From Lachnospiraceae bacterium (GTDB lineage Bacteria > Bacillota > Clostridia > Lachnospirales > Lachnospiraceae), in contig JAIKYU010000027.1 of NCBI GenBank assembly GCA_024682835.1, positions 1 to 64,000 of the forward strand: a stretch of DNA of 64,000 nt, given 5' to 3'. Under the pieces are notes generated by a model. The model had not been told where the DNA came from. It did not search any database and saw only the letters and a program-made list of their open reading frames with translations. The position numbers were made by a program, and so were the translations under genes. Shown in pieces: positions 1 through 64,000 of the stretch (positions are counted from its first letter, which is position 1; each line of letters starts with the position of its first letter).

Positions 1-792
1 CGCCGTCCCGTTGTCTGAAAAGGAGACCAGCAGCCTCTTCGGATTCCCGTTGGCATACTGCTCCTCGATGCTCGATGCAGCGGGAGCCGTAAAGGCTTCG
101 CGATAGTAGAGATTCACATTGGCCGCCGTATTTGCCTTTTCCTGATCGGGTGTACTTCCGGTTTCCTCCGTCAGCTTGTCATAGGAAAGCCGGATCCGGC
201 CGAGGATCTGCTGCGAGATACCCGCCTCGGTCATCGAGTTAACGGAATTGGGATCCAGCAGCGACACGCCGGAAACATGATTGGTTTCATCGATGTCCTT
301 GGCATTGAATCCGTCGTGGATCTCGCTATACTCCTTCGAGGTCTTCTCCGTAAAGGTGAGCGGGGTGTCGGTCCGGTAGCCCGTAAACACGTAACGCCCG
401 CCGTAGTCCACGTTGCCGGTGGCGTAATACTCCTCGGACAGCTCCGTCATCTCCGCGATGATCGCGGACAGATCCGTCGATGTCAGATCCTTGTTGGCTC
501 CCTTATTGGCCTGCGCGATGGCGCCGGTCAACAGATCCGTGACGGTGGACAGCGCATCCTCCGTCACCTTCAGCCAGCTCTCCGCGTCCTTGGAATTTTT
601 CTCATAGTACTGGGTCAGCTCGGACACATTGCTGCGCAGACGCAGCGCCCGGATCGCCACCACCGGATCCTCGGAGGCGCGGTTAATCTTTTTATTTGTC
701 GACATCTGGGTCGCGTACTTGTCTTCCTTGATTTTATTATTGTTGATGTTGAACATCTGATTGTTCTGCATGATGCGGTTTGTGATGCGCAT
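1..792 (-). CDS. flgL: flagellar hook-associated protein FlgL (3' part runs off window)
   Basis: Minus-strand ATG at 792 gives MRITNRIMQNNQMFNINNNKIKEDKYATQMSTNKKINRASEDPVVAIRALRLRSN, a flagellin-like N-terminus typical of FlgL; located after flgK; open to the window edge. Confidence 0.9.
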   Translation of the reverse strand, partial: MRITNRIMQNNQMFNINNNKIKEDKYATQMSTNKKINRASEDPVVAIRALRLRSNVSELTQYYEKNSKDAESWLKVTEDALSTVTDLLTGAIAQANKGANKDLTSTDLSAIIAEMTELSEEYYATGNVDYGGRYVFTGYRTDTPLTFTEKTSKEYSEIHDGFNAKDIDETNHVSGVSLLDPNSVNSMTEAGISQQILGRIRLSYDKLTEETGSTPDQEKANTAANVNLYYREAFTAPAASSIEEQYANGNPKRLLVSFSDNGTA

Positions 793-869
793 ATGTTACC
801 CCCTGTCCTGTGGCTGCCGAAAGGCCTGAATGCCCGGATACCCCCGGCGTTTACCGATGAAACGCCCCG

Positions 870-2861
870 TCAGACTCCTGTCTGGGTGATCAGCCGGTCA
901 TAGATCTCCGTCAGCGTCTGAATCATCTTGGAAGCCAGCGTGTAGCTGTTCTGATACTTCACCAGATTGGCGGCCTCCTCATCCTCATCGACGCCGGAAA
1001 TGGAATTCCGCTGATTGGTGATCGTCTTCTGAAGCGACAGATACGTGTCCTCATTGGTCTGCGAATTGCTGGTATTCAGACTCACGTCCGCAAGCACCTT
1101 GTCCAGATACTGACCCGAGGTCGCGCCGCGGAAGATCTCCTTTGTGCTGCACATATCGTAGAGTGCATGAAGCGCGCGGCATTCATCGACGCCCTCCGTC
1201 TGATCAAACCGCGTTGCCAGCAGTCCCGTGTCCCCCTGGATCGTCTGACTGATGGTAAAATTGCCGGCTGTCAGATAGGTGATTCCCTTCTTCCTGGTGG
1301 CTTCCTCATAGGACGCCGCCGTGTACGGATAATCATCCTCCACCGTCTGACCCGCGCTCAGCGTGATCCGGTCAATGTCCTCCAGCTCGGAATCCGTGTA
1401 CTGCGGCGGTGTCGTCCCGACGGAGCGGTTGCCCGTAAGGAGGCTCACCCCGTGATCATCCCGATCGGACGGATAGCCGCGATGCATGATATCATTGACC
1501 TCCCCCGCGAAGATACGGGCAAATTCGCTCATCTGCTCCAGATAGTAGGGAATGCCCTGATAGTTTACGTCCGGACCGATCTGTGCGTAGCCCGTCGTGT
1601 GCAGATCGTTGGTCGCCACCGGCAGACCCGCGTCGTAGCCGTGGGAATCCGTCAGCATATCCCCCGTCACGAAATGGAAGGTATACTCATAACTCGTCGA
1701 GCCGTCCGCGTTGGTCACCTCGCGGTAAGCCCAGCTGTCATACTGATACTTCGTGCTGTCCACCGTGATCTGACCCGTGGAAGGCACCGTGCATTTGTCC
1801 AGAGAGTGCAGGTATTCTTCGAATTCGTCCGTGCGGACCGTCACCAGGCGGTTTTCCCGGTCCACATTGGAAACATAACCGTGAAAATCCTGTCCGTTGT
1901 TGCCGTCCCGCATGGCGATGATTCCGCCGAGCTCCCCTCCGATGTTGCGGTTGCCCAGATCAAAATCCCCGAGATAATCGGAGACGCCCTCCTCGTAATC
2001 GCTGCGGACCCATTTCACATCATAGAGGCCGCTGATATCGTGCTGATTCACCATCTCCTGCGGCTGTCTCGCGACGCACAGCAGCTGATTGTACTCCGTG
2101 GAATCCACCAGCTTCTGTCCGCCCGCGATGTACACCTCAAAACGAGTCGCGCCCGTCTTGCGGTCCGGCTGACTCATATCCTTGATATCCGTCTCCCGGG
2201 TCTCAATATTCACGATTTTGGAGAGCTCGTCCAGCATGATATCGCGCTTGTCCCGCAGCTCATTGGCCGTCGTCCCCGTCATCTCAATCATATTGATGCG
2301 CTGATTGATGGTCGCGAGCTCCTGGGCAATGGAATTGATTTTGGAAACGCGGATCTTCAGCTCGTCATTGGCATCCGCCTGCTCCCGCTGAAGAGACTGG
2401 TACATATTGTTGAAATACTCCGTCATCGCCTGCACCTGCGAGAGGTAGGTCGTCTTCGTCGTGTCGGAGGCGGAATTGCTCATGGCGGTCTGAAGCGACG
2501 CCTGCATTTTGTCAAACAGGGCGGAGAAACCGGTCGAGCCGTCATCCTTCATAAACGTCTCGATGTTGGTGTTGAAATAATTCTTCATCTCAAACTCGCC
2601 CAGGAGCGTCTCATTCTGGCGGTAGCGGTTGTCATAGAACTGATCCCGCACCCGTTCGATCGCCAGCGTGTCCACGCCGGCGCCCGCACTGCCGTAGCGG
2701 GTGAAGGTGCGCAGCGCATCCGAGGGTGAGGTGTCCACCTTCTGCCTGCTGTAGCCGTCCGTATTGACATTGGAAATATTATTGCCGGTGGTGTTGAGCG
2801 CCGTATTGGCTGCCCGGAGTCCCGATGCTGCGATATTCAGACCGAAAAAAGTAGAAATCAT
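870..2861 (-). CDS. flgK: flagellar hook-associated protein FlgK (copy 1)
   Basis: N-terminus MISTFFGLNIAASGLRAANTALNTTGNNISNVNTDGYSRQKV; C-terminus NLVKYQNSYTLASKMIQTLTEIYDRLI; classic FlgK ends. Confidence 0.93.
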   Translation of the reverse strand: MISTFFGLNIAASGLRAANTALNTTGNNISNVNTDGYSRQKVDTSPSDALRTFTRYGSAGAGVDTLAIERVRDQFYDNRYRQNETLLGEFEMKNYFNTNIETFMKDDGSTGFSALFDKMQASLQTAMSNSASDTTKTTYLSQVQAMTEYFNNMYQSLQREQADANDELKIRVSKINSIAQELATINQRINMIEMTGTTANELRDKRDIMLDELSKIVNIETRETDIKDMSQPDRKTGATRFEVYIAGGQKLVDSTEYNQLLCVARQPQEMVNQHDISGLYDVKWVRSDYEEGVSDYLGDFDLGNRNIGGELGGIIAMRDGNNGQDFHGYVSNVDRENRLVTVRTDEFEEYLHSLDKCTVPSTGQITVDSTKYQYDSWAYREVTNADGSTSYEYTFHFVTGDMLTDSHGYDAGLPVATNDLHTTGYAQIGPDVNYQGIPYYLEQMSEFARIFAGEVNDIMHRGYPSDRDDHGVSLLTGNRSVGTTPPQYTDSELEDIDRITLSAGQTVEDDYPYTAASYEEATRKKGITYLTAGNFTISQTIQGDTGLLATRFDQTEGVDECRALHALYDMCSTKEIFRGATSGQYLDKVLADVSLNTSNSQTNEDTYLSLQKTITNQRNSISGVDEDEEAANLVKYQNSYTLASKMIQTLTEIYDRLITQTGV

Positions 2862-2899
2862 GGAATCCCTCCTGCCGTCAAATTCATCCTACATGTAGA

Positions 2900-2926
2900 A
2901 TATCGACCATGTGCCGCAAAAACTTA
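2900..2926 (-). promoter_or_regulatory. candidate sigma-28 (FliA/SigD) promoter upstream of flgK copy 1
   Basis: Minus strand reads TAAG-N15-GTCGATAT (consensus TAAA-N15-GCCGATAT), 39 nt upstream of the flgK ATG at 2861. Confidence 0.65.
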
Positions 2927-2951
2927 TACCCCGGGCAACACTTCTGTATAC

Positions 2952-4835
2952 TCAGCTGCCAAGCGTGGATACGATGTGCTCAAGCATCTCGCTCACCACG
3001 TTGATGTAACGGCTCGCTGCGTTGTAAGCATTCTGGAACTTGATCATAAACTCCAGCTCCTCATCGCTGGACACGCTCACGATCTGATCTCTGGCATCGC
3101 GGATGGCATTGACCGTCGCCGTCTGCTGATCGGTAATGGAGTCGTAGACATCGCCGGAATTGGCCACCTGTCCCACCAGGGAATTGTAATAATCCATCAG
3201 ATTGGTCTTGGTGGCAACCGTCGGATTGAGCGTATAGCTCTCGTTCCTGAAGACCTGCTTGAGGGCCTCGGTCATCTTCTTGTCCTCATTTCCTTCGATG
3301 TCGCGCATCGACAGAAGTGAAGGATTGCGGATCAGCATCTCGTTGACCGAGAGATTCATCGTCGTCGTGCCGATACGGATCGTGCCTGCGGGATATCCCT
3401 CCAGCTGGCCGTTGACCGCCCGCTCGCCGATATCGTAGCGCACCACCCCGGCCTTTGTATCATTGACCAGCGTGAAGAGATCAAATTGCTTTACCGCCTT
3501 TTCCATGGCGACCTGATAGACATAGTCGTCCTTTTCCGCGTCGGGAATATTGGAAAAGACCGGCGTCTTCCCTGCCGCAACCAGCTCGGCGTCATGATCG
3601 ATCAGTTCCTGCCTCACATCCGCAAGCGTCGGTTCCACATACATCTCCGGGTTTTTGCGCGCCGGGTTTGACGCGGCATTTTCGATCACCCGGTTCACCT
3701 CTTCCACCACATTGTGAATCAGCTGGTCAAACTCCGCCTCGACATTCATCAGGATCGACTGCCGGATATTTTTATTGTAGAAATTTTGGACGAATTCCGG
3801 ATCCACATGAAGCGGATCCCCGTTTACGTCCGTTTCCTCACCGCCCATGATGTCATGATAGGTCGCGTTGTGATCGCCGCGCGCGAGGAGGGTGGAGCGC
3901 AGCTTCCCGATGTCGGTCCCCGCGACGGAGCTCACTTCCTGCTTGAGATCGAAAACCTTGGCATTGCTGATATCGATCACGGTATAGTCATCCGTGACCG
4001 GGTTCCATTCCGTCGTTGCCATGTATTCCCAGTAGGGTGTGGCATAGCCCTGGGAGCTCTCCAGCAGCCGGTCCACTCCCATGTGATTCACATGGTCCGT
4101 CATGACAAACGGCACCGACTCAAAATAGACGCTCACATTGCCGAAGATATCCTCGTCATATTCGATTTTGCCAAGCTCTCCCAGCTTGTCCAGCAGAAGA
4201 TTGCGCTCATCGCGGAGATCATTGGCATGCTCCCGGTGTCCGGATTCCACGCTGACAATTTCCTGATTCAGCTGCATGATCCGGTCCCCATACTCGTTGA
4301 TGGTCTTGACGATTCCGTCGATCGTCTTATCCATGTTGGCCTGATAATTGGTCAGTCCCTCATAGACCGCCTTTGCCCGGTTTACAAACTCCGATGCGCG
4401 GGAGATCAGGGTGTTCATATTGACGGTGTTGGCGGGATCCACATCCAGCGCCTGCACCGCGCGCCAGAGATTGTTCAGCGAATCCGCAAACTCCGCGCCG
4501 TCCACCTCCTGCAGCAGGTCCTCCGTCTCCACCATGCAGTCATAGGAGACATTATAAAAGGCCGCCCGGCCGGACTCCGTCCGGTAGGACTGATCCAGAA
4601 ACACGCTTCTGACCTGGCGGCAGCTGGTATACTCCGCACCCAGACCCACCTGCTGATAAGCATTTGCCGAGGCAGTCTTGTTGATCATGTTGTACTGACG
4701 GGTGCCCAGCTGGATCTGCTGTCTCGTGTACCCCTCGGTGTCGATGTTGGTCATGTTGTGTGCAGTCGTGTTGAGCGCATTGGATGATGTCAACAGACCC
4801 GACGTTCCGGTCCACAAACTTGCCATCAACGGCAT
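2952..4835 (-). CDS. flgK: flagellar hook-associated protein FlgK (copy 2, divergent paralog)
   Basis: MPLMASLWTGTSGLLTSSNALNTTAHNMTNIDTEGYTRQQ at N-terminus; EFMIKFQNAYNAASRYINVVSEMLEHIV at C-terminus. Confidence 0.88.
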   Translation of the reverse strand: MPLMASLWTGTSGLLTSSNALNTTAHNMTNIDTEGYTRQQIQLGTRQYNMINKTASANAYQQVGLGAEYTSCRQVRSVFLDQSYRTESGRAAFYNVSYDCMVETEDLLQEVDGAEFADSLNNLWRAVQALDVDPANTVNMNTLISRASEFVNRAKAVYEGLTNYQANMDKTIDGIVKTINEYGDRIMQLNQEIVSVESGHREHANDLRDERNLLLDKLGELGKIEYDEDIFGNVSVYFESVPFVMTDHVNHMGVDRLLESSQGYATPYWEYMATTEWNPVTDDYTVIDISNAKVFDLKQEVSSVAGTDIGKLRSTLLARGDHNATYHDIMGGEETDVNGDPLHVDPEFVQNFYNKNIRQSILMNVEAEFDQLIHNVVEEVNRVIENAASNPARKNPEMYVEPTLADVRQELIDHDAELVAAGKTPVFSNIPDAEKDDYVYQVAMEKAVKQFDLFTLVNDTKAGVVRYDIGERAVNGQLEGYPAGTIRIGTTTMNLSVNEMLIRNPSLLSMRDIEGNEDKKMTEALKQVFRNESYTLNPTVATKTNLMDYYNSLVGQVANSGDVYDSITDQQTATVNAIRDARDQIVSVSSDEELEFMIKFQNAYNAASRYINVVSEMLEHIVSTLGS

Positions 4836-4852
4836 AATGCCACCTCCTTGAT

Positions 4853-4895
4853 AAAAAAAGACCTCTGCCCGCCCTGGTATATCGAGTAGAGGTCT
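4853..4895 (-). terminator. candidate intrinsic terminator between flgN and flgK copy 2
   Basis: Minus strand AGACCTCT-N21-AGAGGTCT followed by a 7-T run; perfect 8-bp stem, but with a long loop. Confidence 0.5.
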
Positions 4896-4906
4896 GCATT
4901 CATTTC

Positions 4907-5425
4907 TTACTGCTTCGCGTCAAATCCGCTGGCGGTATATCCGATCGTCTCTCCCGCGGCGCCCGCCATTCTTGTGTAGTTCGCCGACTCCGGTGCTTTT
5001 TTGGATGCCTGTATGATGTTCATCTCAAACTGCACCATTTCCAGCGAACTCTGCAGAAGCTGTTGATTCTGCTCATTCACAAGCCGGACCCGGCCTGCCA
5101 CATCTTTGAGCCTGTCCCGCTCCCTGGCCAGTGCCTGCGCCTCGGTCGGACGTTTGCCCAACAGTGCGATCAGATCCGTGATTGTCAGCGTCCGAACATC
5201 CTTGTTCAAAACATCCGCGATGTCTTTCATGGATTGCTGCCGCACCTTTTCCAGCCCGGCGATCCGCTCGACAACGCTCTGCTCATCCTCCGTGATGGCT
5301 GCGAGTTTCTCCAGGTCACCGGACACGATCACCGGCGTCTTGGAACCCGACAGCTTAAGCAGCTTCTCGTACTGACTGCTCTCCTGACCCAGTACCTCGA
5401 TCAGGCCCTCCATTAAACTCGCCAC
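4907..5425 (-). CDS. flgN: FlgN-like flagellar chaperone
   Basis: Helical ~170 aa protein (MEGLIEVLGQESSQYEKLLKLSGSKTPVIVSGDLEKLAAITEDEQ...) between flgM and flgK. GTG at 5425 is preceded by GGAGG; ATG at 5413 is an alternative start. Confidence 0.75.
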   Translation of the reverse strand: MASLMEGLIEVLGQESSQYEKLLKLSGSKTPVIVSGDLEKLAAITEDEQSVVERIAGLEKVRQQSMKDIADVLNKDVRTLTITDLIALLGKRPTEAQALARERDRLKDVAGRVRLVNEQNQQLLQSSLEMVQFEMNIIQASKKAPESANYTRMAGAAGETIGYTASGFDAKQ

Positions 5426-5444
5426 AAAAACCTTCCTCCGGTCC

Positions 5445-5741
5445 TTATGCGATCGCCTGCGCTGCCTCGAATTTCTCAAGCAGCTTGTCCGCAAAGCTCG
5501 CGCCGCTCAAGTTGTCATACTTTCCGCTTTCCAGATTCTGTCTGGCGACCGCAACCACATCATCGCGGATATCCGGAGCCTCCGCCACCGCTTTTCTCGC
5601 CGTCTGGAAGTCCTTGCCGATCTGGGAGATCTGCAGATTGTCCGACGGTGCGGCGGCCGCCGCATACGGGGTTTTATTGACCCGTGACGGCTTGCTCGCG
5701 GCATACACCTGTGAAATCGTGTTATACGCATCAATTCTCAT
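5445..5741 (-). CDS. flgM: anti-sigma-28 factor FlgM
   Basis: 98 aa, MRIDAYNTISQVYAASKPSRVNKT...DNLQISQIGKDFQTARKAVAEAPDIRDD; typical FlgM and gene order flgM-flgN-flgK. Confidence 0.85.
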   Translation of the reverse strand: MRIDAYNTISQVYAASKPSRVNKTPYAAAAAPSDNLQISQIGKDFQTARKAVAEAPDIRDDVVAVARQNLESGKYDNLSGASFADKLLEKFEAAQAIA

Positions 5742-5814
5742 GATAAGCCTCTTTCATCCGTTTCTTCCGTCCGCAGCCGATCCGCGGACAGCTTCAACAA
5801 CTGTTCTATACTCT

Positions 5815-5841
5815 TTATCGGTTATTTTGCCTCTTACTTTA
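5815..5841 (-). promoter_or_regulatory. candidate sigma-28 (FliA/SigD) promoter of flgM
   Basis: Minus strand TAAA-N15-ACCGATAA, 74 nt upstream of the flgM ATG; close to TAAA-N15-GCCGATAT. Confidence 0.7.
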
Positions 5842-5849
5842 GTCCTGTG

Positions 5850-6842
5850 TCAAACTTTTCGTGCAAGCCTGAAAAAAAGCTCCGGCGATGCGAGAAACAA
5901 TCCCGTCTTCGCCTTCTCCTTTAAGGAGAGCCCCGCAAACGCACCGTTTCGGCGCAGTGCCTCACGGACAGCCTCCTTCGTCCGGCGGACCGCATCCTGC
6001 ACATCCTCCTGTTTCCGGCGCTCCTCCGAAAGCCTTGCCAGCTTGAGGGGCACCATCAGCGCCGTACGGATCCGGATCGTTCCCAGTGCGGAAAACGCAT
6101 AGGGTGAAAACGCCGGTGCAAGGGATAGCAGCCTCTCCTCCGCCTTTCTCCAGCAGCGCAGCTCATCGAGATAGGACGGATCATAGGCGCGTTCCATCGC
6201 CCCCTCCGGATTCACGGTGTACAGATACCCCGCGCGCTCCGTGACCGCAATTGAACGGCGCTTTCCCGTAAGCAGGGCAAAATCCAGAAGAAACAGCATA
6301 TCCTCCCCGATGGTCAGCGTCTCGTCGAAGGTGAGGGCCGCCTCCCCTTCGGGCATCAGTGCCGACCGCCGGAAAGCCTTGCCCCAGACATGCGTGTCCC
6401 GGTTCAGGATCCTTGCTTCAACATAAGCATAACCGGTCAGCGTCTCTCTGTCCAGCATATCCGCGTAGGATCCCGGATGTGTCTGCGCGGTCATCAGGCT
6501 GTCGGACGGCAGTTCTTCCTCTTCCCGGTCCGGAGCAGACGTCACCGTCCGGTAGCCGGCGACGATCAGATCCACGTCGTCCCCTGCCAGCGGACAGAAG
6601 ATATCCGAAAAAAAATCCTCAGCGATGGCATCGTCCGCGTCCGCAAACACGATCCATTCTCCCTGCGCCCTGCGAAGTCCCTCATTCCTCGCCCGGGACA
6701 CCCCTCTGCGGGCTTCGTCGTCGATGGGCAGGATCTCTGCCGTAAGCGCAGGTACGCGGGCAAGCGCTTTTTCCGCAGACCGATACGCCCGCTCGAATAG
6801 AGCATCCCGACGGGTAAACGGAAGGATCACCGAGACATTCAT
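5850..6842 (-). CDS. glycosyltransferase family 2
   Basis: MNVSVILPFTRRDALFERAYRSAEKAL...ARRGVSRARNEGLRRAQGEWIVFADADDAI: GT-A fold with DxDD motif. Confidence 0.85.
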   Translation of the reverse strand: MNVSVILPFTRRDALFERAYRSAEKALARVPALTAEILPIDDEARRGVSRARNEGLRRAQGEWIVFADADDAIAEDFFSDIFCPLAGDDVDLIVAGYRTVTSAPDREEEELPSDSLMTAQTHPGSYADMLDRETLTGYAYVEARILNRDTHVWGKAFRRSALMPEGEAALTFDETLTIGEDMLFLLDFALLTGKRRSIAVTERAGYLYTVNPEGAMERAYDPSYLDELRCWRKAEERLLSLAPAFSPYAFSALGTIRIRTALMVPLKLARLSEERRKQEDVQDAVRRTKEAVREALRRNGAFAGLSLKEKAKTGLFLASPELFFRLARKV

Positions 6843-7744
6843 ACCACCCGGCCCCCGCTGTCAATCAGTGTCCATCCCTTCCAGAGCTCATGCATCTCAG
6901 CGGGATCGGCCGGCTGATTGTTGCGCATCACAAGCGGACGAACGCACATTTTGTCCGGATGGGCATTCAACCGTGCTCCCCAGAAGGAAAAGGTCGAATT
7001 GGCACAGATATTCCCGCGGCAGTGGCTCATCAGCTGCATATCCAGCATGCTCTCCCGGCCGGAATTGCCCTCCACCACCGTGAAGCGGTCCCGGTTCGTA
7101 TACTTTTCCTTCAGCCAGGCGGGATCATCCGAAAACAGATAGAAATGCGTCCGCGGCTCCTTTGCGACAAACAGGGACATCGCCCTCTCATAATAGGCAT
7201 CCGTCGTGATTCCGGAAAACAGCGCCGCGTTCTCCGGCTCCAGATAGTCCCCCCGGCGCACATGGACGCTGACTGAATGGCGCTCCTCCATCTCATTCAT
7301 AAGCTCCATGTTATAGAGCCTTCTGTCCTCCCGCCCGGCAGCCGGAAAGACAAACAAATGTCTCAGCGTCTCCAGTCTGTCTGCATAATACTTTTCACAG
7401 GCGAAATAGCCCTCGATATACCGGTCGGTAAACTCCAGAATCTCCGGGTGATACATCCGACTCTCGGTAAAAACCGCAGGGGTTCCCCAGAGCGCCGCCA
7501 GCGCCTTGACCACCGGACTCCGCTTCAGGAACCGGTTCCGCTCCGCGTTGGTGCACGCTTCCATGGTGAGATTCAAAAATCTCGTGAGCTCCAGCTCCCT
7601 GGGCGCCGCAAGACGATTCTGATTGGAGCGGTGAAACCAGGCAAGATCCAGTTTTGCTTCCCGTCCGAGGGAGCGCAGCTTTTCATAAAGAGCGAACTGC
7701 TGCATCTGGTTGCCCAGCCCGCCCATCACCCGGATGATGATCAC
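6839..7744 (-). CDS. GT11 alpha-1,2-fucosyltransferase-like protein
   Basis: VIIIRVMGGLGNQMQQFALYEKL and VHVRRGDYLEP motifs; GTG start at 7744 overlaps the upstream stop by 4 bp. Confidence 0.85.
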   Translation of the reverse strand: MIIIRVMGGLGNQMQQFALYEKLRSLGREAKLDLAWFHRSNQNRLAAPRELELTRFLNLTMEACTNAERNRFLKRSPVVKALAALWGTPAVFTESRMYHPEILEFTDRYIEGYFACEKYYADRLETLRHLFVFPAAGREDRRLYNMELMNEMEERHSVSVHVRRGDYLEPENAALFSGITTDAYYERAMSLFVAKEPRTHFYLFSDDPAWLKEKYTNRDRFTVVEGNSGRESMLDMQLMSHCRGNICANSTFSFWGARLNAHPDKMCVRPLVMRNNQPADPAEMHELWKGWTLIDSGGRVV

Positions 7745-9120
7745 GGCTGAACCTCCCCGTCCGCATGCCAGGTGTCGAAGGGCACCCCCTTCACGTAGCT
7801 CACGCCGTAAAACTCCGCCAGCTGCATATTGGAAAAGGAGTACCACTTCGTGCCGATATCCACCTCGTAGGCCATCGTATACGGACTGTCAAATCCCTCG
7901 GGCAGCATCGGCAGACGGATGATCAGATCTCCGTCCTCATCCCGTTCATCCGCCAGGATCGCCTCCTGTGCCAGGAGGTAGCGCGCATTCATCTCCCGGT
8001 GAATCCTGGCCAGATTCCCGCCGTTTTCAAAATAGGAAAAGAGGAAAATCACCAGCATGGCTCCGAGCACAAAATCCCGCCCGACAGACAACAGAAGCTC
8101 CTCCCAGCGCACAAGCGCCGCCGCCTGTGCGCACGCAATGACCAGAAACACACCCGGTCCGAAAAAAACGCGGGTCTGCGGACTCGGAGCAAGAATCAGA
8201 CATCCGCTGCCGGCAGCCGCCAGCAGGAAGAAAAGCCAGGCGTTGACCGCGCCGGGATGCCTGCGGAAAACCTCCTGCCTCGCGGCAAGCAGCATCAGAA
8301 ACAGGAAAACCAGCAACAGCGGAAGGAACAATTCATGAACCTGATGAAGAATCTTTAACAGGCGTGCCCCATACAGCATCAGCCCGCTGTGTCCCTCATC
8401 GATGGTCGCCGACCGCACCCGGTTGCCCGGGGAGATCAGCTGCATCAGGAAGCCGCCGCCCGCCCCCGCGAAGGCAGCGATCCGAAGCGGCAGCGCACTT
8501 TTCGAGACAATCAGAAGAATGGCGGTGAACAGCACAACCGCACCCGACGTGTTTTCATTGCACCAGCCGGCCAGAACGCCGGTGAGGAAAAGCGCTGCGG
8601 TCCAAAGAGCCGGATTCCCGCGCTTCCCGGGAGAATCCGTCATTGTGTGCATACACAGCTTCATAAAGCCCAGGATGAGGGTCGTGGTGAAAAGATAGTT
8701 GCAGGCGCCCGTTTCCCAGTAAACCGTCTGTCCCGGCTTTACACCAAAGAACCAGAAGCCCAATGCAATCAGCAGATACAGGCGCAGATCGGGATCCCTG
8801 CTGTCCCTGCGCACCAGCGCGTACATGAGGAGCATCATTGCCGTGTACACCAGCGCCGCAACGACATTGAACACCGCCCGTTTCATCCCGAAAGCATAGA
8901 AAAACAGCCGGACAAGCAGGTGTGCGACGCTGCGCCCCGTCCAGTTCCGGTACTGCTCCGCTTCCTGGGCAAACAGATCCCAAAGCCCCGCGGCACCGTG
9001 CGCGGCTTTATAATAGGTAAGATCATCCGACAGGATGGGTGTCAGGCCTTCATAGATGAGTACCGCGATAAAGGTGCCTGCCACTGCCGCGGCAAACCAC
9101 AGACTGCGCTTATCCTTCAT
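7741..9120 (-). CDS. polytopic membrane protein, DUF6056-like
   Basis: Many TM helices; ILSDDLTYYKAAHG...YRNWTGRSVAHLLVRLF...GQTVYWETGACNYLFTT pattern; ATG at 9120 preceded by GGGGGAA. Confidence 0.7.
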   Translation of the reverse strand: MKDKRSLWFAAAVAGTFIAVLIYEGLTPILSDDLTYYKAAHGAAGLWDLFAQEAEQYRNWTGRSVAHLLVRLFFYAFGMKRAVFNVVAALVYTAMMLLMYALVRRDSRDPDLRLYLLIALGFWFFGVKPGQTVYWETGACNYLFTTTLILGFMKLCMHTMTDSPGKRGNPALWTAALFLTGVLAGWCNENTSGAVVLFTAILLIVSKSALPLRIAAFAGAGGGFLMQLISPGNRVRSATIDEGHSGLMLYGARLLKILHQVHELFLPLLLVFLFLMLLAARQEVFRRHPGAVNAWLFFLLAAAGSGCLILAPSPQTRVFFGPGVFLVIACAQAAALVRWEELLLSVGRDFVLGAMLVIFLFSYFENGGNLARIHREMNARYLLAQEAILADERDEDGDLIIRLPMLPEGFDSPYTMAYEVDIGTKWYSFSNMQLAEFYGVSYVKGVPFDTWHADGEVQP

Positions 9121-10312
9121 TCTTTTCCCCCGCGAGCCCAAAAATCACGGCCGCATTGTCCAGAGAGCGGGCTTTCACCCCGGGCATCACCTCCGCCAGG
9201 ATCCTTTTCAGCTCTTCCTCCCTGCTCCTTAGATCCTCAAAGGCCCCGATCAGGCGCTGACCCGTCAGGTCTTTGACCGGCAGCACCAGCCCTTCATCCG
9301 TTCCGAACAGATCTCCCGCTATCCCCTTAGATTTAATACTATATCCCACAACCAGTGTCGGCACAAGCGACGAATAAGCCGCTATGGTCGCATGGGTGCG
9401 CGCACCGACAAAGAACCGGCATCCGGCGATATAGCCCTTCAGCACCGGCGCCGGATGATCCCCGACGGACACAACCCTGCCGGTATCGGCAAAGCGGGCA
9501 TGCAGCTTATCCAGCGGCCCGCGGTCATCACTGGATGCCCAGACCACATGGGGAATCAGGGCAATCTGCAGATCGGTATTCCGCAGGATATGATCGATCA
9601 GCTCCGCAAAGCTGTCCAGGACACGCCCGCCCTCTCCGCGGTACTGCTCGATGAGCGGACTCACATTGATGCCCACTGTATTGTCCGCGTCAAACCCCTC
9701 CGGAAGCGGCATGTTCTTCGCCTCCATCGCAAAAGCGGGATCAGGGATCAGTTTCAGCCGCTCCCTGTCAATTCCTGCCGCCAAAAGGGCTTCGTAAGTC
9801 CGGGATTCCCGTGCCGTGACCAGGGAAAAGGTCTTCAGATCCTCAAGCATCGCCCGGTCGCCCGACAGGGAATCCGGCTCGACGGAGCATCCCAGCAGCA
9901 CGGTCCGTATCCCTCTGCTGACCAGCATCCGGTCTGCGAGGATCAGATCCGGCACCATCTCCGGATAACAGTAGTTGTCCCCGCCGATGGAGACGGCCAG
10001 GGAAGGCCGGTTTTTCCCGATCAGCATCGGAAAGCGGTAGCGCAGAAAGGACTCGCGGTCTCCGGTCACCTTCCGCCAGGCATAATACGCGACATGGACA
10101 GCCAGATGACGGTTCATGTGCCGTTCCTCCTCCACGCGGTACATATCCGCGGGGAGATAGCGCAGATCTTCATCGGCAGAATTGGTGATGAGCCGCAGCG
10201 GCTCCCGGCTTGCGCCCGTCGACTGTGCGGCAATTCCTTCCGCAAATCCGCGGACGATCGCCTCGCAGCCGTGATTCCCGGAGCCCGCGTGATGATAGAG
10301 CGCGATGCTCAT
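9110..10312 (-). CDS. polysaccharide pyruvyl transferase family protein
   Basis: MSIALYHHAGSGNHGCEAIVRGF...LAVSIGGDNYCY...VLLGCSVEP...GARTHATIAAYSSLVPTLVVGYSIKSKGIAGDLF. Confidence 0.85.
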   Translation of the reverse strand: MSIALYHHAGSGNHGCEAIVRGFAEGIAAQSTGASREPLRLITNSADEDLRYLPADMYRVEEERHMNRHLAVHVAYYAWRKVTGDRESFLRYRFPMLIGKNRPSLAVSIGGDNYCYPEMVPDLILADRMLVSRGIRTVLLGCSVEPDSLSGDRAMLEDLKTFSLVTARESRTYEALLAAGIDRERLKLIPDPAFAMEAKNMPLPEGFDADNTVGINVSPLIEQYRGEGGRVLDSFAELIDHILRNTDLQIALIPHVVWASSDDRGPLDKLHARFADTGRVVSVGDHPAPVLKGYIAGCRFFVGARTHATIAAYSSLVPTLVVGYSIKSKGIAGDLFGTDEGLVLPVKDLTGQRLIGAFEDLRSREEELKRILAEVMPGVKARSLDNAAVIFGLAGEKNEG

Positions 10313-11721
10313 TGCGCCCCCCGTCCGAAAAACACGACGCCCACCGTTTTGCACAGAATCCACAGATCCATCTTTAACGACCAGTGATCGATGTACTCCA
10401 GATCGTAACGCAGAATATCTTCAAAGTTTTCCACGGTGCTTCTCCCGCTCACCTGCCAGAGACCGGTGAGGCCGGGCGTCATGGAAAGCCTTCGCCTGTA
10501 ATGCTGGTCATAGCGCTCAAATTCGCTCTCCGTCGGCGGACGGGTGCCCACCAGGCTCATGTCGCCCCGAAGAATGTTGAAAAACTGCGGAAACTCATCG
10601 ATGCTGGTCTTTCTTAAGAACGCGCCGACCTTTGTGATCCGCGGATCGTTGCGCATTTTGAAGATCGGTCCCTGCATCTCGTTCTGGCTCTCCAGCTGTT
10701 TCTTCTGCCGCTCCGCATCCGCCACCATCGTGCGGAACTTGTAAATCCGGAATCGCCTGCCGTTCCTGCCGATCCGGATCTGGGAAAAGAACACCGGTCC
10801 GGGGGAATCCAGCCGGATCGCCAGCGCCACAAACGGCAGGAGGATTCCCGTGATCAAAAGCCCCACCAGACCGCCCAGAATGTCCGTCGCCCGCTTGATC
10901 ACCAGTCCCCGGTGCCTGCCGGTGACATGCGTGTAGGAAACCACACTGTATCCGGCAAACATCCCCACCTGGGTGCTGCCGGCGAAGAGTCTTTCGATCT
11001 CCAGGGAAAAATGCACGGTGACCCCCATGTCGTTGAACGCCCGGATGATTTCCGTAAGATTTGCCTGCGCAATATCCGGCGTGTAGATAAACACCTCGTC
11101 CAGCGGCATCTGCGTGGTCTTTTCCACCAGTTGTGCCCGGCTCGAGATCACGGGGATCTCTTCGATCTCGGTTCCCGTCATGTCCTCATCCAGGCAGACC
11201 GCTCCGACCATCCTTCTGGTCAGATCCAGACTGTTGTGAAGCCGGTGAATACAATCTTCGATCGCGGCCCGCTCCGAAATCACAAGCACCCGCGTGGTTT
11301 TATCCCCGGACCGCCAGTAGGCCCGGAGACCGCGTCGGATCAGCAGATGGCTTCCCAGCGTGAGTCCCAGATCGATCAGAAACCAGTAGCCCATCACCAG
11401 TCGGGAAATTGTGTCCACCGTATGGAGCGCGTAGAGGACAACCAGACCGGAAATGGACACGATCACCTCATAGCGCAGCACATGATAAATTTCCAGAATG
11501 ATGCCCCGCTCCAGAAAATCCCGGTACGGATCCGCCGCGAGCACATAGATCAGACAGGCCATCACCAGCACCGCACAGGCGCCGAAATACGTCGACTTGT
11601 CCTCCATTCTCCTGAAGCTGCCGAATCGGATCAGGGCAGCCATCACATAGGAGGCGATCACCGCAAAAACATCGGCCGCCAGCAGCAGATAGGTCACCAT
11701 GACACGCACCCGGGAGCTCAT
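10309..11721 (-). CDS. undecaprenyl-phosphate sugar phosphotransferase (WbaP/exopolysaccharide initiating transferase)
   Basis: C-terminal KRATDILGGLVGLLITGILLPFVALAIRLDSPGPVFFSQIRIGRNGRRFRIYKFRTM...LRKTSIDEFPQFFNILRGDMSLVGTRPP...PGLTGLWQVSGRS; N-terminal TM helices. Confidence 0.93.
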   Translation of the reverse strand: MSSRVRVMVTYLLLAADVFAVIASYVMAALIRFGSFRRMEDKSTYFGACAVLVMACLIYVLAADPYRDFLERGIILEIYHVLRYEVIVSISGLVVLYALHTVDTISRLVMGYWFLIDLGLTLGSHLLIRRGLRAYWRSGDKTTRVLVISERAAIEDCIHRLHNSLDLTRRMVGAVCLDEDMTGTEIEEIPVISSRAQLVEKTTQMPLDEVFIYTPDIAQANLTEIIRAFNDMGVTVHFSLEIERLFAGSTQVGMFAGYSVVSYTHVTGRHRGLVIKRATDILGGLVGLLITGILLPFVALAIRLDSPGPVFFSQIRIGRNGRRFRIYKFRTMVADAERQKKQLESQNEMQGPIFKMRNDPRITKVGAFLRKTSIDEFPQFFNILRGDMSLVGTRPPTESEFERYDQHYRRRLSMTPGLTGLWQVSGRSTVENFEDILRYDLEYIDHWSLKMDLWILCKTVGVVFFGRGAQ

Positions 11722-12953
11722 GTTTTTGACTCCCGACGCAAAAACGCCGAAGGAAGCGCAACCCGATCCTGACGATCAACGTGCAGCAGCTCGCCCCAGC
11801 AGGTGCCGAAAACAAGAAGCAGAAAATTTCTTCCTATATAAACGCTCACCAGATGTGCCTCCACCACGGTGTAGACAGATAACGCCACAATAACCGCCAA
11901 CATAATCCCGTCCCGCCTTCTGCCGCTTCGAACGACAAGAAGCAGAACCATCACAACCGCCAATGCCCCCGGCACGATTCCGTACCAGTAAAACAGACGG
12001 CACCACCCCATATCAAAATACCGTTCGGCCCCATGACCGGAAAACAGTCTCCATGTCGTGAGATCCGCGTGCTCTGACGCCCAGTACAGCTCCGCGATCC
12101 GGCTGTTGAGCTTTTCGTCCAGAAACACCACCACCCGCGAAAGAGACGCGTTATGCCGGTATCCGACCGCGAAGCTGACCGCTGCGCACCAGACGGAAAA
12201 CGCGACACAGCCCGCAACTGTCGCAAAACCGGCGATATAGGGCCAGCGCTGCTTTGCCGGCGCACCTTCCCGATAGGTACACAGCAATCCCATCAGAAGC
12301 AGCAGGGCCGTCACCATCACCCCCGTCCGGGAATCCGTGAGCAGCCAGAGTCCGATATCGGCGGCAAGGAACAGAAGATAATGTACCGGCCGAAACCGGC
12401 ACCCCCAGGATAACATCGCCATGCACAGCAGCATGAAAAACATGCAGTGCAGCGCGTTGGGATGTCCAAACCCCAGACAGTACCGGACACTTGCTGCCTC
12501 GTTCATACGAACAGCCGAATCCACCGTCTGCGCACCAAAAATTCCCATCACGGACAGCATAGCAATCAGCACGCAGCCAGCCGCTGTTTCGAAGAACGCC
12601 GTCTTCATCATCACCTGGCCGGATCGTCCCCCCGCAGCAGTCACAAACACAAGGGTGCGCAGGATCTCATTGCGTCCCGTCATGCGCCAGCAGAAAATGC
12701 CGAACAGGAAGGCCAGAGCAATCACGGCCCATTCCCTGCGCGTATACCGCCCGATCAGCACGGCCGCAAGTGTCAACACAAAGGTTGCCCGGAAGATGCC
12801 GCTTTCATACGGGTTGTGCAGCTCGCTCTTATCTACAAGAACCACCAGGATCTCGATGGTCAGTGCCGCATAAAACAGCGCGGCACGGAGCCGGTCGATC
12901 GTCTCTCCTTTGAAAACCCGCCTGATGTCCATTTCCGTGCCGACTGCCTTCAA
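11718..12953 (-). CDS. O-antigen ligase/polymerase-like membrane protein
   Basis: ~10 predicted TM helices, GFGHPNALHCMFF and DSRTGVMVTALLLL motifs of Wzy/WaaL-like proteins. Confidence 0.7.
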   Translation of the reverse strand: MKAVGTEMDIRRVFKGETIDRLRAALFYAALTIEILVVLVDKSELHNPYESGIFRATFVLTLAAVLIGRYTRREWAVIALAFLFGIFCWRMTGRNEILRTLVFVTAAGGRSGQVMMKTAFFETAAGCVLIAMLSVMGIFGAQTVDSAVRMNEAASVRYCLGFGHPNALHCMFFMLLCMAMLSWGCRFRPVHYLLFLAADIGLWLLTDSRTGVMVTALLLLMGLLCTYREGAPAKQRWPYIAGFATVAGCVAFSVWCAAVSFAVGYRHNASLSRVVVFLDEKLNSRIAELYWASEHADLTTWRLFSGHGAERYFDMGWCRLFYWYGIVPGALAVVMVLLLVVRSGRRRDGIMLAVIVALSVYTVVEAHLVSVYIGRNFLLLVFGTCWGELLHVDRQDRVALPSAFLRRESKT

Positions 12954-13996
12954 CCGCCTGATGTCCGGCGGTACAGACCAAGTCTCCGTCCCGCCGAACG
13001 GAACGCCCGCATGGCAAAATACTTCCCGTAGCTGACGCGGCTTTTCAGCTGCTCCGCCGCGAGCGCCGCACCCGTCGGCCGAATGTCCCGACGCGCGTAC
13101 AATCCGGAGGTACGCTTATAGTTCTCCAGCTCCCTGCGACATTCCTCTGGCGTGAACACCCGTCCCTGACGGTCCATATAGTGCAGAAAGCTGTATATAT
13201 TCTGCTCGGAGGCCCAGTACCCGTCGGACACATTGTGTCTCGCCCAGTATTTCGGCGCAACGGCGAGCTTCAGCTCCGTACTGGTGAGCGCCGGGAAAAC
13301 CGCAAAGGACGAATTGGACAGCAGCAGGTAGCGCGCGTTTTTGAGAATGGCGTAGTCCGTCCCGATGTCATTGCACACCGCCGGAAACTCCGGCAGAATC
13401 TTGCGCGCATTTTCCGGCTCGTCCGTGATGACATGGAAGCGCATCGCCGGATTGATGCTGCGCATGTATTTCACGCCGTTCAGCCAGTACCTGCGCTCCA
13501 GAAACAGACCGGGATCCGCCATATAGTCGCCGCAGCGCAGATGAATGACGCACAGATCATCCGCCGTAAAATCATGGATGTCATAGGCAGGCTTCACCTT
13601 CAGCCAGTCGCCGATCTCATCCCGATAGCGGGAAAAATAACTCTCATCCTGCAGATTGCCGCACAGCAGCGTGTTGTCCGAAACCTCATGGATGGATTCC
13701 TTCGGTCCGCTGATATAAGCGCCGTGCTGCAGATCATGCGCCGATGTCCCGATGTAGAGGCGCGTGTCCTCATCCTCGAAAACCGTCATCTGCTTCTTGA
13801 TCTCAGGCGTAATCTCCTCGCCGAGATCGAGATCCATGAAATACATACCGCTGTCATCATGAATGTTATGAACGAGCGTCTCTCTTCCGGCGGTGCCGAA
13901 CACGCACCCGCGCTCCTTTGCGATCGCCCGCGCCGTCACATAGACAAACAGCTGATTGCCGAGTCCCTGTCCCTTGACCAGCTCCGTTCCGATCAT
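12950..13996 (-). CDS. GT11-like glycosyltransferase (divergent)
   Basis: MIGTELVKGQGLGNQLFVYVTARAIA...LCVIHLRCGDYMADP; fucosyltransferase-like motif layout. Confidence 0.65.
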   Translation of the reverse strand: MIGTELVKGQGLGNQLFVYVTARAIAKERGCVFGTAGRETLVHNIHDDSGMYFMDLDLGEEITPEIKKQMTVFEDEDTRLYIGTSAHDLQHGAYISGPKESIHEVSDNTLLCGNLQDESYFSRYRDEIGDWLKVKPAYDIHDFTADDLCVIHLRCGDYMADPGLFLERRYWLNGVKYMRSINPAMRFHVITDEPENARKILPEFPAVCNDIGTDYAILKNARYLLLSNSSFAVFPALTSTELKLAVAPKYWARHNVSDGYWASEQNIYSFLHYMDRQGRVFTPEECRRELENYKRTSGLYARRDIRPTGAALAAEQLKSRVSYGKYFAMRAFRSAGRRLGLYRRTSGG

Positions 13997-15813
13997 GCTT
14001 CTTCCCCCATGGACTGCGCCTGACCGGCACCTCCCGCGTGCAGCACATGCCTGCCCTCCAGAGTCGCGGGGCAGATCCGCTCGTTTTTCACCTCATAGAT
14101 CATGTCACATTTTTCAATGGTGTTGAGCCGGTGGGCGATAATGATCATCGTCTTCCTGCCATGGAAGCTGTTGATCGCTTCCATCAGCGCCTCCTCCGTC
14201 TCTCCATCGAGTGCGCTGGTCGCCTCATCAAACACCAGAATCTCCGGATCGTGATAGAGGGCACGCGCAATGCCGATCCGCTGTCTTTGTCCGCCGGAAA
14301 GCCGCACGCCGCGATCCCCGATCCGCGTATCCAGCCCTTCCGGAAGAGAATCCACAAATTCCAGCAGCTGCGCTTCCTTCAGCACCTGCCGGATGCGCGC
14401 GTCGTCGATTCTGTCCGCGTCGATGCCAAAGGCGATGTTGTCACGGATCGTCTCATCCACGAGATAGATCTGCTGCGGAATATAACCGACCTGTGCCAGC
14501 CACGAGTCGTAATCATCAAAAATGCTCACCCCGTCACAGAGAATCTCTCCGGACTGGGCATGCAGCAGTCCCAGCAGAATATCAACTATCGTGGATTTCC
14601 CTGCGCCGGAGGCACCCATGATTCCCACGGATCTGCCTCTCGGGATCTCCATCGACGCATCGGTAAAGATGTTTCTCTCTCCGCCGGGATAGCGGAAGGT
14701 GATGTTCTCCAGCTCGATCCGGTCGCGAAGCGAAAGGGGCTCGCCTCTGCGTTCCCGCCTTGTCGCGTGCATATCTCCGGCCCGCTTCATCCCCTCTGTC
14801 AGATTGTCGTAGACGAAATCCAGTGCGGGCTGCTCATAAGCTATTTCCGTGATATAGGTGTTGATACGGTTCGCGGACGGCATGAGTCTTACGGCCGCAA
14901 TGGCAAAGGCGGTCAGCTGCGGGATCAGCACCTTCACGTCGCCGCCTGCCAGAATATAGACCGCGATAAAGCCCAGGACGCTCACAATAAAGGAAGTCTC
15001 GATCACAATGCGCGGCACGCTGTTGAGCACCGCGTAATCACGCCCGATGTCCGCACCGACCCGTCCGCTCTCATAGTAATTGCGGATGAAGAAATCCTGC
15101 CGGTTTAAGACCTTGACGTCCTTGAGCCCGTAGATCGCCTCGATCCGCCACTTTGCAATCCGGGAGGCCGTCTCCTGATCCTTCTTGCCGATCGCATGAA
15201 GCCTTGGTTTGAGCACCTTCCAGTTGATAAACGTCATGAGCAGGAAAATCGCGATGATGAAAACCGTCATCTCCCAGTTGATCGCAATCAACACCAGGCC
15301 CAGGAAGATCGAGACGGTGACCTCCGTGCCCAGTGACAGCACGGCCAGCACCAGGGAAAAGGTCTTTGGGATGTCACTGTCCGTGATCCGGAAGGTCGTC
15401 GGTATATCCGCCTCCAGGTATTCCTCGTACGGGCGGTTCAAAAACTCCCGCATGACGCGGCTGATCATCTCATTGCGCGCCCGGGTGACAAAGGTGTTCT
15501 GCCGGTACACCTGAAACAGAAGAAAGAGATTTTTGACAATAAAAATGACGATCAGCGCAAACAGAAGCGTCAGGATCATCCGTACCGGTTCATACAGGCC
15601 CATCCCCCGGGCGAGCGAGGAAAGCAAAGGATGCTCGTCCACGACCCTGTAGATGGTCTCCGGCGCCGTGATGGCGCTGACAAAGGGCACAATCATGGAA
15701 ACGCCCAGCGTCTCAAACAGACCGCCCAGCAGGATCAGGAAAAACAGCAACACGATGGTCCGTCGCTGCTTCGCATCAAAGATGGCATACAGTTTTTTCG
15801 CCACACCCCGCAT
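13993..15813 (-). CDS. ABC transporter permease/ATP-binding fusion (MsbA/PglK-like flippase)
   Basis: N-terminal 6-TM domain; Walker A GASGAGKSTIVD; signature LSGGQRQRIGIARALYHDPEILVFDEATSALD. Confidence 0.92.
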   Translation of the reverse strand: MRGVAKKLYAIFDAKQRRTIVLLFFLILLGGLFETLGVSMIVPFVSAITAPETIYRVVDEHPLLSSLARGMGLYEPVRMILTLLFALIVIFIVKNLFLLFQVYRQNTFVTRARNEMISRVMREFLNRPYEEYLEADIPTTFRITDSDIPKTFSLVLAVLSLGTEVTVSIFLGLVLIAINWEMTVFIIAIFLLMTFINWKVLKPRLHAIGKKDQETASRIAKWRIEAIYGLKDVKVLNRQDFFIRNYYESGRVGADIGRDYAVLNSVPRIVIETSFIVSVLGFIAVYILAGGDVKVLIPQLTAFAIAAVRLMPSANRINTYITEIAYEQPALDFVYDNLTEGMKRAGDMHATRRERRGEPLSLRDRIELENITFRYPGGERNIFTDASMEIPRGRSVGIMGASGAGKSTIVDILLGLLHAQSGEILCDGVSIFDDYDSWLAQVGYIPQQIYLVDETIRDNIAFGIDADRIDDARIRQVLKEAQLLEFVDSLPEGLDTRIGDRGVRLSGGQRQRIGIARALYHDPEILVFDEATSALDGETEEALMEAINSFHGRKTMIIIAHRLNTIEKCDMIYEVKNERICPATLEGRHVLHAGGAGQAQSMGEEA

Positions 15814-15822
15814 ATTCCGCGC

Positions 15823-16776
15823 TTATCTGTCCTTTCCGATCAGTTTCTTCACCGTCCGCTTCATGCAGACCTCCGCCTCATGGAGCGCCTTCGCCGCCCA
15901 CATGCGCAGATGCCGCAGCCGTCTGCCGCTCTCGCTTTCCTTTTGCAGAATCAGGTGCGGATACTCCTGCCAGTGCTCCCTGAGCCATGCCGGATACCCT
16001 TCATCGATCTCCCGCCGCACAAACCGGGCATCTCTTCCAAAGATGTCTTCACCGTCCCTGATATGGTCAGCCACCTGCGAAAGGGTCCACCGGGAATTAT
16101 ACTCCTGATGCGCCGCGGAGACCACCTTATCCTGGACGCGCCTGCGCACATCCTTTTCTCCGGCGCCGCCCATATATCCGAAATGCCAGCCGCCGTCCGC
16201 GACGCGGATCCCGTCCGCCTTGCGCTCCGGCTCGCGCAGCTCGCCCAGCTGCCAGCCCCTTTCCCGCAATAATCGGTAGGAAACCATCTTTGAGCCGATC
16301 CATTTCCTGTCCTTCACCCCGTCGAATTCTCCGGAGATGGAGAGCAGACTCCCCGAGGTCTCCTCCATGTTGAGGTAACAGTAGAACAGCCGCTGTGCGA
16401 AATGATATACCTTCGTCGGATCAAAATCCGCCAGAATCTCCTTTATCTTGTCCGGATTCGGAATCTCGTCGAGATCGCTGAAAATGACGATATCCTCATC
16501 GGTGCAGCCCGCCAGTCCGCGGCCGACCGCATTTTTCTGGAAGTTGTCGCGCTCATGCGTGCCGCCCGCGGGCGTGTCCTCCACGGTCACATGAATGATC
16601 CTGTCCGCGAATTCCGCAAACTCGTCCTGATGCTCGAGGTAATACATCGGCTTCTTCCTGCCGGAAAAGGTCTCCGTCGCCTCGCTGATCACAAAACGAT
16701 CCACCACATCCGACAGGACATGGAGACGGATCTTCAGAATATCCAGTTCGTTAAAAAACTGAAAGCAGTCGTAAAC
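15823..16776 (-). CDS. glycosyltransferase family 17-like
   Basis: MVYDCFQFFNELDILKIRLHVLSDVVDRFVISEATETFSGRKKPMYY...RDNFQKNAVGRGL...DIVIFSDLDEIPNP, typical GT17. Confidence 0.85.
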   Translation of the reverse strand, partial: VYDCFQFFNELDILKIRLHVLSDVVDRFVISEATETFSGRKKPMYYLEHQDEFAEFADRIIHVTVEDTPAGGTHERDNFQKNAVGRGLAGCTDEDIVIFSDLDEIPNPDKIKEILADFDPTKVYHFAQRLFYCYLNMEETSGSLLSISGEFDGVKDRKWIGSKMVSYRLLRERGWQLGELREPERKADGIRVADGGWHFGYMGGAGEKDVRRRVQDKVVSAAHQEYNSRWTLSQVADHIRDGEDIFGRDARFVRREIDEGYPAWLREHWQEYPHLILQKESESGRRLRHLRMWAAKALHEAEVCMKRTVKKLIGKDR

Positions 16777-17524
16777 CATTTTTCTTCTTCCTGAGCCATG
16801 CATGCAGGGCTCCCAGCCGCTGTCTCAGCGTCGGCTTGATGAAATTCGGATACTGTGCGTTCGTTCCCCGCCACTTGTGAAAGGCGAAGGGCGTGATTCC
16901 CTGCACCTCGGGGATCATATGCTCATGAGAGAAATACTTCGCCACCTCAAGCGGTGCGATCCGCATTCCCTCCGCCTCCAGCAGATGCCGGATTTTACAG
17001 CAGATGAAGATGTCCTCATGATACCACATCTTCCCAAAGGCAAAGATGCCTTCCCACGGCACACCCGCCGCTTTGGGATAATCCAGCAGCCGTTTGCTTC
17101 TGATCCCGACACTGTTGCCGACCCGGCAAATATTGCCGTCCCGGTCCCGGTAGGAGATCTGGTCATCCTCAGCCGGCAGCGGCCAGGGGGAGCCGATATA
17201 GTCATAGGAAAGAAACTCCTCCCGCCAGCACTCGGGGTGCACCACGAACCCATCCGCATGGACGATCAGGGCAAATTCCGTGCGGATATAGTCCCCGAGG
17301 TCATAGACCATGTGGTAATTAAAGGCATCGATGTCGGTCAGCTTCTCAATGTGCGCATACCGGATTCCCCGGGGCAGAAACAGCGGTCTCCTGTGCGTGA
17401 TCAGCACCGCATCCCCGAAATCGATCCCCCGCATGCTGTACTGCATCGCACGAATCGTCGCCTTTACATTGACGCTTGTCATGGCCACCAGCGTCACCTG
17501 TTTCAGCTGAAGCTTATCCGTCAT
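16751..17524 (-). CDS. DUF5672-type putative glycosyltransferase
   Basis: LVAMTSVNVKATIRAMQYSMRGIDFGDAVLITH...EFALIVHADGFVVHPECWREEFLSYDYIGSPWP...RVGNSVGIRSKRLLDY. Confidence 0.75.
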   Translation of the reverse strand: MTDKLQLKQVTLVAMTSVNVKATIRAMQYSMRGIDFGDAVLITHRRPLFLPRGIRYAHIEKLTDIDAFNYHMVYDLGDYIRTEFALIVHADGFVVHPECWREEFLSYDYIGSPWPLPAEDDQISYRDRDGNICRVGNSVGIRSKRLLDYPKAAGVPWEGIFAFGKMWYHEDIFICCKIRHLLEAEGMRIAPLEVAKYFSHEHMIPEVQGITPFAFHKWRGTNAQYPNFIKPTLRQRLGALHAWLRKKKNGLRLLSVF

Positions 17525-18435
17525 ATCCGTGTCATCTCTTCCGTGTAGATTCCGTCATCGGCGCGGTTCTGATACCATCGGCCAGGCGCGATGAGCAGGC
17601 TTTTTCCGTGATGCGGCTCTTTCAGCCAGGCACCCCACCAGGAATAACTGGAATTGGCGAGCACATGATGTCTGCAGGCACGCATCAGCATCAGCTCCGC
17701 CGCGTCCTTTCTGTCCCCCTGCTCTTTTGTCAGGCAGACCACCCGGATCCGGCCGCCCGATATTCCCTTTTCCCGGCAGCTCTCCGCATAGGTTTCCGCA
17801 AACGCGGGATCATCGCTGAACACGTAAAGGGATGTCTCTCCCAGCTGCCCGCCAATCAGGGCAAGCGCCCGTTCGTAGTAGCTTTCCGTGCAGATCCCGC
17901 CGTGGGTTTTTGCCGTTTCCGGAAGCAGATAATCTCCGCGCCGGATATGCATGCTCACCGAGCGCTCCCCGTCCCCGCGGATTTTCTCCAGCAGGGAGGC
18001 GGCTTCCGCCGATCCGGTGAGATTCTTCCGCTCCGGACAAAACGCCTCCCGGATCAAAGCGCGCACCTCCGGATCCGGAAAATACTGCTCGCTCTGGAAG
18101 TAGCCGTTGAGATATCCCTCCTCAAGGGTGAGCACCTCCGGATGAAAACGTCCATCCGGCTCCTCCCATTCGAGGTTTCTTCGCCCGAACAGCTTCCTGC
18201 GGATCCGGCTTACCGGATCCGGAAAAGCATCCCGCAGGGTGCGGATTTCCCGCTCCGATGCCTCATCATAGGTGAGACCGAAGACCTCCCGCAGCACGGG
18301 ACGCCGCAGACGGTCCTCCTCGTAGCCGCTTTTTTCATCGATCTTCACCTCCCGGCCCAGCTTCTTTAACTGCAGCAGGAGTGCATACTGAAACATCTGG
18401 TTTCCCAGACCTCCCTGCAGTCTGATGATGATCAT
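17521..18435 (-). CDS. GT11 alpha-1,2-fucosyltransferase-like protein
   Basis: MIIIRLQGGLGNQMFQYALLLQLKKLG and SMHIRRGDYLLP; ...HHVLANSSYSWWGAWL. Confidence 0.9.
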   Translation of the reverse strand: MIIIRLQGGLGNQMFQYALLLQLKKLGREVKIDEKSGYEEDRLRRPVLREVFGLTYDEASEREIRTLRDAFPDPVSRIRRKLFGRRNLEWEEPDGRFHPEVLTLEEGYLNGYFQSEQYFPDPEVRALIREAFCPERKNLTGSAEAASLLEKIRGDGERSVSMHIRRGDYLLPETAKTHGGICTESYYERALALIGGQLGETSLYVFSDDPAFAETYAESCREKGISGGRIRVVCLTKEQGDRKDAAELMLMRACRHHVLANSSYSWWGAWLKEPHHGKSLLIAPGRWYQNRADDGIYTEEMTRI

Positions 18436-18445
18436 ACGTCCCCGC

Positions 18446-19495
18446 TCACCGGAAATCCCCCTCCCGCAGGGGTTCCCCGCGCTCCAGCTTCTTCGCCGCA
18501 CGTCTGCCGATCACCTCGTCCAGACGGGCCGGGGGAAGGCCGTCTCCCGGTCTGATGGAGCGAATGTTCTCCGGCGAAAGGAGCTCTCCTTCCGCAATGT
18601 CCTGCACCACAAAAAGCGACCGGGAAAGCGAACGCTCGGTCCGCTGCCTGTCTGTGAGTGCATAGTCTCTTTTTCCCAGCGCCTTTTCCACGATCCGCAC
18701 TTCGCGAATCATCCGGGCAAACTCCTCCGGCTCCATGGAAAACGCACTGTCCGGTCCGCCGTCCGCGCGCCTGAGCGTCAGGTGCTTCTCGATCATTTTG
18801 GCGCCCAGCGCCGCGGCAGCAACGGCAACCGCACTGCCCGGCGTGTGATCGGAGAGACCGCTGACCGTGTCATAAGTCTCTCCCAGTGCCGGCATCATCC
18901 TGAGATTCACCTCTTCATAAGGTGTCGGATAGGCCGAGACACATTTCAACAGAATCACGTCGTCATTTCCCGCCTGTCTGCAGGCATCCACTGCCGCACG
19001 GATCTCAGCCGCCTCCGCAATTCCGGTCGCCAGGATCACCGGCTTGTGCTTCGATGCCGCATACCGGATGAGCGGCACATCCGTAATTTCAAAGGAAGCG
19101 ATTTTAAAAGCCGGCATTCCCGTCTCTTCCATGAAATCGACCGCCGTGCGGTCAAAGGGTGAGGAAAAGCAGAGCATTCCCAGCTTCTTTGCCTCCTCAC
19201 AAAGCTTCGGCTGCCAGTCCCAGGGAGTATATGCCTGCTGATACAGGGAATACAGCGTCGTTCCATCCCAGATCGTCCCGTGATCCAGCCTGAAATAGGG
19301 CTTATCACTGTCGATGGTAATCGTGTCCGCCGTGTAGGTCTGGAGTTTGATGGCGTCAGCGCCGGCCTCATGCGCCGCGTGAATAAGCTCCACTGCCCGT
19401 CCGAAATCCTGATTGTGATTGCCGGACAGCTCCGCCACAATCATGGCAGGCGCATCCCCGCCGACCTCTCTGTCCCCGATCGAAACCGTCCTCAT
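18446..19495 (-). CDS. pseI: NeuB/PseI family synthase (probable pseudaminic acid synthase)
   Basis: MIVAELSGNHNQDFGRAVELIHAAHEAGADAIKLQTYTADTITID...FDRTAVDFMEETGMPAFKIASFEITDVPLI...SGLSDHTPGSAV, C-terminal SAF-like domain. Confidence 0.85.
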   Translation of the reverse strand: MRTVSIGDREVGGDAPAMIVAELSGNHNQDFGRAVELIHAAHEAGADAIKLQTYTADTITIDSDKPYFRLDHGTIWDGTTLYSLYQQAYTPWDWQPKLCEEAKKLGMLCFSSPFDRTAVDFMEETGMPAFKIASFEITDVPLIRYAASKHKPVILATGIAEAAEIRAAVDACRQAGNDDVILLKCVSAYPTPYEEVNLRMMPALGETYDTVSGLSDHTPGSAVAVAAAALGAKMIEKHLTLRRADGGPDSAFSMEPEEFARMIREVRIVEKALGKRDYALTDRQRTERSLSRSLFVVQDIAEGELLSPENIRSIRPGDGLPPARLDEVIGRRAAKKLERGEPLREGDFR

Positions 19496-20253
19496 GAAAG
19501 CATCTCCATAAAATCATCCTTGTACGGTGCAAAATCCTTGCACTCATTGTCGATGGCGTCAAGCATCTCCGCATACTTCTCCCGAATCAGGGTCCGGTAG
19601 TTGTCGCGGTTGTCATATCCCTCTCTGGTCCAGGCAAAGGGGTGCGCAAGAATCTGGATGCGAGGATGGGCGGCGATGGTCGCTTCATCCGGATAGCCGT
19701 AACGCCAGACGTGATTCGCATCCGAAAGATATTTCACCCGCAGCTCCGAATCCGGAGAAGCCTTGGGATCAAAGGTGAAAAACTCATCCTGATACGCATT
19801 CAGAATTCCCGGAAGCTTGATATTCTCGGCCAGCACCGCAGGCGACGGCCGGTGGATCGAGAAGCAGTCGATGGGAAATCCCAGCATATCACTGAGCATG
19901 TTGATCTCCTGCCGGATCCGCTCACGGATCAGCTTCATATCCGTCATGCCGTTGAGAGCAAAATGCAGTCCGATCGTATGTCCGCGCTCATGCATATCCG
20001 TCAGGATATCACGGTTTTTTCGCGAGAGAATGTTGTAGGAGGGATTCGTCCACTGGAAGAAATAGTGGGCATGAAAATCCATGCTGTCCTCCACCCGGGA
20101 AAGTGCACGGGCCCGTTCGACAGAATATTCCACGTCATGCCGCACGAGAAGAAACGCGTCCCTTCCGGCCGCCTCCGCGTAGGTGCACGCCCTTCCGCTT
20201 TCCTTTACCAGCCGGATGATCTCCCGGTAATCATCATATGAAAACATCTTCAC
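19492..20253 (-). CDS. polysaccharide deacetylase-like protein
   Basis: LLVRHDVEYSVERARAL...DMHERGHTIGLHF...IDCFSIHRPSP: NodB-like metal-site motifs (HDVE, HxxH-like). Confidence 0.6.
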   Translation of the reverse strand: MKMFSYDDYREIIRLVKESGRACTYAEAAGRDAFLLVRHDVEYSVERARALSRVEDSMDFHAHYFFQWTNPSYNILSRKNRDILTDMHERGHTIGLHFALNGMTDMKLIRERIRQEINMLSDMLGFPIDCFSIHRPSPAVLAENIKLPGILNAYQDEFFTFDPKASPDSELRVKYLSDANHVWRYGYPDEATIAAHPRIQILAHPFAWTREGYDNRDNYRTLIREKYAEMLDAIDNECKDFAPYKDDFMEMLS

Positions 20254-20257
20254 CTCC

Positions 20258-21364
20258 TCAGGCGTCCCGTCTGGTCATCCCCGACAGATAGTCGCGCCAT
20301 CTGGCAAATACCGCCTCACCGCTCGCGATTTCCTGAATCCGCCGGGCTTCCCGTCCCAGACGCTCCGCAAAATCCTCATTCTCGATCAGGCGGTTCAGCG
20401 CGTCCGTCAGCGCATCCTCATTCTTGATCGGGATCAACAGCCCGTTTTCCCCGTCCCGGATCACCTCCGCCGGACCTCCGCAGGGACAGTCCGTCGCAAC
20501 GATCGGCATCCCGAGCGCCATCGCCTCCAGCAGCGAATTCGGAAGCCCCTCCCAGTCCGAGGTGAAGGCATATACCGCCCCCTTAGGCAGCTCCCGCTCC
20601 AGGGTGTCACATCCGCCCATCAGCAGGATCCACTCCTCCGCGTGATTCTCCGCGATGATCCGTTCCAGAATCTCCTTTGTCCCGTCAAAGGAATCCGGTC
20701 CGTATATTTTCAGCACGTAATCCGGATGCTTTTCATGCACACGCACAAACGCCCGGCACAACAGCGGCTGATTCTTGAAATCCACCAGACGGGCGTGATG
20801 CACGACGCTTTTGTCCCTTTTTTCGGGACGCGCCACGCCGAAATAACGCGGATTGACCGGATTCAGGATAATGGTCGAATGATCCTGCAGGTACGGCTTG
20901 AAAAAAGCGCGCTGTTGTTCCGTCTGGAACACGGCTCCCGCTGCCCGCGGAAACAGCCATCGGATCTGCACCTTATCCGAAAACGCATCGTAATGCCCGA
21001 TCGGATCCGTCCGCACGCAGACGATCACCGGAACCCCCGTTCCCTTTGAAGCCATGAGCGCCCGGTAATTGGCCCGCTGTGCAAAGGGAACGAGCACATC
21101 CGGCCGCTCCCTCTTTAAAAACTCCCGCAGATATTTCACGCGAAGCAGAAACTGAACGACACGGTTCTTCTTTTCGTCTCCCGGACGAAGTCCCACGTGC
21201 ACCCGCTTCACCCGCTCATCCAGCGGAAATTCATTTTCCTCCTGCCACTCCGTCGCGACAAAAACGCCGTATCCCTGCGCCGCAAATTCGTTGGCCAGAT
21301 TGGAGACCACGCGTTCCGCGCCGCCCTGGCAGAGACAGTTCAGATGGAAGGCAATCGTCTTCAA
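20258..21364 (-). CDS. glycosyltransferase family 4 (GT-B)
   Basis: FHLNCLCQGGAERVVSNLANEFAAQGY...YAFTSDWEGLPNSLLEAMALGMPIVATDCPCGGPAEVI; TTG start overlaps upstream stop (TTGA). Confidence 0.9.
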   Translation of the reverse strand: MKTIAFHLNCLCQGGAERVVSNLANEFAAQGYGVFVATEWQEENEFPLDERVKRVHVGLRPGDEKKNRVVQFLLRVKYLREFLKRERPDVLVPFAQRANYRALMASKGTGVPVIVCVRTDPIGHYDAFSDKVQIRWLFPRAAGAVFQTEQQRAFFKPYLQDHSTIILNPVNPRYFGVARPEKRDKSVVHHARLVDFKNQPLLCRAFVRVHEKHPDYVLKIYGPDSFDGTKEILERIIAENHAEEWILLMGGCDTLERELPKGAVYAFTSDWEGLPNSLLEAMALGMPIVATDCPCGGPAEVIRDGENGLLIPIKNEDALTDALNRLIENEDFAERLGREARRIQEIASGEAVFARWRDYLSGMTRRDA

Positions 21365-22287
21365 TACAGCAGCATCCCCGGTTCCAGCTTCAGCTCGCAT
21401 TCATAGCGGTCAATCAGAACAGAACCGTCCACCGTGCGGACAACCGGCCGGTCATCAAACACATAGGCGATCTCGCCCGGTGCAAACATCGAGAAGTCGA
21501 TCATTTCATCAAAGGGCTTCGCCTGCCAGATTGTGACCTTCTGTTCATACCCGGTGAAGCAGAAGGCGCCGGGGAACGGAGCCGCCACGCCGCGGATGAG
21601 GTTGTAGATGTCCCTCGTCCGGGCATGCCAGTCAATCTTGCCGTCCGCCGCCGTGCGCTTGTCAAACCAGCTGTCAAAATCCTTTGAATCCGTGCGGATG
21701 CGGATCTCTTCCCCGTTCAGATACTTTGTGAGCAGCTGCCGGATCAGCCGGTTGGTACAGATCATGTTTTTGTACTGCGCCGTCCGGATATCGTCATGTT
21801 CATTGATGGAGAACAGCTCCGTGGCAAAGACATTCGGAGAATCCGCCTCCTCGTCATACCGGAAGAGATTCAGGTGAAAACGGGTGTCCCCGAGAATCAT
21901 GGACCAGTTGAGGGGTGAGCGCCCGCGGCCGAAGGGCAGATAGCCCGCGTTGCCGTGAAAACCGAAGATGCCCAGTGCAAAGGCGTCCAGCACATGCTTC
22001 GGAATCAGCCGCTGCCAGCCGACCACCACGCCGATATCGAAGGTGTTCTCCGAAAAGAATCGCTTCGTCCTCTCATCCTTGAGGCCGTAGGTCTGTGCCG
22101 CAAAGACCGGTATCCCGTATTTTTCCTTTACGGAGGTGAGCCCCTTGTAGCCCGAGATCTGATTCCGGAAGGTCACCTCCGGATCGATGGTCACCAGCAG
22201 ATCCACCGGACAGATCTCCGTCCGGATAAAGTCAATGGTGACCTCCGATGTGTCCTTGACCCCGAATACCACTACCTTGTAATGCAT
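21361..22287 (-). CDS. formyltransferase family protein (likely sugar N-formyltransferase)
   Basis: MHYKVVVFGVKD...GVVVGWQRLIPKHVLDAFALGIFGFHGNAGYLPFGRGRSPLNWSMILGDTRFHLNLF: formyl_trans_N layout in a glycan operon. Confidence 0.75.
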   Translation of the reverse strand: MHYKVVVFGVKDTSEVTIDFIRTEICPVDLLVTIDPEVTFRNQISGYKGLTSVKEKYGIPVFAAQTYGLKDERTKRFFSENTFDIGVVVGWQRLIPKHVLDAFALGIFGFHGNAGYLPFGRGRSPLNWSMILGDTRFHLNLFRYDEEADSPNVFATELFSINEHDDIRTAQYKNMICTNRLIRQLLTKYLNGEEIRIRTDSKDFDSWFDKRTAADGKIDWHARTRDIYNLIRGVAAPFPGAFCFTGYEQKVTIWQAKPFDEMIDFSMFAPGEIAYVFDDRPVVRTVDGSVLIDRYECELKLEPGMLLY

Positions 22288-22300
22288 CGCACTTCTCCCG

Positions 22301-23275
22301 TCACAGATTCTCTTTGTACCACTCGATCGCCAGTGCGATTCCCGCCCGGAAATCGTAGGAGGGATCGTAGTGCAGCATTTCCCTTGCCTTTGAAATATCG
22401 GCATTTGAATCGCGGATATCGCCGGCCCGCGGAGGGCCGTAGATCGGTTCCACCGTGATGTCCAGCGCCTCGCAGAGATCGTTGTAGACGTCAATCAGAT
22501 ACTCCCTGCCGCCCGCACCGATATTATAGGCCTCGCCCGCTGCGGAGGAGGGCGCCAGACACGCCCGGAGATTGGCCTCAATCACATTGTCGACATAGGT
22601 AAAATCCCTGCTCTGCCTGCCGTCCCCGTTGATCGTCGGCTGTTCCCCGTTCAGGAGCTGGCGGAGGAATTTCGGAATCACCGCGGCATAGGCCCCGTTG
22701 GGATCCTGTCTTCTTCCAAACACATTGAAGTAACGCAGGCCGTAGGTGTCCAGATGATACAGCTTAAAATACAGCTTTCCGTACTCCTCGTCCGCCCGTT
22801 TGGTGAGTGCATAGGGGGACAGGAGATTCCCTTCCCCTCCCTCCTTTTTCGGAAGGACCGTCGAATCACCGTAAACGGAGCTGGAGGAGGCGTAGACGAA
22901 TTTCTGCACGCCGTTCTGTCTCGCGGCTTCCATCATGTTCAATGTCCCGCGGATGTTGATCTCCTCGTAGAGCAGCGGCATCTCGATGCTGCGGGGCACA
23001 CTGCCCCAGGCGGCCTGGTTCAGCACGAAGTGCACCCCCTCCGTCGCCCGTTTGCAGGCCTCAAGGTCCCGGATATCATCCTCCAGAAAAGTAAATTTCG
23101 GATTGGAAAGAAACGGCTCGATATTCTCCCTGTGTCCGGTCGAAAGATTGTCCAGGCAGCGAACGGTATACCCCTTGTTAAGGATCGCCTCACACAAATT
23201 GGAACCGATGAAGCCGGCGCCGCCGGTCACCAGAAACACACTGTCTTCCGGAAATGTAAGCTCTGAAAATCCCAT
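22301..23275 (-). CDS. NAD-dependent sugar epimerase (WbpP/TviC-type UDP-GlcNAc/UDP-GlcNAcA 4-epimerase)
   Basis: FLVTGGAGFIGSNLCEAIL...QAAWGSVPRSIEMPLLYEEINIRGTLNMMEAARQNGVQKFVYASSSSVYGDS...YALTKRADEEY: SDR with TGxxGxxG and YxxxK. Confidence 0.85.
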   Translation of the reverse strand: MGFSELTFPEDSVFLVTGGAGFIGSNLCEAILNKGYTVRCLDNLSTGHRENIEPFLSNPKFTFLEDDIRDLEACKRATEGVHFVLNQAAWGSVPRSIEMPLLYEEINIRGTLNMMEAARQNGVQKFVYASSSSVYGDSTVLPKKEGGEGNLLSPYALTKRADEEYGKLYFKLYHLDTYGLRYFNVFGRRQDPNGAYAAVIPKFLRQLLNGEQPTINGDGRQSRDFTYVDNVIEANLRACLAPSSAAGEAYNIGAGGREYLIDVYNDLCEALDITVEPIYGPPRAGDIRDSNADISKAREMLHYDPSYDFRAGIALAIEWYKENL

Positions 23276-23282
23276 CTGCTGT

Positions 23283-24509
23283 TTATCCCTCCTCTAAACT
23301 CTTGTCCAATATCCGCAGCAGCTCCTGCCGATAGCGTTCGGGCGTGTAATCGTCCGCGCGGAGCAATGCCTGCTCCGCATAATGCCTTCTCAACCCCGGA
23401 TCCTGAATCATCCGGGTGATCTGCTTTGCCAGAACCGCCTCGCCGTCTTCCCGCACCTGCGGATCGGTGTTTATCTCAGCCGGCATGTCAGGAATCAGTA
23501 TACCATATTTGCCATCGATTGTCGTTTTCGTGGAAACGCCGTAGGGTGCCGTCTCGAGCAGCTTCTGAAGTTCCTCATCCGACAACAGGATCTCCCGGGG
23601 ACCGGATCTGCAGTCTGTCGCGATCACCGGCTTCCCGAGAGCCATCGCCTCAACCAGCGCATTCGGAAAACCCTCATGATTAGAGGGCAGCACATATAAA
23701 TCCGCGGCCGCCACCTCTGGAAACGGATTCGTGAGCGCTCCGGTCCATGTGATTTTTCCGTCCACACCGAGTTCCTCTGCCAGCCTGCGGTAGGCGGTAT
23801 ATTTTCCGGCGCCGATGATCACAAGCCTCGCTCCGGAAAACTGCCCGGCCACGAGCGCGAATGCCTTGATCAGGTGCCAGTGGGCCTTGATGATATCATC
23901 CCTGCCCATGGTGACAACCGTAAACGTGTCCGGCTGCCGTTTGACCGTTCGCTCCGCTGCCTGGCTGCGGACCCCCGCAACATCCAGCGGGTTGTAAAGA
24001 AACCGCGTCCGCTTTGCGCCAAAATCCCGCTGCAGCAGGGACTCCAGTTCCCTGGAGCATGCGAGCACCAGGGAGGAACGGAGCACGCAGCCCCTTGTGA
24101 GCAGCCTGTTTTCCAGATCCGTTCCGCAGCGCTCTCCCGTGATCGTCGCACAGGTGCTTCCCAAAAGACGACCGATCGGTCCCGGTGCAGACAGAATGTT
24201 GATCAGATTGGCCGTGTTGCCGAAGGAGTAGCAGATGTCGTAGTTTTTTCTGACCCGTCCTGCCTTTCGCACGCGGCGCAGCACATTGATGATCTTCCTG
24301 ACTCTGCTTTTCTCGCTCGGTACATTCAGATTCACAATGGTCAGACCGCTCACATCGTAATGAATGTTCCGGTCGCTGAAAATGCAGAGCGCAACGTCAT
24401 AATCCTCCGACAACAGCCGTGCCGTTGCCACGGCTACCCGCTCAAATCCGCCCTGATGCAGCATCGGCAGCATCAGCAGAAGTTTTCTACGGTTTTCTTT
24501 TCCGTTCAC
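23283..24509 (-). CDS. glycosyltransferase family 4
   Basis: LLMLPMLHQGGFERVAVATARLL...LYVLPSNHEGFPNALVEAMALGKPVIATDCRSGPREIL. Confidence 0.9.
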   Translation of the reverse strand: MNGKENRRKLLLMLPMLHQGGFERVAVATARLLSEDYDVALCIFSDRNIHYDVSGLTIVNLNVPSEKSRVRKIINVLRRVRKAGRVRKNYDICYSFGNTANLINILSAPGPIGRLLGSTCATITGERCGTDLENRLLTRGCVLRSSLVLACSRELESLLQRDFGAKRTRFLYNPLDVAGVRSQAAERTVKRQPDTFTVVTMGRDDIIKAHWHLIKAFALVAGQFSGARLVIIGAGKYTAYRRLAEELGVDGKITWTGALTNPFPEVAAADLYVLPSNHEGFPNALVEAMALGKPVIATDCRSGPREILLSDEELQKLLETAPYGVSTKTTIDGKYGILIPDMPAEINTDPQVREDGEAVLAKQITRMIQDPGLRRHYAEQALLRADDYTPERYRQELLRILDKSLEEG

Positions 24510-25786
24510 AGCCGCACCGCCTCCGGCAGCCCCCCGCCGGTTTCGTAAAACCGCATCAGCATCGCTGCCTGTGCCAGCGCATCAAAGCCTGCAAGCTCAA
24601 GCTTCCCGCATGCCTCCGCCGATCGGGCTTCGCGGATATCCTCGCCGCCGTCCGCAAGCCGTCCGGTCAGTTCCTGTGCCCACTTCTTCTCCGCCTCCCG
24701 GATCCTCGCGTCCTGATCTCCGATCTGCTCCCGGCTCACAAAGGGGGTCGCATCTACCGCAGGCGTCACCGCATCGGATATCAGGCAGCACAGTCCGGCC
24801 GCCTGCGCTTCAATCACACTGCCCGGCAGTCCCTCGTAACGGGACGGGAAGGCAAAGACATCCATCGCCTGATAGTAGTCCTGCACATTGGGACAGTCAC
24901 CGGCAAAAACGACACGTTCCCGGATTCCCAGGGATCCGGCCAGCTCCTGCATCTGTGTCAGCAGGCCGCCTTTTCCGACGAGCAGCAGCCGAAGATCGGA
25001 ATCCGGCATCATCCGCGTCATCAACGCAAACGTGCGGAGCAGAAATTCATGGTTTTTTGCGTAGCGAAAGCTTCCTACATGGCCGACGACACGGCTGTCG
25101 TCGAGTCCCAGTTCCTTCCTGAGCTTTCGTCGCACCTCAGGCTGAAAACGGTACCGGTCCAGCGGGATCGCATTGGGCAGAATCACGGTCGGTGCGTGGC
25201 CAAAAACCGCCCGCGCCGCCTCTTTTGAGCAGGCGAAGCGGAAGTCCGTCAGCGGTTTCATCGTTTTGTCCGCGCGGCGTATCATCCGGTCCTCCCGTGA
25301 GAGCGGCAGACGCATTGCCCGGGTCACCATTCCCTTCCATCCCGGATCCGTTCCCGCACTCCGCGCATGAGCGATCGTCACCGGCACGCCGGCCCGGCCG
25401 GCCTGCGCCAGATAAATGGATGCGGTGCTGGTCATGTGTCCCTGCACCATGCGCCAGGTCCCGGCATATTCCCTGAAAAACTGCTCACAGGCACTCCGGT
25501 AGGCAATAAAGCCCGTCCTCCCCGGCTTCAGCTGCGGCCTGGGCAGCGCGTAGATCCGTCCGCCGAGCGCACGGATCTCCTCATCGTAATCGTCCTCCCC
25601 GCGCACCGCCATCAGCTCGTCGGAGGACGGCACCCGCTTCCCTCCTGCCGAAGCATCTGTATGCACCAGAAAATCAAACTGCACGCGATCCCGATCGATC
25701 GCGCGCAGGATGTCCATCATGCGGCTTTCCGCGCCGCCCCGTCCCGTTCTGCCGAATACATGGAGTATGCGCAGCGGTTCTGTCAT
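24506..25786 (-). CDS. glycosyltransferase family 4
   Basis: RILHVFGRTGRGGAESRMMDILRAI...RVVGHVGSFRYAKNHEFLLRTF...DVFAFPSRYEGLPGSVIEAQAAGLCCLISDAV. Confidence 0.9.
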   Translation of the reverse strand: MTEPLRILHVFGRTGRGGAESRMMDILRAIDRDRVQFDFLVHTDASAGGKRVPSSDELMAVRGEDDYDEEIRALGGRIYALPRPQLKPGRTGFIAYRSACEQFFREYAGTWRMVQGHMTSTASIYLAQAGRAGVPVTIAHARSAGTDPGWKGMVTRAMRLPLSREDRMIRRADKTMKPLTDFRFACSKEAARAVFGHAPTVILPNAIPLDRYRFQPEVRRKLRKELGLDDSRVVGHVGSFRYAKNHEFLLRTFALMTRMMPDSDLRLLLVGKGGLLTQMQELAGSLGIRERVVFAGDCPNVQDYYQAMDVFAFPSRYEGLPGSVIEAQAAGLCCLISDAVTPAVDATPFVSREQIGDQDARIREAEKKWAQELTGRLADGGEDIREARSAEACGKLELAGFDALAQAAMLMRFYETGGGLPEAVRL

Positions 25787-26559
25787 GCGCCCTTCTCCTT
25801 TCCCTTTCCTTTGGAACCCTTTTCCACCAGAAATCTCTTGGCCTGTGCCGTCAGCCGCTCCACTCTCTGACCGAAATCCGACCGCCTCACGGTCGGCTCG
25901 AACAGCAGCGTTTTATAAGCAATCAGGCGCGCTTCCGAAAACAGGGCCTCCACGCGTGCAAAATCCTCCTCTGTCATGGAATTGACATGATAGACCAGCG
26001 TGGCGGTTCCCTCCGTCTTTGACTGCACTGCCTGCTTCTGCGATCGCGTGATCGGATAAAAGGTCAGTTCTCTGTAACGGTACGGATCACTGCCGAAGCC
26101 GTCCGTCACACGCCGGAAGCCGCAGGCTTTCAGCGCTTTCAGGGTGTTCTCATCATAGCTGTGGGACGGGGCCATGAAGATGTCCGTCGCAAGCCCCAGC
26201 TCCTCCATCCGCCGAACGCCCTCCTGCAGCAGCTTTTCCTGCTCCTCATAGGGAAGCCCGGCAAATTCCGATTTCCGGTTGAGCGGAAAGATGCCGCCGT
26301 CCTGCGTTGTGTAGACATGATGTACGCCATGCATGGCAACCTCAGCTCCCTGGCTCCTGAACTCCCGGATCCGTCCGGCAAATTCCTCCGCAGGAACCGT
26401 TGTGACACCCTCTCCGTTAAGAAGCTTTTCATCCGTGCAATCCGGAATCACACCGAGAAGTGGCTTTGCCTGATATCTGTCAAGCAGCGCCGTCATGCGC
26501 TCAAACCGGTCCCAGCACATGGCCGGTGCGATATCATCAAGCCGCACCGCAAGCCGCAT
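25783..26559 (-). CDS. DUF2334/polysaccharide deacetylase-like protein
   Basis: MRLAVRLDDIAPAMCWDRFERMTALLDRYQAKPLLGVIPD...EVAMHGVHHVYTT...FMAPSHSYDENTLKALKACGFR. Confidence 0.75.
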   Translation of the reverse strand: MRLAVRLDDIAPAMCWDRFERMTALLDRYQAKPLLGVIPDCTDEKLLNGEGVTTVPAEEFAGRIREFRSQGAEVAMHGVHHVYTTQDGGIFPLNRKSEFAGLPYEEQEKLLQEGVRRMEELGLATDIFMAPSHSYDENTLKALKACGFRRVTDGFGSDPYRYRELTFYPITRSQKQAVQSKTEGTATLVYHVNSMTEEDFARVEALFSEARLIAYKTLLFEPTVRRSDFGQRVERLTAQAKRFLVEKGSKGKGKEKGA

Positions 26560-27875
26560 CAGAGCCTCCAGTAATCATATTCCGCCGAAGGAAACGCCGC
26601 TTTGTCATAGATTCCCTTGATGTCAAACAGCACCCGCATCCGGTTGCCCTCAGCGAAAAATGAATCAATCTGCGCCCTGTCCATCGATGCCAGATAGGTA
26701 TGCGCCACCGCGACGATCACGGCATCCATGTCCTTTACCAGCTCCTGCCTTGCAAGCTTCAGGCCGTATAGCCGCTCCGCCTCGGCGATGTCCGCCGTCT
26801 CATCGGAAACAACCGGATCGATCCCGTATTCCCGAAGCTCCCGCACGATATCAATCACCTTCGTGTTCCGGGTGTCCGGGCAGTTCTCCTTGAAGGTGAA
26901 ACCGAGAATACCGACCCGTGCGCGCTTCACCGGAATATCCGCCGCAATCAGACGCTTGACCAGCGACTCCGCGATGTACTTGCCCATATCGTCGTTTATG
27001 CGCCTGCCCGACAGGATAATCTGGGAGTGATATCCCATCTCCTCCGCCTTGTAGGTCAGATAATAGGGATCCACACCGATGCAGTGTCCTCCCACCAGTC
27101 CCGGGGAGAAGGGCAGGAAATTCCATTTTGTGCCCGCTGCGGCGAGCACCTCTTTCGTATCGATTCCCAGCCTGTGGAAGATCATGGAGAGCTCGTTCAT
27201 AAATGCAATATTGATGTCCCGCTGACTGTTCTCAATGACCTTGGCGGCCTCCGCCACCTTGATCGACTGCGCGCGGTAGACACCTGCCAGCGCGACCATC
27301 TCATAGACATGCGCCACCTCATCCAGCGTCTCCTCGTCCATGCCGGAAACAATCTTGGTTATGGTGGAAAGGCGATGCACCTTATCCCCGGGATTGATCC
27401 GCTCCGGCGAGTAGCCCACCTTGAAATCCACCCCGCAGGTCAGTCCGGATTCCCGCTCCAGAATCGGCACGCAGATATCCTCCGTGACGCCGGGATAAAC
27501 GGTCGACTCATAGACCACGATGGAGCCCTTTGTGAGGTTTCTGCCCAGAATCTCGCTCGCACTCTCCACCGGTGTCAAATCCGGGGTGTGATCCTCGTTG
27601 ACAGGTGTCGGGACGGCAACGATATGAAATTTTGCCTCCTTTAACCGTGCAGGATCCGACGTAAACTCAATGGCCGTCTTTTTGATCTCCTCATCACCGA
27701 CCTCGTTGGTCGGATCAATACCGCTTTTGTAGAGCTCGATCTTGGTCGTGCTGGTATCAAATCCAATCACACGGATGCTTCCCGCAAATGCGTGGGCGAT
27801 CGGCATTCCCACATAGCCAAGTCCCACAAGGGAAAGCGCTTCCTCCCTGTTTTTCAGCTTCTCATACAGACTCAT
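26559..27875 (-). CDS. tviB: nucleotide sugar dehydrogenase, TviB/WbpO type
   Basis: LSLVGLGYVGMPIAHAF...IVVYESTVYPGVTEDICVPILE...GYSPERINPGDK...FLPFSPGLVGGHCIGVDPYYLTYKAEEMGY...GFTFKENCPDTRNTKV. Confidence 0.9.
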   Translation of the reverse strand: MSLYEKLKNREEALSLVGLGYVGMPIAHAFAGSIRVIGFDTSTTKIELYKSGIDPTNEVGDEEIKKTAIEFTSDPARLKEAKFHIVAVPTPVNEDHTPDLTPVESASEILGRNLTKGSIVVYESTVYPGVTEDICVPILERESGLTCGVDFKVGYSPERINPGDKVHRLSTITKIVSGMDEETLDEVAHVYEMVALAGVYRAQSIKVAEAAKVIENSQRDINIAFMNELSMIFHRLGIDTKEVLAAAGTKWNFLPFSPGLVGGHCIGVDPYYLTYKAEEMGYHSQIILSGRRINDDMGKYIAESLVKRLIAADIPVKRARVGILGFTFKENCPDTRNTKVIDIVRELREYGIDPVVSDETADIAEAERLYGLKLARQELVKDMDAVIVAVAHTYLASMDRAQIDSFFAEGNRMRVLFDIKGIYDKAAFPSAEYDYWRL

Positions 27876-27906
27876 ATCTGCCTCCTTACATCATAACAAT
27901 AATGAT

Positions 27907-29925
27907 CTACTGCACCCGCAGTGCGGAATATCCTTCCACATTCAGGGAGAAATCCGAACGATCCAGCGAGAAATTCGGATTGTAATACGGATCTCCCGCC
28001 TCCAGCACTTCGCGCCATCTGTCGCGGAACCGTTCGCATTCCCTTTCGTAGCGGGCCGCATTCTCTCCTGTCAAATCGTCCCCCCGCGAGGCGGATTCAT
28101 AATGGGTCAGCTCCGCGAAGGGCGTAAAGACATTCACATATCCCTTCTGTCTGAGCTTCAGGCAGAAGTCCACATCATTGAGCGATACGGCCAGCCGCTC
28201 GTCAAAGCCGCCGACCTCGTCATACTTGCTTCGCTCGACCATCAGGCAGGCTGCCGTCACGGCGGACATATTCTGCGCATAGCACAGTCTCCCCATATAT
28301 CCGAGATTCTGTCCGGCCTGCTTGTAATGCACATGCCCGGCCGTTCGGTGCGCACCGAGTCCCAGGACGATTCCCGCGTGCTGGATCTTCCGGTCGGGGA
28401 AATAGAGCTTGGCGCCGACAGCACCCACATCCTCGCGCTGCGCATACATCAGCATCTCTTCCATCCAGTTGATCGTGATCACCTCGGTGTCGTTGTTTAA
28501 CAGGAGAATGTACTGGCCCCTGGCCTGCCGGACGCCGAAATTGACCACCGCCGAGAAGTTGAACGACTCCTCCGCCCTGCGGTGGAAATCAAGCACCCGG
28601 ATCCGTTCCCGCATGGGGCCGTCCTCAAATGATTCATAAAGGCTGGCAATCTCCCGGGTCGTCGACCCGTTCTCCACGATAATGATCTCATAATTATCCC
28701 ACGTGGAACGGGTGTAGATCGACTCCACCAGGCGCTGTAAATCCTTTGCGTGGTCGCAGTTGGGAATGATGATGGAGATTCTGGGCGTCTCGCGGATCTC
28801 GTAACTGATTTTGAAGATCGTCTCGAAGGCCCGGGTGCTGGTGATCTGGAAATGCTCAAAGCCGTGCCTGCGCAGGTGATCCGCCACCGCGCCTCTCGCC
28901 GCCTCGATCGCATAGTGCTTTGCTTCAATATTGGACGCCGTGGAGCCGGCATGGGAACGCCAGTAATACAACAGACGCGGGATGTGCACGATCTTCTGCG
29001 CACGGTCGGTGAGCCTGAGGATCATATCATGATCCTGACTGCCGTCATACTGCGAACGGAAAAGCTCCTGTCCGTCGAGGAGCGAGCGCCTGAACATGGA
29101 AAAATGGCAGATGTAGTTATTGGCCCTGAGGTTGTCGATGGCATAGTCCGGCTTGAAATGCATGGTGATCATCCGGTTGATGTCATCCCCTTTGAAGGTC
29201 GCCTCATCACAATACAGATAGTCGGCGCCCTTCTCATTGATCTCCCGCACATACGCATACAGCGCGGAGGGATGCAGCACATCGTCGTGATCCAGCAGCG
29301 CGATGAAATCCCCCTCCGCCAGGGTAAGCGCCGCGTTGGTGTTGCCGGAGATGCCCTTATTCTCCGGAAGATGCCTGTAGATGATCCGCTCGTCATTTTC
29401 CGCATAGCTGCGGGCAATCAGTCCGACCGCCGCATGATCCAGATCCGAGCCGTCCGCCAGACAGAGCTCCCAGTTCGGATAGGTCTGGGCCAGTACCGAT
29501 TCGATCATTTCCCTGAGATATTTCTCCGGCGTGTTGTACAGGGGGGTCAGGATACTGATCTTGACCATCGAGGCAAAGCGCGCCTGCGATTCCTCTTTGC
29601 GCTGCTCCTCATTCGGAAAGCTCTCCGTGCCGTAGTAGGAGAACGCCTGTCTCTCCTTTCTTTTGTAGCGGATTCTGGCAATGACCCCGCGGAGACTCCC
29701 CTGATTCCGCAGCCGGTCGAATTGCCGGATCACCCAGTGCATCACGGCACGCGCGGGCGCAGAAGCCTTCCAGATCGGATTTCCCTTGATCCGGTTCAGC
29801 TGGAACTCCAGCTCCCTCTTCTCATTTTCCAGCATGGCCACCCGTTCGGCCAGGGCGGCACTCTTGAGCTTTTCTCTCGCCAGCGCATCAAATTCCCGCG
29901 TTGCGACTCTTCTTTCCTCTTCCAT
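27907..29925 (-). CDS. tandem GT2 glycosyltransferase with N-terminal coiled-coil-like region
   Basis: Coiled-coil-like N-terminus, then ISILTPLYNTPEKYLREMIESVLAQTYPNWELCLADGSD and a second ISIIIPNCDHAKDLQRLVESIYTRSTWDNYEIIIVENGS...LLLNNDTEVI. Confidence 0.88.
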   Translation of the reverse strand: MEEERRVATREFDALAREKLKSAALAERVAMLENEKRELEFQLNRIKGNPIWKASAPARAVMHWVIRQFDRLRNQGSLRGVIARIRYKRKERQAFSYYGTESFPNEEQRKEESQARFASMVKISILTPLYNTPEKYLREMIESVLAQTYPNWELCLADGSDLDHAAVGLIARSYAENDERIIYRHLPENKGISGNTNAALTLAEGDFIALLDHDDVLHPSALYAYVREINEKGADYLYCDEATFKGDDINRMITMHFKPDYAIDNLRANNYICHFSMFRRSLLDGQELFRSQYDGSQDHDMILRLTDRAQKIVHIPRLLYYWRSHAGSTASNIEAKHYAIEAARGAVADHLRRHGFEHFQITSTRAFETIFKISYEIRETPRISIIIPNCDHAKDLQRLVESIYTRSTWDNYEIIIVENGSTTREIASLYESFEDGPMRERIRVLDFHRRAEESFNFSAVVNFGVRQARGQYILLLNNDTEVITINWMEEMLMYAQREDVGAVGAKLYFPDRKIQHAGIVLGLGAHRTAGHVHYKQAGQNLGYMGRLCYAQNMSAVTAACLMVERSKYDEVGGFDERLAVSLNDVDFCLKLRQKGYVNVFTPFAELTHYESASRGDDLTGENAARYERECERFRDRWREVLEAGDPYYNPNFSLDRSDFSLNVEGYSALRVQ

Positions 29926-29949
29926 CTGGCTCCTTTGTCTACGATCGTT

Positions 29950-32208
29950 CTACTCTGACACAGCCCGTTCGGGGCCGATCCACATCCTGTTTTCCACCCA
30001 GTTGACCAGCCGCTGTCTGGAGGTCTTGTCAATTGCCAGCATGCCGATCTGATACAGGCCCTCCGGCAGAGCTTCCTTTTCCAGCCGCACCCGGTATCCG
30101 GTCAGATCGACGTGGATCTGATCCGCAAGTCTGTCCCTGATATCCGGCCGATACCAGTCATTCGCCGGAAGAGACCAGACATCCGCGTCCGGAACCAGTG
30201 CTTTGCCCGTTCCGTCCGCCGTGTCCCTCTCCACCAGTCTGCGCAGCAGCAGACGCCTGTCATAGCAGGCATTGTCCGCGCCGATGACAAAAGCATAGCC
30301 CTTCAAATAGTAACCGGTTGCCGCATCCCCTCTTTTTCCGGTGATCCAGTACTCCAGCGTGTCACAGTACTCCACACCGACGCGCAGGACCGGATCAACC
30401 GGGACGTCCTTAAGTCCCTCCGTGTGATGGGAAAGATTACCGAAAGGCAGCTCCTCCGGCTCCGTTACCTCATAGAGCGGCGTGATGTCGCTGATATGCT
30501 CGTCCTCCACCAGGTGCGGCGAGTAGAAGGGATCTATGTTGTACAGCTGTTCATGTCTCCCCATCAGGATCCGGTGCTCGCCGGCCAGGCGTTCCATCTT
30601 GGCCTGATCCAGCGTGTCCAGTCCCCGGGAAAGGGATTCATGATGTCTGAGCATCACATGATTGCACTGCACATTGTAAAAGCCCTGTTCATAAAGGGTG
30701 TAGCACAGATCCACATCGTTGAAGGCCACAGCCATGTCTTCCGGCAATCCCCCGGCGGCTTCATACTTCTCCCGGCCGATCATCAGGCAGGCGCCGGTCA
30801 CGCCCAGCAGATCGTGGATACCGCGATTGAAACCGAAGTAATGCACCTTTTCATCACTCAGGTACTGGAGCTTATGCATGGGACCGAGCCGCACGTTGGT
30901 GACACCGGCGTGCTGAATCTTGCGTTTCACATACCCGCCATCGCGCGGATCCGCCGGCCGTCCGGTCTCGTTTTCCGGATCCTGCTCCGGATAGAGAAGC
31001 TTTGCTCCCACGGCACCGACATACGGCCGCACGGCCATCAGCGTCATCTCCTTAAGCCACCCCGGCGATTCCGCCGTGATATCGTCATTCAAAAAGAGCA
31101 GCAGCCCGCCCTTCGAGGACTGTGCGCCCAGATTACACATCCTCGAGAAATTGAACTCCATGGGCTGATGGATGTACCGGATGTTGGTCAGCCCGTTTGT
31201 CCGCGGCATTTTGGCCACAAAATTGGCAATCAGCAGTTTGTTGTAGCCCGTGCTCCCGTTGTCGACGATGATAATCTCGTACGGACAGGATGAATCACAG
31301 GTCTCCGCGATGGAATCCAGACACTTCTTCAGAATGTCCGGATGATCCTTGGTCGGGATAATGATGGAAACCAGGCGGTCAGAGACATCCTCCGGCATCC
31401 CGGACATCGGCAGGAGGAAGTGCGCGGATTTGTTGACTGCCGCCGTCGGATACTTTCTGCCGTGGAAAAGATCCCGGCCCTCCTCCAGGTGAAACAGGAT
31501 CTCTCCGATATGGCCGACGGGAAACTCTTCTCCCCGGCGCCGCAAAAACCCTCCGGCCGCAGTGGCCACCTTGAGAAACAGCGCATCCGCCAGACCGCTC
31601 AGAAGCTTGCCCCTCGTTTTTTTCTGCTCCTCCGTGAGCGTCTCCGCAGGTGCGTGGAGCAGCGCGTTTTTCAACACACTGCCGCGCACGGCAAAAACAC
31701 TGCCCACATAGAAGGAGGACAGATAGGTATCCGGCGACCAGTCCGGCTTGAAATAAGGTTGATCGTAGCTTCCGTCCGGAAGCAGCACATCCTCGTCCCC
31801 GTAGACAAGCTTTCCCGTCGGGTGCTCCGTAAACCATCTGTAGATGAGCGGAGCCGCGCTTGCGGACAGTCGCCCCTCCTTTCTGGCAAAGATGACGATC
31901 TCGCTGTCCTCACACTTTAACAGCGCGCCGCTCTCAATAAATTTCTCGATATCCGTATACAGCACGCAGAGCAGGCAGGGAATCTCCACATCGGACGCTC
32001 CCTCCGCGCCGGCGGGTGCGCTCTCCGTTTCCGTCTGTTCCGCCGCGTCCCCAAAATACCGCACCGTGCAGCTTCCCGCGAGGCCGATAAACAATTCGCG
32101 TCCACGCTCCCACCGGTCATGGGTTTCTCTGAGTTCCTCCAGCCGCTTTTCATACTGCCTGTCCTGTCTGCCGATCAGTATGCCGCGTACCCTGTCCTTG
32201 ATTGCCAC
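29950..32208 (-). CDS. GT2 glycosyltransferase, multidomain
   Basis: VSIIIPTKDHPDILKKCLDSIAETCDSSCPYEIIIVDNGSTGYNK...LLLFLNDDITAESPGWL. Confidence 0.87.
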   Translation of the reverse strand: MAIKDRVRGILIGRQDRQYEKRLEELRETHDRWERGRELFIGLAGSCTVRYFGDAAEQTETESAPAGAEGASDVEIPCLLCVLYTDIEKFIESGALLKCEDSEIVIFARKEGRLSASAAPLIYRWFTEHPTGKLVYGDEDVLLPDGSYDQPYFKPDWSPDTYLSSFYVGSVFAVRGSVLKNALLHAPAETLTEEQKKTRGKLLSGLADALFLKVATAAGGFLRRRGEEFPVGHIGEILFHLEEGRDLFHGRKYPTAAVNKSAHFLLPMSGMPEDVSDRLVSIIIPTKDHPDILKKCLDSIAETCDSSCPYEIIIVDNGSTGYNKLLIANFVAKMPRTNGLTNIRYIHQPMEFNFSRMCNLGAQSSKGGLLLFLNDDITAESPGWLKEMTLMAVRPYVGAVGAKLLYPEQDPENETGRPADPRDGGYVKRKIQHAGVTNVRLGPMHKLQYLSDEKVHYFGFNRGIHDLLGVTGACLMIGREKYEAAGGLPEDMAVAFNDVDLCYTLYEQGFYNVQCNHVMLRHHESLSRGLDTLDQAKMERLAGEHRILMGRHEQLYNIDPFYSPHLVEDEHISDITPLYEVTEPEELPFGNLSHHTEGLKDVPVDPVLRVGVEYCDTLEYWITGKRGDAATGYYLKGYAFVIGADNACYDRRLLLRRLVERDTADGTGKALVPDADVWSLPANDWYRPDIRDRLADQIHVDLTGYRVRLEKEALPEGLYQIGMLAIDKTSRQRLVNWVENRMWIGPERAVSE

Positions 32209-32219
32209 TTTCTACACCC

Positions 32220-34373
32220 TCACTCCTGCATATTTCTGCCGCGTCTTTTCAGCTTTGCAAACAGTCCGCCGCGCTCCTCTTCTGTCTCATGCAGCGGGAA
32301 GCCTTCACTCTCGTTCAGGCCCTCCTCGACGGAGCCCGCCACCTCCGCGGGCAAAAGCGCCGTCGTCAGAGTGACGGTCAGCCGGTTCTTCTTCTCCCGC
32401 TCCGCCACCGCAATGCCGAATTCAATTCCCGGATCATCCTTGGCAAACAGAATGCTGTCCGCACCGATCCAACGCCCGTTCGGATGAATCGTCACCACCG
32501 GTGCCCGCTCACCTACGGACACTCCGTTCCACGCCACCCGCTGCAGGGTCACAAGACAGGGGACAAATGCCGGATCAATTCGAAGCGCCCGGGTCCCCGG
32601 GAGCAGATCGATCTCGAGCGTAATCGCATGATGCCTGTTGTAGTGTTCATCGGCAAAATAGGAATTATCCTCCGAGAAACCCTCACCGATATCACTGTAG
32701 ATCTGCACCGTGAGCGGATCCCTCTCCTGAAGCGTCTCCGTTTCCACCTCCAGCTCCCTGGGCACGGTTGCACGCTTGCCGATTCCCTTCCAGATCTCCA
32801 CCAGACTTAAGCGATCGCCGGTGACATACTTCTGAAAGCTTGCCTCCTCCGCGATCAGACGGTCCACTTCCTCCTTCGTAAGATCCAGTTCCTCGTAGAA
32901 CGGCTTCGGATCGAGCACACGCCGCTTTTTGTCCTCGAGCCGGTAGCAGTAGATAGCCCGGAACGCGATGTCCCGCGCGGGAATCCGCTTTCCCCAGGTC
33001 CACTCATAATCAATGACCGTCCAGATCGGGCCGTTCACCAGAATGTTCGGGAAGATGAGATCAAAATCCGCTACCGCTTCCTCCTCCCCGTAGCGGATAC
33101 GCCGCAGGTACTCCGCGAAAAGCCGGTGGAAGTTGACCATATCATCCTTGAAAAGACAGTAATCCAGCAGCTCCGAAAGCGGAATCCCCGCTGCAAACGA
33201 GAATTTCGCAACCGTTCCCGTCGCATCCAGCTGGCAGTCGTTGATCTCCAGATCACTCCCGCGGAAGCGGTTGGCCAGCGCCGTATAGGCGGATCGCATA
33301 CTTTTCACATGCTCCGTAGCCGCCGGTGTCAGGGGATGTTTTTCGATCACCCGCCGGCCATCCGGCTCGATGGTGATATCCGTGCGGATCCGGAACTCCT
33401 CCGCACGGTCTCCGGAGTACTTGGAAAAAATCGTGGAGAAGCCCGGACCGATCACCAGTTCAAAGGAGTTGGCAAAGGTCGGATACAGTCCGTCGCGGAT
33501 CAGTCCCTCATAGGCACGCTTCTCGTTGAACAGGATCAGCCGGTCGCTGTCATAATTGTAGACATTGTCCATCAGATCGCTCGCCCGGGGAAGGTACTGA
33601 TCGGAGAAAAGCAGATTCATAAACTTGTAGTCCGGATACGGATAGTAGAAATGGTAATTCTGTATACCGAGACTCTTGAGGATCCGGATCAGCCCGTTGC
33701 GGGAGAAGGTGGTGGCCACGGAGTCCGGACGGTAGCCCTGAATTCCCGAAAAATAAGTTCCCAGATGATCCTCCACACAGCCCGCGAAATACTTCAGACC
33801 CAGACGGTTCTCGATCGCGATGACGATCCGTCCGCCGGGCGTCAGATGTCTGAACAGCATCCGCAGAAAATTCTCATACGGCTGCTCGGTCCCGATATAC
33901 CCCTGGGCGTACTCAAACACGCCGATCAGGAAAATGAAATCATAGTTGGCCGGCAGATCCGGTTCAATATCACGGAAATTGCCGACATGAATTGTCACAT
34001 TGCTGCAGGTGTTATTGCGCACCGCATTGATTTCGCTCCGCTTCCTGGAGAGATCGACCGCCGTGACCTCTCCCGCTTTGGCGGCCAGCATGCCCGTGAT
34101 GGCTCCGCATCCGCTTCCGACCTCCAGCACACGCTCGTCTCCCCTCATCGGAATCCACTCGATGATGTTGCTGCGCTCTCTGGAGAGATGATAGAAGATC
34201 GGCCAGCTCCGCTCCTGCTCGATGATCGACGGAAACTCCTCCGGGCGGTGATTGCGGACAATGCCGAGAATCTCGTCCTCCACCTCTCCGTCGCTGTAAA
34301 GATCCATTCCGGAGTAATGCCGGAAATTCAATGTCACTTCGCCGATTTTAAAGATTTCCTGCTGCATAGGCAC
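32220..34373 (-). CDS. SAM methyltransferase fused to a kinase-like domain (WbdD-like architecture)
   Basis: MT motif I VLEVGSGCGAITGML; later DFDLIFPNILVNGPIWTVIDYEWTW resembles the catalytic/metal-binding loops of APH/choline-kinase folds; C-terminal beta-rich region. Confidence 0.65.
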   Translation of the reverse strand: MPMQQEIFKIGEVTLNFRHYSGMDLYSDGEVEDEILGIVRNHRPEEFPSIIEQERSWPIFYHLSRERSNIIEWIPMRGDERVLEVGSGCGAITGMLAAKAGEVTAVDLSRKRSEINAVRNNTCSNVTIHVGNFRDIEPDLPANYDFIFLIGVFEYAQGYIGTEQPYENFLRMLFRHLTPGGRIVIAIENRLGLKYFAGCVEDHLGTYFSGIQGYRPDSVATTFSRNGLIRILKSLGIQNYHFYYPYPDYKFMNLLFSDQYLPRASDLMDNVYNYDSDRLILFNEKRAYEGLIRDGLYPTFANSFELVIGPGFSTIFSKYSGDRAEEFRIRTDITIEPDGRRVIEKHPLTPAATEHVKSMRSAYTALANRFRGSDLEINDCQLDATGTVAKFSFAAGIPLSELLDYCLFKDDMVNFHRLFAEYLRRIRYGEEEAVADFDLIFPNILVNGPIWTVIDYEWTWGKRIPARDIAFRAIYCYRLEDKKRRVLDPKPFYEELDLTKEEVDRLIAEEASFQKYVTGDRLSLVEIWKGIGKRATVPRELEVETETLQERDPLTVQIYSDIGEGFSEDNSYFADEHYNRHHAITLEIDLLPGTRALRIDPAFVPCLVTLQRVAWNGVSVGERAPVVTIHPNGRWIGADSILFAKDDPGIEFGIAVAEREKKNRLTVTLTTALLPAEVAGSVEEGLNESEGFPLHETEEERGGLFAKLKRRGRNMQE

Positions 34374-34381
34374 CGCCGTCT

Positions 34382-35662
34382 CTATTCCACCGTGATTTGG
34401 GAATTCATGTCATAATAACCGACCGTATTCTTGTCCGACACCACCGTCATGGCCAGTGCGTCGTACCGTCGCTCGTAAACCGTAAAATCATCTCCTTCAA
34501 AGCCCGTCACACCGAAGGAGAGAAGATATTCCCCTCCCTGCAGGTCGATGGTCTGCCTGAAGCGGATGGTTTTCCTTTCCCCTGCCCGGACGCTTTCAAG
34601 AAACGCCTTTTCCACCATGGTATTGGTGCCGGTGATCTCAATTCCCAGCGCATTCTTGATGGTAAAGGCAAAAATCGGCTTTTCGATATCGCGGAGGATT
34701 TCCACCTCCATGGTCACCTCGCAGACACTCCCCTTGATGATTGCAGCCGTTTTGCGTCCCTGATCGTCCGAAAGAGACACGGAAAGAATCCGCGCACCGC
34801 CGTTGCCGTACTGGAGTTCCTCGCTTTTTGCGCCCTTTTGAACGGCATCCCGCGCTTTGGCGCGTATTTCCTCGTCATCCAGCAGGTTCTTTTCTCCGCT
34901 GCCCTGCACGGGGGTCTGTCCGACCAGCACCTGCTTATACAGGTCAATCATCTTTTTCGGTGTGCCCTCCCCGAGCTTTCTGCCCCGGTGCAGGAGCACC
35001 GCGCGGTCGCAATACTTGCTGATGCTCGAAAGGTCATGGGAGACAAAGAGAATCGTCTTGCCCTGCTCCTTGAACTCCTCAAATTTGTGATAGCATTTGG
35101 CCTGAAAGAACACATCGCCCACCGAGAGAGCCTCATCCACAATCAGGATTTCCGGGTCGATGTTGATGGCAACCGCAAAGGCCAGCCGGACAAACATACC
35201 GCTGGAATAGGTCTTGCACGGCTGATAGACATAGTCCCCGATATCCGCAAAAGCCAGGATCTCATCCAGCCTGGCGTTGATTTCCTCCTCGGAAAAGCCG
35301 ATCATCATCCCGTTCAGGTAGATATTGTCTATCCCGTTGTACTCCATGTTGAAACCCGCACCCAGCTCAAGCAGCGCGGAGATCCTGCCGTCCACCTGCA
35401 CCTCACCCTGTGTGGGCGTCAGCACACCGGTGATGATCTTTAAAAGCGTTGACTTGCCCGAGCCGTTGGTTCCGATAATGCCGACGGTTTCTCCTCTGCC
35501 GATCGTCAGATCGATATGATCAAGCGCCAGATGTTCGCTGTAGAGCTTTTTCGAGGTCAGACGCAGCGCATCCCGCAGCCGGTCGGAGGGCTTGCCGTAC
35601 AGCTTGTATTTTTTCGATATACCGGAAACGATAATAGCCGGTTTCGTCATGGACATTTTCAT
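34382..35662 (-). CDS. wzt: polysaccharide ABC exporter ATPase with C-terminal Wzt_C-like domain
   Basis: VGIIGTNGSGKSTLLKIITGVLTPTQGEVQVDGRISALLELGAGFNMEYNGIDNIYLNG; extra C-terminal ~145 aa starting YGNGGARILSVSL. Confidence 0.92.
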   Translation of the reverse strand: MKMSMTKPAIIVSGISKKYKLYGKPSDRLRDALRLTSKKLYSEHLALDHIDLTIGRGETVGIIGTNGSGKSTLLKIITGVLTPTQGEVQVDGRISALLELGAGFNMEYNGIDNIYLNGMMIGFSEEEINARLDEILAFADIGDYVYQPCKTYSSGMFVRLAFAVAINIDPEILIVDEALSVGDVFFQAKCYHKFEEFKEQGKTILFVSHDLSSISKYCDRAVLLHRGRKLGEGTPKKMIDLYKQVLVGQTPVQGSGEKNLLDDEEIRAKARDAVQKGAKSEELQYGNGGARILSVSLSDDQGRKTAAIIKGSVCEVTMEVEILRDIEKPIFAFTIKNALGIEITGTNTMVEKAFLESVRAGERKTIRFRQTIDLQGGEYLLSFGVTGFEGDDFTVYERRYDALAMTVVSDKNTVGYYDMNSQITVE

Positions 35663-35713
35663 TCCTCTGTATACTGCCGCCTGTCTGTCAGGCGCCGCCG
35701 GGTTGCCAGCCGG

Positions 35714-36724
35714 TTACAGCACATCGGCGAAATGGATCTTTGACCGCTTAAACACCAGCGAGCCGAACAGGAAGACCGACACCGCAAAGATCCAGAAATA
35801 GGTCGACGAATAAAAGTGCTGCCAGAACCAGCCCTCCCCGTAGATCGACATGCGGTATCCTTCCACAATGTAGGTCATGGGGTTGAGCTTGATGATCCAC
35901 TTGTACCGGTCGTCCAGCATCCCGATATTCCACAGGATCGGGGTCGCCCAGGTGCCCAGCTGCAGCACGATGGAAATGATCTGCAGCAGATCCCGGAAAA
36001 ACACCACCACGGCGCAGGTCGTGTAGCTGATCGCCAGCACAAGAAAAAACTCGCAGAAGCCGTAATAGAATATCTGGAGGGTGTACACCGTCGGATAATA
36101 GCCGTACAGCGCCGCGACCACGAGGCAGACACCCGCAAAGAAAACATGAATCACAGTTGCCGCCAGGATCTTGATCAGCGGGAGAATGCTGATTTTGAAC
36201 AGCACCTTCTTGACCAGATAATTGTACTCCAATAACGCCGTCGTTCCGTTCATCAACGCCTCCTGGAAGTAAAACCAGGGGACCAGTCCGGCCGTCAGGA
36301 ATAGCACATACGGAATATCCATACCGCCGGCCGCCATCTCCGAGCGCGCCTTGAAAATCCGGTCGAAGACGAACCAGTACATCATGACCGTCACCACCGG
36401 CTGCAGCAGCGCCCAGACCACGCCCATGTAGGAGCCCGCGTATCGTTTTTTAAAGTCGTTGATGGCAAGCCTCGTGATCAGCCGTCTGGAATGAAACAGC
36501 TCCACAGGCAGCACCATCCATCGGTCATAGAAGGCGGCAAACACAAATACTGCCAGCCCCAGAAGCACGCAGGCGCAGATTTTTTTCAGACGTTCCGTCT
36601 CCCAGTCCGCAAGCGGATTGGTGTGCAGCACCACCGCCAGCGCCAGTCCGCAGGCGGCGCCGATAAATATCGTCAGAATCAGCTTTTTATATCGGATCCC
36701 CGGTGTCTGCTGTTCTGTCATCAT
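35714..36724 (-). CDS. wzm: polysaccharide ABC exporter permease (Wzm/TagG family)
   Basis: NDFKKRYAGSYMGVVWALLQPVVTVMMYWFVFDRIF...YNYLVKKVLFKISILPLIKI...WATPILWNIGMLDDRYKWIIKLNPMTYIVEGYR. ATG 36724 overlaps upstream TGA. Confidence 0.93.
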   Translation of the reverse strand: MMTEQQTPGIRYKKLILTIFIGAACGLALAVVLHTNPLADWETERLKKICACVLLGLAVFVFAAFYDRWMVLPVELFHSRRLITRLAINDFKKRYAGSYMGVVWALLQPVVTVMMYWFVFDRIFKARSEMAAGGMDIPYVLFLTAGLVPWFYFQEALMNGTTALLEYNYLVKKVLFKISILPLIKILAATVIHVFFAGVCLVVAALYGYYPTVYTLQIFYYGFCEFFLVLAISYTTCAVVVFFRDLLQIISIVLQLGTWATPILWNIGMLDDRYKWIIKLNPMTYIVEGYRMSIYGEGWFWQHFYSSTYFWIFAVSVFLFGSLVFKRSKIHFADVL

Positions 36725-37551
36725 TCCTCTCCATAGTTGCTTCCCGCAGTTTCTGTGGGTTCCCCGGGCGGCACCGTCACGCCGGCCGACGGATCGGGTG
36801 TCCATGTCCCCGGCACGGCTCCGGTCAAAGCTCCGGTCATGCCTTCGCCCGGCATGCCAGCCCCGGCCGTTCCGTCAGACCCCCCTTCACCTGCTCCGGT
36901 CATGCCGTCTGCTGCATTCTCCGCAGAACGTCCGGATGCGCCCCCGGTTGCGTCCGTCTTTTCGGAAGGCAACGGCTGATCTATCTTTACCACCACCGGC
37001 GCGGAGGGCACCTCATATCCCTGGACACCGAGCAGATAAAGCCGATAGCTGCCGTTCTCCAAACCGGTCATGTCCAGCTGTCCGTCCCGGTCCGTATCGG
37101 TCCAGGTTCGTTCCCTGCCGGTTCCCGGAAGCTTCGCGGTCACCTGAAACGCCACGCCGCTCTCAAGTCCTCCGCGCTCATTGATCACGGAAAGATGGAT
37201 GCTGTCCCCGTTTACCGTCGCCTGCAGGGTCAGCTGCTCATCGCTTCCGTCACTGATCCCGCGCACATCCCGCATGGGATCAAAGAAACTCTCATCGTAG
37301 AGAAAGCCCCGGGGTTGATTCCCGATCAATTCCCCATAGGCAACAAAGCCGCTGTCCGCGACCTGCAGCGCTCCCTCTGCTGCCGCGACACCTGCTTCCG
37401 TCCCGGTTGATCCGTCCGCCGTCGCCGCGGCGGACCCTGAATTTCCTGTATGACGCCTGTTCCCTGTATTGGCCGCATACACCACCAGAAGAATCAGTGC
37501 GATTGCGCTGATTGACAGCAGTACCGCCAGGCGTACTGTCTTCGCATCCAT
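36721..37551 (-). CDS. type-II membrane-anchored protein with Cna-B-like domain and low-complexity tail
   Basis: N-terminal TM RLAVLLSISAIALILLVVYAA; FQVTAKLPGTGRERTWTDTDRDGQLDMTGLENGSYRLYLLGVQGY; Gly/Thr/Pro-rich C-terminus. Confidence 0.7.
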   Translation of the reverse strand: MDAKTVRLAVLLSISAIALILLVVYAANTGNRRHTGNSGSAAATADGSTGTEAGVAAAEGALQVADSGFVAYGELIGNQPRGFLYDESFFDPMRDVRGISDGSDEQLTLQATVNGDSIHLSVINERGGLESGVAFQVTAKLPGTGRERTWTDTDRDGQLDMTGLENGSYRLYLLGVQGYEVPSAPVVVKIDQPLPSEKTDATGGASGRSAENAADGMTGAGEGGSDGTAGAGMPGEGMTGALTGAVPGTWTPDPSAGVTVPPGEPTETAGSNYGEE

Positions 37552-37611
37552 TGGAAGATTTCGTATCTCCTCTGCCTGAATAATTCTCCGATCATTTCCT
37601 GTCCGCCCTCA

Positions 37612-40545
37612 TCAGTAATTCAGGTAGGATACATTCAAGTCCACCTTGCCGGAGATTCCCTTGATGGAGCCCTTCGAGGTGTACTGCCAGATATCGAACC
37701 GTGTCCGCGTGTAGGTGGGCTGTGCCACATACTGTGCCAGCCACAGCTTATACTCGGAGAGAGACGGTGTGTCGATCATTTCCTCCATCCAGTTTTTGTT
37801 TGCATAGAGACCCGTTCGGTAACCGGAATTGGCCATGGTCGCGCAAAACGCCCGGATGATGGCTGTCCGTTCACTTGCGCCGAGCTTGTCCGCACGTCCC
37901 TTTCCGGAATCGCTGCGCTCCACATCCAGAAAGACCGGATAGGCCAGCGAATAGCCGCTGCAAAGGGAAGCGGCCATCGAAGCTTCCTCCACCGCCTCCA
38001 CATCACTGACCGCCGCCGAGAAGAAGTAGGCGCCGACCTTCAGCCCCGCATTCAGCGCTCCGCGCATGTTGCTGTGAAACATGGAGTCCTCCACGAGCAC
38101 GCCGGTGGAGGTGCCGCGGAATCCACAGCGGATGATGGCATAGTTGACACCGGAATTTTTCACCGCCTTCCAGTCGATGCTGCCGTTCCATTTGGACACG
38201 TCAACGCCGAGAATCCCCGCTCCGCCGGACAGGATGCCGTCGGAGGCAAAATGGTAGGAGACCCCCTGAATGATCTGATCTCCGGTGACATAGTTTCCGT
38301 TTTTATCGAAGAAATAGGTGTGACCGTCCAGCGTCTGCCAGCCGTGATAGACGATCTTCGTTCCTCCCGAACGCAGGTAAAAGGTGCTCGCCGTATAGTA
38401 ATCGGCGGAGGTGGCTTCGCGGTACTTATCCCCGTCCCGGACGTAGACCGTCTCCCCCTTCTTCGTCTTCAGCACCTTCCCGTCGGTGACGGTCACCTCG
38501 CAGACGGCCTTGATGTCCTCGTCGTCCCGCCAGGCAATTGTAATTTTTGCCTTTCCTGCCTTTACGCCCTTCACCTTTCCGGTTTCGGCATCCACCGCGG
38601 CAATCTCTTTGTCGGATGTCTGCCAGAGCAGGTCTTCCTTTTCCAGTCCCTCCAGCTTGACGGTGAGCTCCGCGCTGTTTCCGGTATAGAGGGAGAGTTT
38701 TTCCGGCTTGACGGTGATTTTCTTTTCCTTTTCCGCCTCTACGACGGTAACGGTGCAGGAGGCGTACAGGCTGTCATCGCTGTCCGCCCTCGCGGTGATG
38801 ACAGCGGTGCCGACCTTCTTTGCCGTGACGGAGCACTGTGTATCATTTTTGATGCTGCACTCAACGGTGTCGGTTTCACCCGAGATGTCAAAGGTAAAGC
38901 TCTGATTTCCCTCAAGGCCCGTATAGGTCACCATGATCACCGTCGTGTATCCGACCTCCAGCGTCACCTCCGAAGGGGAGACCGCGATGCTTTTCTCCTC
39001 CGTGATCACAGGCTCGGTCTCCTCGATGGGCTTCTCTTCCGTGCCGCCCTCTTCGCCGATCACAGGAGCACGCAGCATCCTGCCGCTGCCCGTTTTCCTG
39101 GCCTGTGCGTCCGTCTGCGGTTCCGTCAGATCGGATTTTGAGACCTCCGCATAGGTGTAGGTACCGTCCCCGGCATCCGTTTCCTCCTTTGAGGATTCCA
39201 CCCATTCCACGGTATCCACGTTGACGGACTCCACCGCTGCCGCTTCCCTGGGCTCCGTATCCTCTGCGGCGACATTTACCTGGGATTCCTTTTTGATCTC
39301 ATCCGCGACATCCACCTTTTTATATTCGATCTTATCCTTTACCGTGGCCGTCTTCGGTTTGGTATCAGCCTTGTAGCGATCCTTGTATTCCGCTTCCGGC
39401 TCCCGCATGGCGATGCTCCAGGTGCCGGCGCTCAGCCCGGTCTTGTAGATCACGCCGTCCATGTCGTCGTCCGGCCAGGTCTCTTCCTTACCCGAAGGCG
39501 ATTTGGCCGTCACGGAAAAAGGCAGGTTGGCCACCAGCTTCCCTGTGTCCGCATTGGTAAATTTGATCTTCAGATCGCTTTTGATCGTGGTGAGCCCCAT
39601 GGCCACCGAAATCTGTTCCTCTTCGGGCTCAGGCTCCGGTTCTTCGACCGGCTCCTCCTTCTGCGCAGGGATCTCTTCCTCCTCCGGTACCTCCTCCATG
39701 CGGAGAGCCGCCGCATCCCGCATGGCGATCAAGCCGCTTTCACCGATGATCTCCAGCTTCCCGAGATCGGAACCGATCTCCGAAAAGGCCTGCAGCTCAC
39801 TGTTTTGTCCGCGCATCCGGAAAAACATTACGCCGAGCGATACCACCACGATCAGCAGCAGGGCGCTCATGGCAATGGCCGCCCACTCCATGGTCGTGAG
39901 CGAGGAGGCTGCTTTGCGGTGTCCCTTCTGTCTTTTCCCGGGTCTCCTGTGTGCGGACTGCCTGTGCGCCTGAGCTTCATGCGGCGCGGTCAGACGTTCC
40001 TCTTCCTCCTCGACATCCTCCTCATCCGGCCTGTTTTGGATGTTCACGGCAGCCGGAGCCGGGATATAACGCAGATTCGGCGTTCTGTCCTCAAAGTCTT
40101 CCTCGTCGTCCTCGTCGTAGAACTCCGGCTCGGTTTTGTCGTAGGCATCGTACTCCGCGGGAGCCCGATCGCCGGCTTCCAGATCCGCGATTCCTTCCGG
40201 TATCTGCTCGAACTTCTGTGTGAAGGAACGCACCTCTTCATCCGAGAGCAGTTCCTCGTCTTCCTCATCGGGTTCCTCTGCCTCGTCGGTCAGCGACTCC
40301 TCGCTTCCCGCGCGATCCCAGGTGTCCGCATCCAGACTTTCGGCCAGATCCTCGATGGGTTCCTCCTCGTCCTCATACTCCTCCTCATCCTCGATCTCGT
40401 CCGCATCCTCCCGCAGGTAGGCGTCTTCCTCGTCGAGCTCCAGGAGATCCTCCGCATCAAAACGGGCCGTGTCGTAGGAATTCTTTTTTCCTCCGAAGCG
40501 CGGTTTCCGCGTGTGATGCTTTGTTTTTTGAGAAGGGTTTCCCAT
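37612..40545 (-). CDS. membrane-anchored GH25 muramidase with acidic cytoplasmic N-terminus and bacterial Ig-like repeats
   Basis: C-terminal GILGVDVSKWNGSIDWKAVKNSGVNYAIIRCGFRG...AYFFSAAVSD...YPVFLDVERSDSGKGRAD...WQYTSKGSIKGISGKVDLNVSY (GH25). Two Big-type repeats, one TM (AAIAMSALLLIVVVSLGVMFF), Asp/Glu-rich N-terminus. ATG 40545 has GGGGGAG upstream. Confidence 0.88.
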   Translation of the reverse strand: MGNPSQKTKHHTRKPRFGGKKNSYDTARFDAEDLLELDEEDAYLREDADEIEDEEEYEDEEEPIEDLAESLDADTWDRAGSEESLTDEAEEPDEEDEELLSDEEVRSFTQKFEQIPEGIADLEAGDRAPAEYDAYDKTEPEFYDEDDEEDFEDRTPNLRYIPAPAAVNIQNRPDEEDVEEEEERLTAPHEAQAHRQSAHRRPGKRQKGHRKAASSLTTMEWAAIAMSALLLIVVVSLGVMFFRMRGQNSELQAFSEIGSDLGKLEIIGESGLIAMRDAAALRMEEVPEEEEIPAQKEEPVEEPEPEPEEEQISVAMGLTTIKSDLKIKFTNADTGKLVANLPFSVTAKSPSGKEETWPDDDMDGVIYKTGLSAGTWSIAMREPEAEYKDRYKADTKPKTATVKDKIEYKKVDVADEIKKESQVNVAAEDTEPREAAAVESVNVDTVEWVESSKEETDAGDGTYTYAEVSKSDLTEPQTDAQARKTGSGRMLRAPVIGEEGGTEEKPIEETEPVITEEKSIAVSPSEVTLEVGYTTVIMVTYTGLEGNQSFTFDISGETDTVECSIKNDTQCSVTAKKVGTAVITARADSDDSLYASCTVTVVEAEKEKKITVKPEKLSLYTGNSAELTVKLEGLEKEDLLWQTSDKEIAAVDAETGKVKGVKAGKAKITIAWRDDEDIKAVCEVTVTDGKVLKTKKGETVYVRDGDKYREATSADYYTASTFYLRSGGTKIVYHGWQTLDGHTYFFDKNGNYVTGDQIIQGVSYHFASDGILSGGAGILGVDVSKWNGSIDWKAVKNSGVNYAIIRCGFRGTSTGVLVEDSMFHSNMRGALNAGLKVGAYFFSAAVSDVEAVEEASMAASLCSGYSLAYPVFLDVERSDSGKGRADKLGASERTAIIRAFCATMANSGYRTGLYANKNWMEEMIDTPSLSEYKLWLAQYVAQPTYTRTRFDIWQYTSKGSIKGISGKVDLNVSYLNY

Positions 40546-40608
40546 CCGCACAAACTCCCCCGTTCCGGAAAGGCAATTCCGGAGCGTCATCAAATCATAA
40601 TCCGTGTT

Positions 40609-40638
40609 ATTTTATCATAGATGACACGGGGATTGCAA
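40609..40638 (-). promoter_or_regulatory. candidate sigma-A promoter for the GH25/glycan operon
   Basis: Minus strand TTGCAA-N18-TAAAAT upstream of ATG 40545. Confidence 0.5.
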
Positions 40639-40687
40639 GGGGATATTCGGAGGCGGAAATGATGCCATACAGATCGTAATCATGACG

Positions 40688-40887
40688 CCGTCCCGGAGAC
40701 CCTACCCTCCGTCCGGGAGTCCTTGTACGCTACGGAGATGAGACCAAAGCGGCGTGAGCGTTTAAGCGCGAAACGACGCTTGTTATGGGCTCATCGGAGT
40801 GATCAGCGTACGGCGACCGGATGGAGCGGTAGGGTCTCCGGGACGGAGATAGGGTCTCTTGGACAGTGGTAGAGTCTCCGGCCTATT
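40688..40887. repeat. structured intergenic element: 19-bp perfect inverted repeat plus three 20-bp direct repeats
   Basis: CCGTCCCGGAGACCCTACC (40688-40706) is perfectly complementary to GGTAGGGTCTCCGGGACGG (40828-40846); nested GTACGCT/AGCGTAC and ATGAG/CTCAT; 20-bp units begin at 40828, 40848, 40868. Confidence 0.8.
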
Positions 40888-40923
40888 CTACGGATTTCCT
40901 GAAACCTCCGCCTTGAAGGTTGC

Positions 40924-43005
40924 TTATTTTTTCTGAATCAGCTGCTCGGGCTTTGCCTGCTGTTCCGGATGCACCGGCTGCGCAACGTCGCGCTTCGGGA
41001 TGGGGTTATGCTTTTTGTCCGGCGCTTCCGGCTGCAGTCTGTGCTGCAGATCGTCCACGCTGATGTCGTTGATCTGACCGTTTTCCTTCTTTTGTTCCGT
41101 ACGTTCGCCGTAGATCGCCTCGATATCCTCGTCGTCAAACAGCTGGATATCATTTTCCTTCGGTGCTTCCTTCTTTTCCTCCGGCTGCGGGGCGCTGCCT
41201 CCCGTCATATAATTCCAGCCGGAAGCCACCATGCCGGCTCCCCAGGAGAGCCAGCCCTGCTGTTCCTGTTTGGGTTGCTCCACGGGCTGTGCCTTTGCGT
41301 TTTCCGCCGCACGCTTTTTCTCTTCCTCCAGCTGGCGGTTGTATTTCTGAATATCTTCCTCATTATCCAGCGCATCCTCGTAGATCAGTCCGTCGTCTTC
41401 GTCGGGTTTGGGAAGCTCTTCCTTCCGGTTCTGAGAAGCCTTTACATCCTCTTTTTCATCACCCTCCAGTTCCTCCTCATGAGGGATCTGTTTCGGGTCT
41501 TCCTTCTTCTCTTTCGCCTCCGGCACGTCCTTCTTCTCTTCCTTGTTGCCGCCCAGGAGATTGGAGACCAGATTGTAGCCGGCCTTGACGCCGCCGGCGA
41601 CTGCGCCGATCGTGCCGCCGATGACGACGGTTCCGGCGGTGGCCGCCATGGCGATACCTCCCGCAACGCCCCTGAGCACGATGCCTGCCGCCGCTCCTGC
41701 CACATCAGCCATATACTGGTTCCGGGCCTGTCTGGGGGAAGCATCCTTCAGGTTGTAGATCTTTTTGGCATTGATCGCACTGTCAGCGGAAACGTAGTTT
41801 CTGTCCGAAAGGGCCCGGTCCACCTGGTCGGCCGGCCAGGTCTCCTTAAGCTGATTCGTCATGCGGGCAATGGCCTGCCGCTCGGCTCTGGCCTTTCTCC
41901 AGTTGAAGATCTTATTGAAAAACCCGCGCTTTGCATAGCGGTTCTTTGCCTCGCGGACATCCAGAATTGCCCGTGAGGCCTCCGCGCTGTCGATGGCGGG
42001 TCTGCTGCCGTCGTTTCCTGCTGCCGCTTTCCGATACCGGTCGTTGAAATCCTGTTCGATATCCGCAAAACTCTTCGCCTGAAAGCCTTTGAGTGCGTCG
42101 TTGCGCATCAGCCGCAGTCCGCCCTCTGTCGTGAGGAAGGTCGCCTGGTTCTCGTTTGCGGCTTTGGTGTAATTCTTCCAGCGCTTCTGCTCCTCCGCGG
42201 TGAGATTCGCCGGCGCCGTTGCCAGCGGATCCGGTTTTTCTTTGGTGAATCGAATGGGTGCAAGAAGCATTTCGGTCTTGTTGGCGAGCCGGGTCGTGTA
42301 ATCCTCCAGGATGTCGGTCATGCAGGCACAGCCCTTTGCAAGAGTCTGATCGAGAAGCTCCGTGGAAATGACACCCTGCTCGGCCGCCTGCTCCGCGAGG
42401 CTTTTGTGCATTTTCTTGAGTTCCTCGGTAAACATGCTCTTCAGAATGTGCGGCATGATGGCTGTGCGCCAGGTGAGATCATCGAAGCGGTCGCCAACCT
42501 GCCGGACCGTGTCCTTCAGCTTCTGATTGAACGTCTCCGAATCAAAATGATACCCGGTCTGCGTCTCCAGCTCGGCGACTTTATTCTCATCAAGATAGAC
42601 GTCGTTTCTCGAGATATTAAAGAGCACGTCATCGGCACTCATGGCATAGATCTGATCGGTGATGGGTGCCTCGATCGCCTCTGCTGCGAAATTGGCGCCC
42701 GCACCGATCAGCTTCGGCAGGTTCTTCTGCACGAGGTTCTTCGTCTTGTTTCTCGCCCAGTTCCATTTCATTCCGGGATAGAATTTCTGACCCATCACCT
42801 CGACCGGATCCGCAAAAGCATTGGTATTCGTCGCATCGTAGGTGATCGGTGCGTCAGCCACGAAGGCTCCGCCCCGGATCGCGCCGGCAGCCGCTCCCCG
42901 AACGATCTGCTGCGTCCCGTTAAACAAAGAGGACCAGCGCTGCTTGCGTCCGATCAGCTTCTGTTCCCAATCCGGCATCTGCGTGTTATTTACCTGATTG
43001 CTCAT
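40924..43005 (-). CDS. uncharacterised 693-aa protein with glycine-rich hydrophobic segment and charged C-terminal tail
   Basis: Single long ORF; hydrophobic AGAAAGIVLRGVAGGIAMAATAGTVVIGGTIGAVAGGVKAG-like stretch, then a Glu/Lys/Pro/Gln-rich tail. Confidence 0.75.
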   Translation of the reverse strand: MSNQVNNTQMPDWEQKLIGRKQRWSSLFNGTQQIVRGAAAGAIRGGAFVADAPITYDATNTNAFADPVEVMGQKFYPGMKWNWARNKTKNLVQKNLPKLIGAGANFAAEAIEAPITDQIYAMSADDVLFNISRNDVYLDENKVAELETQTGYHFDSETFNQKLKDTVRQVGDRFDDLTWRTAIMPHILKSMFTEELKKMHKSLAEQAAEQGVISTELLDQTLAKGCACMTDILEDYTTRLANKTEMLLAPIRFTKEKPDPLATAPANLTAEEQKRWKNYTKAANENQATFLTTEGGLRLMRNDALKGFQAKSFADIEQDFNDRYRKAAAGNDGSRPAIDSAEASRAILDVREAKNRYAKRGFFNKIFNWRKARAERQAIARMTNQLKETWPADQVDRALSDRNYVSADSAINAKKIYNLKDASPRQARNQYMADVAGAAAGIVLRGVAGGIAMAATAGTVVIGGTIGAVAGGVKAGYNLVSNLLGGNKEEKKDVPEAKEKKEDPKQIPHEEELEGDEKEDVKASQNRKEELPKPDEDDGLIYEDALDNEEDIQKYNRQLEEEKKRAAENAKAQPVEQPKQEQQGWLSWGAGMVASGWNYMTGGSAPQPEEKKEAPKENDIQLFDDEDIEAIYGERTEQKKENGQINDISVDDLQHRLQPEAPDKKHNPIPKRDVAQPVHPEQQAKPEQLIQKK

Positions 43006-43166
43006 ATTCTACCACTCCCTGTTTTTGACCGTTTTTGATGATTCAATCGGATATATGCATGGCGGCCGAAAAACCCACAGGTCCGGCCGTCTGTTCCGAC
43101 TGCGGCGACAAACCGCATCTCTTCGAGGAGGACAGCATCTCCCGAAGCATTTTCATAAAATCGCTG

Positions 43167-43802
43167 TTATTTACGCAGCCGCTGCATGGTCTTTCCCACA
43201 ATGGTGATGAAGGGTCCGAGAAAGATGGCGATCAGGATGATTCCGATCGTCGGTCTGCCGCCTGCGAGCAATCCTACGCCGATGGCCAGAAAATCATAGA
43301 CCATGCGCATCACAAAAAAGGGCAGCCGCGGGATAAGGCGGGTGAACAGCTTGGCCGCGGCATCATACGGTGACAGGCCGGCGCCCGCATTCATGTAGAC
43401 CGCTGCGCTGATGACAAAGAGGAAAAGAGCCGCCGCGAAGATGAGCGCTCGCATGGGCTGATCGGTAAACAGGGATTCGGGGATCAGCCTGCCCCACAGC
43501 CAGCAGAAAAAGTCGGCATAGTAGCCGATCAGAATCATATTGAAAACGGTACCAAAGCCGATGAGTTTCCGGTCACACAGAATGACCACCAGAAGAAGCG
43601 CCAGATTAAAAACGAGCTGGTAATTGCCCAGCGTCCATCCGATGCGCGCCGCCACGGATCGGTTCATAAAGGTTGCGGGATCCGTACCGTAACCGGTCAG
43701 AATCAGAAAGGACAGGAAAAAGCCCATTCCGGTCACGCCGAAAAAGCTGACCAGCGCATCCCTGTTCCACGCATTCTTCACTTTGTCAAACAGTTGTTTC
43801 AT
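43167..43802 (-). CDS. YczE/YitT-family membrane protein
   Basis: FFLSFLILTGYGTDPATFMN...GNYQLVFNLALLLVVILCDRKLIGFGTVFNMILIGYYADFF...NAGAGLSPYDAAAKLF. Confidence 0.8.
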   Translation of the reverse strand: MKQLFDKVKNAWNRDALVSFFGVTGMGFFLSFLILTGYGTDPATFMNRSVAARIGWTLGNYQLVFNLALLLVVILCDRKLIGFGTVFNMILIGYYADFFCWLWGRLIPESLFTDQPMRALIFAAALFLFVISAAVYMNAGAGLSPYDAAAKLFTRLIPRLPFFVMRMVYDFLAIGVGLLAGGRPTIGIILIAIFLGPFITIVGKTMQRLRK

Positions 43803-43815
43803 GAAACTCCTCCCC

Positions 43816-43849
43816 GAAAAAAGCGCCCGCAGACACATCTGCGGGCGCT
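43816..43849 (-). terminator. intrinsic terminator after the 43874-44761 gene
   Basis: Minus strand AGCGCCCGCAGA-TGTG-TCTGCGGGCGCT followed by TTTTTT; perfect 12-bp stem. Confidence 0.92.
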
Positions 43850-43873
43850 GTTCTTTTCCGCCTTCCGATCCGT

Positions 43874-44761
43874 TTAACTCAATGTGAAATTGGCCAGCGG
43901 TGCAACCTGATTCGGATCATTGTCAACCGGCTGCGTGGCCCGCTGCATGGCCTGCAGAACCTGCGCACGATCCTGGGGCTCCAGCCGCTCGTTGGCCTGC
44001 TCCGAAAAGGCCCGTTCTGCCTCCTCGCCCTGCATCTCATTCTGTCTGCGCTGCACCTCATTGCCGGCGGTCTCCAGCGAGAAGTCGGTCAGCTGCTCCT
44101 TGCGCTCCTCTTCTTTGGCGGCGCGGCTCTCCATCTCCTTATCGTAATCGAACTTGGAGATATTGCCCTGGAGATACATCCGTTCCAGCTCCGCATCGGA
44201 GTAACCGATGAACGAATTGATCTGTCCCTCGGATGCGATCGTCTCCTTCTCATCCGCAAGAACCGCATTGGGCTCGCGATCCGACGCCTCCCCGGCAGAT
44301 TCGGACCGGACCTCCATCGCCTGCTCCCGGCGCTCCTCGCTCTCCTCTTTAGCTGCCTCGATCTGTGCCTCGCGGATCTCCTTGCTGCGCTGCAGCTCCA
44401 GCCGCATCAGCTCCTCTTTGCTGTCCGATTCATTCGTCCTCGCTTCCCTGCGGAGACGCTCATTCTCGGGATTGTCGATCACACGGCCGGTGTTCTCTTC
44501 CTCTTCGAGCTCCTGCACCGCTTTATCGCTTGCCTGTACGGTGTCGCCGTCCCTGGATACCGCAATAACATGATCCAGCTCCCGTTCACGCGAAGCTTCC
44601 TCAACCCCGGGTCTGTCTTCCCTTTGCCTGGTCTCGTTGGTCTTCGGCTCTTCCTGCACGCGCTGGGGCTTCTGAGCCTGCTGCGCCTCATAGACACGGC
44701 GCACACCGGTTGCCGCAGGATCGATGGGATTAAAATTCGTGTTCAGATTCACATTTGCCAT
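43874..44761 (-). CDS. uncharacterised 295-aa highly charged, probably disordered/coiled-coil protein
   Basis: ORF with strong RBS (GGGAGGTGATC), own promoter and terminator; E/R/Q-rich, lacks Cys and Trp. Confidence 0.75.
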   Translation of the reverse strand: MANVNLNTNFNPIDPAATGVRRVYEAQQAQKPQRVQEEPKTNETRQREDRPGVEEASRERELDHVIAVSRDGDTVQASDKAVQELEEEENTGRVIDNPENERLRREARTNESDSKEELMRLELQRSKEIREAQIEAAKEESEERREQAMEVRSESAGEASDREPNAVLADEKETIASEGQINSFIGYSDAELERMYLQGNISKFDYDKEMESRAAKEEERKEQLTDFSLETAGNEVQRRQNEMQGEEAERAFSEQANERLEPQDRAQVLQAMQRATQPVDNDPNQVAPLANFTLS

Positions 44762-44791
44762 CGGGGATCACCTCCCTTCTCCACCATCTCC

Positions 44792-44820
44792 AATATATCA
44801 CGGGATCTGCAAGAGTGCAA
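44792..44820 (-). promoter_or_regulatory. candidate sigma-A promoter
   Basis: Minus strand TTGCAC-N17-TATATT upstream of ATG 44761. Confidence 0.7.
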
Positions 44821-44829
44821 GGGCTAATA

Positions 44830-45366
44830 TCAGCCTTCCTGATACAGCGAGGTTCCTGTAGCATCGATCGCCACGATCGCCGGAAAATCACGAACCGTGA
44901 GGCGGCGTACCGCTTCTGTTCCGAGATCCTCCCAGGCCACGATTTCCACGGAGGTGATGGCCTTTGAGAGCAGCGCACCCGCTCCGCCGATGGCCGCAAA
45001 GTACACGGCACCGTTTCGCTTCATCGCTTCAACGACCTCCGCAGACCGTCTCCCTTTTCCGATCATTCCCTTCAGTCCGAGATCCAGCAGCGCCGGTGTG
45101 TAGCGATCCATGCGCGTCGCCGTCGTGGGACCCGCGGAACCGATCACCTGACCGGGTCTGGCCGGTGACGGACCGAGATAGTAGATGGTCTGACCTGCTA
45201 TGGGAAAGGGGAGCGGTTTTCCGTCCGCAAGCAGCCCGGCCATGCGCTTATGCGCCGCGTCTCTTGCAGTATAAATCACGCCCGAAAGCAGAACGGCGTC
45301 ACCGGCCCGGAGCTTTTTCGCTTCTTCTCCGGCAAAAGGCAGTTCCAGATGTTTTTCCGTCGTCAT
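44830..45366 (-). CDS. fumarate hydratase class I, beta subunit (Fe-S hydro-lyase)
   Basis: LRAGDAVLLSGVIYTARDAAHKRMAGLL...YYLGPSPARPGQVIGSAGPTTATRMD...MIGKGRRS...YFAAIGGAGALLSKAI. Confidence 0.93.
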   Translation of the reverse strand: MTTEKHLELPFAGEEAKKLRAGDAVLLSGVIYTARDAAHKRMAGLLADGKPLPFPIAGQTIYYLGPSPARPGQVIGSAGPTTATRMDRYTPALLDLGLKGMIGKGRRSAEVVEAMKRNGAVYFAAIGGAGALLSKAITSVEIVAWEDLGTEAVRRLTVRDFPAIVAIDATGTSLYQEG

Positions 45367-45367
45367 C

Positions 45368-46210
45368 TCAAATCTCCAGTGAAGCGTGGCGGTTCACGTG
45401 ACAGCAGATGTTGACCGCCACCGGCAGACCCGCAATATGAGTTGCATAGGTCAGAATATGCACGGCAAAGGCAGTCGTCCGACCGCCCAGACCTGCAGGG
45501 CCGATTCCCAGCGCGTTGATCCCCTGAAGCGTTTCTTCCTCCATCCGCCTGATATGTGTTTCCCGTGCATGCGCGTCCACCGGCAGGAGCAGTGCTTCCT
45601 TGGCAAGCTGTGCACATTTCTCAAAGGTGCCGCCGATTCCAACGCCGACCACCATCGGCGGGCAGGCGTTGGGCCCCGCCTCGCGCACCGCCCGGACGAT
45701 TGCGTCCTTTACACCCGTCTCACCGTCGGCGGGCTTGAGCATGAAAATGCGGCTCATATTTTCGCTTCCGAAGCCCTTCGGTGCAACGGTCACCTGCACG
45801 CGGTCACCGGGGACGATTTCGGTATGGATGACCGCCGGGGTATTGTCTCTGGTATTCTCCCGAAGGATCGGATCACCCACCACGGATTTTCGGAGATATC
45901 CCTCCTCATAGCCGCGCCGGACTCCCTCGTTTACGGCATCCTCCAGCGAACCGCCCGTAAAATGCACCTCCTGCCCCACGCGCAGAAAAACGACCGCCAT
46001 TCCGGTGTCCTGACAGATCGGAATCGATTCCTCCGCCGCAATGGTCAGGTTGTCGCACAGCTTACCGAGAACGCCCGCGCCCAGCGCTTCTGTTTCCTCG
46101 TCTCTTGCCTGCTTCAGCGCCTGCTGCATATCTTCGGAAAGCGTAAGATTTGCCCGGATGCACAGATCACGGATCGCGTCCGTCATCTGCGCTACGTTGA
46201 TTTCCCTCAC
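45368..46210 (-). CDS. fumarate hydratase class I, alpha subunit
   Basis: PICQDTGMAVVFLRVGQEVHFTGGSLEDAVNEGVRRGYEEGYLRKSVV...RDNTPAVIHTEIVPGD...GFGSENMSRIFMLKPADG. Confidence 0.93.
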   Translation of the reverse strand: MREINVAQMTDAIRDLCIRANLTLSEDMQQALKQARDEETEALGAGVLGKLCDNLTIAAEESIPICQDTGMAVVFLRVGQEVHFTGGSLEDAVNEGVRRGYEEGYLRKSVVGDPILRENTRDNTPAVIHTEIVPGDRVQVTVAPKGFGSENMSRIFMLKPADGETGVKDAIVRAVREAGPNACPPMVVGVGIGGTFEKCAQLAKEALLLPVDAHARETHIRRMEEETLQGINALGIGPAGLGGRTTAFAVHILTYATHIAGLPVAVNICCHVNRHASLEI

Positions 46211-46617
46211 GAATTCAACTCCCCGCAGATCGCTGCCAGCTCCTCTGCCGAGGGACTTGTCGGATTCCAGAGAATATGCTGTCCGTCCTTTTCATACCGC
46301 GGAATCACATGCAGATGAAAATGCATCACCGTCTGACCCGCAGCGGAGCCGTTGTTCTGCACGAGATTGATTCCATCGCAGGACAGCTTTTCCCGCATCC
46401 TCTTCGCGAGCTTTCCGGCAACGGCAATCGCGCCCGCCGCAGTCTCCTCCGGCAGATCAAAGAGATCCTGATAGTGATCCTTCGGAAGAATCAGCGCGTG
46501 CCCTTTCGTTGCTGGTCCGTTGTCGAGAATCGCGCGGAAATGCTCGTCCTCATAGATCGTGTTGGTGGGAATCTCTCCGTTTGCCAGCTTGCAGAAAATA
46601 CAATCCTCTTTTTTCAT
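46207..46617 (-). CDS. HIT family protein
   Basis: MKKEDCIFCKLANGEIPTNTIYEDEHFRAILD...GHALILPKDHYQDL...AAGQTVMHFHLHVIPRY (HxHxH). Confidence 0.95.
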   Translation of the reverse strand: MKKEDCIFCKLANGEIPTNTIYEDEHFRAILDNGPATKGHALILPKDHYQDLFDLPEETAAGAIAVAGKLAKRMREKLSCDGINLVQNNGSAAGQTVMHFHLHVIPRYEKDGQHILWNPTSPSAEELAAICGELNS

Positions 46618-46669
46618 CTGCCCCTCCTTTGTCAAATGCTCCGCCGCAGACGGCGGAAGCCTCAGTCTC

Positions 46670-47686
46670 CTATGCTCCCTGCTGTTCCTTGAAGGTAAAG
46701 ATCTGATCCAGATTGCGAAGCAGGGTAAAGTCTCCCTTCATCTTGATGTTGCCCTCCATGAAGGCACGCTGGAAAGTGATCCGTCCGCCCATGATCTCCC
46801 GAAGCATATCCGCATTCAGCGAGAGTGTCGCGTCCGCCGGATCCGCCGCATTGTTGTCGCAGGCGCATTTCATGCCGTCCACGGCGATGTAGATCGGTTT
46901 TGCCTGCGGCTTGTCCAGAAACTGAATCCTGTACTTTGCCCGGACGCCGGCAACCGGCCGGAAACGGTTTTCAAACTGTGTGAGCAGTTCATCCGGCTCC
47001 TCCGCTTTCTGCTCCTTGTCCATCATGCCGCGGAAAAGATCCGTCAGCTCACTGATGTCCTCCTTCTGCTTGCGCACATAGTTGTCATCCGACACATAAT
47101 GGGCCAGCTGCTCGGATTCCTGCGGCGTCAGATCCGCGCTCCGCGGGATGGAGATCTTCTGCTTGACCGCCTGGTTGCTGGCCGGCAGGCAGGAATACTT
47201 CTGGCTGATGGTACGGTAAATATTTTCCGTGTTCTTTTCGATGAGCTTGCGATATTCGCTGCTGCTCTCAAGAACCTGCGTGTCCGCGATGTAGCCGCAG
47301 ATGCCGCTGCACACCAGGCCGCCCAGGATCTCCCAGGCGCTCTCCAGATTGGTCTTGCCCTCACGTTCGCCGTAGGTGGTCGACATCACAACCGGCGCCA
47401 TATAGAGACTGCTGATTTTCTCCTTGTCACCGTACAGCCAGCAGGCATCCAGAAACTGCATCAGATAGCCGCCGATCCCGTACCACTCCACGGTGCTGGC
47501 CAGGATAATTCCGTCCGCCTGTCTGAGTGTACCGGGAAGAGCCGTGATGTTGTTTTTGTCCTCGTACAGATTAAACTGCTCCACCTGCACATTCAGTTCC
47601 TTGAGCACGCCGGTGATCACCGACAGCACCGACAGGGTCGGATCATCGATCATCCCGCGGCCGCCGTAATAGATATTGATCTTCAC
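46670..47686 (-). CDS. flavodoxin/NADPH-dependent FMN reductase-like protein with C-terminal SCP2-like domain
   Basis: MKINIYYGGRGMIDDPTLSVLS...ADGIILASTVEWYGIGGYLMQFLD; C-terminus ADATLSLNADMLREIMGGRITFQRAFMEGNIKMKGDFTLLRNLDQIF resembles SCP2. Confidence 0.7.
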   Translation of the reverse strand: MKINIYYGGRGMIDDPTLSVLSVITGVLKELNVQVEQFNLYEDKNNITALPGTLRQADGIILASTVEWYGIGGYLMQFLDACWLYGDKEKISSLYMAPVVMSTTYGEREGKTNLESAWEILGGLVCSGICGYIADTQVLESSSEYRKLIEKNTENIYRTISQKYSCLPASNQAVKQKISIPRSADLTPQESEQLAHYVSDDNYVRKQKEDISELTDLFRGMMDKEQKAEEPDELLTQFENRFRPVAGVRAKYRIQFLDKPQAKPIYIAVDGMKCACDNNAADPADATLSLNADMLREIMGGRITFQRAFMEGNIKMKGDFTLLRNLDQIFTFKEQQGA

Positions 47687-47710
47687 GTCAACCCTCCTGA
47701 GATATAACAG

Positions 47711-47747
47711 TTTTGACCAGTATCATTGTATGATGTTAAGGTCAAAA
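47711..47747. promoter_or_regulatory. dyad-symmetric operator-like sequence upstream of the FMN reductase gene
   Basis: TTTTGACC ... GGTCAAAA with nested ATCAT-TGT-ATGAT; 25 bp upstream of ATG 47686. Confidence 0.6.
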
Positions 47748-47755
47748 GTCAATTT

Positions 47756-48068
47756 ACATCATATGATGTCCACGGATTGCTCCGTTGCTTCGCAAAGCTT
47801 CGCTTCGCTACGCATACACTCACACTAAGCTCATGCTGCGCATTCGCTAAGTGTTCGTAGTATCCCGCATCTCCGCTCCGCTTCGGTCGGCACAGATCCG
47901 AGATCCACTGGATCTCGTGCGCCCTCCGACCATTCGCAATCCGCTGCGATGCCCATAATACGGGCATCTTGCTACTTGCTCATGTTCGGGCGGGTCCCAA
48001 GCTCATGCGTCGCTTCATGCAAGCATGAGCGCCGCACGAGCTTATGACCCTGACATCATTGTATCATG
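47756..48068. repeat. structured intergenic element with multiple perfect hairpins and short terminal inverted repeats
   Basis: Terminal ATGATGTC (47762-47769 plus adjacent C) and GACATCAT (48052-48059); hairpins CGAGATCC/GGATCTCG, GATGCCC/GGGCATC, GCTCATGC/GCATGAGC, GGTCGG/CCGACC. Confidence 0.7.
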
Positions 48069-49998
48069 AACGGGACAAGGGATCAAAGCAAATCCCCTCC
48101 CGGAGGGAATCCCCAAGCAGGCGGATGCCGGCGCGGTGATCGCCGCCCGGAAAACCGTCGTAGCCCGTGCGGTCTCCCTCTGCAGGATAATAGAACACTG
48201 TACCGTCCACCTCATAGGGAACCACCTCAAAACGTTCGTACTCCTGCTGGCCGAAAAGATACGGCACGCGCATCACCGACGTGTCGGCCGCCACAAGGCG
48301 GACACCCTTATACAGAAGAAAAACGGCAAGAAAAACCGAACACCACACGGCAATCCTCTGAACACCGGCATCCGAAAGTCGATGCATAAGAAGAAGCAGC
48401 AGTCTGCCGCCCATCAACAGCGGCGGTGTCCAGACGAAGAAAAACCCGAAGCGAAGGAGCGGCGCCTGCAGAAACCAGAAGAAAAAAGAGATCAGCAACG
48501 CTCCCTCAAGGAACAGGAAATCCCGGCTGTTTTGCAGATCATACCGGCTGATTCTCTGAATCTTCGCGCCCCGCTTTGCGTCCCGCACGGGCCGTCCTCC
48601 CGGCCGACCGTCTCTTCGACCTGCCGGCACCAACGCAAAAACAAGAATACAGATCACATAACCAGCGGCGGAGCAGAGATCGGCGACGATCAACGCGCGG
48701 GATACAAACGACTGCGAGGCCAGCCATGACGGAAACCACTGTCCGAACGCGGTCTGCAGCGTTCCGCGGGCATATGCCCGGATACCCGCCGCATCGCCCT
48801 CCGCCAGATCATGAGGCACCTGCCAGGGCACCTGCCAGAATCCCCCCGCAAGGGAAGGGTACAACGGCCAGCCTGAAATCAGGAAATTGCGCAGCATATA
48901 GGGCGCGACAATCAGCAGAACCATGGCGGCAAACGCACCGGTCACGGCAAAGGCTCGACGGAGGAAAGGTTTTTTTCGGACTCCGCGGAAGGCATGCTTC
49001 CCCTGTCCCGCCCGCCTCGCCGCTTCGCGGAAGATCATCACGATCGGGCGGATACACAGAACCAGGAGACCCCCGGCCGAAAGCTTGACGGTCACCGCAT
49101 AGCACACCCCGACGGCCAGAAGCGCATAAGGGAGAAAATGCCGCTCATGGGACACGTCCAGATCCGTCCACAGGATCAGCACACAAAACAGAAAACAGTT
49201 CAGGAAATAATCCGGAGCCGGACTCACCATTTCCCGGTAGATTCCGAAAAGATACCACAGTCCCGCAAAACGTATGAAGTCAGTAAGCACAGGCCGGCCG
49301 CGTCTCAGGATGTGTATGATATCCAGGCAGGCGAAGGAAAGAAGCAGTGCAAAATACCCCGCGCCGGCATGCACAGGCGCTCCCTTCAGAAAAGAAAAAC
49401 TGTACAGCGCCGAAAAAGCAAACGACGCGCTGTTGTAGCCCAGCCGCGAATGAAGGTTGGCAATCCCGGGGACCGTGCCGAATTCCTCTATCCACCGGAT
49501 ACTCTGTGCGTGGTACAGTCCCGTGTCGTAGTGCATGACGCCATGGGATGCCCCGTATGCAATCCAGAGGACAAGCAGCGCATAGATCAGCCAGATCCGG
49601 CGTGACAGCAGGTATCCGTCCGGCATGCGACCCCGCACCTCCTGCAGACCGGAAAAACCCGCCCGAACCAGCAGGCGATGAAAAAGCTCGGTCCGGTAAT
49701 GATAAACAATCAGGATACAGATCAGCACCAGCAACAACTGGGCTGCCGCGCCGACCGGCGCAAACAGACTGAAGATTTCCGCATAAACCGTCGCGCACAC
49801 CACGCCGGCCAGCAGATAGGAAAGACGGTGTCTGATTCGGTACGGTGCCGCATCCGTCCTGTCCGGGCGGATACCCTGAGCGGGAATTCTGAGAACCGCC
49901 GCAAACAGCTTTCCTGCGGTCAGGGAGGAGAGAACGCCGAATCCCAGAATCCACGTGGTCACGCCCATATACAGGATGACAAGAAGCACCTGCAGCAT
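48064..49998 (-). CDS. large polytopic membrane protein (LIC_10190-like; possible GT-C-type)
   Basis: 644 aa with many TM helices; ASHGVMHYDTGLYHAQSIRWIEEFGTVPGIANLHSRLGYNSASFAFSAL. Confidence 0.65.
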   Translation of the reverse strand: MLQVLLVILYMGVTTWILGFGVLSSLTAGKLFAAVLRIPAQGIRPDRTDAAPYRIRHRLSYLLAGVVCATVYAEIFSLFAPVGAAAQLLLVLICILIVYHYRTELFHRLLVRAGFSGLQEVRGRMPDGYLLSRRIWLIYALLVLWIAYGASHGVMHYDTGLYHAQSIRWIEEFGTVPGIANLHSRLGYNSASFAFSALYSFSFLKGAPVHAGAGYFALLLSFACLDIIHILRRGRPVLTDFIRFAGLWYLFGIYREMVSPAPDYFLNCFLFCVLILWTDLDVSHERHFLPYALLAVGVCYAVTVKLSAGGLLVLCIRPIVMIFREAARRAGQGKHAFRGVRKKPFLRRAFAVTGAFAAMVLLIVAPYMLRNFLISGWPLYPSLAGGFWQVPWQVPHDLAEGDAAGIRAYARGTLQTAFGQWFPSWLASQSFVSRALIVADLCSAAGYVICILVFALVPAGRRDGRPGGRPVRDAKRGAKIQRISRYDLQNSRDFLFLEGALLISFFFWFLQAPLLRFGFFFVWTPPLLMGGRLLLLLMHRLSDAGVQRIAVWCSVFLAVFLLYKGVRLVAADTSVMRVPYLFGQQEYERFEVVPYEVDGTVFYYPAEGDRTGYDGFPGGDHRAGIRLLGDSLREGICFDPLSRS

Positions 49999-50010
49999 GG
50001 GTTACTCCCG

Positions 50011-50889
50011 TCAGCCGGCGGTCACTCCGCTCTCCAGATACCTGACAATCGCGTCATGCCAGTCGCACATGGCAAATCCGCCGGTCAGGCGAAACATCAT
50101 CTTTTCCAGGTGGGAAAAATGCGGACGCGGCGCTGCCGCCGGATTGCGCGCGGCATACTCTTCGCTGGATAACCGCTCGATTTCCACCTTTCTTCCGGCG
50201 AGTCGGAAAATCTCTTCGGCAAAATCCGCCCAGGAGCAGACACCCTCGCAGGTTGCATGAAAGAGCCCGTAATTATCGGTACCGAGCAGGTAATCGATCG
50301 CCCGTGCCAGCTCCTGTGCACTGGTCGGATTGCCGATCTGATCATCCACGATCCCCAGCTGATCGTGTGATTCCGCGAGGCGCAGCATCGTGCGCACAAA
50401 ATTTTTGCCCTCGCCGTAGAGCCAGGCAGTGCGCAGAATAAAATGCGCCCGTGAGAACTCTTTGACAAAGTTTTCTCCCGCCAGCTTTGTTTTGCCGTAG
50501 ATGGAGATCGGTCCCGGCGCATCAAACTCGGTATAGGGGGTCTGCTTATCTCCGGCAAAAACGTAATCCGTTGAGATGTGCACCAGCTTAGCGCCCGTCT
50601 CCTCCGCCGCGATCGCCAGATTCCTCGCTCCGATCGCGTTGATCCGATAGCTGTTATCGACGTCGGTCTCCTGCGCGTCCACTGCCGTATATGCCGCACA
50701 GTTGATAATCGCGTAAGGCTTTTCCTCCTTCGCAAAGGAAGTGACCGCATCGATATCCGTGATGTCCAGTCTTCGGATTTCGTCGTCCGCCGCCACGTCC
50801 GTCCGGATCAGATCATACCGGCCATCCAGCTGCCTCTTCACCGCACGCCCCAGCTGACCGCCGGAGCCCGTCACGATCAGCTTTCTCAT
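50011..50889 (-). CDS. rfbD: dTDP-4-dehydrorhamnose reductase
   Basis: LIVTGSGGQLGRAVKRQL...VINCAAYTAVDAQETD...NLAIAAEETGAKLVHISTDYVFAGDKQTPYTEFDAPGPISIYGKTKLAGE. Confidence 0.92.
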   Translation of the reverse strand: MRKLIVTGSGGQLGRAVKRQLDGRYDLIRTDVAADDEIRRLDITDIDAVTSFAKEEKPYAIINCAAYTAVDAQETDVDNSYRINAIGARNLAIAAEETGAKLVHISTDYVFAGDKQTPYTEFDAPGPISIYGKTKLAGENFVKEFSRAHFILRTAWLYGEGKNFVRTMLRLAESHDQLGIVDDQIGNPTSAQELARAIDYLLGTDNYGLFHATCEGVCSWADFAEEIFRLAGRKVEIERLSSEEYAARNPAAAPRPHFSHLEKMMFRLTGGFAMCDWHDAIVRYLESGVTAG

Positions 50890-52088
50890 TTAAGCTTCAT
50901 TTCCTTTCCGTCCGCTGTGAACGATCCGTCCTCCTTGGCAACGAAGATCATCGTTCTTCCGGTGTTGAAAAGCACTTCCTCGCCATTATCATCGTAATAA
51001 CGGGTCGGCTCATAGTCATTTGTCTTTTTCCAGTTGATGTGGATCATCTTTCCTTCCGTGATGAAGTATCCTCCCCGGGTCGTGTCGTGCATTTTGAACG
51101 CAAGATAACCCTTGGCATCACGCTTTTCATAGTAGGTGCTCTGTACAACGATATTTTTGAAGCTCAGCTGATTGCCGCTTTCCGCATCCACCTGCTTGTT
51201 GCCGTAGAGCGTCTTGTAGTAGAGCCCGTCGTCCGCGTTGTAGGTCAGCGCGGATTTTGTTGCGGGATAACTCCCTGCCATATTGATCTCTTTTGCGTCC
51301 ATCACCTCGGCGCCATACTGCTCCAGCGTATTGGGTTCCTTCACCGGTGCAAACTGGAAATGCTTTTCTCCGATATAGGTGGACTTGTGGTTTGCCTGAT
51401 ACTTGAGCTTATCCATGGCCGATTGAATGTGCTCGCCATCGGTGAAAGCCGTATGCTCACTGGTAGAACCCGCCGGAACCCGGAAAAATGCGCCGCCATC
51501 GGATCCCATTTTGCCACCGACGCCGTTGATGTTATCGATGTCATCCCGGGTGCTGCGGTTAAGAAGGCCGCCGTTTTCATAAAGATACAGCTCCGGTCCG
51601 CCGTAGTGAATGATGATCGGATCATACTCCAGTGCCGCATAGATAAAGTAATCGCGGATGGAGCGGATATTTCCGATCCGATCCAGGTTTTCCCAGTCTT
51701 CGACGATTCCCATCTGCCGGCTCATATCCCCCTCTTCCATGATCTCATAAAAGACCGAGACGTGATCCAGTCCGTACTGCGGCTGCGCCTGCTTGTTGAT
51801 CGGATACATGACGGCGAGCGGACGCTTTACATTCTGATCCTCATTCACCCACTCATTGGTAAAGAAGTCGCGCACCATGCCCTCGGCCGGCGGCAGGTCC
51901 GGATCCTCCTCCTCTTCGACCTCAGGAACTTCCTCCTCCACAGGGGCTTCCACCGGTGTCTCCACCGGCGTCTCCACCTTTTCGAACTGCACGCCGACGT
52001 GCTTGGACTCCTCTTCCTTTTCTGCTCCGCAGCCGGCAAGCACGGCCGTCATCAGCAGACCCAGTCCCAAAATCCGTAGTTTCTTCAT
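50886..52088 (-). CDS. DUF3048 (YerB-like) lipoprotein
   Basis: Lipobox LAGC after signal MKKLRILGLGLLMTAV; RPLAVMYPINKQAQPQYGLDHVSVFYEIMEEGDMSRQMGIVEDW...RIGNIRSIRDYFIYAA. Confidence 0.88.
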   Translation of the reverse strand: MKKLRILGLGLLMTAVLAGCGAEKEEESKHVGVQFEKVETPVETPVEAPVEEEVPEVEEEEDPDLPPAEGMVRDFFTNEWVNEDQNVKRPLAVMYPINKQAQPQYGLDHVSVFYEIMEEGDMSRQMGIVEDWENLDRIGNIRSIRDYFIYAALEYDPIIIHYGGPELYLYENGGLLNRSTRDDIDNINGVGGKMGSDGGAFFRVPAGSTSEHTAFTDGEHIQSAMDKLKYQANHKSTYIGEKHFQFAPVKEPNTLEQYGAEVMDAKEINMAGSYPATKSALTYNADDGLYYKTLYGNKQVDAESGNQLSFKNIVVQSTYYEKRDAKGYLAFKMHDTTRGGYFITEGKMIHINWKKTNDYEPTRYYDDNGEEVLFNTGRTMIFVAKEDGSFTADGKEMKLK

Positions 52089-52114
52089 TTTCTTCTCTTC
52101 CTCCTCTGGTTTTT

Positions 52115-52378
52115 CTATTCCCCCAGGCCGCTCTCGATCGCTTTAACCATCGCCTCGAGCGCCTGATTCTCATCCGGACCTTCACAGTGGAGCGTGATTT
52201 CGTCTCCGCTGGCTATTGCGGATCCGAGCACACTTAATATACTCTTTGCGTTGGCGCTTCCGCCCGAATACGCAAACGTAATCACGGACCGGAATTGCAT
52301 CGCCGTGTTACAGAGAACGCCGGCAGGTGCAAGATCCAGTCCTGTCAAATTCTGTATCGTTACCTTCTGTTCAACCAA
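52115..52378 (-). CDS. HPr-fold phosphocarrier-like protein, Crh-like (His15 replaced by Asp, Ser46 kept)
   Basis: MVEQKVTIQNLTGLDLAPAGVLCNTA...GGSANAKSILSVLGSAIASGDEITLHCEGPDENQALEAM; 87 aa, aligns to HPr with D15 and S46. Confidence 0.88.
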   Translation of the reverse strand: MVEQKVTIQNLTGLDLAPAGVLCNTAMQFRSVITFAYSGGSANAKSILSVLGSAIASGDEITLHCEGPDENQALEAMVKAIESGLGE

Positions 52379-52379
52379 T

Positions 52380-53729
52380 TCAGATCACCGTTTCTTCTAT
52401 GAGTCTGGCGAGCTTTTCCGCCTCGGCGTTGATTTCCTTCTGGTCTCTGCCCTCGATCATCACGCGAACCAGGGGTTCCGTCCCGGAAGGACGGATCAGC
52501 ACACGACCTGAGCCTGCGAATTTCTTCTCCAGCGCCTCGATCGCCTGACACACCTCCGGATACTCCATATAGGCATCCTTCTTGTGCGTCGGCACTCTGG
52601 CATTGCACAGGGCCTGCGGCATGACCTCCATCACCTGTGCCAGCTCCGAAAGCGGCTTTCCGGTATCAACCATCACCTGCAGCAGATGCAGCGCAGACAG
52701 CAGTCCGTCCCCGGTTGTATTCTCATCGAGGAAAATGATGTGCCCGGACTGTTCTCCGCCGAGATTGGCGCCGATCTCCTTCATGCGTTCCAGAACGTAG
52801 CGGTCGCCGACCCGGGTCTGTTCAATGTGGATTCCTTCCCGCTCGCCCATCTGAAAAAAGCCAAGGTTGCTCATCACCGTTGCAACAATCGTGTCGTTTT
52901 TCAGCTCTCCCCGTTTTTTCAGATAAGAGCCAACGATTGCCATATACTGGTCCCCGTCAATGATGCGTCCCTTTTCATCGACAGCCAGAAGCCGGTCCGC
53001 ATCTCCGTCAAACGCAAGCCCCACATTGGCCTTTTCAAAAACGACCCTCGCCTGCAATTCACTCATGTGGGTCGATCCGCAGTTTGCATTGATGTTGGTG
53101 CCGTCCGGGCTCACATGAATCGGTATGACCTCCGCGCCCAGCTGCTTCAGACACTCCACTGAGGTGTAGAACGATGCACCCTCCGCGCAGTCCACCACGA
53201 TCCTGAGGCCGGTCAGATCTACATCCACCGCGTTGCGGTCATGAATGATGTATTCCTCCCGAGCATCCGTCCGGTAACGGATCCGGCCGACGCCCTGCCC
53301 GATCGGCATCCGGACGCCTTTCAATCCGTTTCTGATCAGCGCTTCAATCTCATCCTCGAGCGCATCCGACAGCTTATAGCCCTGTCCGTCAAAGAACTTG
53401 ATCCCGTTGAACTCCATCGGATTGTGCGAGGCGGAAATGACCACGCCGGCATCCACCTTATACCGCCTGGCAAGATAGGCGATGGCAGGTGTCGGCAGCA
53501 CCCCCACAAACACGGCATTGGCACCGACGCTGCAGGCGCCGGCCATCAGTGCATTAGCCAGCATATCGCCCGATTGCCGTGTGTCACATCCCACCATAAT
53601 GGTCGGCTGATGTCTGGTTTCCCTCGACAGAATATAGGCGCCTGCCTGTCCGAGCTGCATCGCAAGCAGCGGTGTCAGTTCATCGTTTGCGACGCCCCTG
53701 ACGCCGTCTGTTCCAAATAATCTGGCCAT
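52380..53729 (-). CDS. glmM: phosphoglucosamine mutase
   Basis: MARLFGTDGVRGVANDELTP...DAGVVISASHNPMEFNGIKFFDGQGYKL...AFDGDADRLLAVDEKG...RVLIRPSGTEPLVRVMIEG. Confidence 0.97.
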   Translation of the reverse strand: MARLFGTDGVRGVANDELTPLLAMQLGQAGAYILSRETRHQPTIMVGCDTRQSGDMLANALMAGACSVGANAVFVGVLPTPAIAYLARRYKVDAGVVISASHNPMEFNGIKFFDGQGYKLSDALEDEIEALIRNGLKGVRMPIGQGVGRIRYRTDAREEYIIHDRNAVDVDLTGLRIVVDCAEGASFYTSVECLKQLGAEVIPIHVSPDGTNINANCGSTHMSELQARVVFEKANVGLAFDGDADRLLAVDEKGRIIDGDQYMAIVGSYLKKRGELKNDTIVATVMSNLGFFQMGEREGIHIEQTRVGDRYVLERMKEIGANLGGEQSGHIIFLDENTTGDGLLSALHLLQVMVDTGKPLSELAQVMEVMPQALCNARVPTHKKDAYMEYPEVCQAIEALEKKFAGSGRVLIRPSGTEPLVRVMIEGRDQKEINAEAEKLARLIEETVI

Positions 53730-53731
53730 AA

Positions 53732-55042
53732 CTACTCTTCCTCTTCCAGATAAACGATCACCTTGTCGCTCTCCGACTGGTAAATATCCTGCGGCAGCGT
53801 CCATTTCACCGGTAAAGTATAAGACCCCGCCTGCGGTTTTTCAACCCCGAGCCGTTCCGTCAGCTCGTTCAGATCAATCACACCGGTGATATCGGCAACC
53901 GTAAGCGCCTTTACCTTATCCTGAAGTCCCTGTATGCTCGTATGAATCACGCCGTCACCGATTCCGTCATCATCCTCGTCGGGCGTCTGTATGACCGCAC
54001 GCATGCCTTCAGGAACGTGTTCCACGGTGATATGCGTGGCCGGAATATCCATCTGGCGGGCAACGGCACGTACAATCCCGACCTTGACGGAAACCTGACC
54101 GCTGAAATCACTGTCTCCGAGGCTCACGCCGATGGGAAGCATGGAGCGGATGTTGACGCTTGTCGTCAGATCACCGGTCAGTCCGGTGACGTCAAAGGTT
54201 CCGTCTGCAATGGTCAATTCCTCCAGATTCTGGAGACTGGTGCCTTTTCCTGCCAGCAGCACCGTGTCCGGTACGACCTCCATATCGCCGTTGAGAAGGT
54301 AACCCTCCCCGGGGGTGCCCGTGACGACGACATGGATCGGCACACGTCTGGTCTTCAGGATGGAAATGGTCACACGCACATCGTCGATATTCTTGCGGAT
54401 GGAAGGAAGACTGATCCGCTCGCCGTCCGCGTCATACAGATCGATCTCCGCGTCCGTATCGATATCCGTGGTAAAGCCCGTCACGTCCACGCTGACATTT
54501 GCCGTCTCCACACGGTCAATGGCCGACTCCGGGCCTGTGATACGCAGCACGTTCTGTTCGGTCGTAATCTGCCCGATGACATATCCCTCTTCCAGCGCGC
54601 CCAGCGGAATCGCCGAGAGCGCCAGCGTCTTGGTCTTGCTTTCCTCGATGGACAGCCGCACCGTATCGATGGAGGGCGTGATGGACTCGATCTGGTTGGC
54701 GTATTTATTGGTCGTCACATTGATCGTCAACGTGTCCAGACTGGACAGGTTGCTCATGTCCGCCGTCGCAACCACATTTTCACGGGTGAAGGTGTCCGCA
54801 ATGGATCGCGGCGCCGTGATCTTGACGGACGGGATCACATCCGTGCCGTCAAGCACCTCATACACCATGCCCTGGCTGGTGATCAGACTGGTGTTGCGGA
54901 TATTGACCTGAATATTGCTGTAGGTCACCGTGATCGTCGGGTCATCCAGATTGGTGACCAGAAACCAGAGTGCCGCCGCAAACAAAAGCGAGAGAAGCTT
55001 CAGGCCGATATTCTGGGTGATCAGTCTCTTCAGAAAGCTCAT
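53732..55042 (-). CDS. cdaR: CdaR (YbbR-domain regulator of CdaA)
   Basis: N-terminal TM ITQNIGLKLLSLLFAAALWFLVTNLDDP; repeated YbbR-like domains; between cdaA and glmM. Confidence 0.92.
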   Translation of the reverse strand: MSFLKRLITQNIGLKLLSLLFAAALWFLVTNLDDPTITVTYSNIQVNIRNTSLITSQGMVYEVLDGTDVIPSVKITAPRSIADTFTRENVVATADMSNLSSLDTLTINVTTNKYANQIESITPSIDTVRLSIEESKTKTLALSAIPLGALEEGYVIGQITTEQNVLRITGPESAIDRVETANVSVDVTGFTTDIDTDAEIDLYDADGERISLPSIRKNIDDVRVTISILKTRRVPIHVVVTGTPGEGYLLNGDMEVVPDTVLLAGKGTSLQNLEELTIADGTFDVTGLTGDLTTSVNIRSMLPIGVSLGDSDFSGQVSVKVGIVRAVARQMDIPATHITVEHVPEGMRAVIQTPDEDDDGIGDGVIHTSIQGLQDKVKALTVADITGVIDLNELTERLGVEKPQAGSYTLPVKWTLPQDIYQSESDKVIVYLEEEE

Positions 55043-55941
55043 ACGTCGCTGACCTTCTCCTTCTTTGAACGAATGGTCTTGCCGAAGATCGTTGCGTTTT
55101 TCTGCCTGTCCTCGCTCTCCGGCTTATTCTGGATCCGGCGCAGCTTCTCCTTGATGCGCTCCGCGTTCAGTCCTCGTTCCATCACACCTTTATAGGCCAC
55201 ACTGATCGCGCCCGTCTCCTCCGAAACAATGAGGGTCATGGCATCCGTGGACTCCGAAATGCCAAAGCCGGCGCGATGCCTCGTGCCCATCTCCTTGCCG
55301 ATATCCATCCGCTCGGACAGCGGCAGATAACAGGTGGCAGCCGTCACCCGGTTGCCGCGGATCACTACGGCTCCGTCATGGAGCGGCGTGTTGTGTTCAA
55401 AAATGTTGATCAAAAGCTCCGCCGTCACAAGACCGTCCACCTCAATTCCCGTGCGCTCCACATCCGCCAGAGAAATCTCCTGTTCGACAACGATCAGCGC
55501 ACCGGTCCGCACGGATGCCATCTCCACGCAGGCTCTGGCAATCTCGTCGATGGTCCGGTCGGAAAAACGTTCGCCGCCGGATCGCAGATCAAAGGGCAGC
55601 ATGGAGGAGAAAAAGAACCGCCGCTGACCAAGACCCTCCAGCGCCTTGCGCAGCTCCGGCTGCATGATGACGACAACCGCAATCACGGCCACATAGAGCA
55701 CATTCCGCACAATCCAGAGAATCGTCGTCATATCGAAAACAACCGCCAGCACAATGAAGATGACAATGATGACAATCCCCTTGAGCATGGACCAGAGCCT
55801 CGTGCTCTTTGCCCAGAGCAGAATCTGATAGAACAGAAAGGCAATGATCAGAATCTCCGCGATATCCGTCCACCGCGGAGTCAGAAGATGAAAGCTGTTC
55901 CAGCTGATATGAAAATCAAAAGGGTTTGACGGTAATTGCAT
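55039..55941 (-). CDS. cdaA: diadenylate cyclase CdaA (c-di-AMP synthase)
   Basis: TM N-terminus; DAC motifs NTPLHDGAVVIRGNRV and GTRHRAGFGISESTDA. Confidence 0.97.
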   Translation of the reverse strand: MQLPSNPFDFHISWNSFHLLTPRWTDIAEILIIAFLFYQILLWAKSTRLWSMLKGIVIIVIFIVLAVVFDMTTILWIVRNVLYVAVIAVVVIMQPELRKALEGLGQRRFFFSSMLPFDLRSGGERFSDRTIDEIARACVEMASVRTGALIVVEQEISLADVERTGIEVDGLVTAELLINIFEHNTPLHDGAVVIRGNRVTAATCYLPLSERMDIGKEMGTRHRAGFGISESTDAMTLIVSEETGAISVAYKGVMERGLNAERIKEKLRRIQNKPESEDRQKNATIFGKTIRSKKEKVSDV

Positions 55942-55947
55942 GACTTC

Positions 55948-57264
55948 TTACTTGTTGATATCCTTGTTCACCCGCAGCACGCGATCCGGCATCTCGTCGG
56001 TTGACGCCGCCTGTGTCCGCGGGATGCTCCGCGTACTGGCTGCGGGAGCAGGCCGATGCGCCGCCGGCCGTGCCGCAGCACCTGACACAGAGCGTGTCGC
56101 GCTGCCGGGCTGACGCACTGTGGCGCCTGCTGTCCGTACCGGCGCTCTGCCCGCTGCTGTTCTTCCCGCAACGGATCTTGTTCTGTCTGCCGCTCCCATC
56201 GGCCGGGATGCAGTTCTTGACGGCACCCGCTCCCGGAGCATCTCGTCTTCCTCGTCCTCCGGTTCCGGCATCCGTCGTCCGCTCTGTGCGGAGGAGGTGT
56301 GATGGACCGGTTTCGCCGCATTGTGCGCACGGTTGATCTTCTTGACTCTTCTTTCCGGCTCTGCCAGCGTCACCTTTGGCACCGCCTTAACATAGTAGAA
56401 ATATTCATCATCCTCAAACTGCACCCGCTCTGTCCGCGAGTAATCCAGCTGGAAGAAAAAGAATTCCAGGATAAAGCACAGCAGCGCTGAAATCAGCGTT
56501 CCCGCCACGACGCCGACAAAGGAAAACCGGGTGTCATACATGAAATCGCCCACCATGAGCAGGATCAGGTTGAGCACGGCTCCCACCAGAATCGCCGCCT
56601 TCCAGGCATGATCCACCGGAAGCCGCCGGATGAGATAAACCACGATCAGCACCGCCGCAAAAGCCGCCACGGTGACCCACATGCCGCGGTTCATCATAAA
56701 CCCGGTGAGAAACGAACGAAGCTGCACGACAATTTCGGTATCCTCCCCCACTGCCACAGAGCTTGCCCCCATGGTTGTCGCGTTGGTCTGCACGTAGGAA
56801 AGAAGATAGTAGATCACCGTTCCGCAGGACATCGCCGCCACAGAGACGGGAGAGGCGACCAGCCCCAGTGCGAGGGGCATCAGGTAGGGTATCTTAAAGA
56901 GAAACAGCATCGGCATCAGCATCAGAACCACCGTGTCTCCGGGGCCGAAGCGAAAATAGAGCAGGAACATCAGCAGAAACAGAACCAGCGTCACCCCCAG
57001 CGTCTCGATGGAAACCGCGTAAAAATGCCCCAGGATAAAAAAGCTGGAGATAAACACCATGAAGCCGGTCGGCATGAAGGAGCATAGCAGGGCACACATC
57101 AGCACAATCGGTGTCGGCTTGATCGCGGAAAGGTAGCCTACGTGGCTGTTGATCAGGGAAAGCGAAAGAAACGAGAGCAAAAACTTCCAGAGCGGTGTGA
57201 TCCACAGCTCATAGCGGACGTAGATGCTCTTGATCAGTTGTTTGATTTCAACCAGCGTCGTCAT
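55948..57264 (-). CDS. polytopic membrane protein with Arg/Ala/Pro-rich C-terminal tail
   Basis: 8-10 predicted TM helices followed by a ~120-aa low-complexity tail (RTASRPMGAADRTRSVAGRTAAGRAPVRTAG...). Confidence 0.75.
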   Translation of the reverse strand: MTTLVEIKQLIKSIYVRYELWITPLWKFLLSFLSLSLINSHVGYLSAIKPTPIVLMCALLCSFMPTGFMVFISSFFILGHFYAVSIETLGVTLVLFLLMFLLYFRFGPGDTVVLMLMPMLFLFKIPYLMPLALGLVASPVSVAAMSCGTVIYYLLSYVQTNATTMGASSVAVGEDTEIVVQLRSFLTGFMMNRGMWVTVAAFAAVLIVVYLIRRLPVDHAWKAAILVGAVLNLILLMVGDFMYDTRFSFVGVVAGTLISALLCFILEFFFFQLDYSRTERVQFEDDEYFYYVKAVPKVTLAEPERRVKKINRAHNAAKPVHHTSSAQSGRRMPEPEDEEDEMLRERVPSRTASRPMGAADRTRSVAGRTAAGRAPVRTAGATVRQPGSATRSVSGAAARPAAHRPAPAASTRSIPRTQAASTDEMPDRVLRVNKDINK

Positions 57265-57661
57265 TCGTCAACCCTTCACTGTCCGTCATCTCCTTGAGAC
57301 GGCGCAGTCCCAGTGCGTATGTGGAAATACGCTTCTGCATCCGGTAGTAACGCACGGCATAAATGATGCCGGCAAACAGGCAATAACCGCCCGTCAGCAC
57401 AACATACAACCGGACAGCGCTGGAAAGGAACCCCACCAGATCCGTGTTGTAGATATCCTGCATGATCAGATCGAAATGGCTCAGCACATAAAGCACACAG
57501 ACAACAAGAAAGACGATCGTTGCACAGACAACCGAGCCGATGATGTGGTGTGTGATGTAGTCCACAGGAAAATAACGGCTCGCTGCCTCGTCCCGCCGTC
57601 CTTCCCGCTGTCTGAACATGGCCATGCGAGTCATGAGTATGACTCTCTTTTCAGCTAACAA
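57248..57661 (-). CDS. small membrane protein (two-to-three TM)
   Basis: IGSVVCATIVFLVVCVLYVL and LYVVLTGGYCLFAGIIYAVRYY; overlaps the downstream gene start by 17 bp. Confidence 0.65.
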   Translation of the reverse strand: MLAEKRVILMTRMAMFRQREGRRDEAASRYFPVDYITHHIIGSVVCATIVFLVVCVLYVLSHFDLIMQDIYNTDLVGFLSSAVRLYVVLTGGYCLFAGIIYAVRYYRMQKRISTYALGLRRLKEMTDSEGLTNDDAG

Positions 57662-57670
57662 GTATGCCCC

Positions 57671-58081
57671 TTATTTCTTCAGGAACTGCATTGCCGCATG
57701 TCCCGTATTGAGCTTTTTGCGCTCGACTGCAGGCGCTGTCGGCTTTGCAATGGCCGCACCCAGTCCCGTAGCCAGCTGTGCCTTACACTTTGCGCAGTAG
57801 CGGCCCGTCGTGATCGGCTCGCCGCAGTTCTCGCAGGTGAGCTGAACCGGTGAGCCCTTGGCGAAGACGAGACGCTCCTCGCGCACCCACTGCTGGATCT
57901 TGGTCATTTTAACCTCGCAGTCCTTGGCGATCTGATTCATCGTCGCGGACGGGTTGTCCTCTATATACTTTTTGACCTCCTGGAATTTGTCCTCTTCAGC
58001 CTTCTTGCAGGCCTCACAGATCACGTCTCCGGCAGCCCACTGAAACATCTTCCCGCACTTTGTGCAATTCTTAATCTGCAT
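57671..58081 (-). CDS. yvyF: YvyF-like flagellar-operon zinc-ribbon protein
   Basis: MQIKNCTKCGKMFQWAAGDVICEACKKAEEDKFQEVKKYIEDNPSATMNQIAKDCEVKMTKIQQWVREERL; immediately follows comFC as in Bacillus. Confidence 0.85.
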   Translation of the reverse strand: MQIKNCTKCGKMFQWAAGDVICEACKKAEEDKFQEVKKYIEDNPSATMNQIAKDCEVKMTKIQQWVREERLVFAKGSPVQLTCENCGEPITTGRYCAKCKAQLATGLGAAIAKPTAPAVERKKLNTGHAAMQFLKK

Positions 58082-58104
58082 AGCTGACCTCCTGTTTCTG
58101 TTTT

Positions 58105-58860
58105 CTATCGATGCGTGCCGGCAGCCGCCGCGAAAAAGATCTCCCTGACGCCCGCCCGACGAAACTCCTCCGCAATCGCATCCACTGTCGATCCGGAGGT
58201 ATAGATATCATCGATAATCATAATTCTTTTGTATTTTACATCATTCACCCGCAATTGAAAAGCGTTTTTCAGATTATTCCTGCGCTTTTGTTCCCCGTCC
58301 GTCTGCTTCATCGGCGGCGTATTCCGCTGCCGGACGATCAGATCCGTCCGCATCGGTATGCCCAGCTTCCGTGAAAGCTCCCTGGCGATATCCTCCGCCT
58401 GGTTGTAGCCTCTTTTTGCTCTCCTTGCCGGATGCAGCGGCACCGGAACCAGCACCTCGGGCCGGGCCGCCAGCATCTCCCGCCCAAACCGGCGAACCAT
58501 CTGATCCGCATACCAGACGGCATACTCCCGCCGGCCGCCGTATTTCAGCCGGTAAAGCGAATGAGCGACACTCCGGTACGATGCCAGACAGTATCCGTAA
58601 TCATAGCGGTGCGAATGAGCCATACAGTCGGGGCAGTACACGTCCGTCCGCTCATGCCCCGCCTCCTGCCGAAGCATCCGGCCGCATTTCATACAGCGCG
58701 GTTCGTCCTCATAGACAACCTGCCTCTCACAGGAAGGACAGCTTCGCTCCTCCCAGGCAAGAACCCGGTCACAGAGCGGGCAGCGATGCGGATACAGAAG
58801 CGTGAGTGCCGCATCTGCGCATTTTTTCAGTTTTTCCTTCTGTTCAGGCAGGAAGTTCAT
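58105..58860 (-). CDS. comFC: ComFC-like phosphoribosyltransferase
   Basis: Zinc-binding CPLC...CPSC...CMKC...CPDC; PRPP loop RIMIIDDIYTSGSTVDA; RKLGIPMRTDLIVRQRNTPPMKQTDGEQKRRNNLKNAF. Confidence 0.93.
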   Translation of the reverse strand: MNFLPEQKEKLKKCADAALTLLYPHRCPLCDRVLAWEERSCPSCERQVVYEDEPRCMKCGRMLRQEAGHERTDVYCPDCMAHSHRYDYGYCLASYRSVAHSLYRLKYGGRREYAVWYADQMVRRFGREMLAARPEVLVPVPLHPARRAKRGYNQAEDIARELSRKLGIPMRTDLIVRQRNTPPMKQTDGEQKRRNNLKNAFQLRVNDVKYKRIMIIDDIYTSGSTVDAIAEEFRRAGVREIFFAAAAGTHR

Positions 58861-61117
58861 GAAGCCTCTCGATCAATCCCGTATATCGTTTCATCTCCTC
58901 CACATTGCCGATCATCTCCTCCACGGTCTCCCGGCTCCCCAGCACCACCACGCAGGATTTGGCTCTGGTCACCGCCGTGTACAGGAGATTGCGGTTTAAC
59001 AGCATGCGCGGCCCCCCCAGAAGAGGAAGCAGCACAGCCGGATACTCGCTTCCCTGCGATTTATGAATGGTCATCGCGTAGGCGAGATCCATATCCTCCA
59101 TCCCGGAAAAGGGAACCCGCACGATGCGGCGGAAATCGAACTGCACCGTGATTTCCTGCGATGTATGATCGATCGCCGTGATGATGCCGAGATCTCCGTT
59201 AAAAACGCCCTCTCCGTGCTCGATCACAATGCCGTTGTATCCCTGCACTTCCCACACGGCACTGTAGTCATTCCTGGTCTGCATGACCTTGTCCCCCACC
59301 CGCCAGATCCGGTCGCCCAGCTGCAGCTCGGCCTTTCTGTGATCCGGCGGATTAAGCGACTGCTGCAGCGCGCGGTTCAGTGTCTCCGCCCCCAATGGTC
59401 CGCGGCGCATCGGTGTCAGCACCTGTATCTCCCCGGGCGGCGCCCCCACATAATCCGGAAGCTTGTCCCGGATAAGCAGCACCAGATGTTTGATGATCAC
59501 CTCCGCACGATCCCGTGCAAGAAAAAAGAAATCCCTGCTCTGGTTATCCAGGACTATACTCTCTCCCGCGTGGATCCTGTGCGCATTCATCACGATGTCA
59601 CTCTGCGCAGCCTGGCGGAAAATCTGTCTGAGCGCTACCACGGAAAAACGACCGCTCTCGATCAGATCGCGCAGCACCTGTCCCGGGCCGACGGAGGGAA
59701 GCTGCGCCGCGTCGCCGATCAGCACCAGATGGGTTCCCGGTGTGACTGCCTTCAGCAGAGAATAAAACAGATGCATATCCACCATGCTCATCTCATCGAT
59801 GACAACTGCGTCCGTCTCCAGCGGGTAGTCCTCGTTGCGGTTGAAGCGCACGCGGCGTTCCACTGTCTCCCTGTCCTCATCCCGGACACCGCTTGTCACC
59901 TCCAGCAGCCGGTGAATCGTCCGGGCCTCCATACCCGTCGCCTCCGTCATCCGCTTGGCCGCCCGTCCCGTCGGAGCCGCCAGCACAAAGGATCTGCCCT
60001 GATTCGTGAAGAGCCTGAGAATGGCACCCAATGTCGTCGTCTTGCCGGTGCCCGGGCCGCCGGTCAGAATCAGAACCCCGTCCGTCATGGCGCGTTTGAC
60101 CGCTTCCCGCTGCTCGTGATCCAGACGGATATTCTGTTCCCTCTCCACCGCATCAATCTCAGCCTCCGTCGGAGCAAGCTCCGGCTCACAGATGTCCAGA
60201 TCTCTGAGCATTCCCGCAATCGCCTGTTCCTCATGCCAGAGTCCCGCAGCGTATACCGCCTGTCTCTCCGCACTCCCGGACGGCGCCTCCCGAATGATCA
60301 CCTTGTTTTTCGCAGCCAGACCACTCAACCGGGATTCCAGAAGCTCTTTGGCTTCCGGACCGCGCGGAAGACGCAGCAGCTCCACTGCCTTTTCAAAAAG
60401 CATCTCCCGCGGCAGATAACTGTGTCCGTCCGCCGCGCCCTGTGCCAGGGCATAGAGAAGGCCGCCGGTCACACGATACTCCGCATCCGCACGGATTCCG
60501 AGCTTTCCTGCGATCTCATCGGCCGTCCGGAAACCGATACCGTCGATTTCCTCCGCCAGTCGATAGGGATTCTCAGAGATAACCTGCCGGGTGCTGTCCC
60601 CGTATCGTTCAATGATTCTCGCGGAAAGCCTGCCGCCGATGCCGATCTGCTGCAGGAACAGGGTGAGTTCCCTCTGTTCACGCTTTTCCCGCATCTGTAT
60701 GCCGATGCTTCGGGCAATCCGTTCACTGATGCCCTTCAGCTCGGCCAGTCGTTCCGGCTCCTCCTCCATAATGCGGAAGGTGTCATCTCCGAACTGCTTC
60801 ACAATCCGGTGAGCCAGTTTTTCTCCGATCCCTTTGATCGCGCCGGAGGCCAGATATCTCTCCATTGCCACCGCATCTGTGGGAGCAAGAACCTGAAAGG
60901 TGTGAATGCGAAGCTGACGTCCATAGACGGGATGATCGACATATTCGCCGGTGGCCTCGATGGTGTCGCCCTCGTCACACCCACGCAGCGTGCCGACGGC
61001 TGTAAACGAGTCTCCCTCTCCTTCATCCCCGGCAAAAATCAGATCCGCAACACCGTATCCTGTATCGGTGTTGCGGTATATGAAATGATCAATATAGGCA
61101 GTAACGGTAACGCTCAC
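58844..61117 (-). CDS. recD2: RecD2/YrrC-type SF1B DNA helicase
   Basis: Helix-hairpin-helix N-terminus; Walker A LTGGPGTGKTTTLGAIL; VIDEMSMVDMHLFYSLL; C-terminal LAYAMTIHKSQGSEYPAV. Confidence 0.95.
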   Translation of the reverse strand: MSVTVTAYIDHFIYRNTDTGYGVADLIFAGDEGEGDSFTAVGTLRGCDEGDTIEATGEYVDHPVYGRQLRIHTFQVLAPTDAVAMERYLASGAIKGIGEKLAHRIVKQFGDDTFRIMEEEPERLAELKGISERIARSIGIQMREKREQRELTLFLQQIGIGGRLSARIIERYGDSTRQVISENPYRLAEEIDGIGFRTADEIAGKLGIRADAEYRVTGGLLYALAQGAADGHSYLPREMLFEKAVELLRLPRGPEAKELLESRLSGLAAKNKVIIREAPSGSAERQAVYAAGLWHEEQAIAGMLRDLDICEPELAPTEAEIDAVEREQNIRLDHEQREAVKRAMTDGVLILTGGPGTGKTTTLGAILRLFTNQGRSFVLAAPTGRAAKRMTEATGMEARTIHRLLEVTSGVRDEDRETVERRVRFNRNEDYPLETDAVVIDEMSMVDMHLFYSLLKAVTPGTHLVLIGDAAQLPSVGPGQVLRDLIESGRFSVVALRQIFRQAAQSDIVMNAHRIHAGESIVLDNQSRDFFFLARDRAEVIIKHLVLLIRDKLPDYVGAPPGEIQVLTPMRRGPLGAETLNRALQQSLNPPDHRKAELQLGDRIWRVGDKVMQTRNDYSAVWEVQGYNGIVIEHGEGVFNGDLGIITAIDHTSQEITVQFDFRRIVRVPFSGMEDMDLAYAMTIHKSQGSEYPAVLLPLLGGPRMLLNRNLLYTAVTRAKSCVVVLGSRETVEEMIGNVEEMKRYTGLIERLHELPA

Positions 61118-61641
61118 GTGTCAGCCGTCTGCGCTCCTGCGGAAGAGCCGTCCTCTGCGGACTCCCCGTCCCCGTCCTCCGATTCGGACGAATCCGTCCG
61201 TCCATCAGCCGCCGCAATGATGGCCGCATTGTGTGCCTCGATATCCGCCGCACTCATGCCCACGGTATGCTTCATATTCTCGTAGAGCATCTGTGCAAAG
61301 CCCAGTCCCTGGGTCTCCGTGGATTTTGCGGTGAGGTCCTGCAGGGTGCGTTCCTTGAAGAAATCAACCAGCTGCTTGTTGCTGCCGGATTCGTCCTGCT
61401 TGAGGGCGTCGACGCTCTTCTGCATCTCCTTGAAAACCTGCTCGAGAAAGTAGGATTCAAACTGATTGCAGGCGTTCATCAGCTCCTCGTTGATCACCTC
61501 GCCGTCCGCGTCCGTACGTGCATTTTTTGCGTTTTTCGCGGCGCTTTCCAGCACGGACTTGAGCTTGTCGCCCGCGGCGTTCTGGGTCTGCTGATTCATG
61601 TAGTCGGCGTATGCGCCGGCATTGATTCCGCCTAATTCCAT
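61114..61641 (-). CDS. flgJ: FlgJ-like rod-binding domain protein
   Basis: ACNQFESYFLEQVFKEMQKSVDAL...LVDFFKERTLQDLTAKSTETQGLGFAQMLYENMKHT. Confidence 0.8.
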   Translation of the reverse strand: MELGGINAGAYADYMNQQTQNAAGDKLKSVLESAAKNAKNARTDADGEVINEELMNACNQFESYFLEQVFKEMQKSVDALKQDESGSNKQLVDFFKERTLQDLTAKSTETQGLGFAQMLYENMKHTVGMSAADIEAHNAAIIAAADGRTDSSESEDGDGESAEDGSSAGAQTADT

Positions 61642-61669
61642 TGGATACTCCTCTTAGCTCAACTGACGT

Positions 61670-62491
61670 TTACCGCTTCAGGTTGTTGGCTGTCTGCATC
61701 ATTTCGTCCGTGGTGGTGATGGCCTTGGAATTCATCTCATAGGCACGCTGGGCGACGATGAGGTTGACCATTTCGGTGGCCACGTTGACGTTGGATCCCT
61801 CTAAGTAACCCTGGCGGATGACGCTGCGCTGGAGATTCTGCTGCGTCAGCTCGTTCATGGGCTGGCCGCTGGCCTGGGTGGGCAGGAAAGAGGTGTCTCC
61901 CACGCGCTCTAAGCCGGTCGGATTGTTAAACTGCCACCGGCCGATCTGAAAGCCGGTATTCTGCGGAACATTGTTGGCGTCGGGATACTGGATGTTGCCG
62001 TCCGCATCCACAACTACGCGGTTGGATACCATGTTGCGGAGCGTGATCTCCCTGCCCTGGGAGTCAAGCACATGATAACCCTCCGAGGTCGTGAGGGTGA
62101 TATCGTTGGTGCCGTTCTGGGCAATGGCCCAGATAAAGTCGCCGTTTCTTGTGTAGACCTGCTCCCCGCGGTCGTTGCGATAGGCGAAGAAGCCGTCGCC
62201 GCCGATGGCAAAGGCCGTGTTGCTCGCGCTGTCCAGAAAGGCGCCCTGTGTGAAGCGCGAGTTGATGGATGCCGTCCGCACGCCCAGACCCACATCGGAA
62301 TTGACGGGCGGCTGTCCCGCGTTTTCCACGGTGGACTTGGTCTGCAGGGTCTGATACAGAAGCGACTTGAACTCCGCCTCCTGTGCCTTGTAGCCCATGG
62401 AATTGACGTTTGCCAGGTTGTTGGCGATCGTGTCTACATTGGTCTGCTGTGCGTTCATGCCGGTTGCTGCCGACCATAGGCTTCTTACCAT
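61670..62491 (-). CDS. flgG: flagellar basal-body rod protein, FlgG/FlhP type
   Basis: MVRSLWSAATGMNAQQTNVDTIANNLANVNSMGYKAQEAEFKSLLYQTL...GYLEGSNVNVATEMVNLIVAQRAYEMNSKAITTTDEMMQTANNLKR. Confidence 0.92.
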   Translation of the reverse strand: MVRSLWSAATGMNAQQTNVDTIANNLANVNSMGYKAQEAEFKSLLYQTLQTKSTVENAGQPPVNSDVGLGVRTASINSRFTQGAFLDSASNTAFAIGGDGFFAYRNDRGEQVYTRNGDFIWAIAQNGTNDITLTTSEGYHVLDSQGREITLRNMVSNRVVVDADGNIQYPDANNVPQNTGFQIGRWQFNNPTGLERVGDTSFLPTQASGQPMNELTQQNLQRSVIRQGYLEGSNVNVATEMVNLIVAQRAYEMNSKAITTTDEMMQTANNLKR

Positions 62492-62514
62492 ATGCTGCCT
62501 CCCCCCTTATGCCG

Positions 62515-63333
62515 TTACTGCAGCCTGCCCAGCTGCTGAACCGCGATTTCCAGTGTCGCGTCGATGGTCGTGATGACCTTCTGATTGGAATCATACTGCC
62601 GCTGCGAAGCAATCATCTGAACCATCTCATCCACCGTCGACACATTGGACTGCTCCAGATATCCCTGCACCACCGTGAGCTGCGGTTCGATCTCCACCGC
62701 CTGCTCCGTCCTCATGAACAGATTCTCGCCGTAATGCACCAGGGAATTGTAATAATGATCCACAACCGAATCTCCCTCGAGATCGGGTCCGTCCTGACGG
62801 AAATCCGTGAAGCCGATGGCGTCCACCAGCCGTCCGTTCTGGAAGATGGAGCCGTCCCCGGCAATCTGGAAATCCTGCGTCGGATCGATAATCACATGGC
62901 CGCCGTTACGATCCAGCACGAAATCGCCGTCCTGTGTGGTCAGCTCGCCGTTGACCGTGACGGCAAAGTTGCCGTCACGGGAATACATGACGGTCGTGTT
63001 GCCGCTGTGATCCGTGTGCTCAATGTTGAAGAAACCCTTGCCCTGAATGGCCAGATCGGTCGGCAAGTCGGTATTTTTCATCGGTCCCTGGGAGAAATCC
63101 ACATAGGTGCCGCTGGTCTTGACGCCGAGATTGACGATGCCCAGCTTGTCGCGAAGCTTGGCATCCGCCTCGTCCTTGATGCGAAGCGCCAGCTTGTCGG
63201 AAAAAGCGCTCGCCACGCTTCCTTCCTTCTTAAAGCCGGTGGTGTTGAAATTGGCCAGATTGTTGGTCAGCACGTCCATCCGATTCTGCTCGTTTACCAT
63301 GCCGGTGTAAGCGGTGTACAATCCTTTAACCAT
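62515..63333 (-). CDS. flgF: flagellar basal-body rod protein, FlgF/FlhO type
   Basis: MVKGLYTAYTGMVNEQNRMDVLTNNLANFNTTGFKKEGSV...QGYLEQSNVSTVDEMVQMIASQRQYDSNQKVITTIDATLEIAVQQLGRLQ. Confidence 0.88.
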   Translation of the reverse strand: MVKGLYTAYTGMVNEQNRMDVLTNNLANFNTTGFKKEGSVASAFSDKLALRIKDEADAKLRDKLGIVNLGVKTSGTYVDFSQGPMKNTDLPTDLAIQGKGFFNIEHTDHSGNTTVMYSRDGNFAVTVNGELTTQDGDFVLDRNGGHVIIDPTQDFQIAGDGSIFQNGRLVDAIGFTDFRQDGPDLEGDSVVDHYYNSLVHYGENLFMRTEQAVEIEPQLTVVQGYLEQSNVSTVDEMVQMIASQRQYDSNQKVITTIDATLEIAVQQLGRLQ

Positions 63334-63381
63334 TCCGTCTCCTCACTTCCCGGCGCAGATTCGGTTTATGACTGCGCCCTG

Positions 63382-64000
63382 CTAATCTTCTGTCCGGTGT
63401 CCCGTCAGGAATTCCACGTAACGCCCTGTGCCGATCGCCACCGCCGTCATCGGATCCTCCGCCGTCATGGCGTTGATTCCGGTCCTTGCGGTGATGAGAT
63501 CCTCCAGTCCCCGAAGCAGCGATCCGCCGCCCGTAAGAACGATTCCGCGATCCGCGATATCCGCCGCAAGCTCCGGCGGTGTCTTTTCCAACACGCTGTG
63601 GATGGCGTCCACAATCTGGGTCGTCGGCTCCCTGAGCGCCTCCTCCGTCTCCTCGGAGGAAACCCGCACGGTCTTGGGAAGACCTGTCACGAGATTGCGT
63701 CCTCTTACATCCAGAAAATCGGCCTCTGCGCGGGGATACGCGCTCCCGATTTTGATCTTGATGTCCTCCGCTGTCCGGTCACCGATCAGCAGATTGTGTT
63801 TTTTGCGCATGTAGCGCACCAGCGCCTCATCGAAATCATCCCCGGCCACCTTGACGGAGGTGGAAACCACTGTGCCGCCCAGAGAGATCACCGCGATATC
63901 CGATGTCCCGCCGCCGATATCAACGATCATGTTGCCGCAGGGCTTTGTGATATCGATGCCTGCTCCGATTGCCGCCGCGATCGGTTCCTCGATGATCTTG
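63382..64000 (-). CDS. mreB: MreB/Mbl family cell-shape protein (C-terminal part; N-terminus outside window)
   Basis: KIIEEPIAAAIGAGIDITKPCGNMIVDIGGGTSDIAVISLGG...IVLTGGGSLLRGLEDLI...DPMTAVAIGTGRYVEFL. Confidence 0.95.
   Translation of the reverse strand, partial: KIIEEPIAAAIGAGIDITKPCGNMIVDIGGGTSDIAVISLGGTVVSTSVKVAGDDFDEALVRYMRKKHNLLIGDRTAEDIKIKIGSAYPRAEADFLDVRGRNLVTGLPKTVRVSSEETEEALREPTTQIVDAIHSVLEKTPPELAADIADRGIVLTGGGSLLRGLEDLITARTGINAMTAEDPMTAVAIGTGRYVEFLTGHRTED

Follow-up and report, generated by a model that had tools for sequence, protein, structure and literature searches.

The window (the whole stretch of 64,000 nucleotides analysed) encodes a protein of 715 or 717 aa that is probably a bifunctional terminator of a monoderm surface glycan: it would phosphorylate and then methylate the chain end, and the capped chain would pass to an ABC exporter that recognises the cap. 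In the cytoplasm, the neighbouring GT2 enzymes would lengthen a lipid-linked chain. By analogy with ORF6 of Klebsiella pneumoniae O7 and with WbdD of E. coli, the kinase domain would phosphorylate the non-reducing terminal sugar, the methyltransferase domain would methylate the terminal phosphate and chain growth would stop. Wzt_C would then bind the capped end, and Wzm-Wzt would export finished chains only. The enzymatic activity, the methyl-phosphate cap and its terminal position are predicted by this analogy, and the final acceptor of the glycan would be possibly peptidoglycan, reached through an LCP protein. Support is drawn, from sequences and a predicted model, from the domains, catalytic residues, gene order, co-occurrence with Wzt_C, homology to the O7-type protein and absence of outer-membrane markers. 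Against this reading stand the lack of a coiled coil in the terminator, the low TM score to WbdD (0.18) and an Asp at the position of ORF6 E112.

Gene module and host

The module comprises the following features.

35714..36805 (-), wzm, ABC-2 type polysaccharide export permease (Pfam ABC2_membrane, E 2.2e-13)
34382..35662 (-), wzt, whole gene, 426 aa
34922..35629 (-), wzt nucleotide-binding domain, residues ~12-247 of 426 (Pfam ABC_tran, E 4.4e-23; top PDB match the ABC transporter 8dku, E 2.6e-77)
34406..34819 (-), wzt C-terminal Wzt_C domain, predicted to bind the glycan cap, residues 282-419 (PF14524, 137 bits)
32220..34373 (-), terminator, methyltransferase/kinase, 717-aa ORF
33459..34367 (-), terminator methyltransferase domain with SAM motif EVGSGCG (Pfam Methyltransf_12/11/25)
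32781..33434 (-), terminator protein-kinase-like domain, residues ~314-531 (AlphaFold, Foldseek, family profile)
33045..33062 (-), kinase catalytic loop D438-L-I-F-P-N443 (invariant columns of family alignments)
32355..32705 (-), terminator beta-sandwich, CBM-like, residues ~557-673 (AlphaFold secondary structure; aligns with the same region of the Pseudomonas 1457-aa protein)
32220..32312 (-), terminator disordered tail, residues 688-717 and stop codon (pLDDT <50)
29950..32208 (-), GT2-type glycosyltransferase, 752 aa, module member (Pfam Glycos_transf_2, E 4e-15)
27907..29925 (-), double GT2 glycosyltransferase, 672 aa (Pfam Glycos_transf_2, two stretches, E 2.9e-49)

Read along the minus strand, the order is wzm, wzt, methyltransferase/kinase, 752-aa glycosyltransferase and 672-aa double GT2 enzyme. 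Both ORFs named in the first-pass annotation are present. The start of the longer one probably has to be moved to the ATG at 34367, which gives 715 aa, because four close relatives (81-86% identity) begin there, at MQQ; the stop codon of wzt is 14 bp upstream of this likely start. The closest named relatives are Lachnospiraceae MAGs, several of them from rumen. The wzm product has a weak match, under cut-off, to the NCBIfam galactan Wzm, and its position directly 5' of wzt is kept in relatives, where the 752-aa GT2-type gene is also next to the terminator. The 672-aa double GT2 enzyme is homologous to the GT2 pair that follows the terminator in the fusion proteins of Pseudomonas and some Lachnospiraceae, and is probably the polymerase or part of one. 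A candidate coiled coil at its N-terminus was rejected, as its heptad score lies inside the shuffled range.

The C-terminal extension of the ATPase, earlier described as resembling Wzt_C, is unambiguously a Wzt_C domain according to sequence profiles, by which its fold was also assigned. It scores 137 bits with Pfam Wzt_C against a cut-off of 30.4, and a profile of 15 relatives matched PDB entries 2R5O (E 5.5e-14), 8dku (9.8e-8) and 5hno (5e-5). The sequence of 2R5O matches the C-terminus of the O9-type Wzt of E. coli HS, and hhalign of Wzt_C with the E. coli HS O9 Wzt gave 97.9%. By analogy, the domain would recognise the capped non-reducing end.

The source genome is 98% complete. Judged from its gene content the bacterium is a monoderm, as the first-pass annotation had thought probable, because neither LpxC nor Omp85 is found in it and an LCP protein is present. 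The lipid A and outer-membrane markers of an LPS O-antigen system, searched for as LpxC and Omp85, are thus missing from this genome.

Terminator domains and related proteins

The proposed WbdD-like order of methyltransferase, kinase-like domain and further C-terminal region was borne out by Pfam, AlphaFold and Foldseek, with the last region now recognised as a beta-sandwich and a disordered tail of the last 30 residues in the AlphaFold model. Residues 78-188 match class I methyltransferase families (Pfam Methyltransf_12/11/25, E ~1e-10), and E84, G86, G88, G90, Y26, Y61 and Y155 are invariant in the family alignment. For the kinase region the HMM searches gave a divided result: no family was named by Pfam or NCBIfam, but the kinase-family profile matches JAK1, GCN2 and a lanthipeptide kinase at weak E-values (0.006, or 3.5e-4 with the full-length profile), with catalytic Lys, Asp and Asn in register. 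The AlphaFold model of this domain has a high-confidence two-lobe kinase fold (pLDDT mostly >90), and Foldseek matched it to PRPK, RIO, GCN2, MPH (macrolide) and APH (aminoglycoside) kinases, as had been expected of the second domain. Family profile, AlphaFold and Foldseek agree that the middle domain is a protein-kinase-like enzyme; the single sequence comparisons are weak. K345 of the N-lobe, D438, N443, D455 and E457 are invariant in 40 homologous sequences, a set that includes eight free-standing or differently fused kinase genes. Taken by itself, the beta-sandwich has matches in other proteins of the relatives, 463-703 aa long (G016:C50:9083-9382, G096:C15:32283-32561, G171:C1:6231138-6231473 and G369:C4:21938-22261); two of these lie close to Wzt_C genes, and the beta-sandwich may be a mobile glycan-binding module.

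This conservation bears on a very improbable alternative, in which the cap would be a simple methyl ether of the kind known from E. coli O8 or Geobacillus WsaE, with the kinase domain in a structural or regulatory role. If the domain were vestigial, loss of its catalytic residues would be expected, but all of them are invariant in the 40 sequences, free-standing genes included. In favour of a methyl ether, the kinase is more divergent than the methyltransferase across relatives, and methyl-only caps are known in Gram-positive S-layer glycans with Wzm/Wzt (PMC2943079). In Geobacillus stearothermophilus, WsaE acts on such an S-layer glycan, which is exported by Wzm/Wzt and bears a 2-O-methyl ether cap (PMC2943079). 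The system resembles that of the window by description: the host is Gram-positive, wzm and wzt are directly upstream, an N-terminal methyltransferase is linked to GT modules, and a chain-terminating methyl cap read by Wzt has been proposed; no kinase is described for WsaE, however (PMC2943079). The kinase is therefore an element beyond what is described for Geobacillus. With this methyl-capped system described, cap-and-export is not without precedent among monoderms.

The terminator and WbdD share a methyltransferase followed by a kinase in one polypeptide, beside wzm and a wzt with Wzt_C. Foldseek aligned the terminator with the WbdD structures 4azt, 4azw and 4ax8 over 509-533 columns (E ~1e-8, TM 0.17-0.19). 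The match to 4azt covers both catalytic domains (E 1.2e-8, 524 columns), but a whole-chain TM of 0.18 indicates that their relative arrangement is not that of WbdD. WbdD also has a coiled-coil ruler and no described beta-sandwich, and the terminator the reverse. BLASTP against E. coli HS WbdD gave no match (E >4), hhalign matched the methyltransferase core only, weakly (44%), and left the kinase unmatched, and the kinase profile did not match WbdD either. Direct homology to WbdD of E. coli O8/O9/O9a was rejected by BLAST and hhalign. The first-pass comparison with WbdD thus holds for domain order and proposed function, by analogy, but family membership is unsupported by sequence.

As far as sequences allow, the closest relative is not WbdD, and the Pseudomonas/Klebsiella-O7-type protein is the better one. 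A tblastn search of plasmids recovered proteins of Pseudomonas asturiensis and Citrobacter braakii, each encoded directly behind wzm and wzt. The Pseudomonas asturiensis protein from pCC1524 (WP_024686765.1) is 1457 aa long, and hhalign matched the terminator family to it over all three domains (100%, E 1.9e-48, 629 columns). Its C-terminus contains a GT2 pair 41% identical to the product of 27907-29925. It differs from the terminator in being a single fused polypeptide of predicted function, with a probable coiled coil and then two GT2 modules. On an E. coli KTa005 plasmid (L052:8877-16583), a 1787-aa glycosyltransferase behind wzm-wzt was found unrelated to the terminator; these three genes adjoin rhamnose genes, and another kind of terminator may be involved there.

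Klebsiella pneumoniae O7 ORF6 has the layout methyltransferase, unannotated kinase, Ig-like CBM, coiled coil, GT2 and GT2 (PMC11231755). In vitro, it phosphorylates and then methylates terminal rhamnose to form a methyl-phosphate cap, and the substitution D441A abolishes the kinase step; according to its authors, the kinase differs from that of WbdD (PMC11231755). WP_024686765.1 has Y28, Y66, G91, G93, E112 and Y158 at the residue numbers published for ORF6 (probability by chance ~1e-8). The equivalents in the window protein are Y26, Y61, G86, G88, D107 and Y155, with Asp replacing Glu at the E112 position. Catalytic Asp 441 of ORF6 corresponds to D438 of the window protein, which, like the predicted metal ligands N443 and D455, is invariant in the 40 sequences. 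The link to ORF6 appears strong but is indirect, because it runs through WP_024686765.1 by architectural match and published residue numbers. ORF6 and the window protein share the order methyltransferase, kinase and beta-sandwich/CBM, with Wzm/Wzt in the cluster. ORF6, however, extends further, with a coiled coil followed by two GT2 modules, whereas no coiled coil was seen in the window protein and a gene of its own encodes the GT2 pair; ORF6 also belongs to a Gram-negative O-antigen system, and the window protein to a monoderm glycan.

The coiled coil has been called a characteristic marker of this termination strategy (PMC11231755). None was detected in the terminator by a simple home-made heptad score, which did detect the coiled coil of WbdD (488-599) as a positive control. 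Ruler-type control, as a form of the chain-length control that the first-pass annotation proposed, is therefore unsupported here.

Distribution, linkage and modularity in Lachnospiraceae

The search set consisted of 150 Lachnospiraceae genomes, one per genus, with the source genome included. The terminator matched in 89 of them at E <=1e-3, and 72 genomes besides the source matched at E <=2e-22; the system is present in about half of the sampled genera. Contrary to the first-pass annotation, it is at this frequency not unusual for a monoderm of this family, and Geobacillus offers a described case of a methyl-capped glycan exported by Wzm/Wzt (PMC2943079). Outside the family it is sporadic, with ~5 clear cases in 250 Bacillota genomes. 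A broad Bacillota distribution, suggested by matches in 140 of the 250, was rejected, as nearly all weak matches are short generic methyltransferase-core stretches.

Chance can be ruled out as an explanation of the arrangement because it recurs in 72 relatives. Among the 59 strong carriers, which were those examined first, Wzt_C lies <=500 bp upstream on the same strand in 49 and <=5 kb away in 55. A Wzt_C of the matching subtype (>=134 bits) is present in 70 of the 72 non-source carriers, usually directly upstream, versus none of the 61 genomes that lack a terminator match; 12 of these 61 have some Wzt_C above cut-off, the best at 107.8 bits. The contrast between carriers and non-carriers is close to complete, in genomes that are related and so allow no formal test of independence. 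The cap-and-export reading is well supported by the conserved gene order and by this tight co-occurrence with one Wzt_C subtype, with its chemistry taken from the analogues.

An unlikely alternative is that the enzyme decorates internal sugars or a fixed-length oligosaccharide with methyl-phosphate or phosphate and terminates no polymer. It would suit a terminator without a coiled-coil ruler, and the large downstream cluster, whose many single GTs would be in keeping with a complex heteropolymer. It is at odds with the almost complete association with an exporter domain of cap-binding type, and with the proven systems, in which the terminal residue is what the CBM of Wzt recognises (PMC11231755).

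The order wzm, wzt with Wzt_C, methyltransferase/kinase, GT and double GT2 recurs across Lachnospiraceae, with the modules joined in different ways. In the window form, methyltransferase, kinase and beta-sandwich are in one protein and the GT2 pair is separate. In some relatives the methyltransferase is a separate gene (~300 aa) followed by a kinase gene, in others the kinase is fused to GT2 modules (978-1039 aa), and in some all modules are fused (1238-1890 aa), which makes Rosetta-stone fusions of methyltransferase, kinase and GT2 pair. Fused forms are present in relatives L056, L057 and L058; in two of the fused forms the stretch between kinase and GT scores strongly as coiled coil.

The relatives with separate adjacent genes give some room to a further reading, by which the kinase acts on a nucleotide sugar, lipid carrier or protein rather than on the glycan end, and the methyltransferase acts separately; where the genes are separate, both enzymes need not share one substrate, and the Foldseek matches include RIO/PRPK-type protein kinases and antibiotic kinases. 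This is hardly probable: the methyltransferase-kinase fusion occurs in many genera and a kinase-GT2 fusion in others, which points to a glycan substrate, and the same architecture acts on a glycan in Klebsiella O7 (PMC11231755).

Surrounding cluster and significance

Several other genes of the window belong to the same cluster or border it. A pseudaminic acid synthase, PseI (18446-19495, 478 bits against a cut-off of 340), is encoded among the glycan genes of this minus-strand run. The same strand carries flagellar genes at 870-5494 (FlgN, an FlgK-type protein and a second FlgK_D1 protein) beyond the glycan cluster, PseI being encoded upstream of them, and it is possible that part of the cluster serves flagellin glycosylation. 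The best NCBIfam matches of 26559-27875 and 22301-23275 are the Vi-capsule proteins TviB (dehydrogenase) and TviC (epimerase), both below cut-off; these genes suggest a HexNAc uronic acid precursor. The cluster also contains a bacterial sugar transferase, a possible chain initiator (10309-11721), a polysaccharide pyruvyl transferase (9110-10363) and a formyltransferase (21361-22494). Upstream, it is bordered by the gene of a GH25 lysozyme-family protein (37612-40593, 993 aa) that has Big_2 and choline-binding repeats.

Literature searches turned up no paper describing quality-controlled export of capped polysaccharides in Lachnospiraceae. The novelty is nevertheless limited to a variant, because the termination strategy has already been called widespread in the ORF6 paper, where a homologue in the archaeon Methanoculleus is named (PMC11231755). 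New here are the split of the terminator from the polymerase, the lack of a coiled coil and the family-wide occurrence in monoderms.

Lachnospiraceae are Gram-positive bacteria that abound in gut and rumen. A tentative proposal, rated somewhat below even, is that a methyl-phosphate-capped, ABC-exported glycan is a general component of their envelope, made with a coil-less terminator split from the polymerase. If this is true, chain length would be set by non-ruler means, for example by the beta-sandwich or by stoichiometry with the transporter. The window form would let chain-length control be studied without a coiled-coil ruler. The fusions and splits across Lachnospiraceae show a rearrangement of termination, polymerisation and export modules. 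Should the capping reading hold, about half of Lachnospiraceae genera make a glycan with a chemically defined end group, traceable by 31P NMR.
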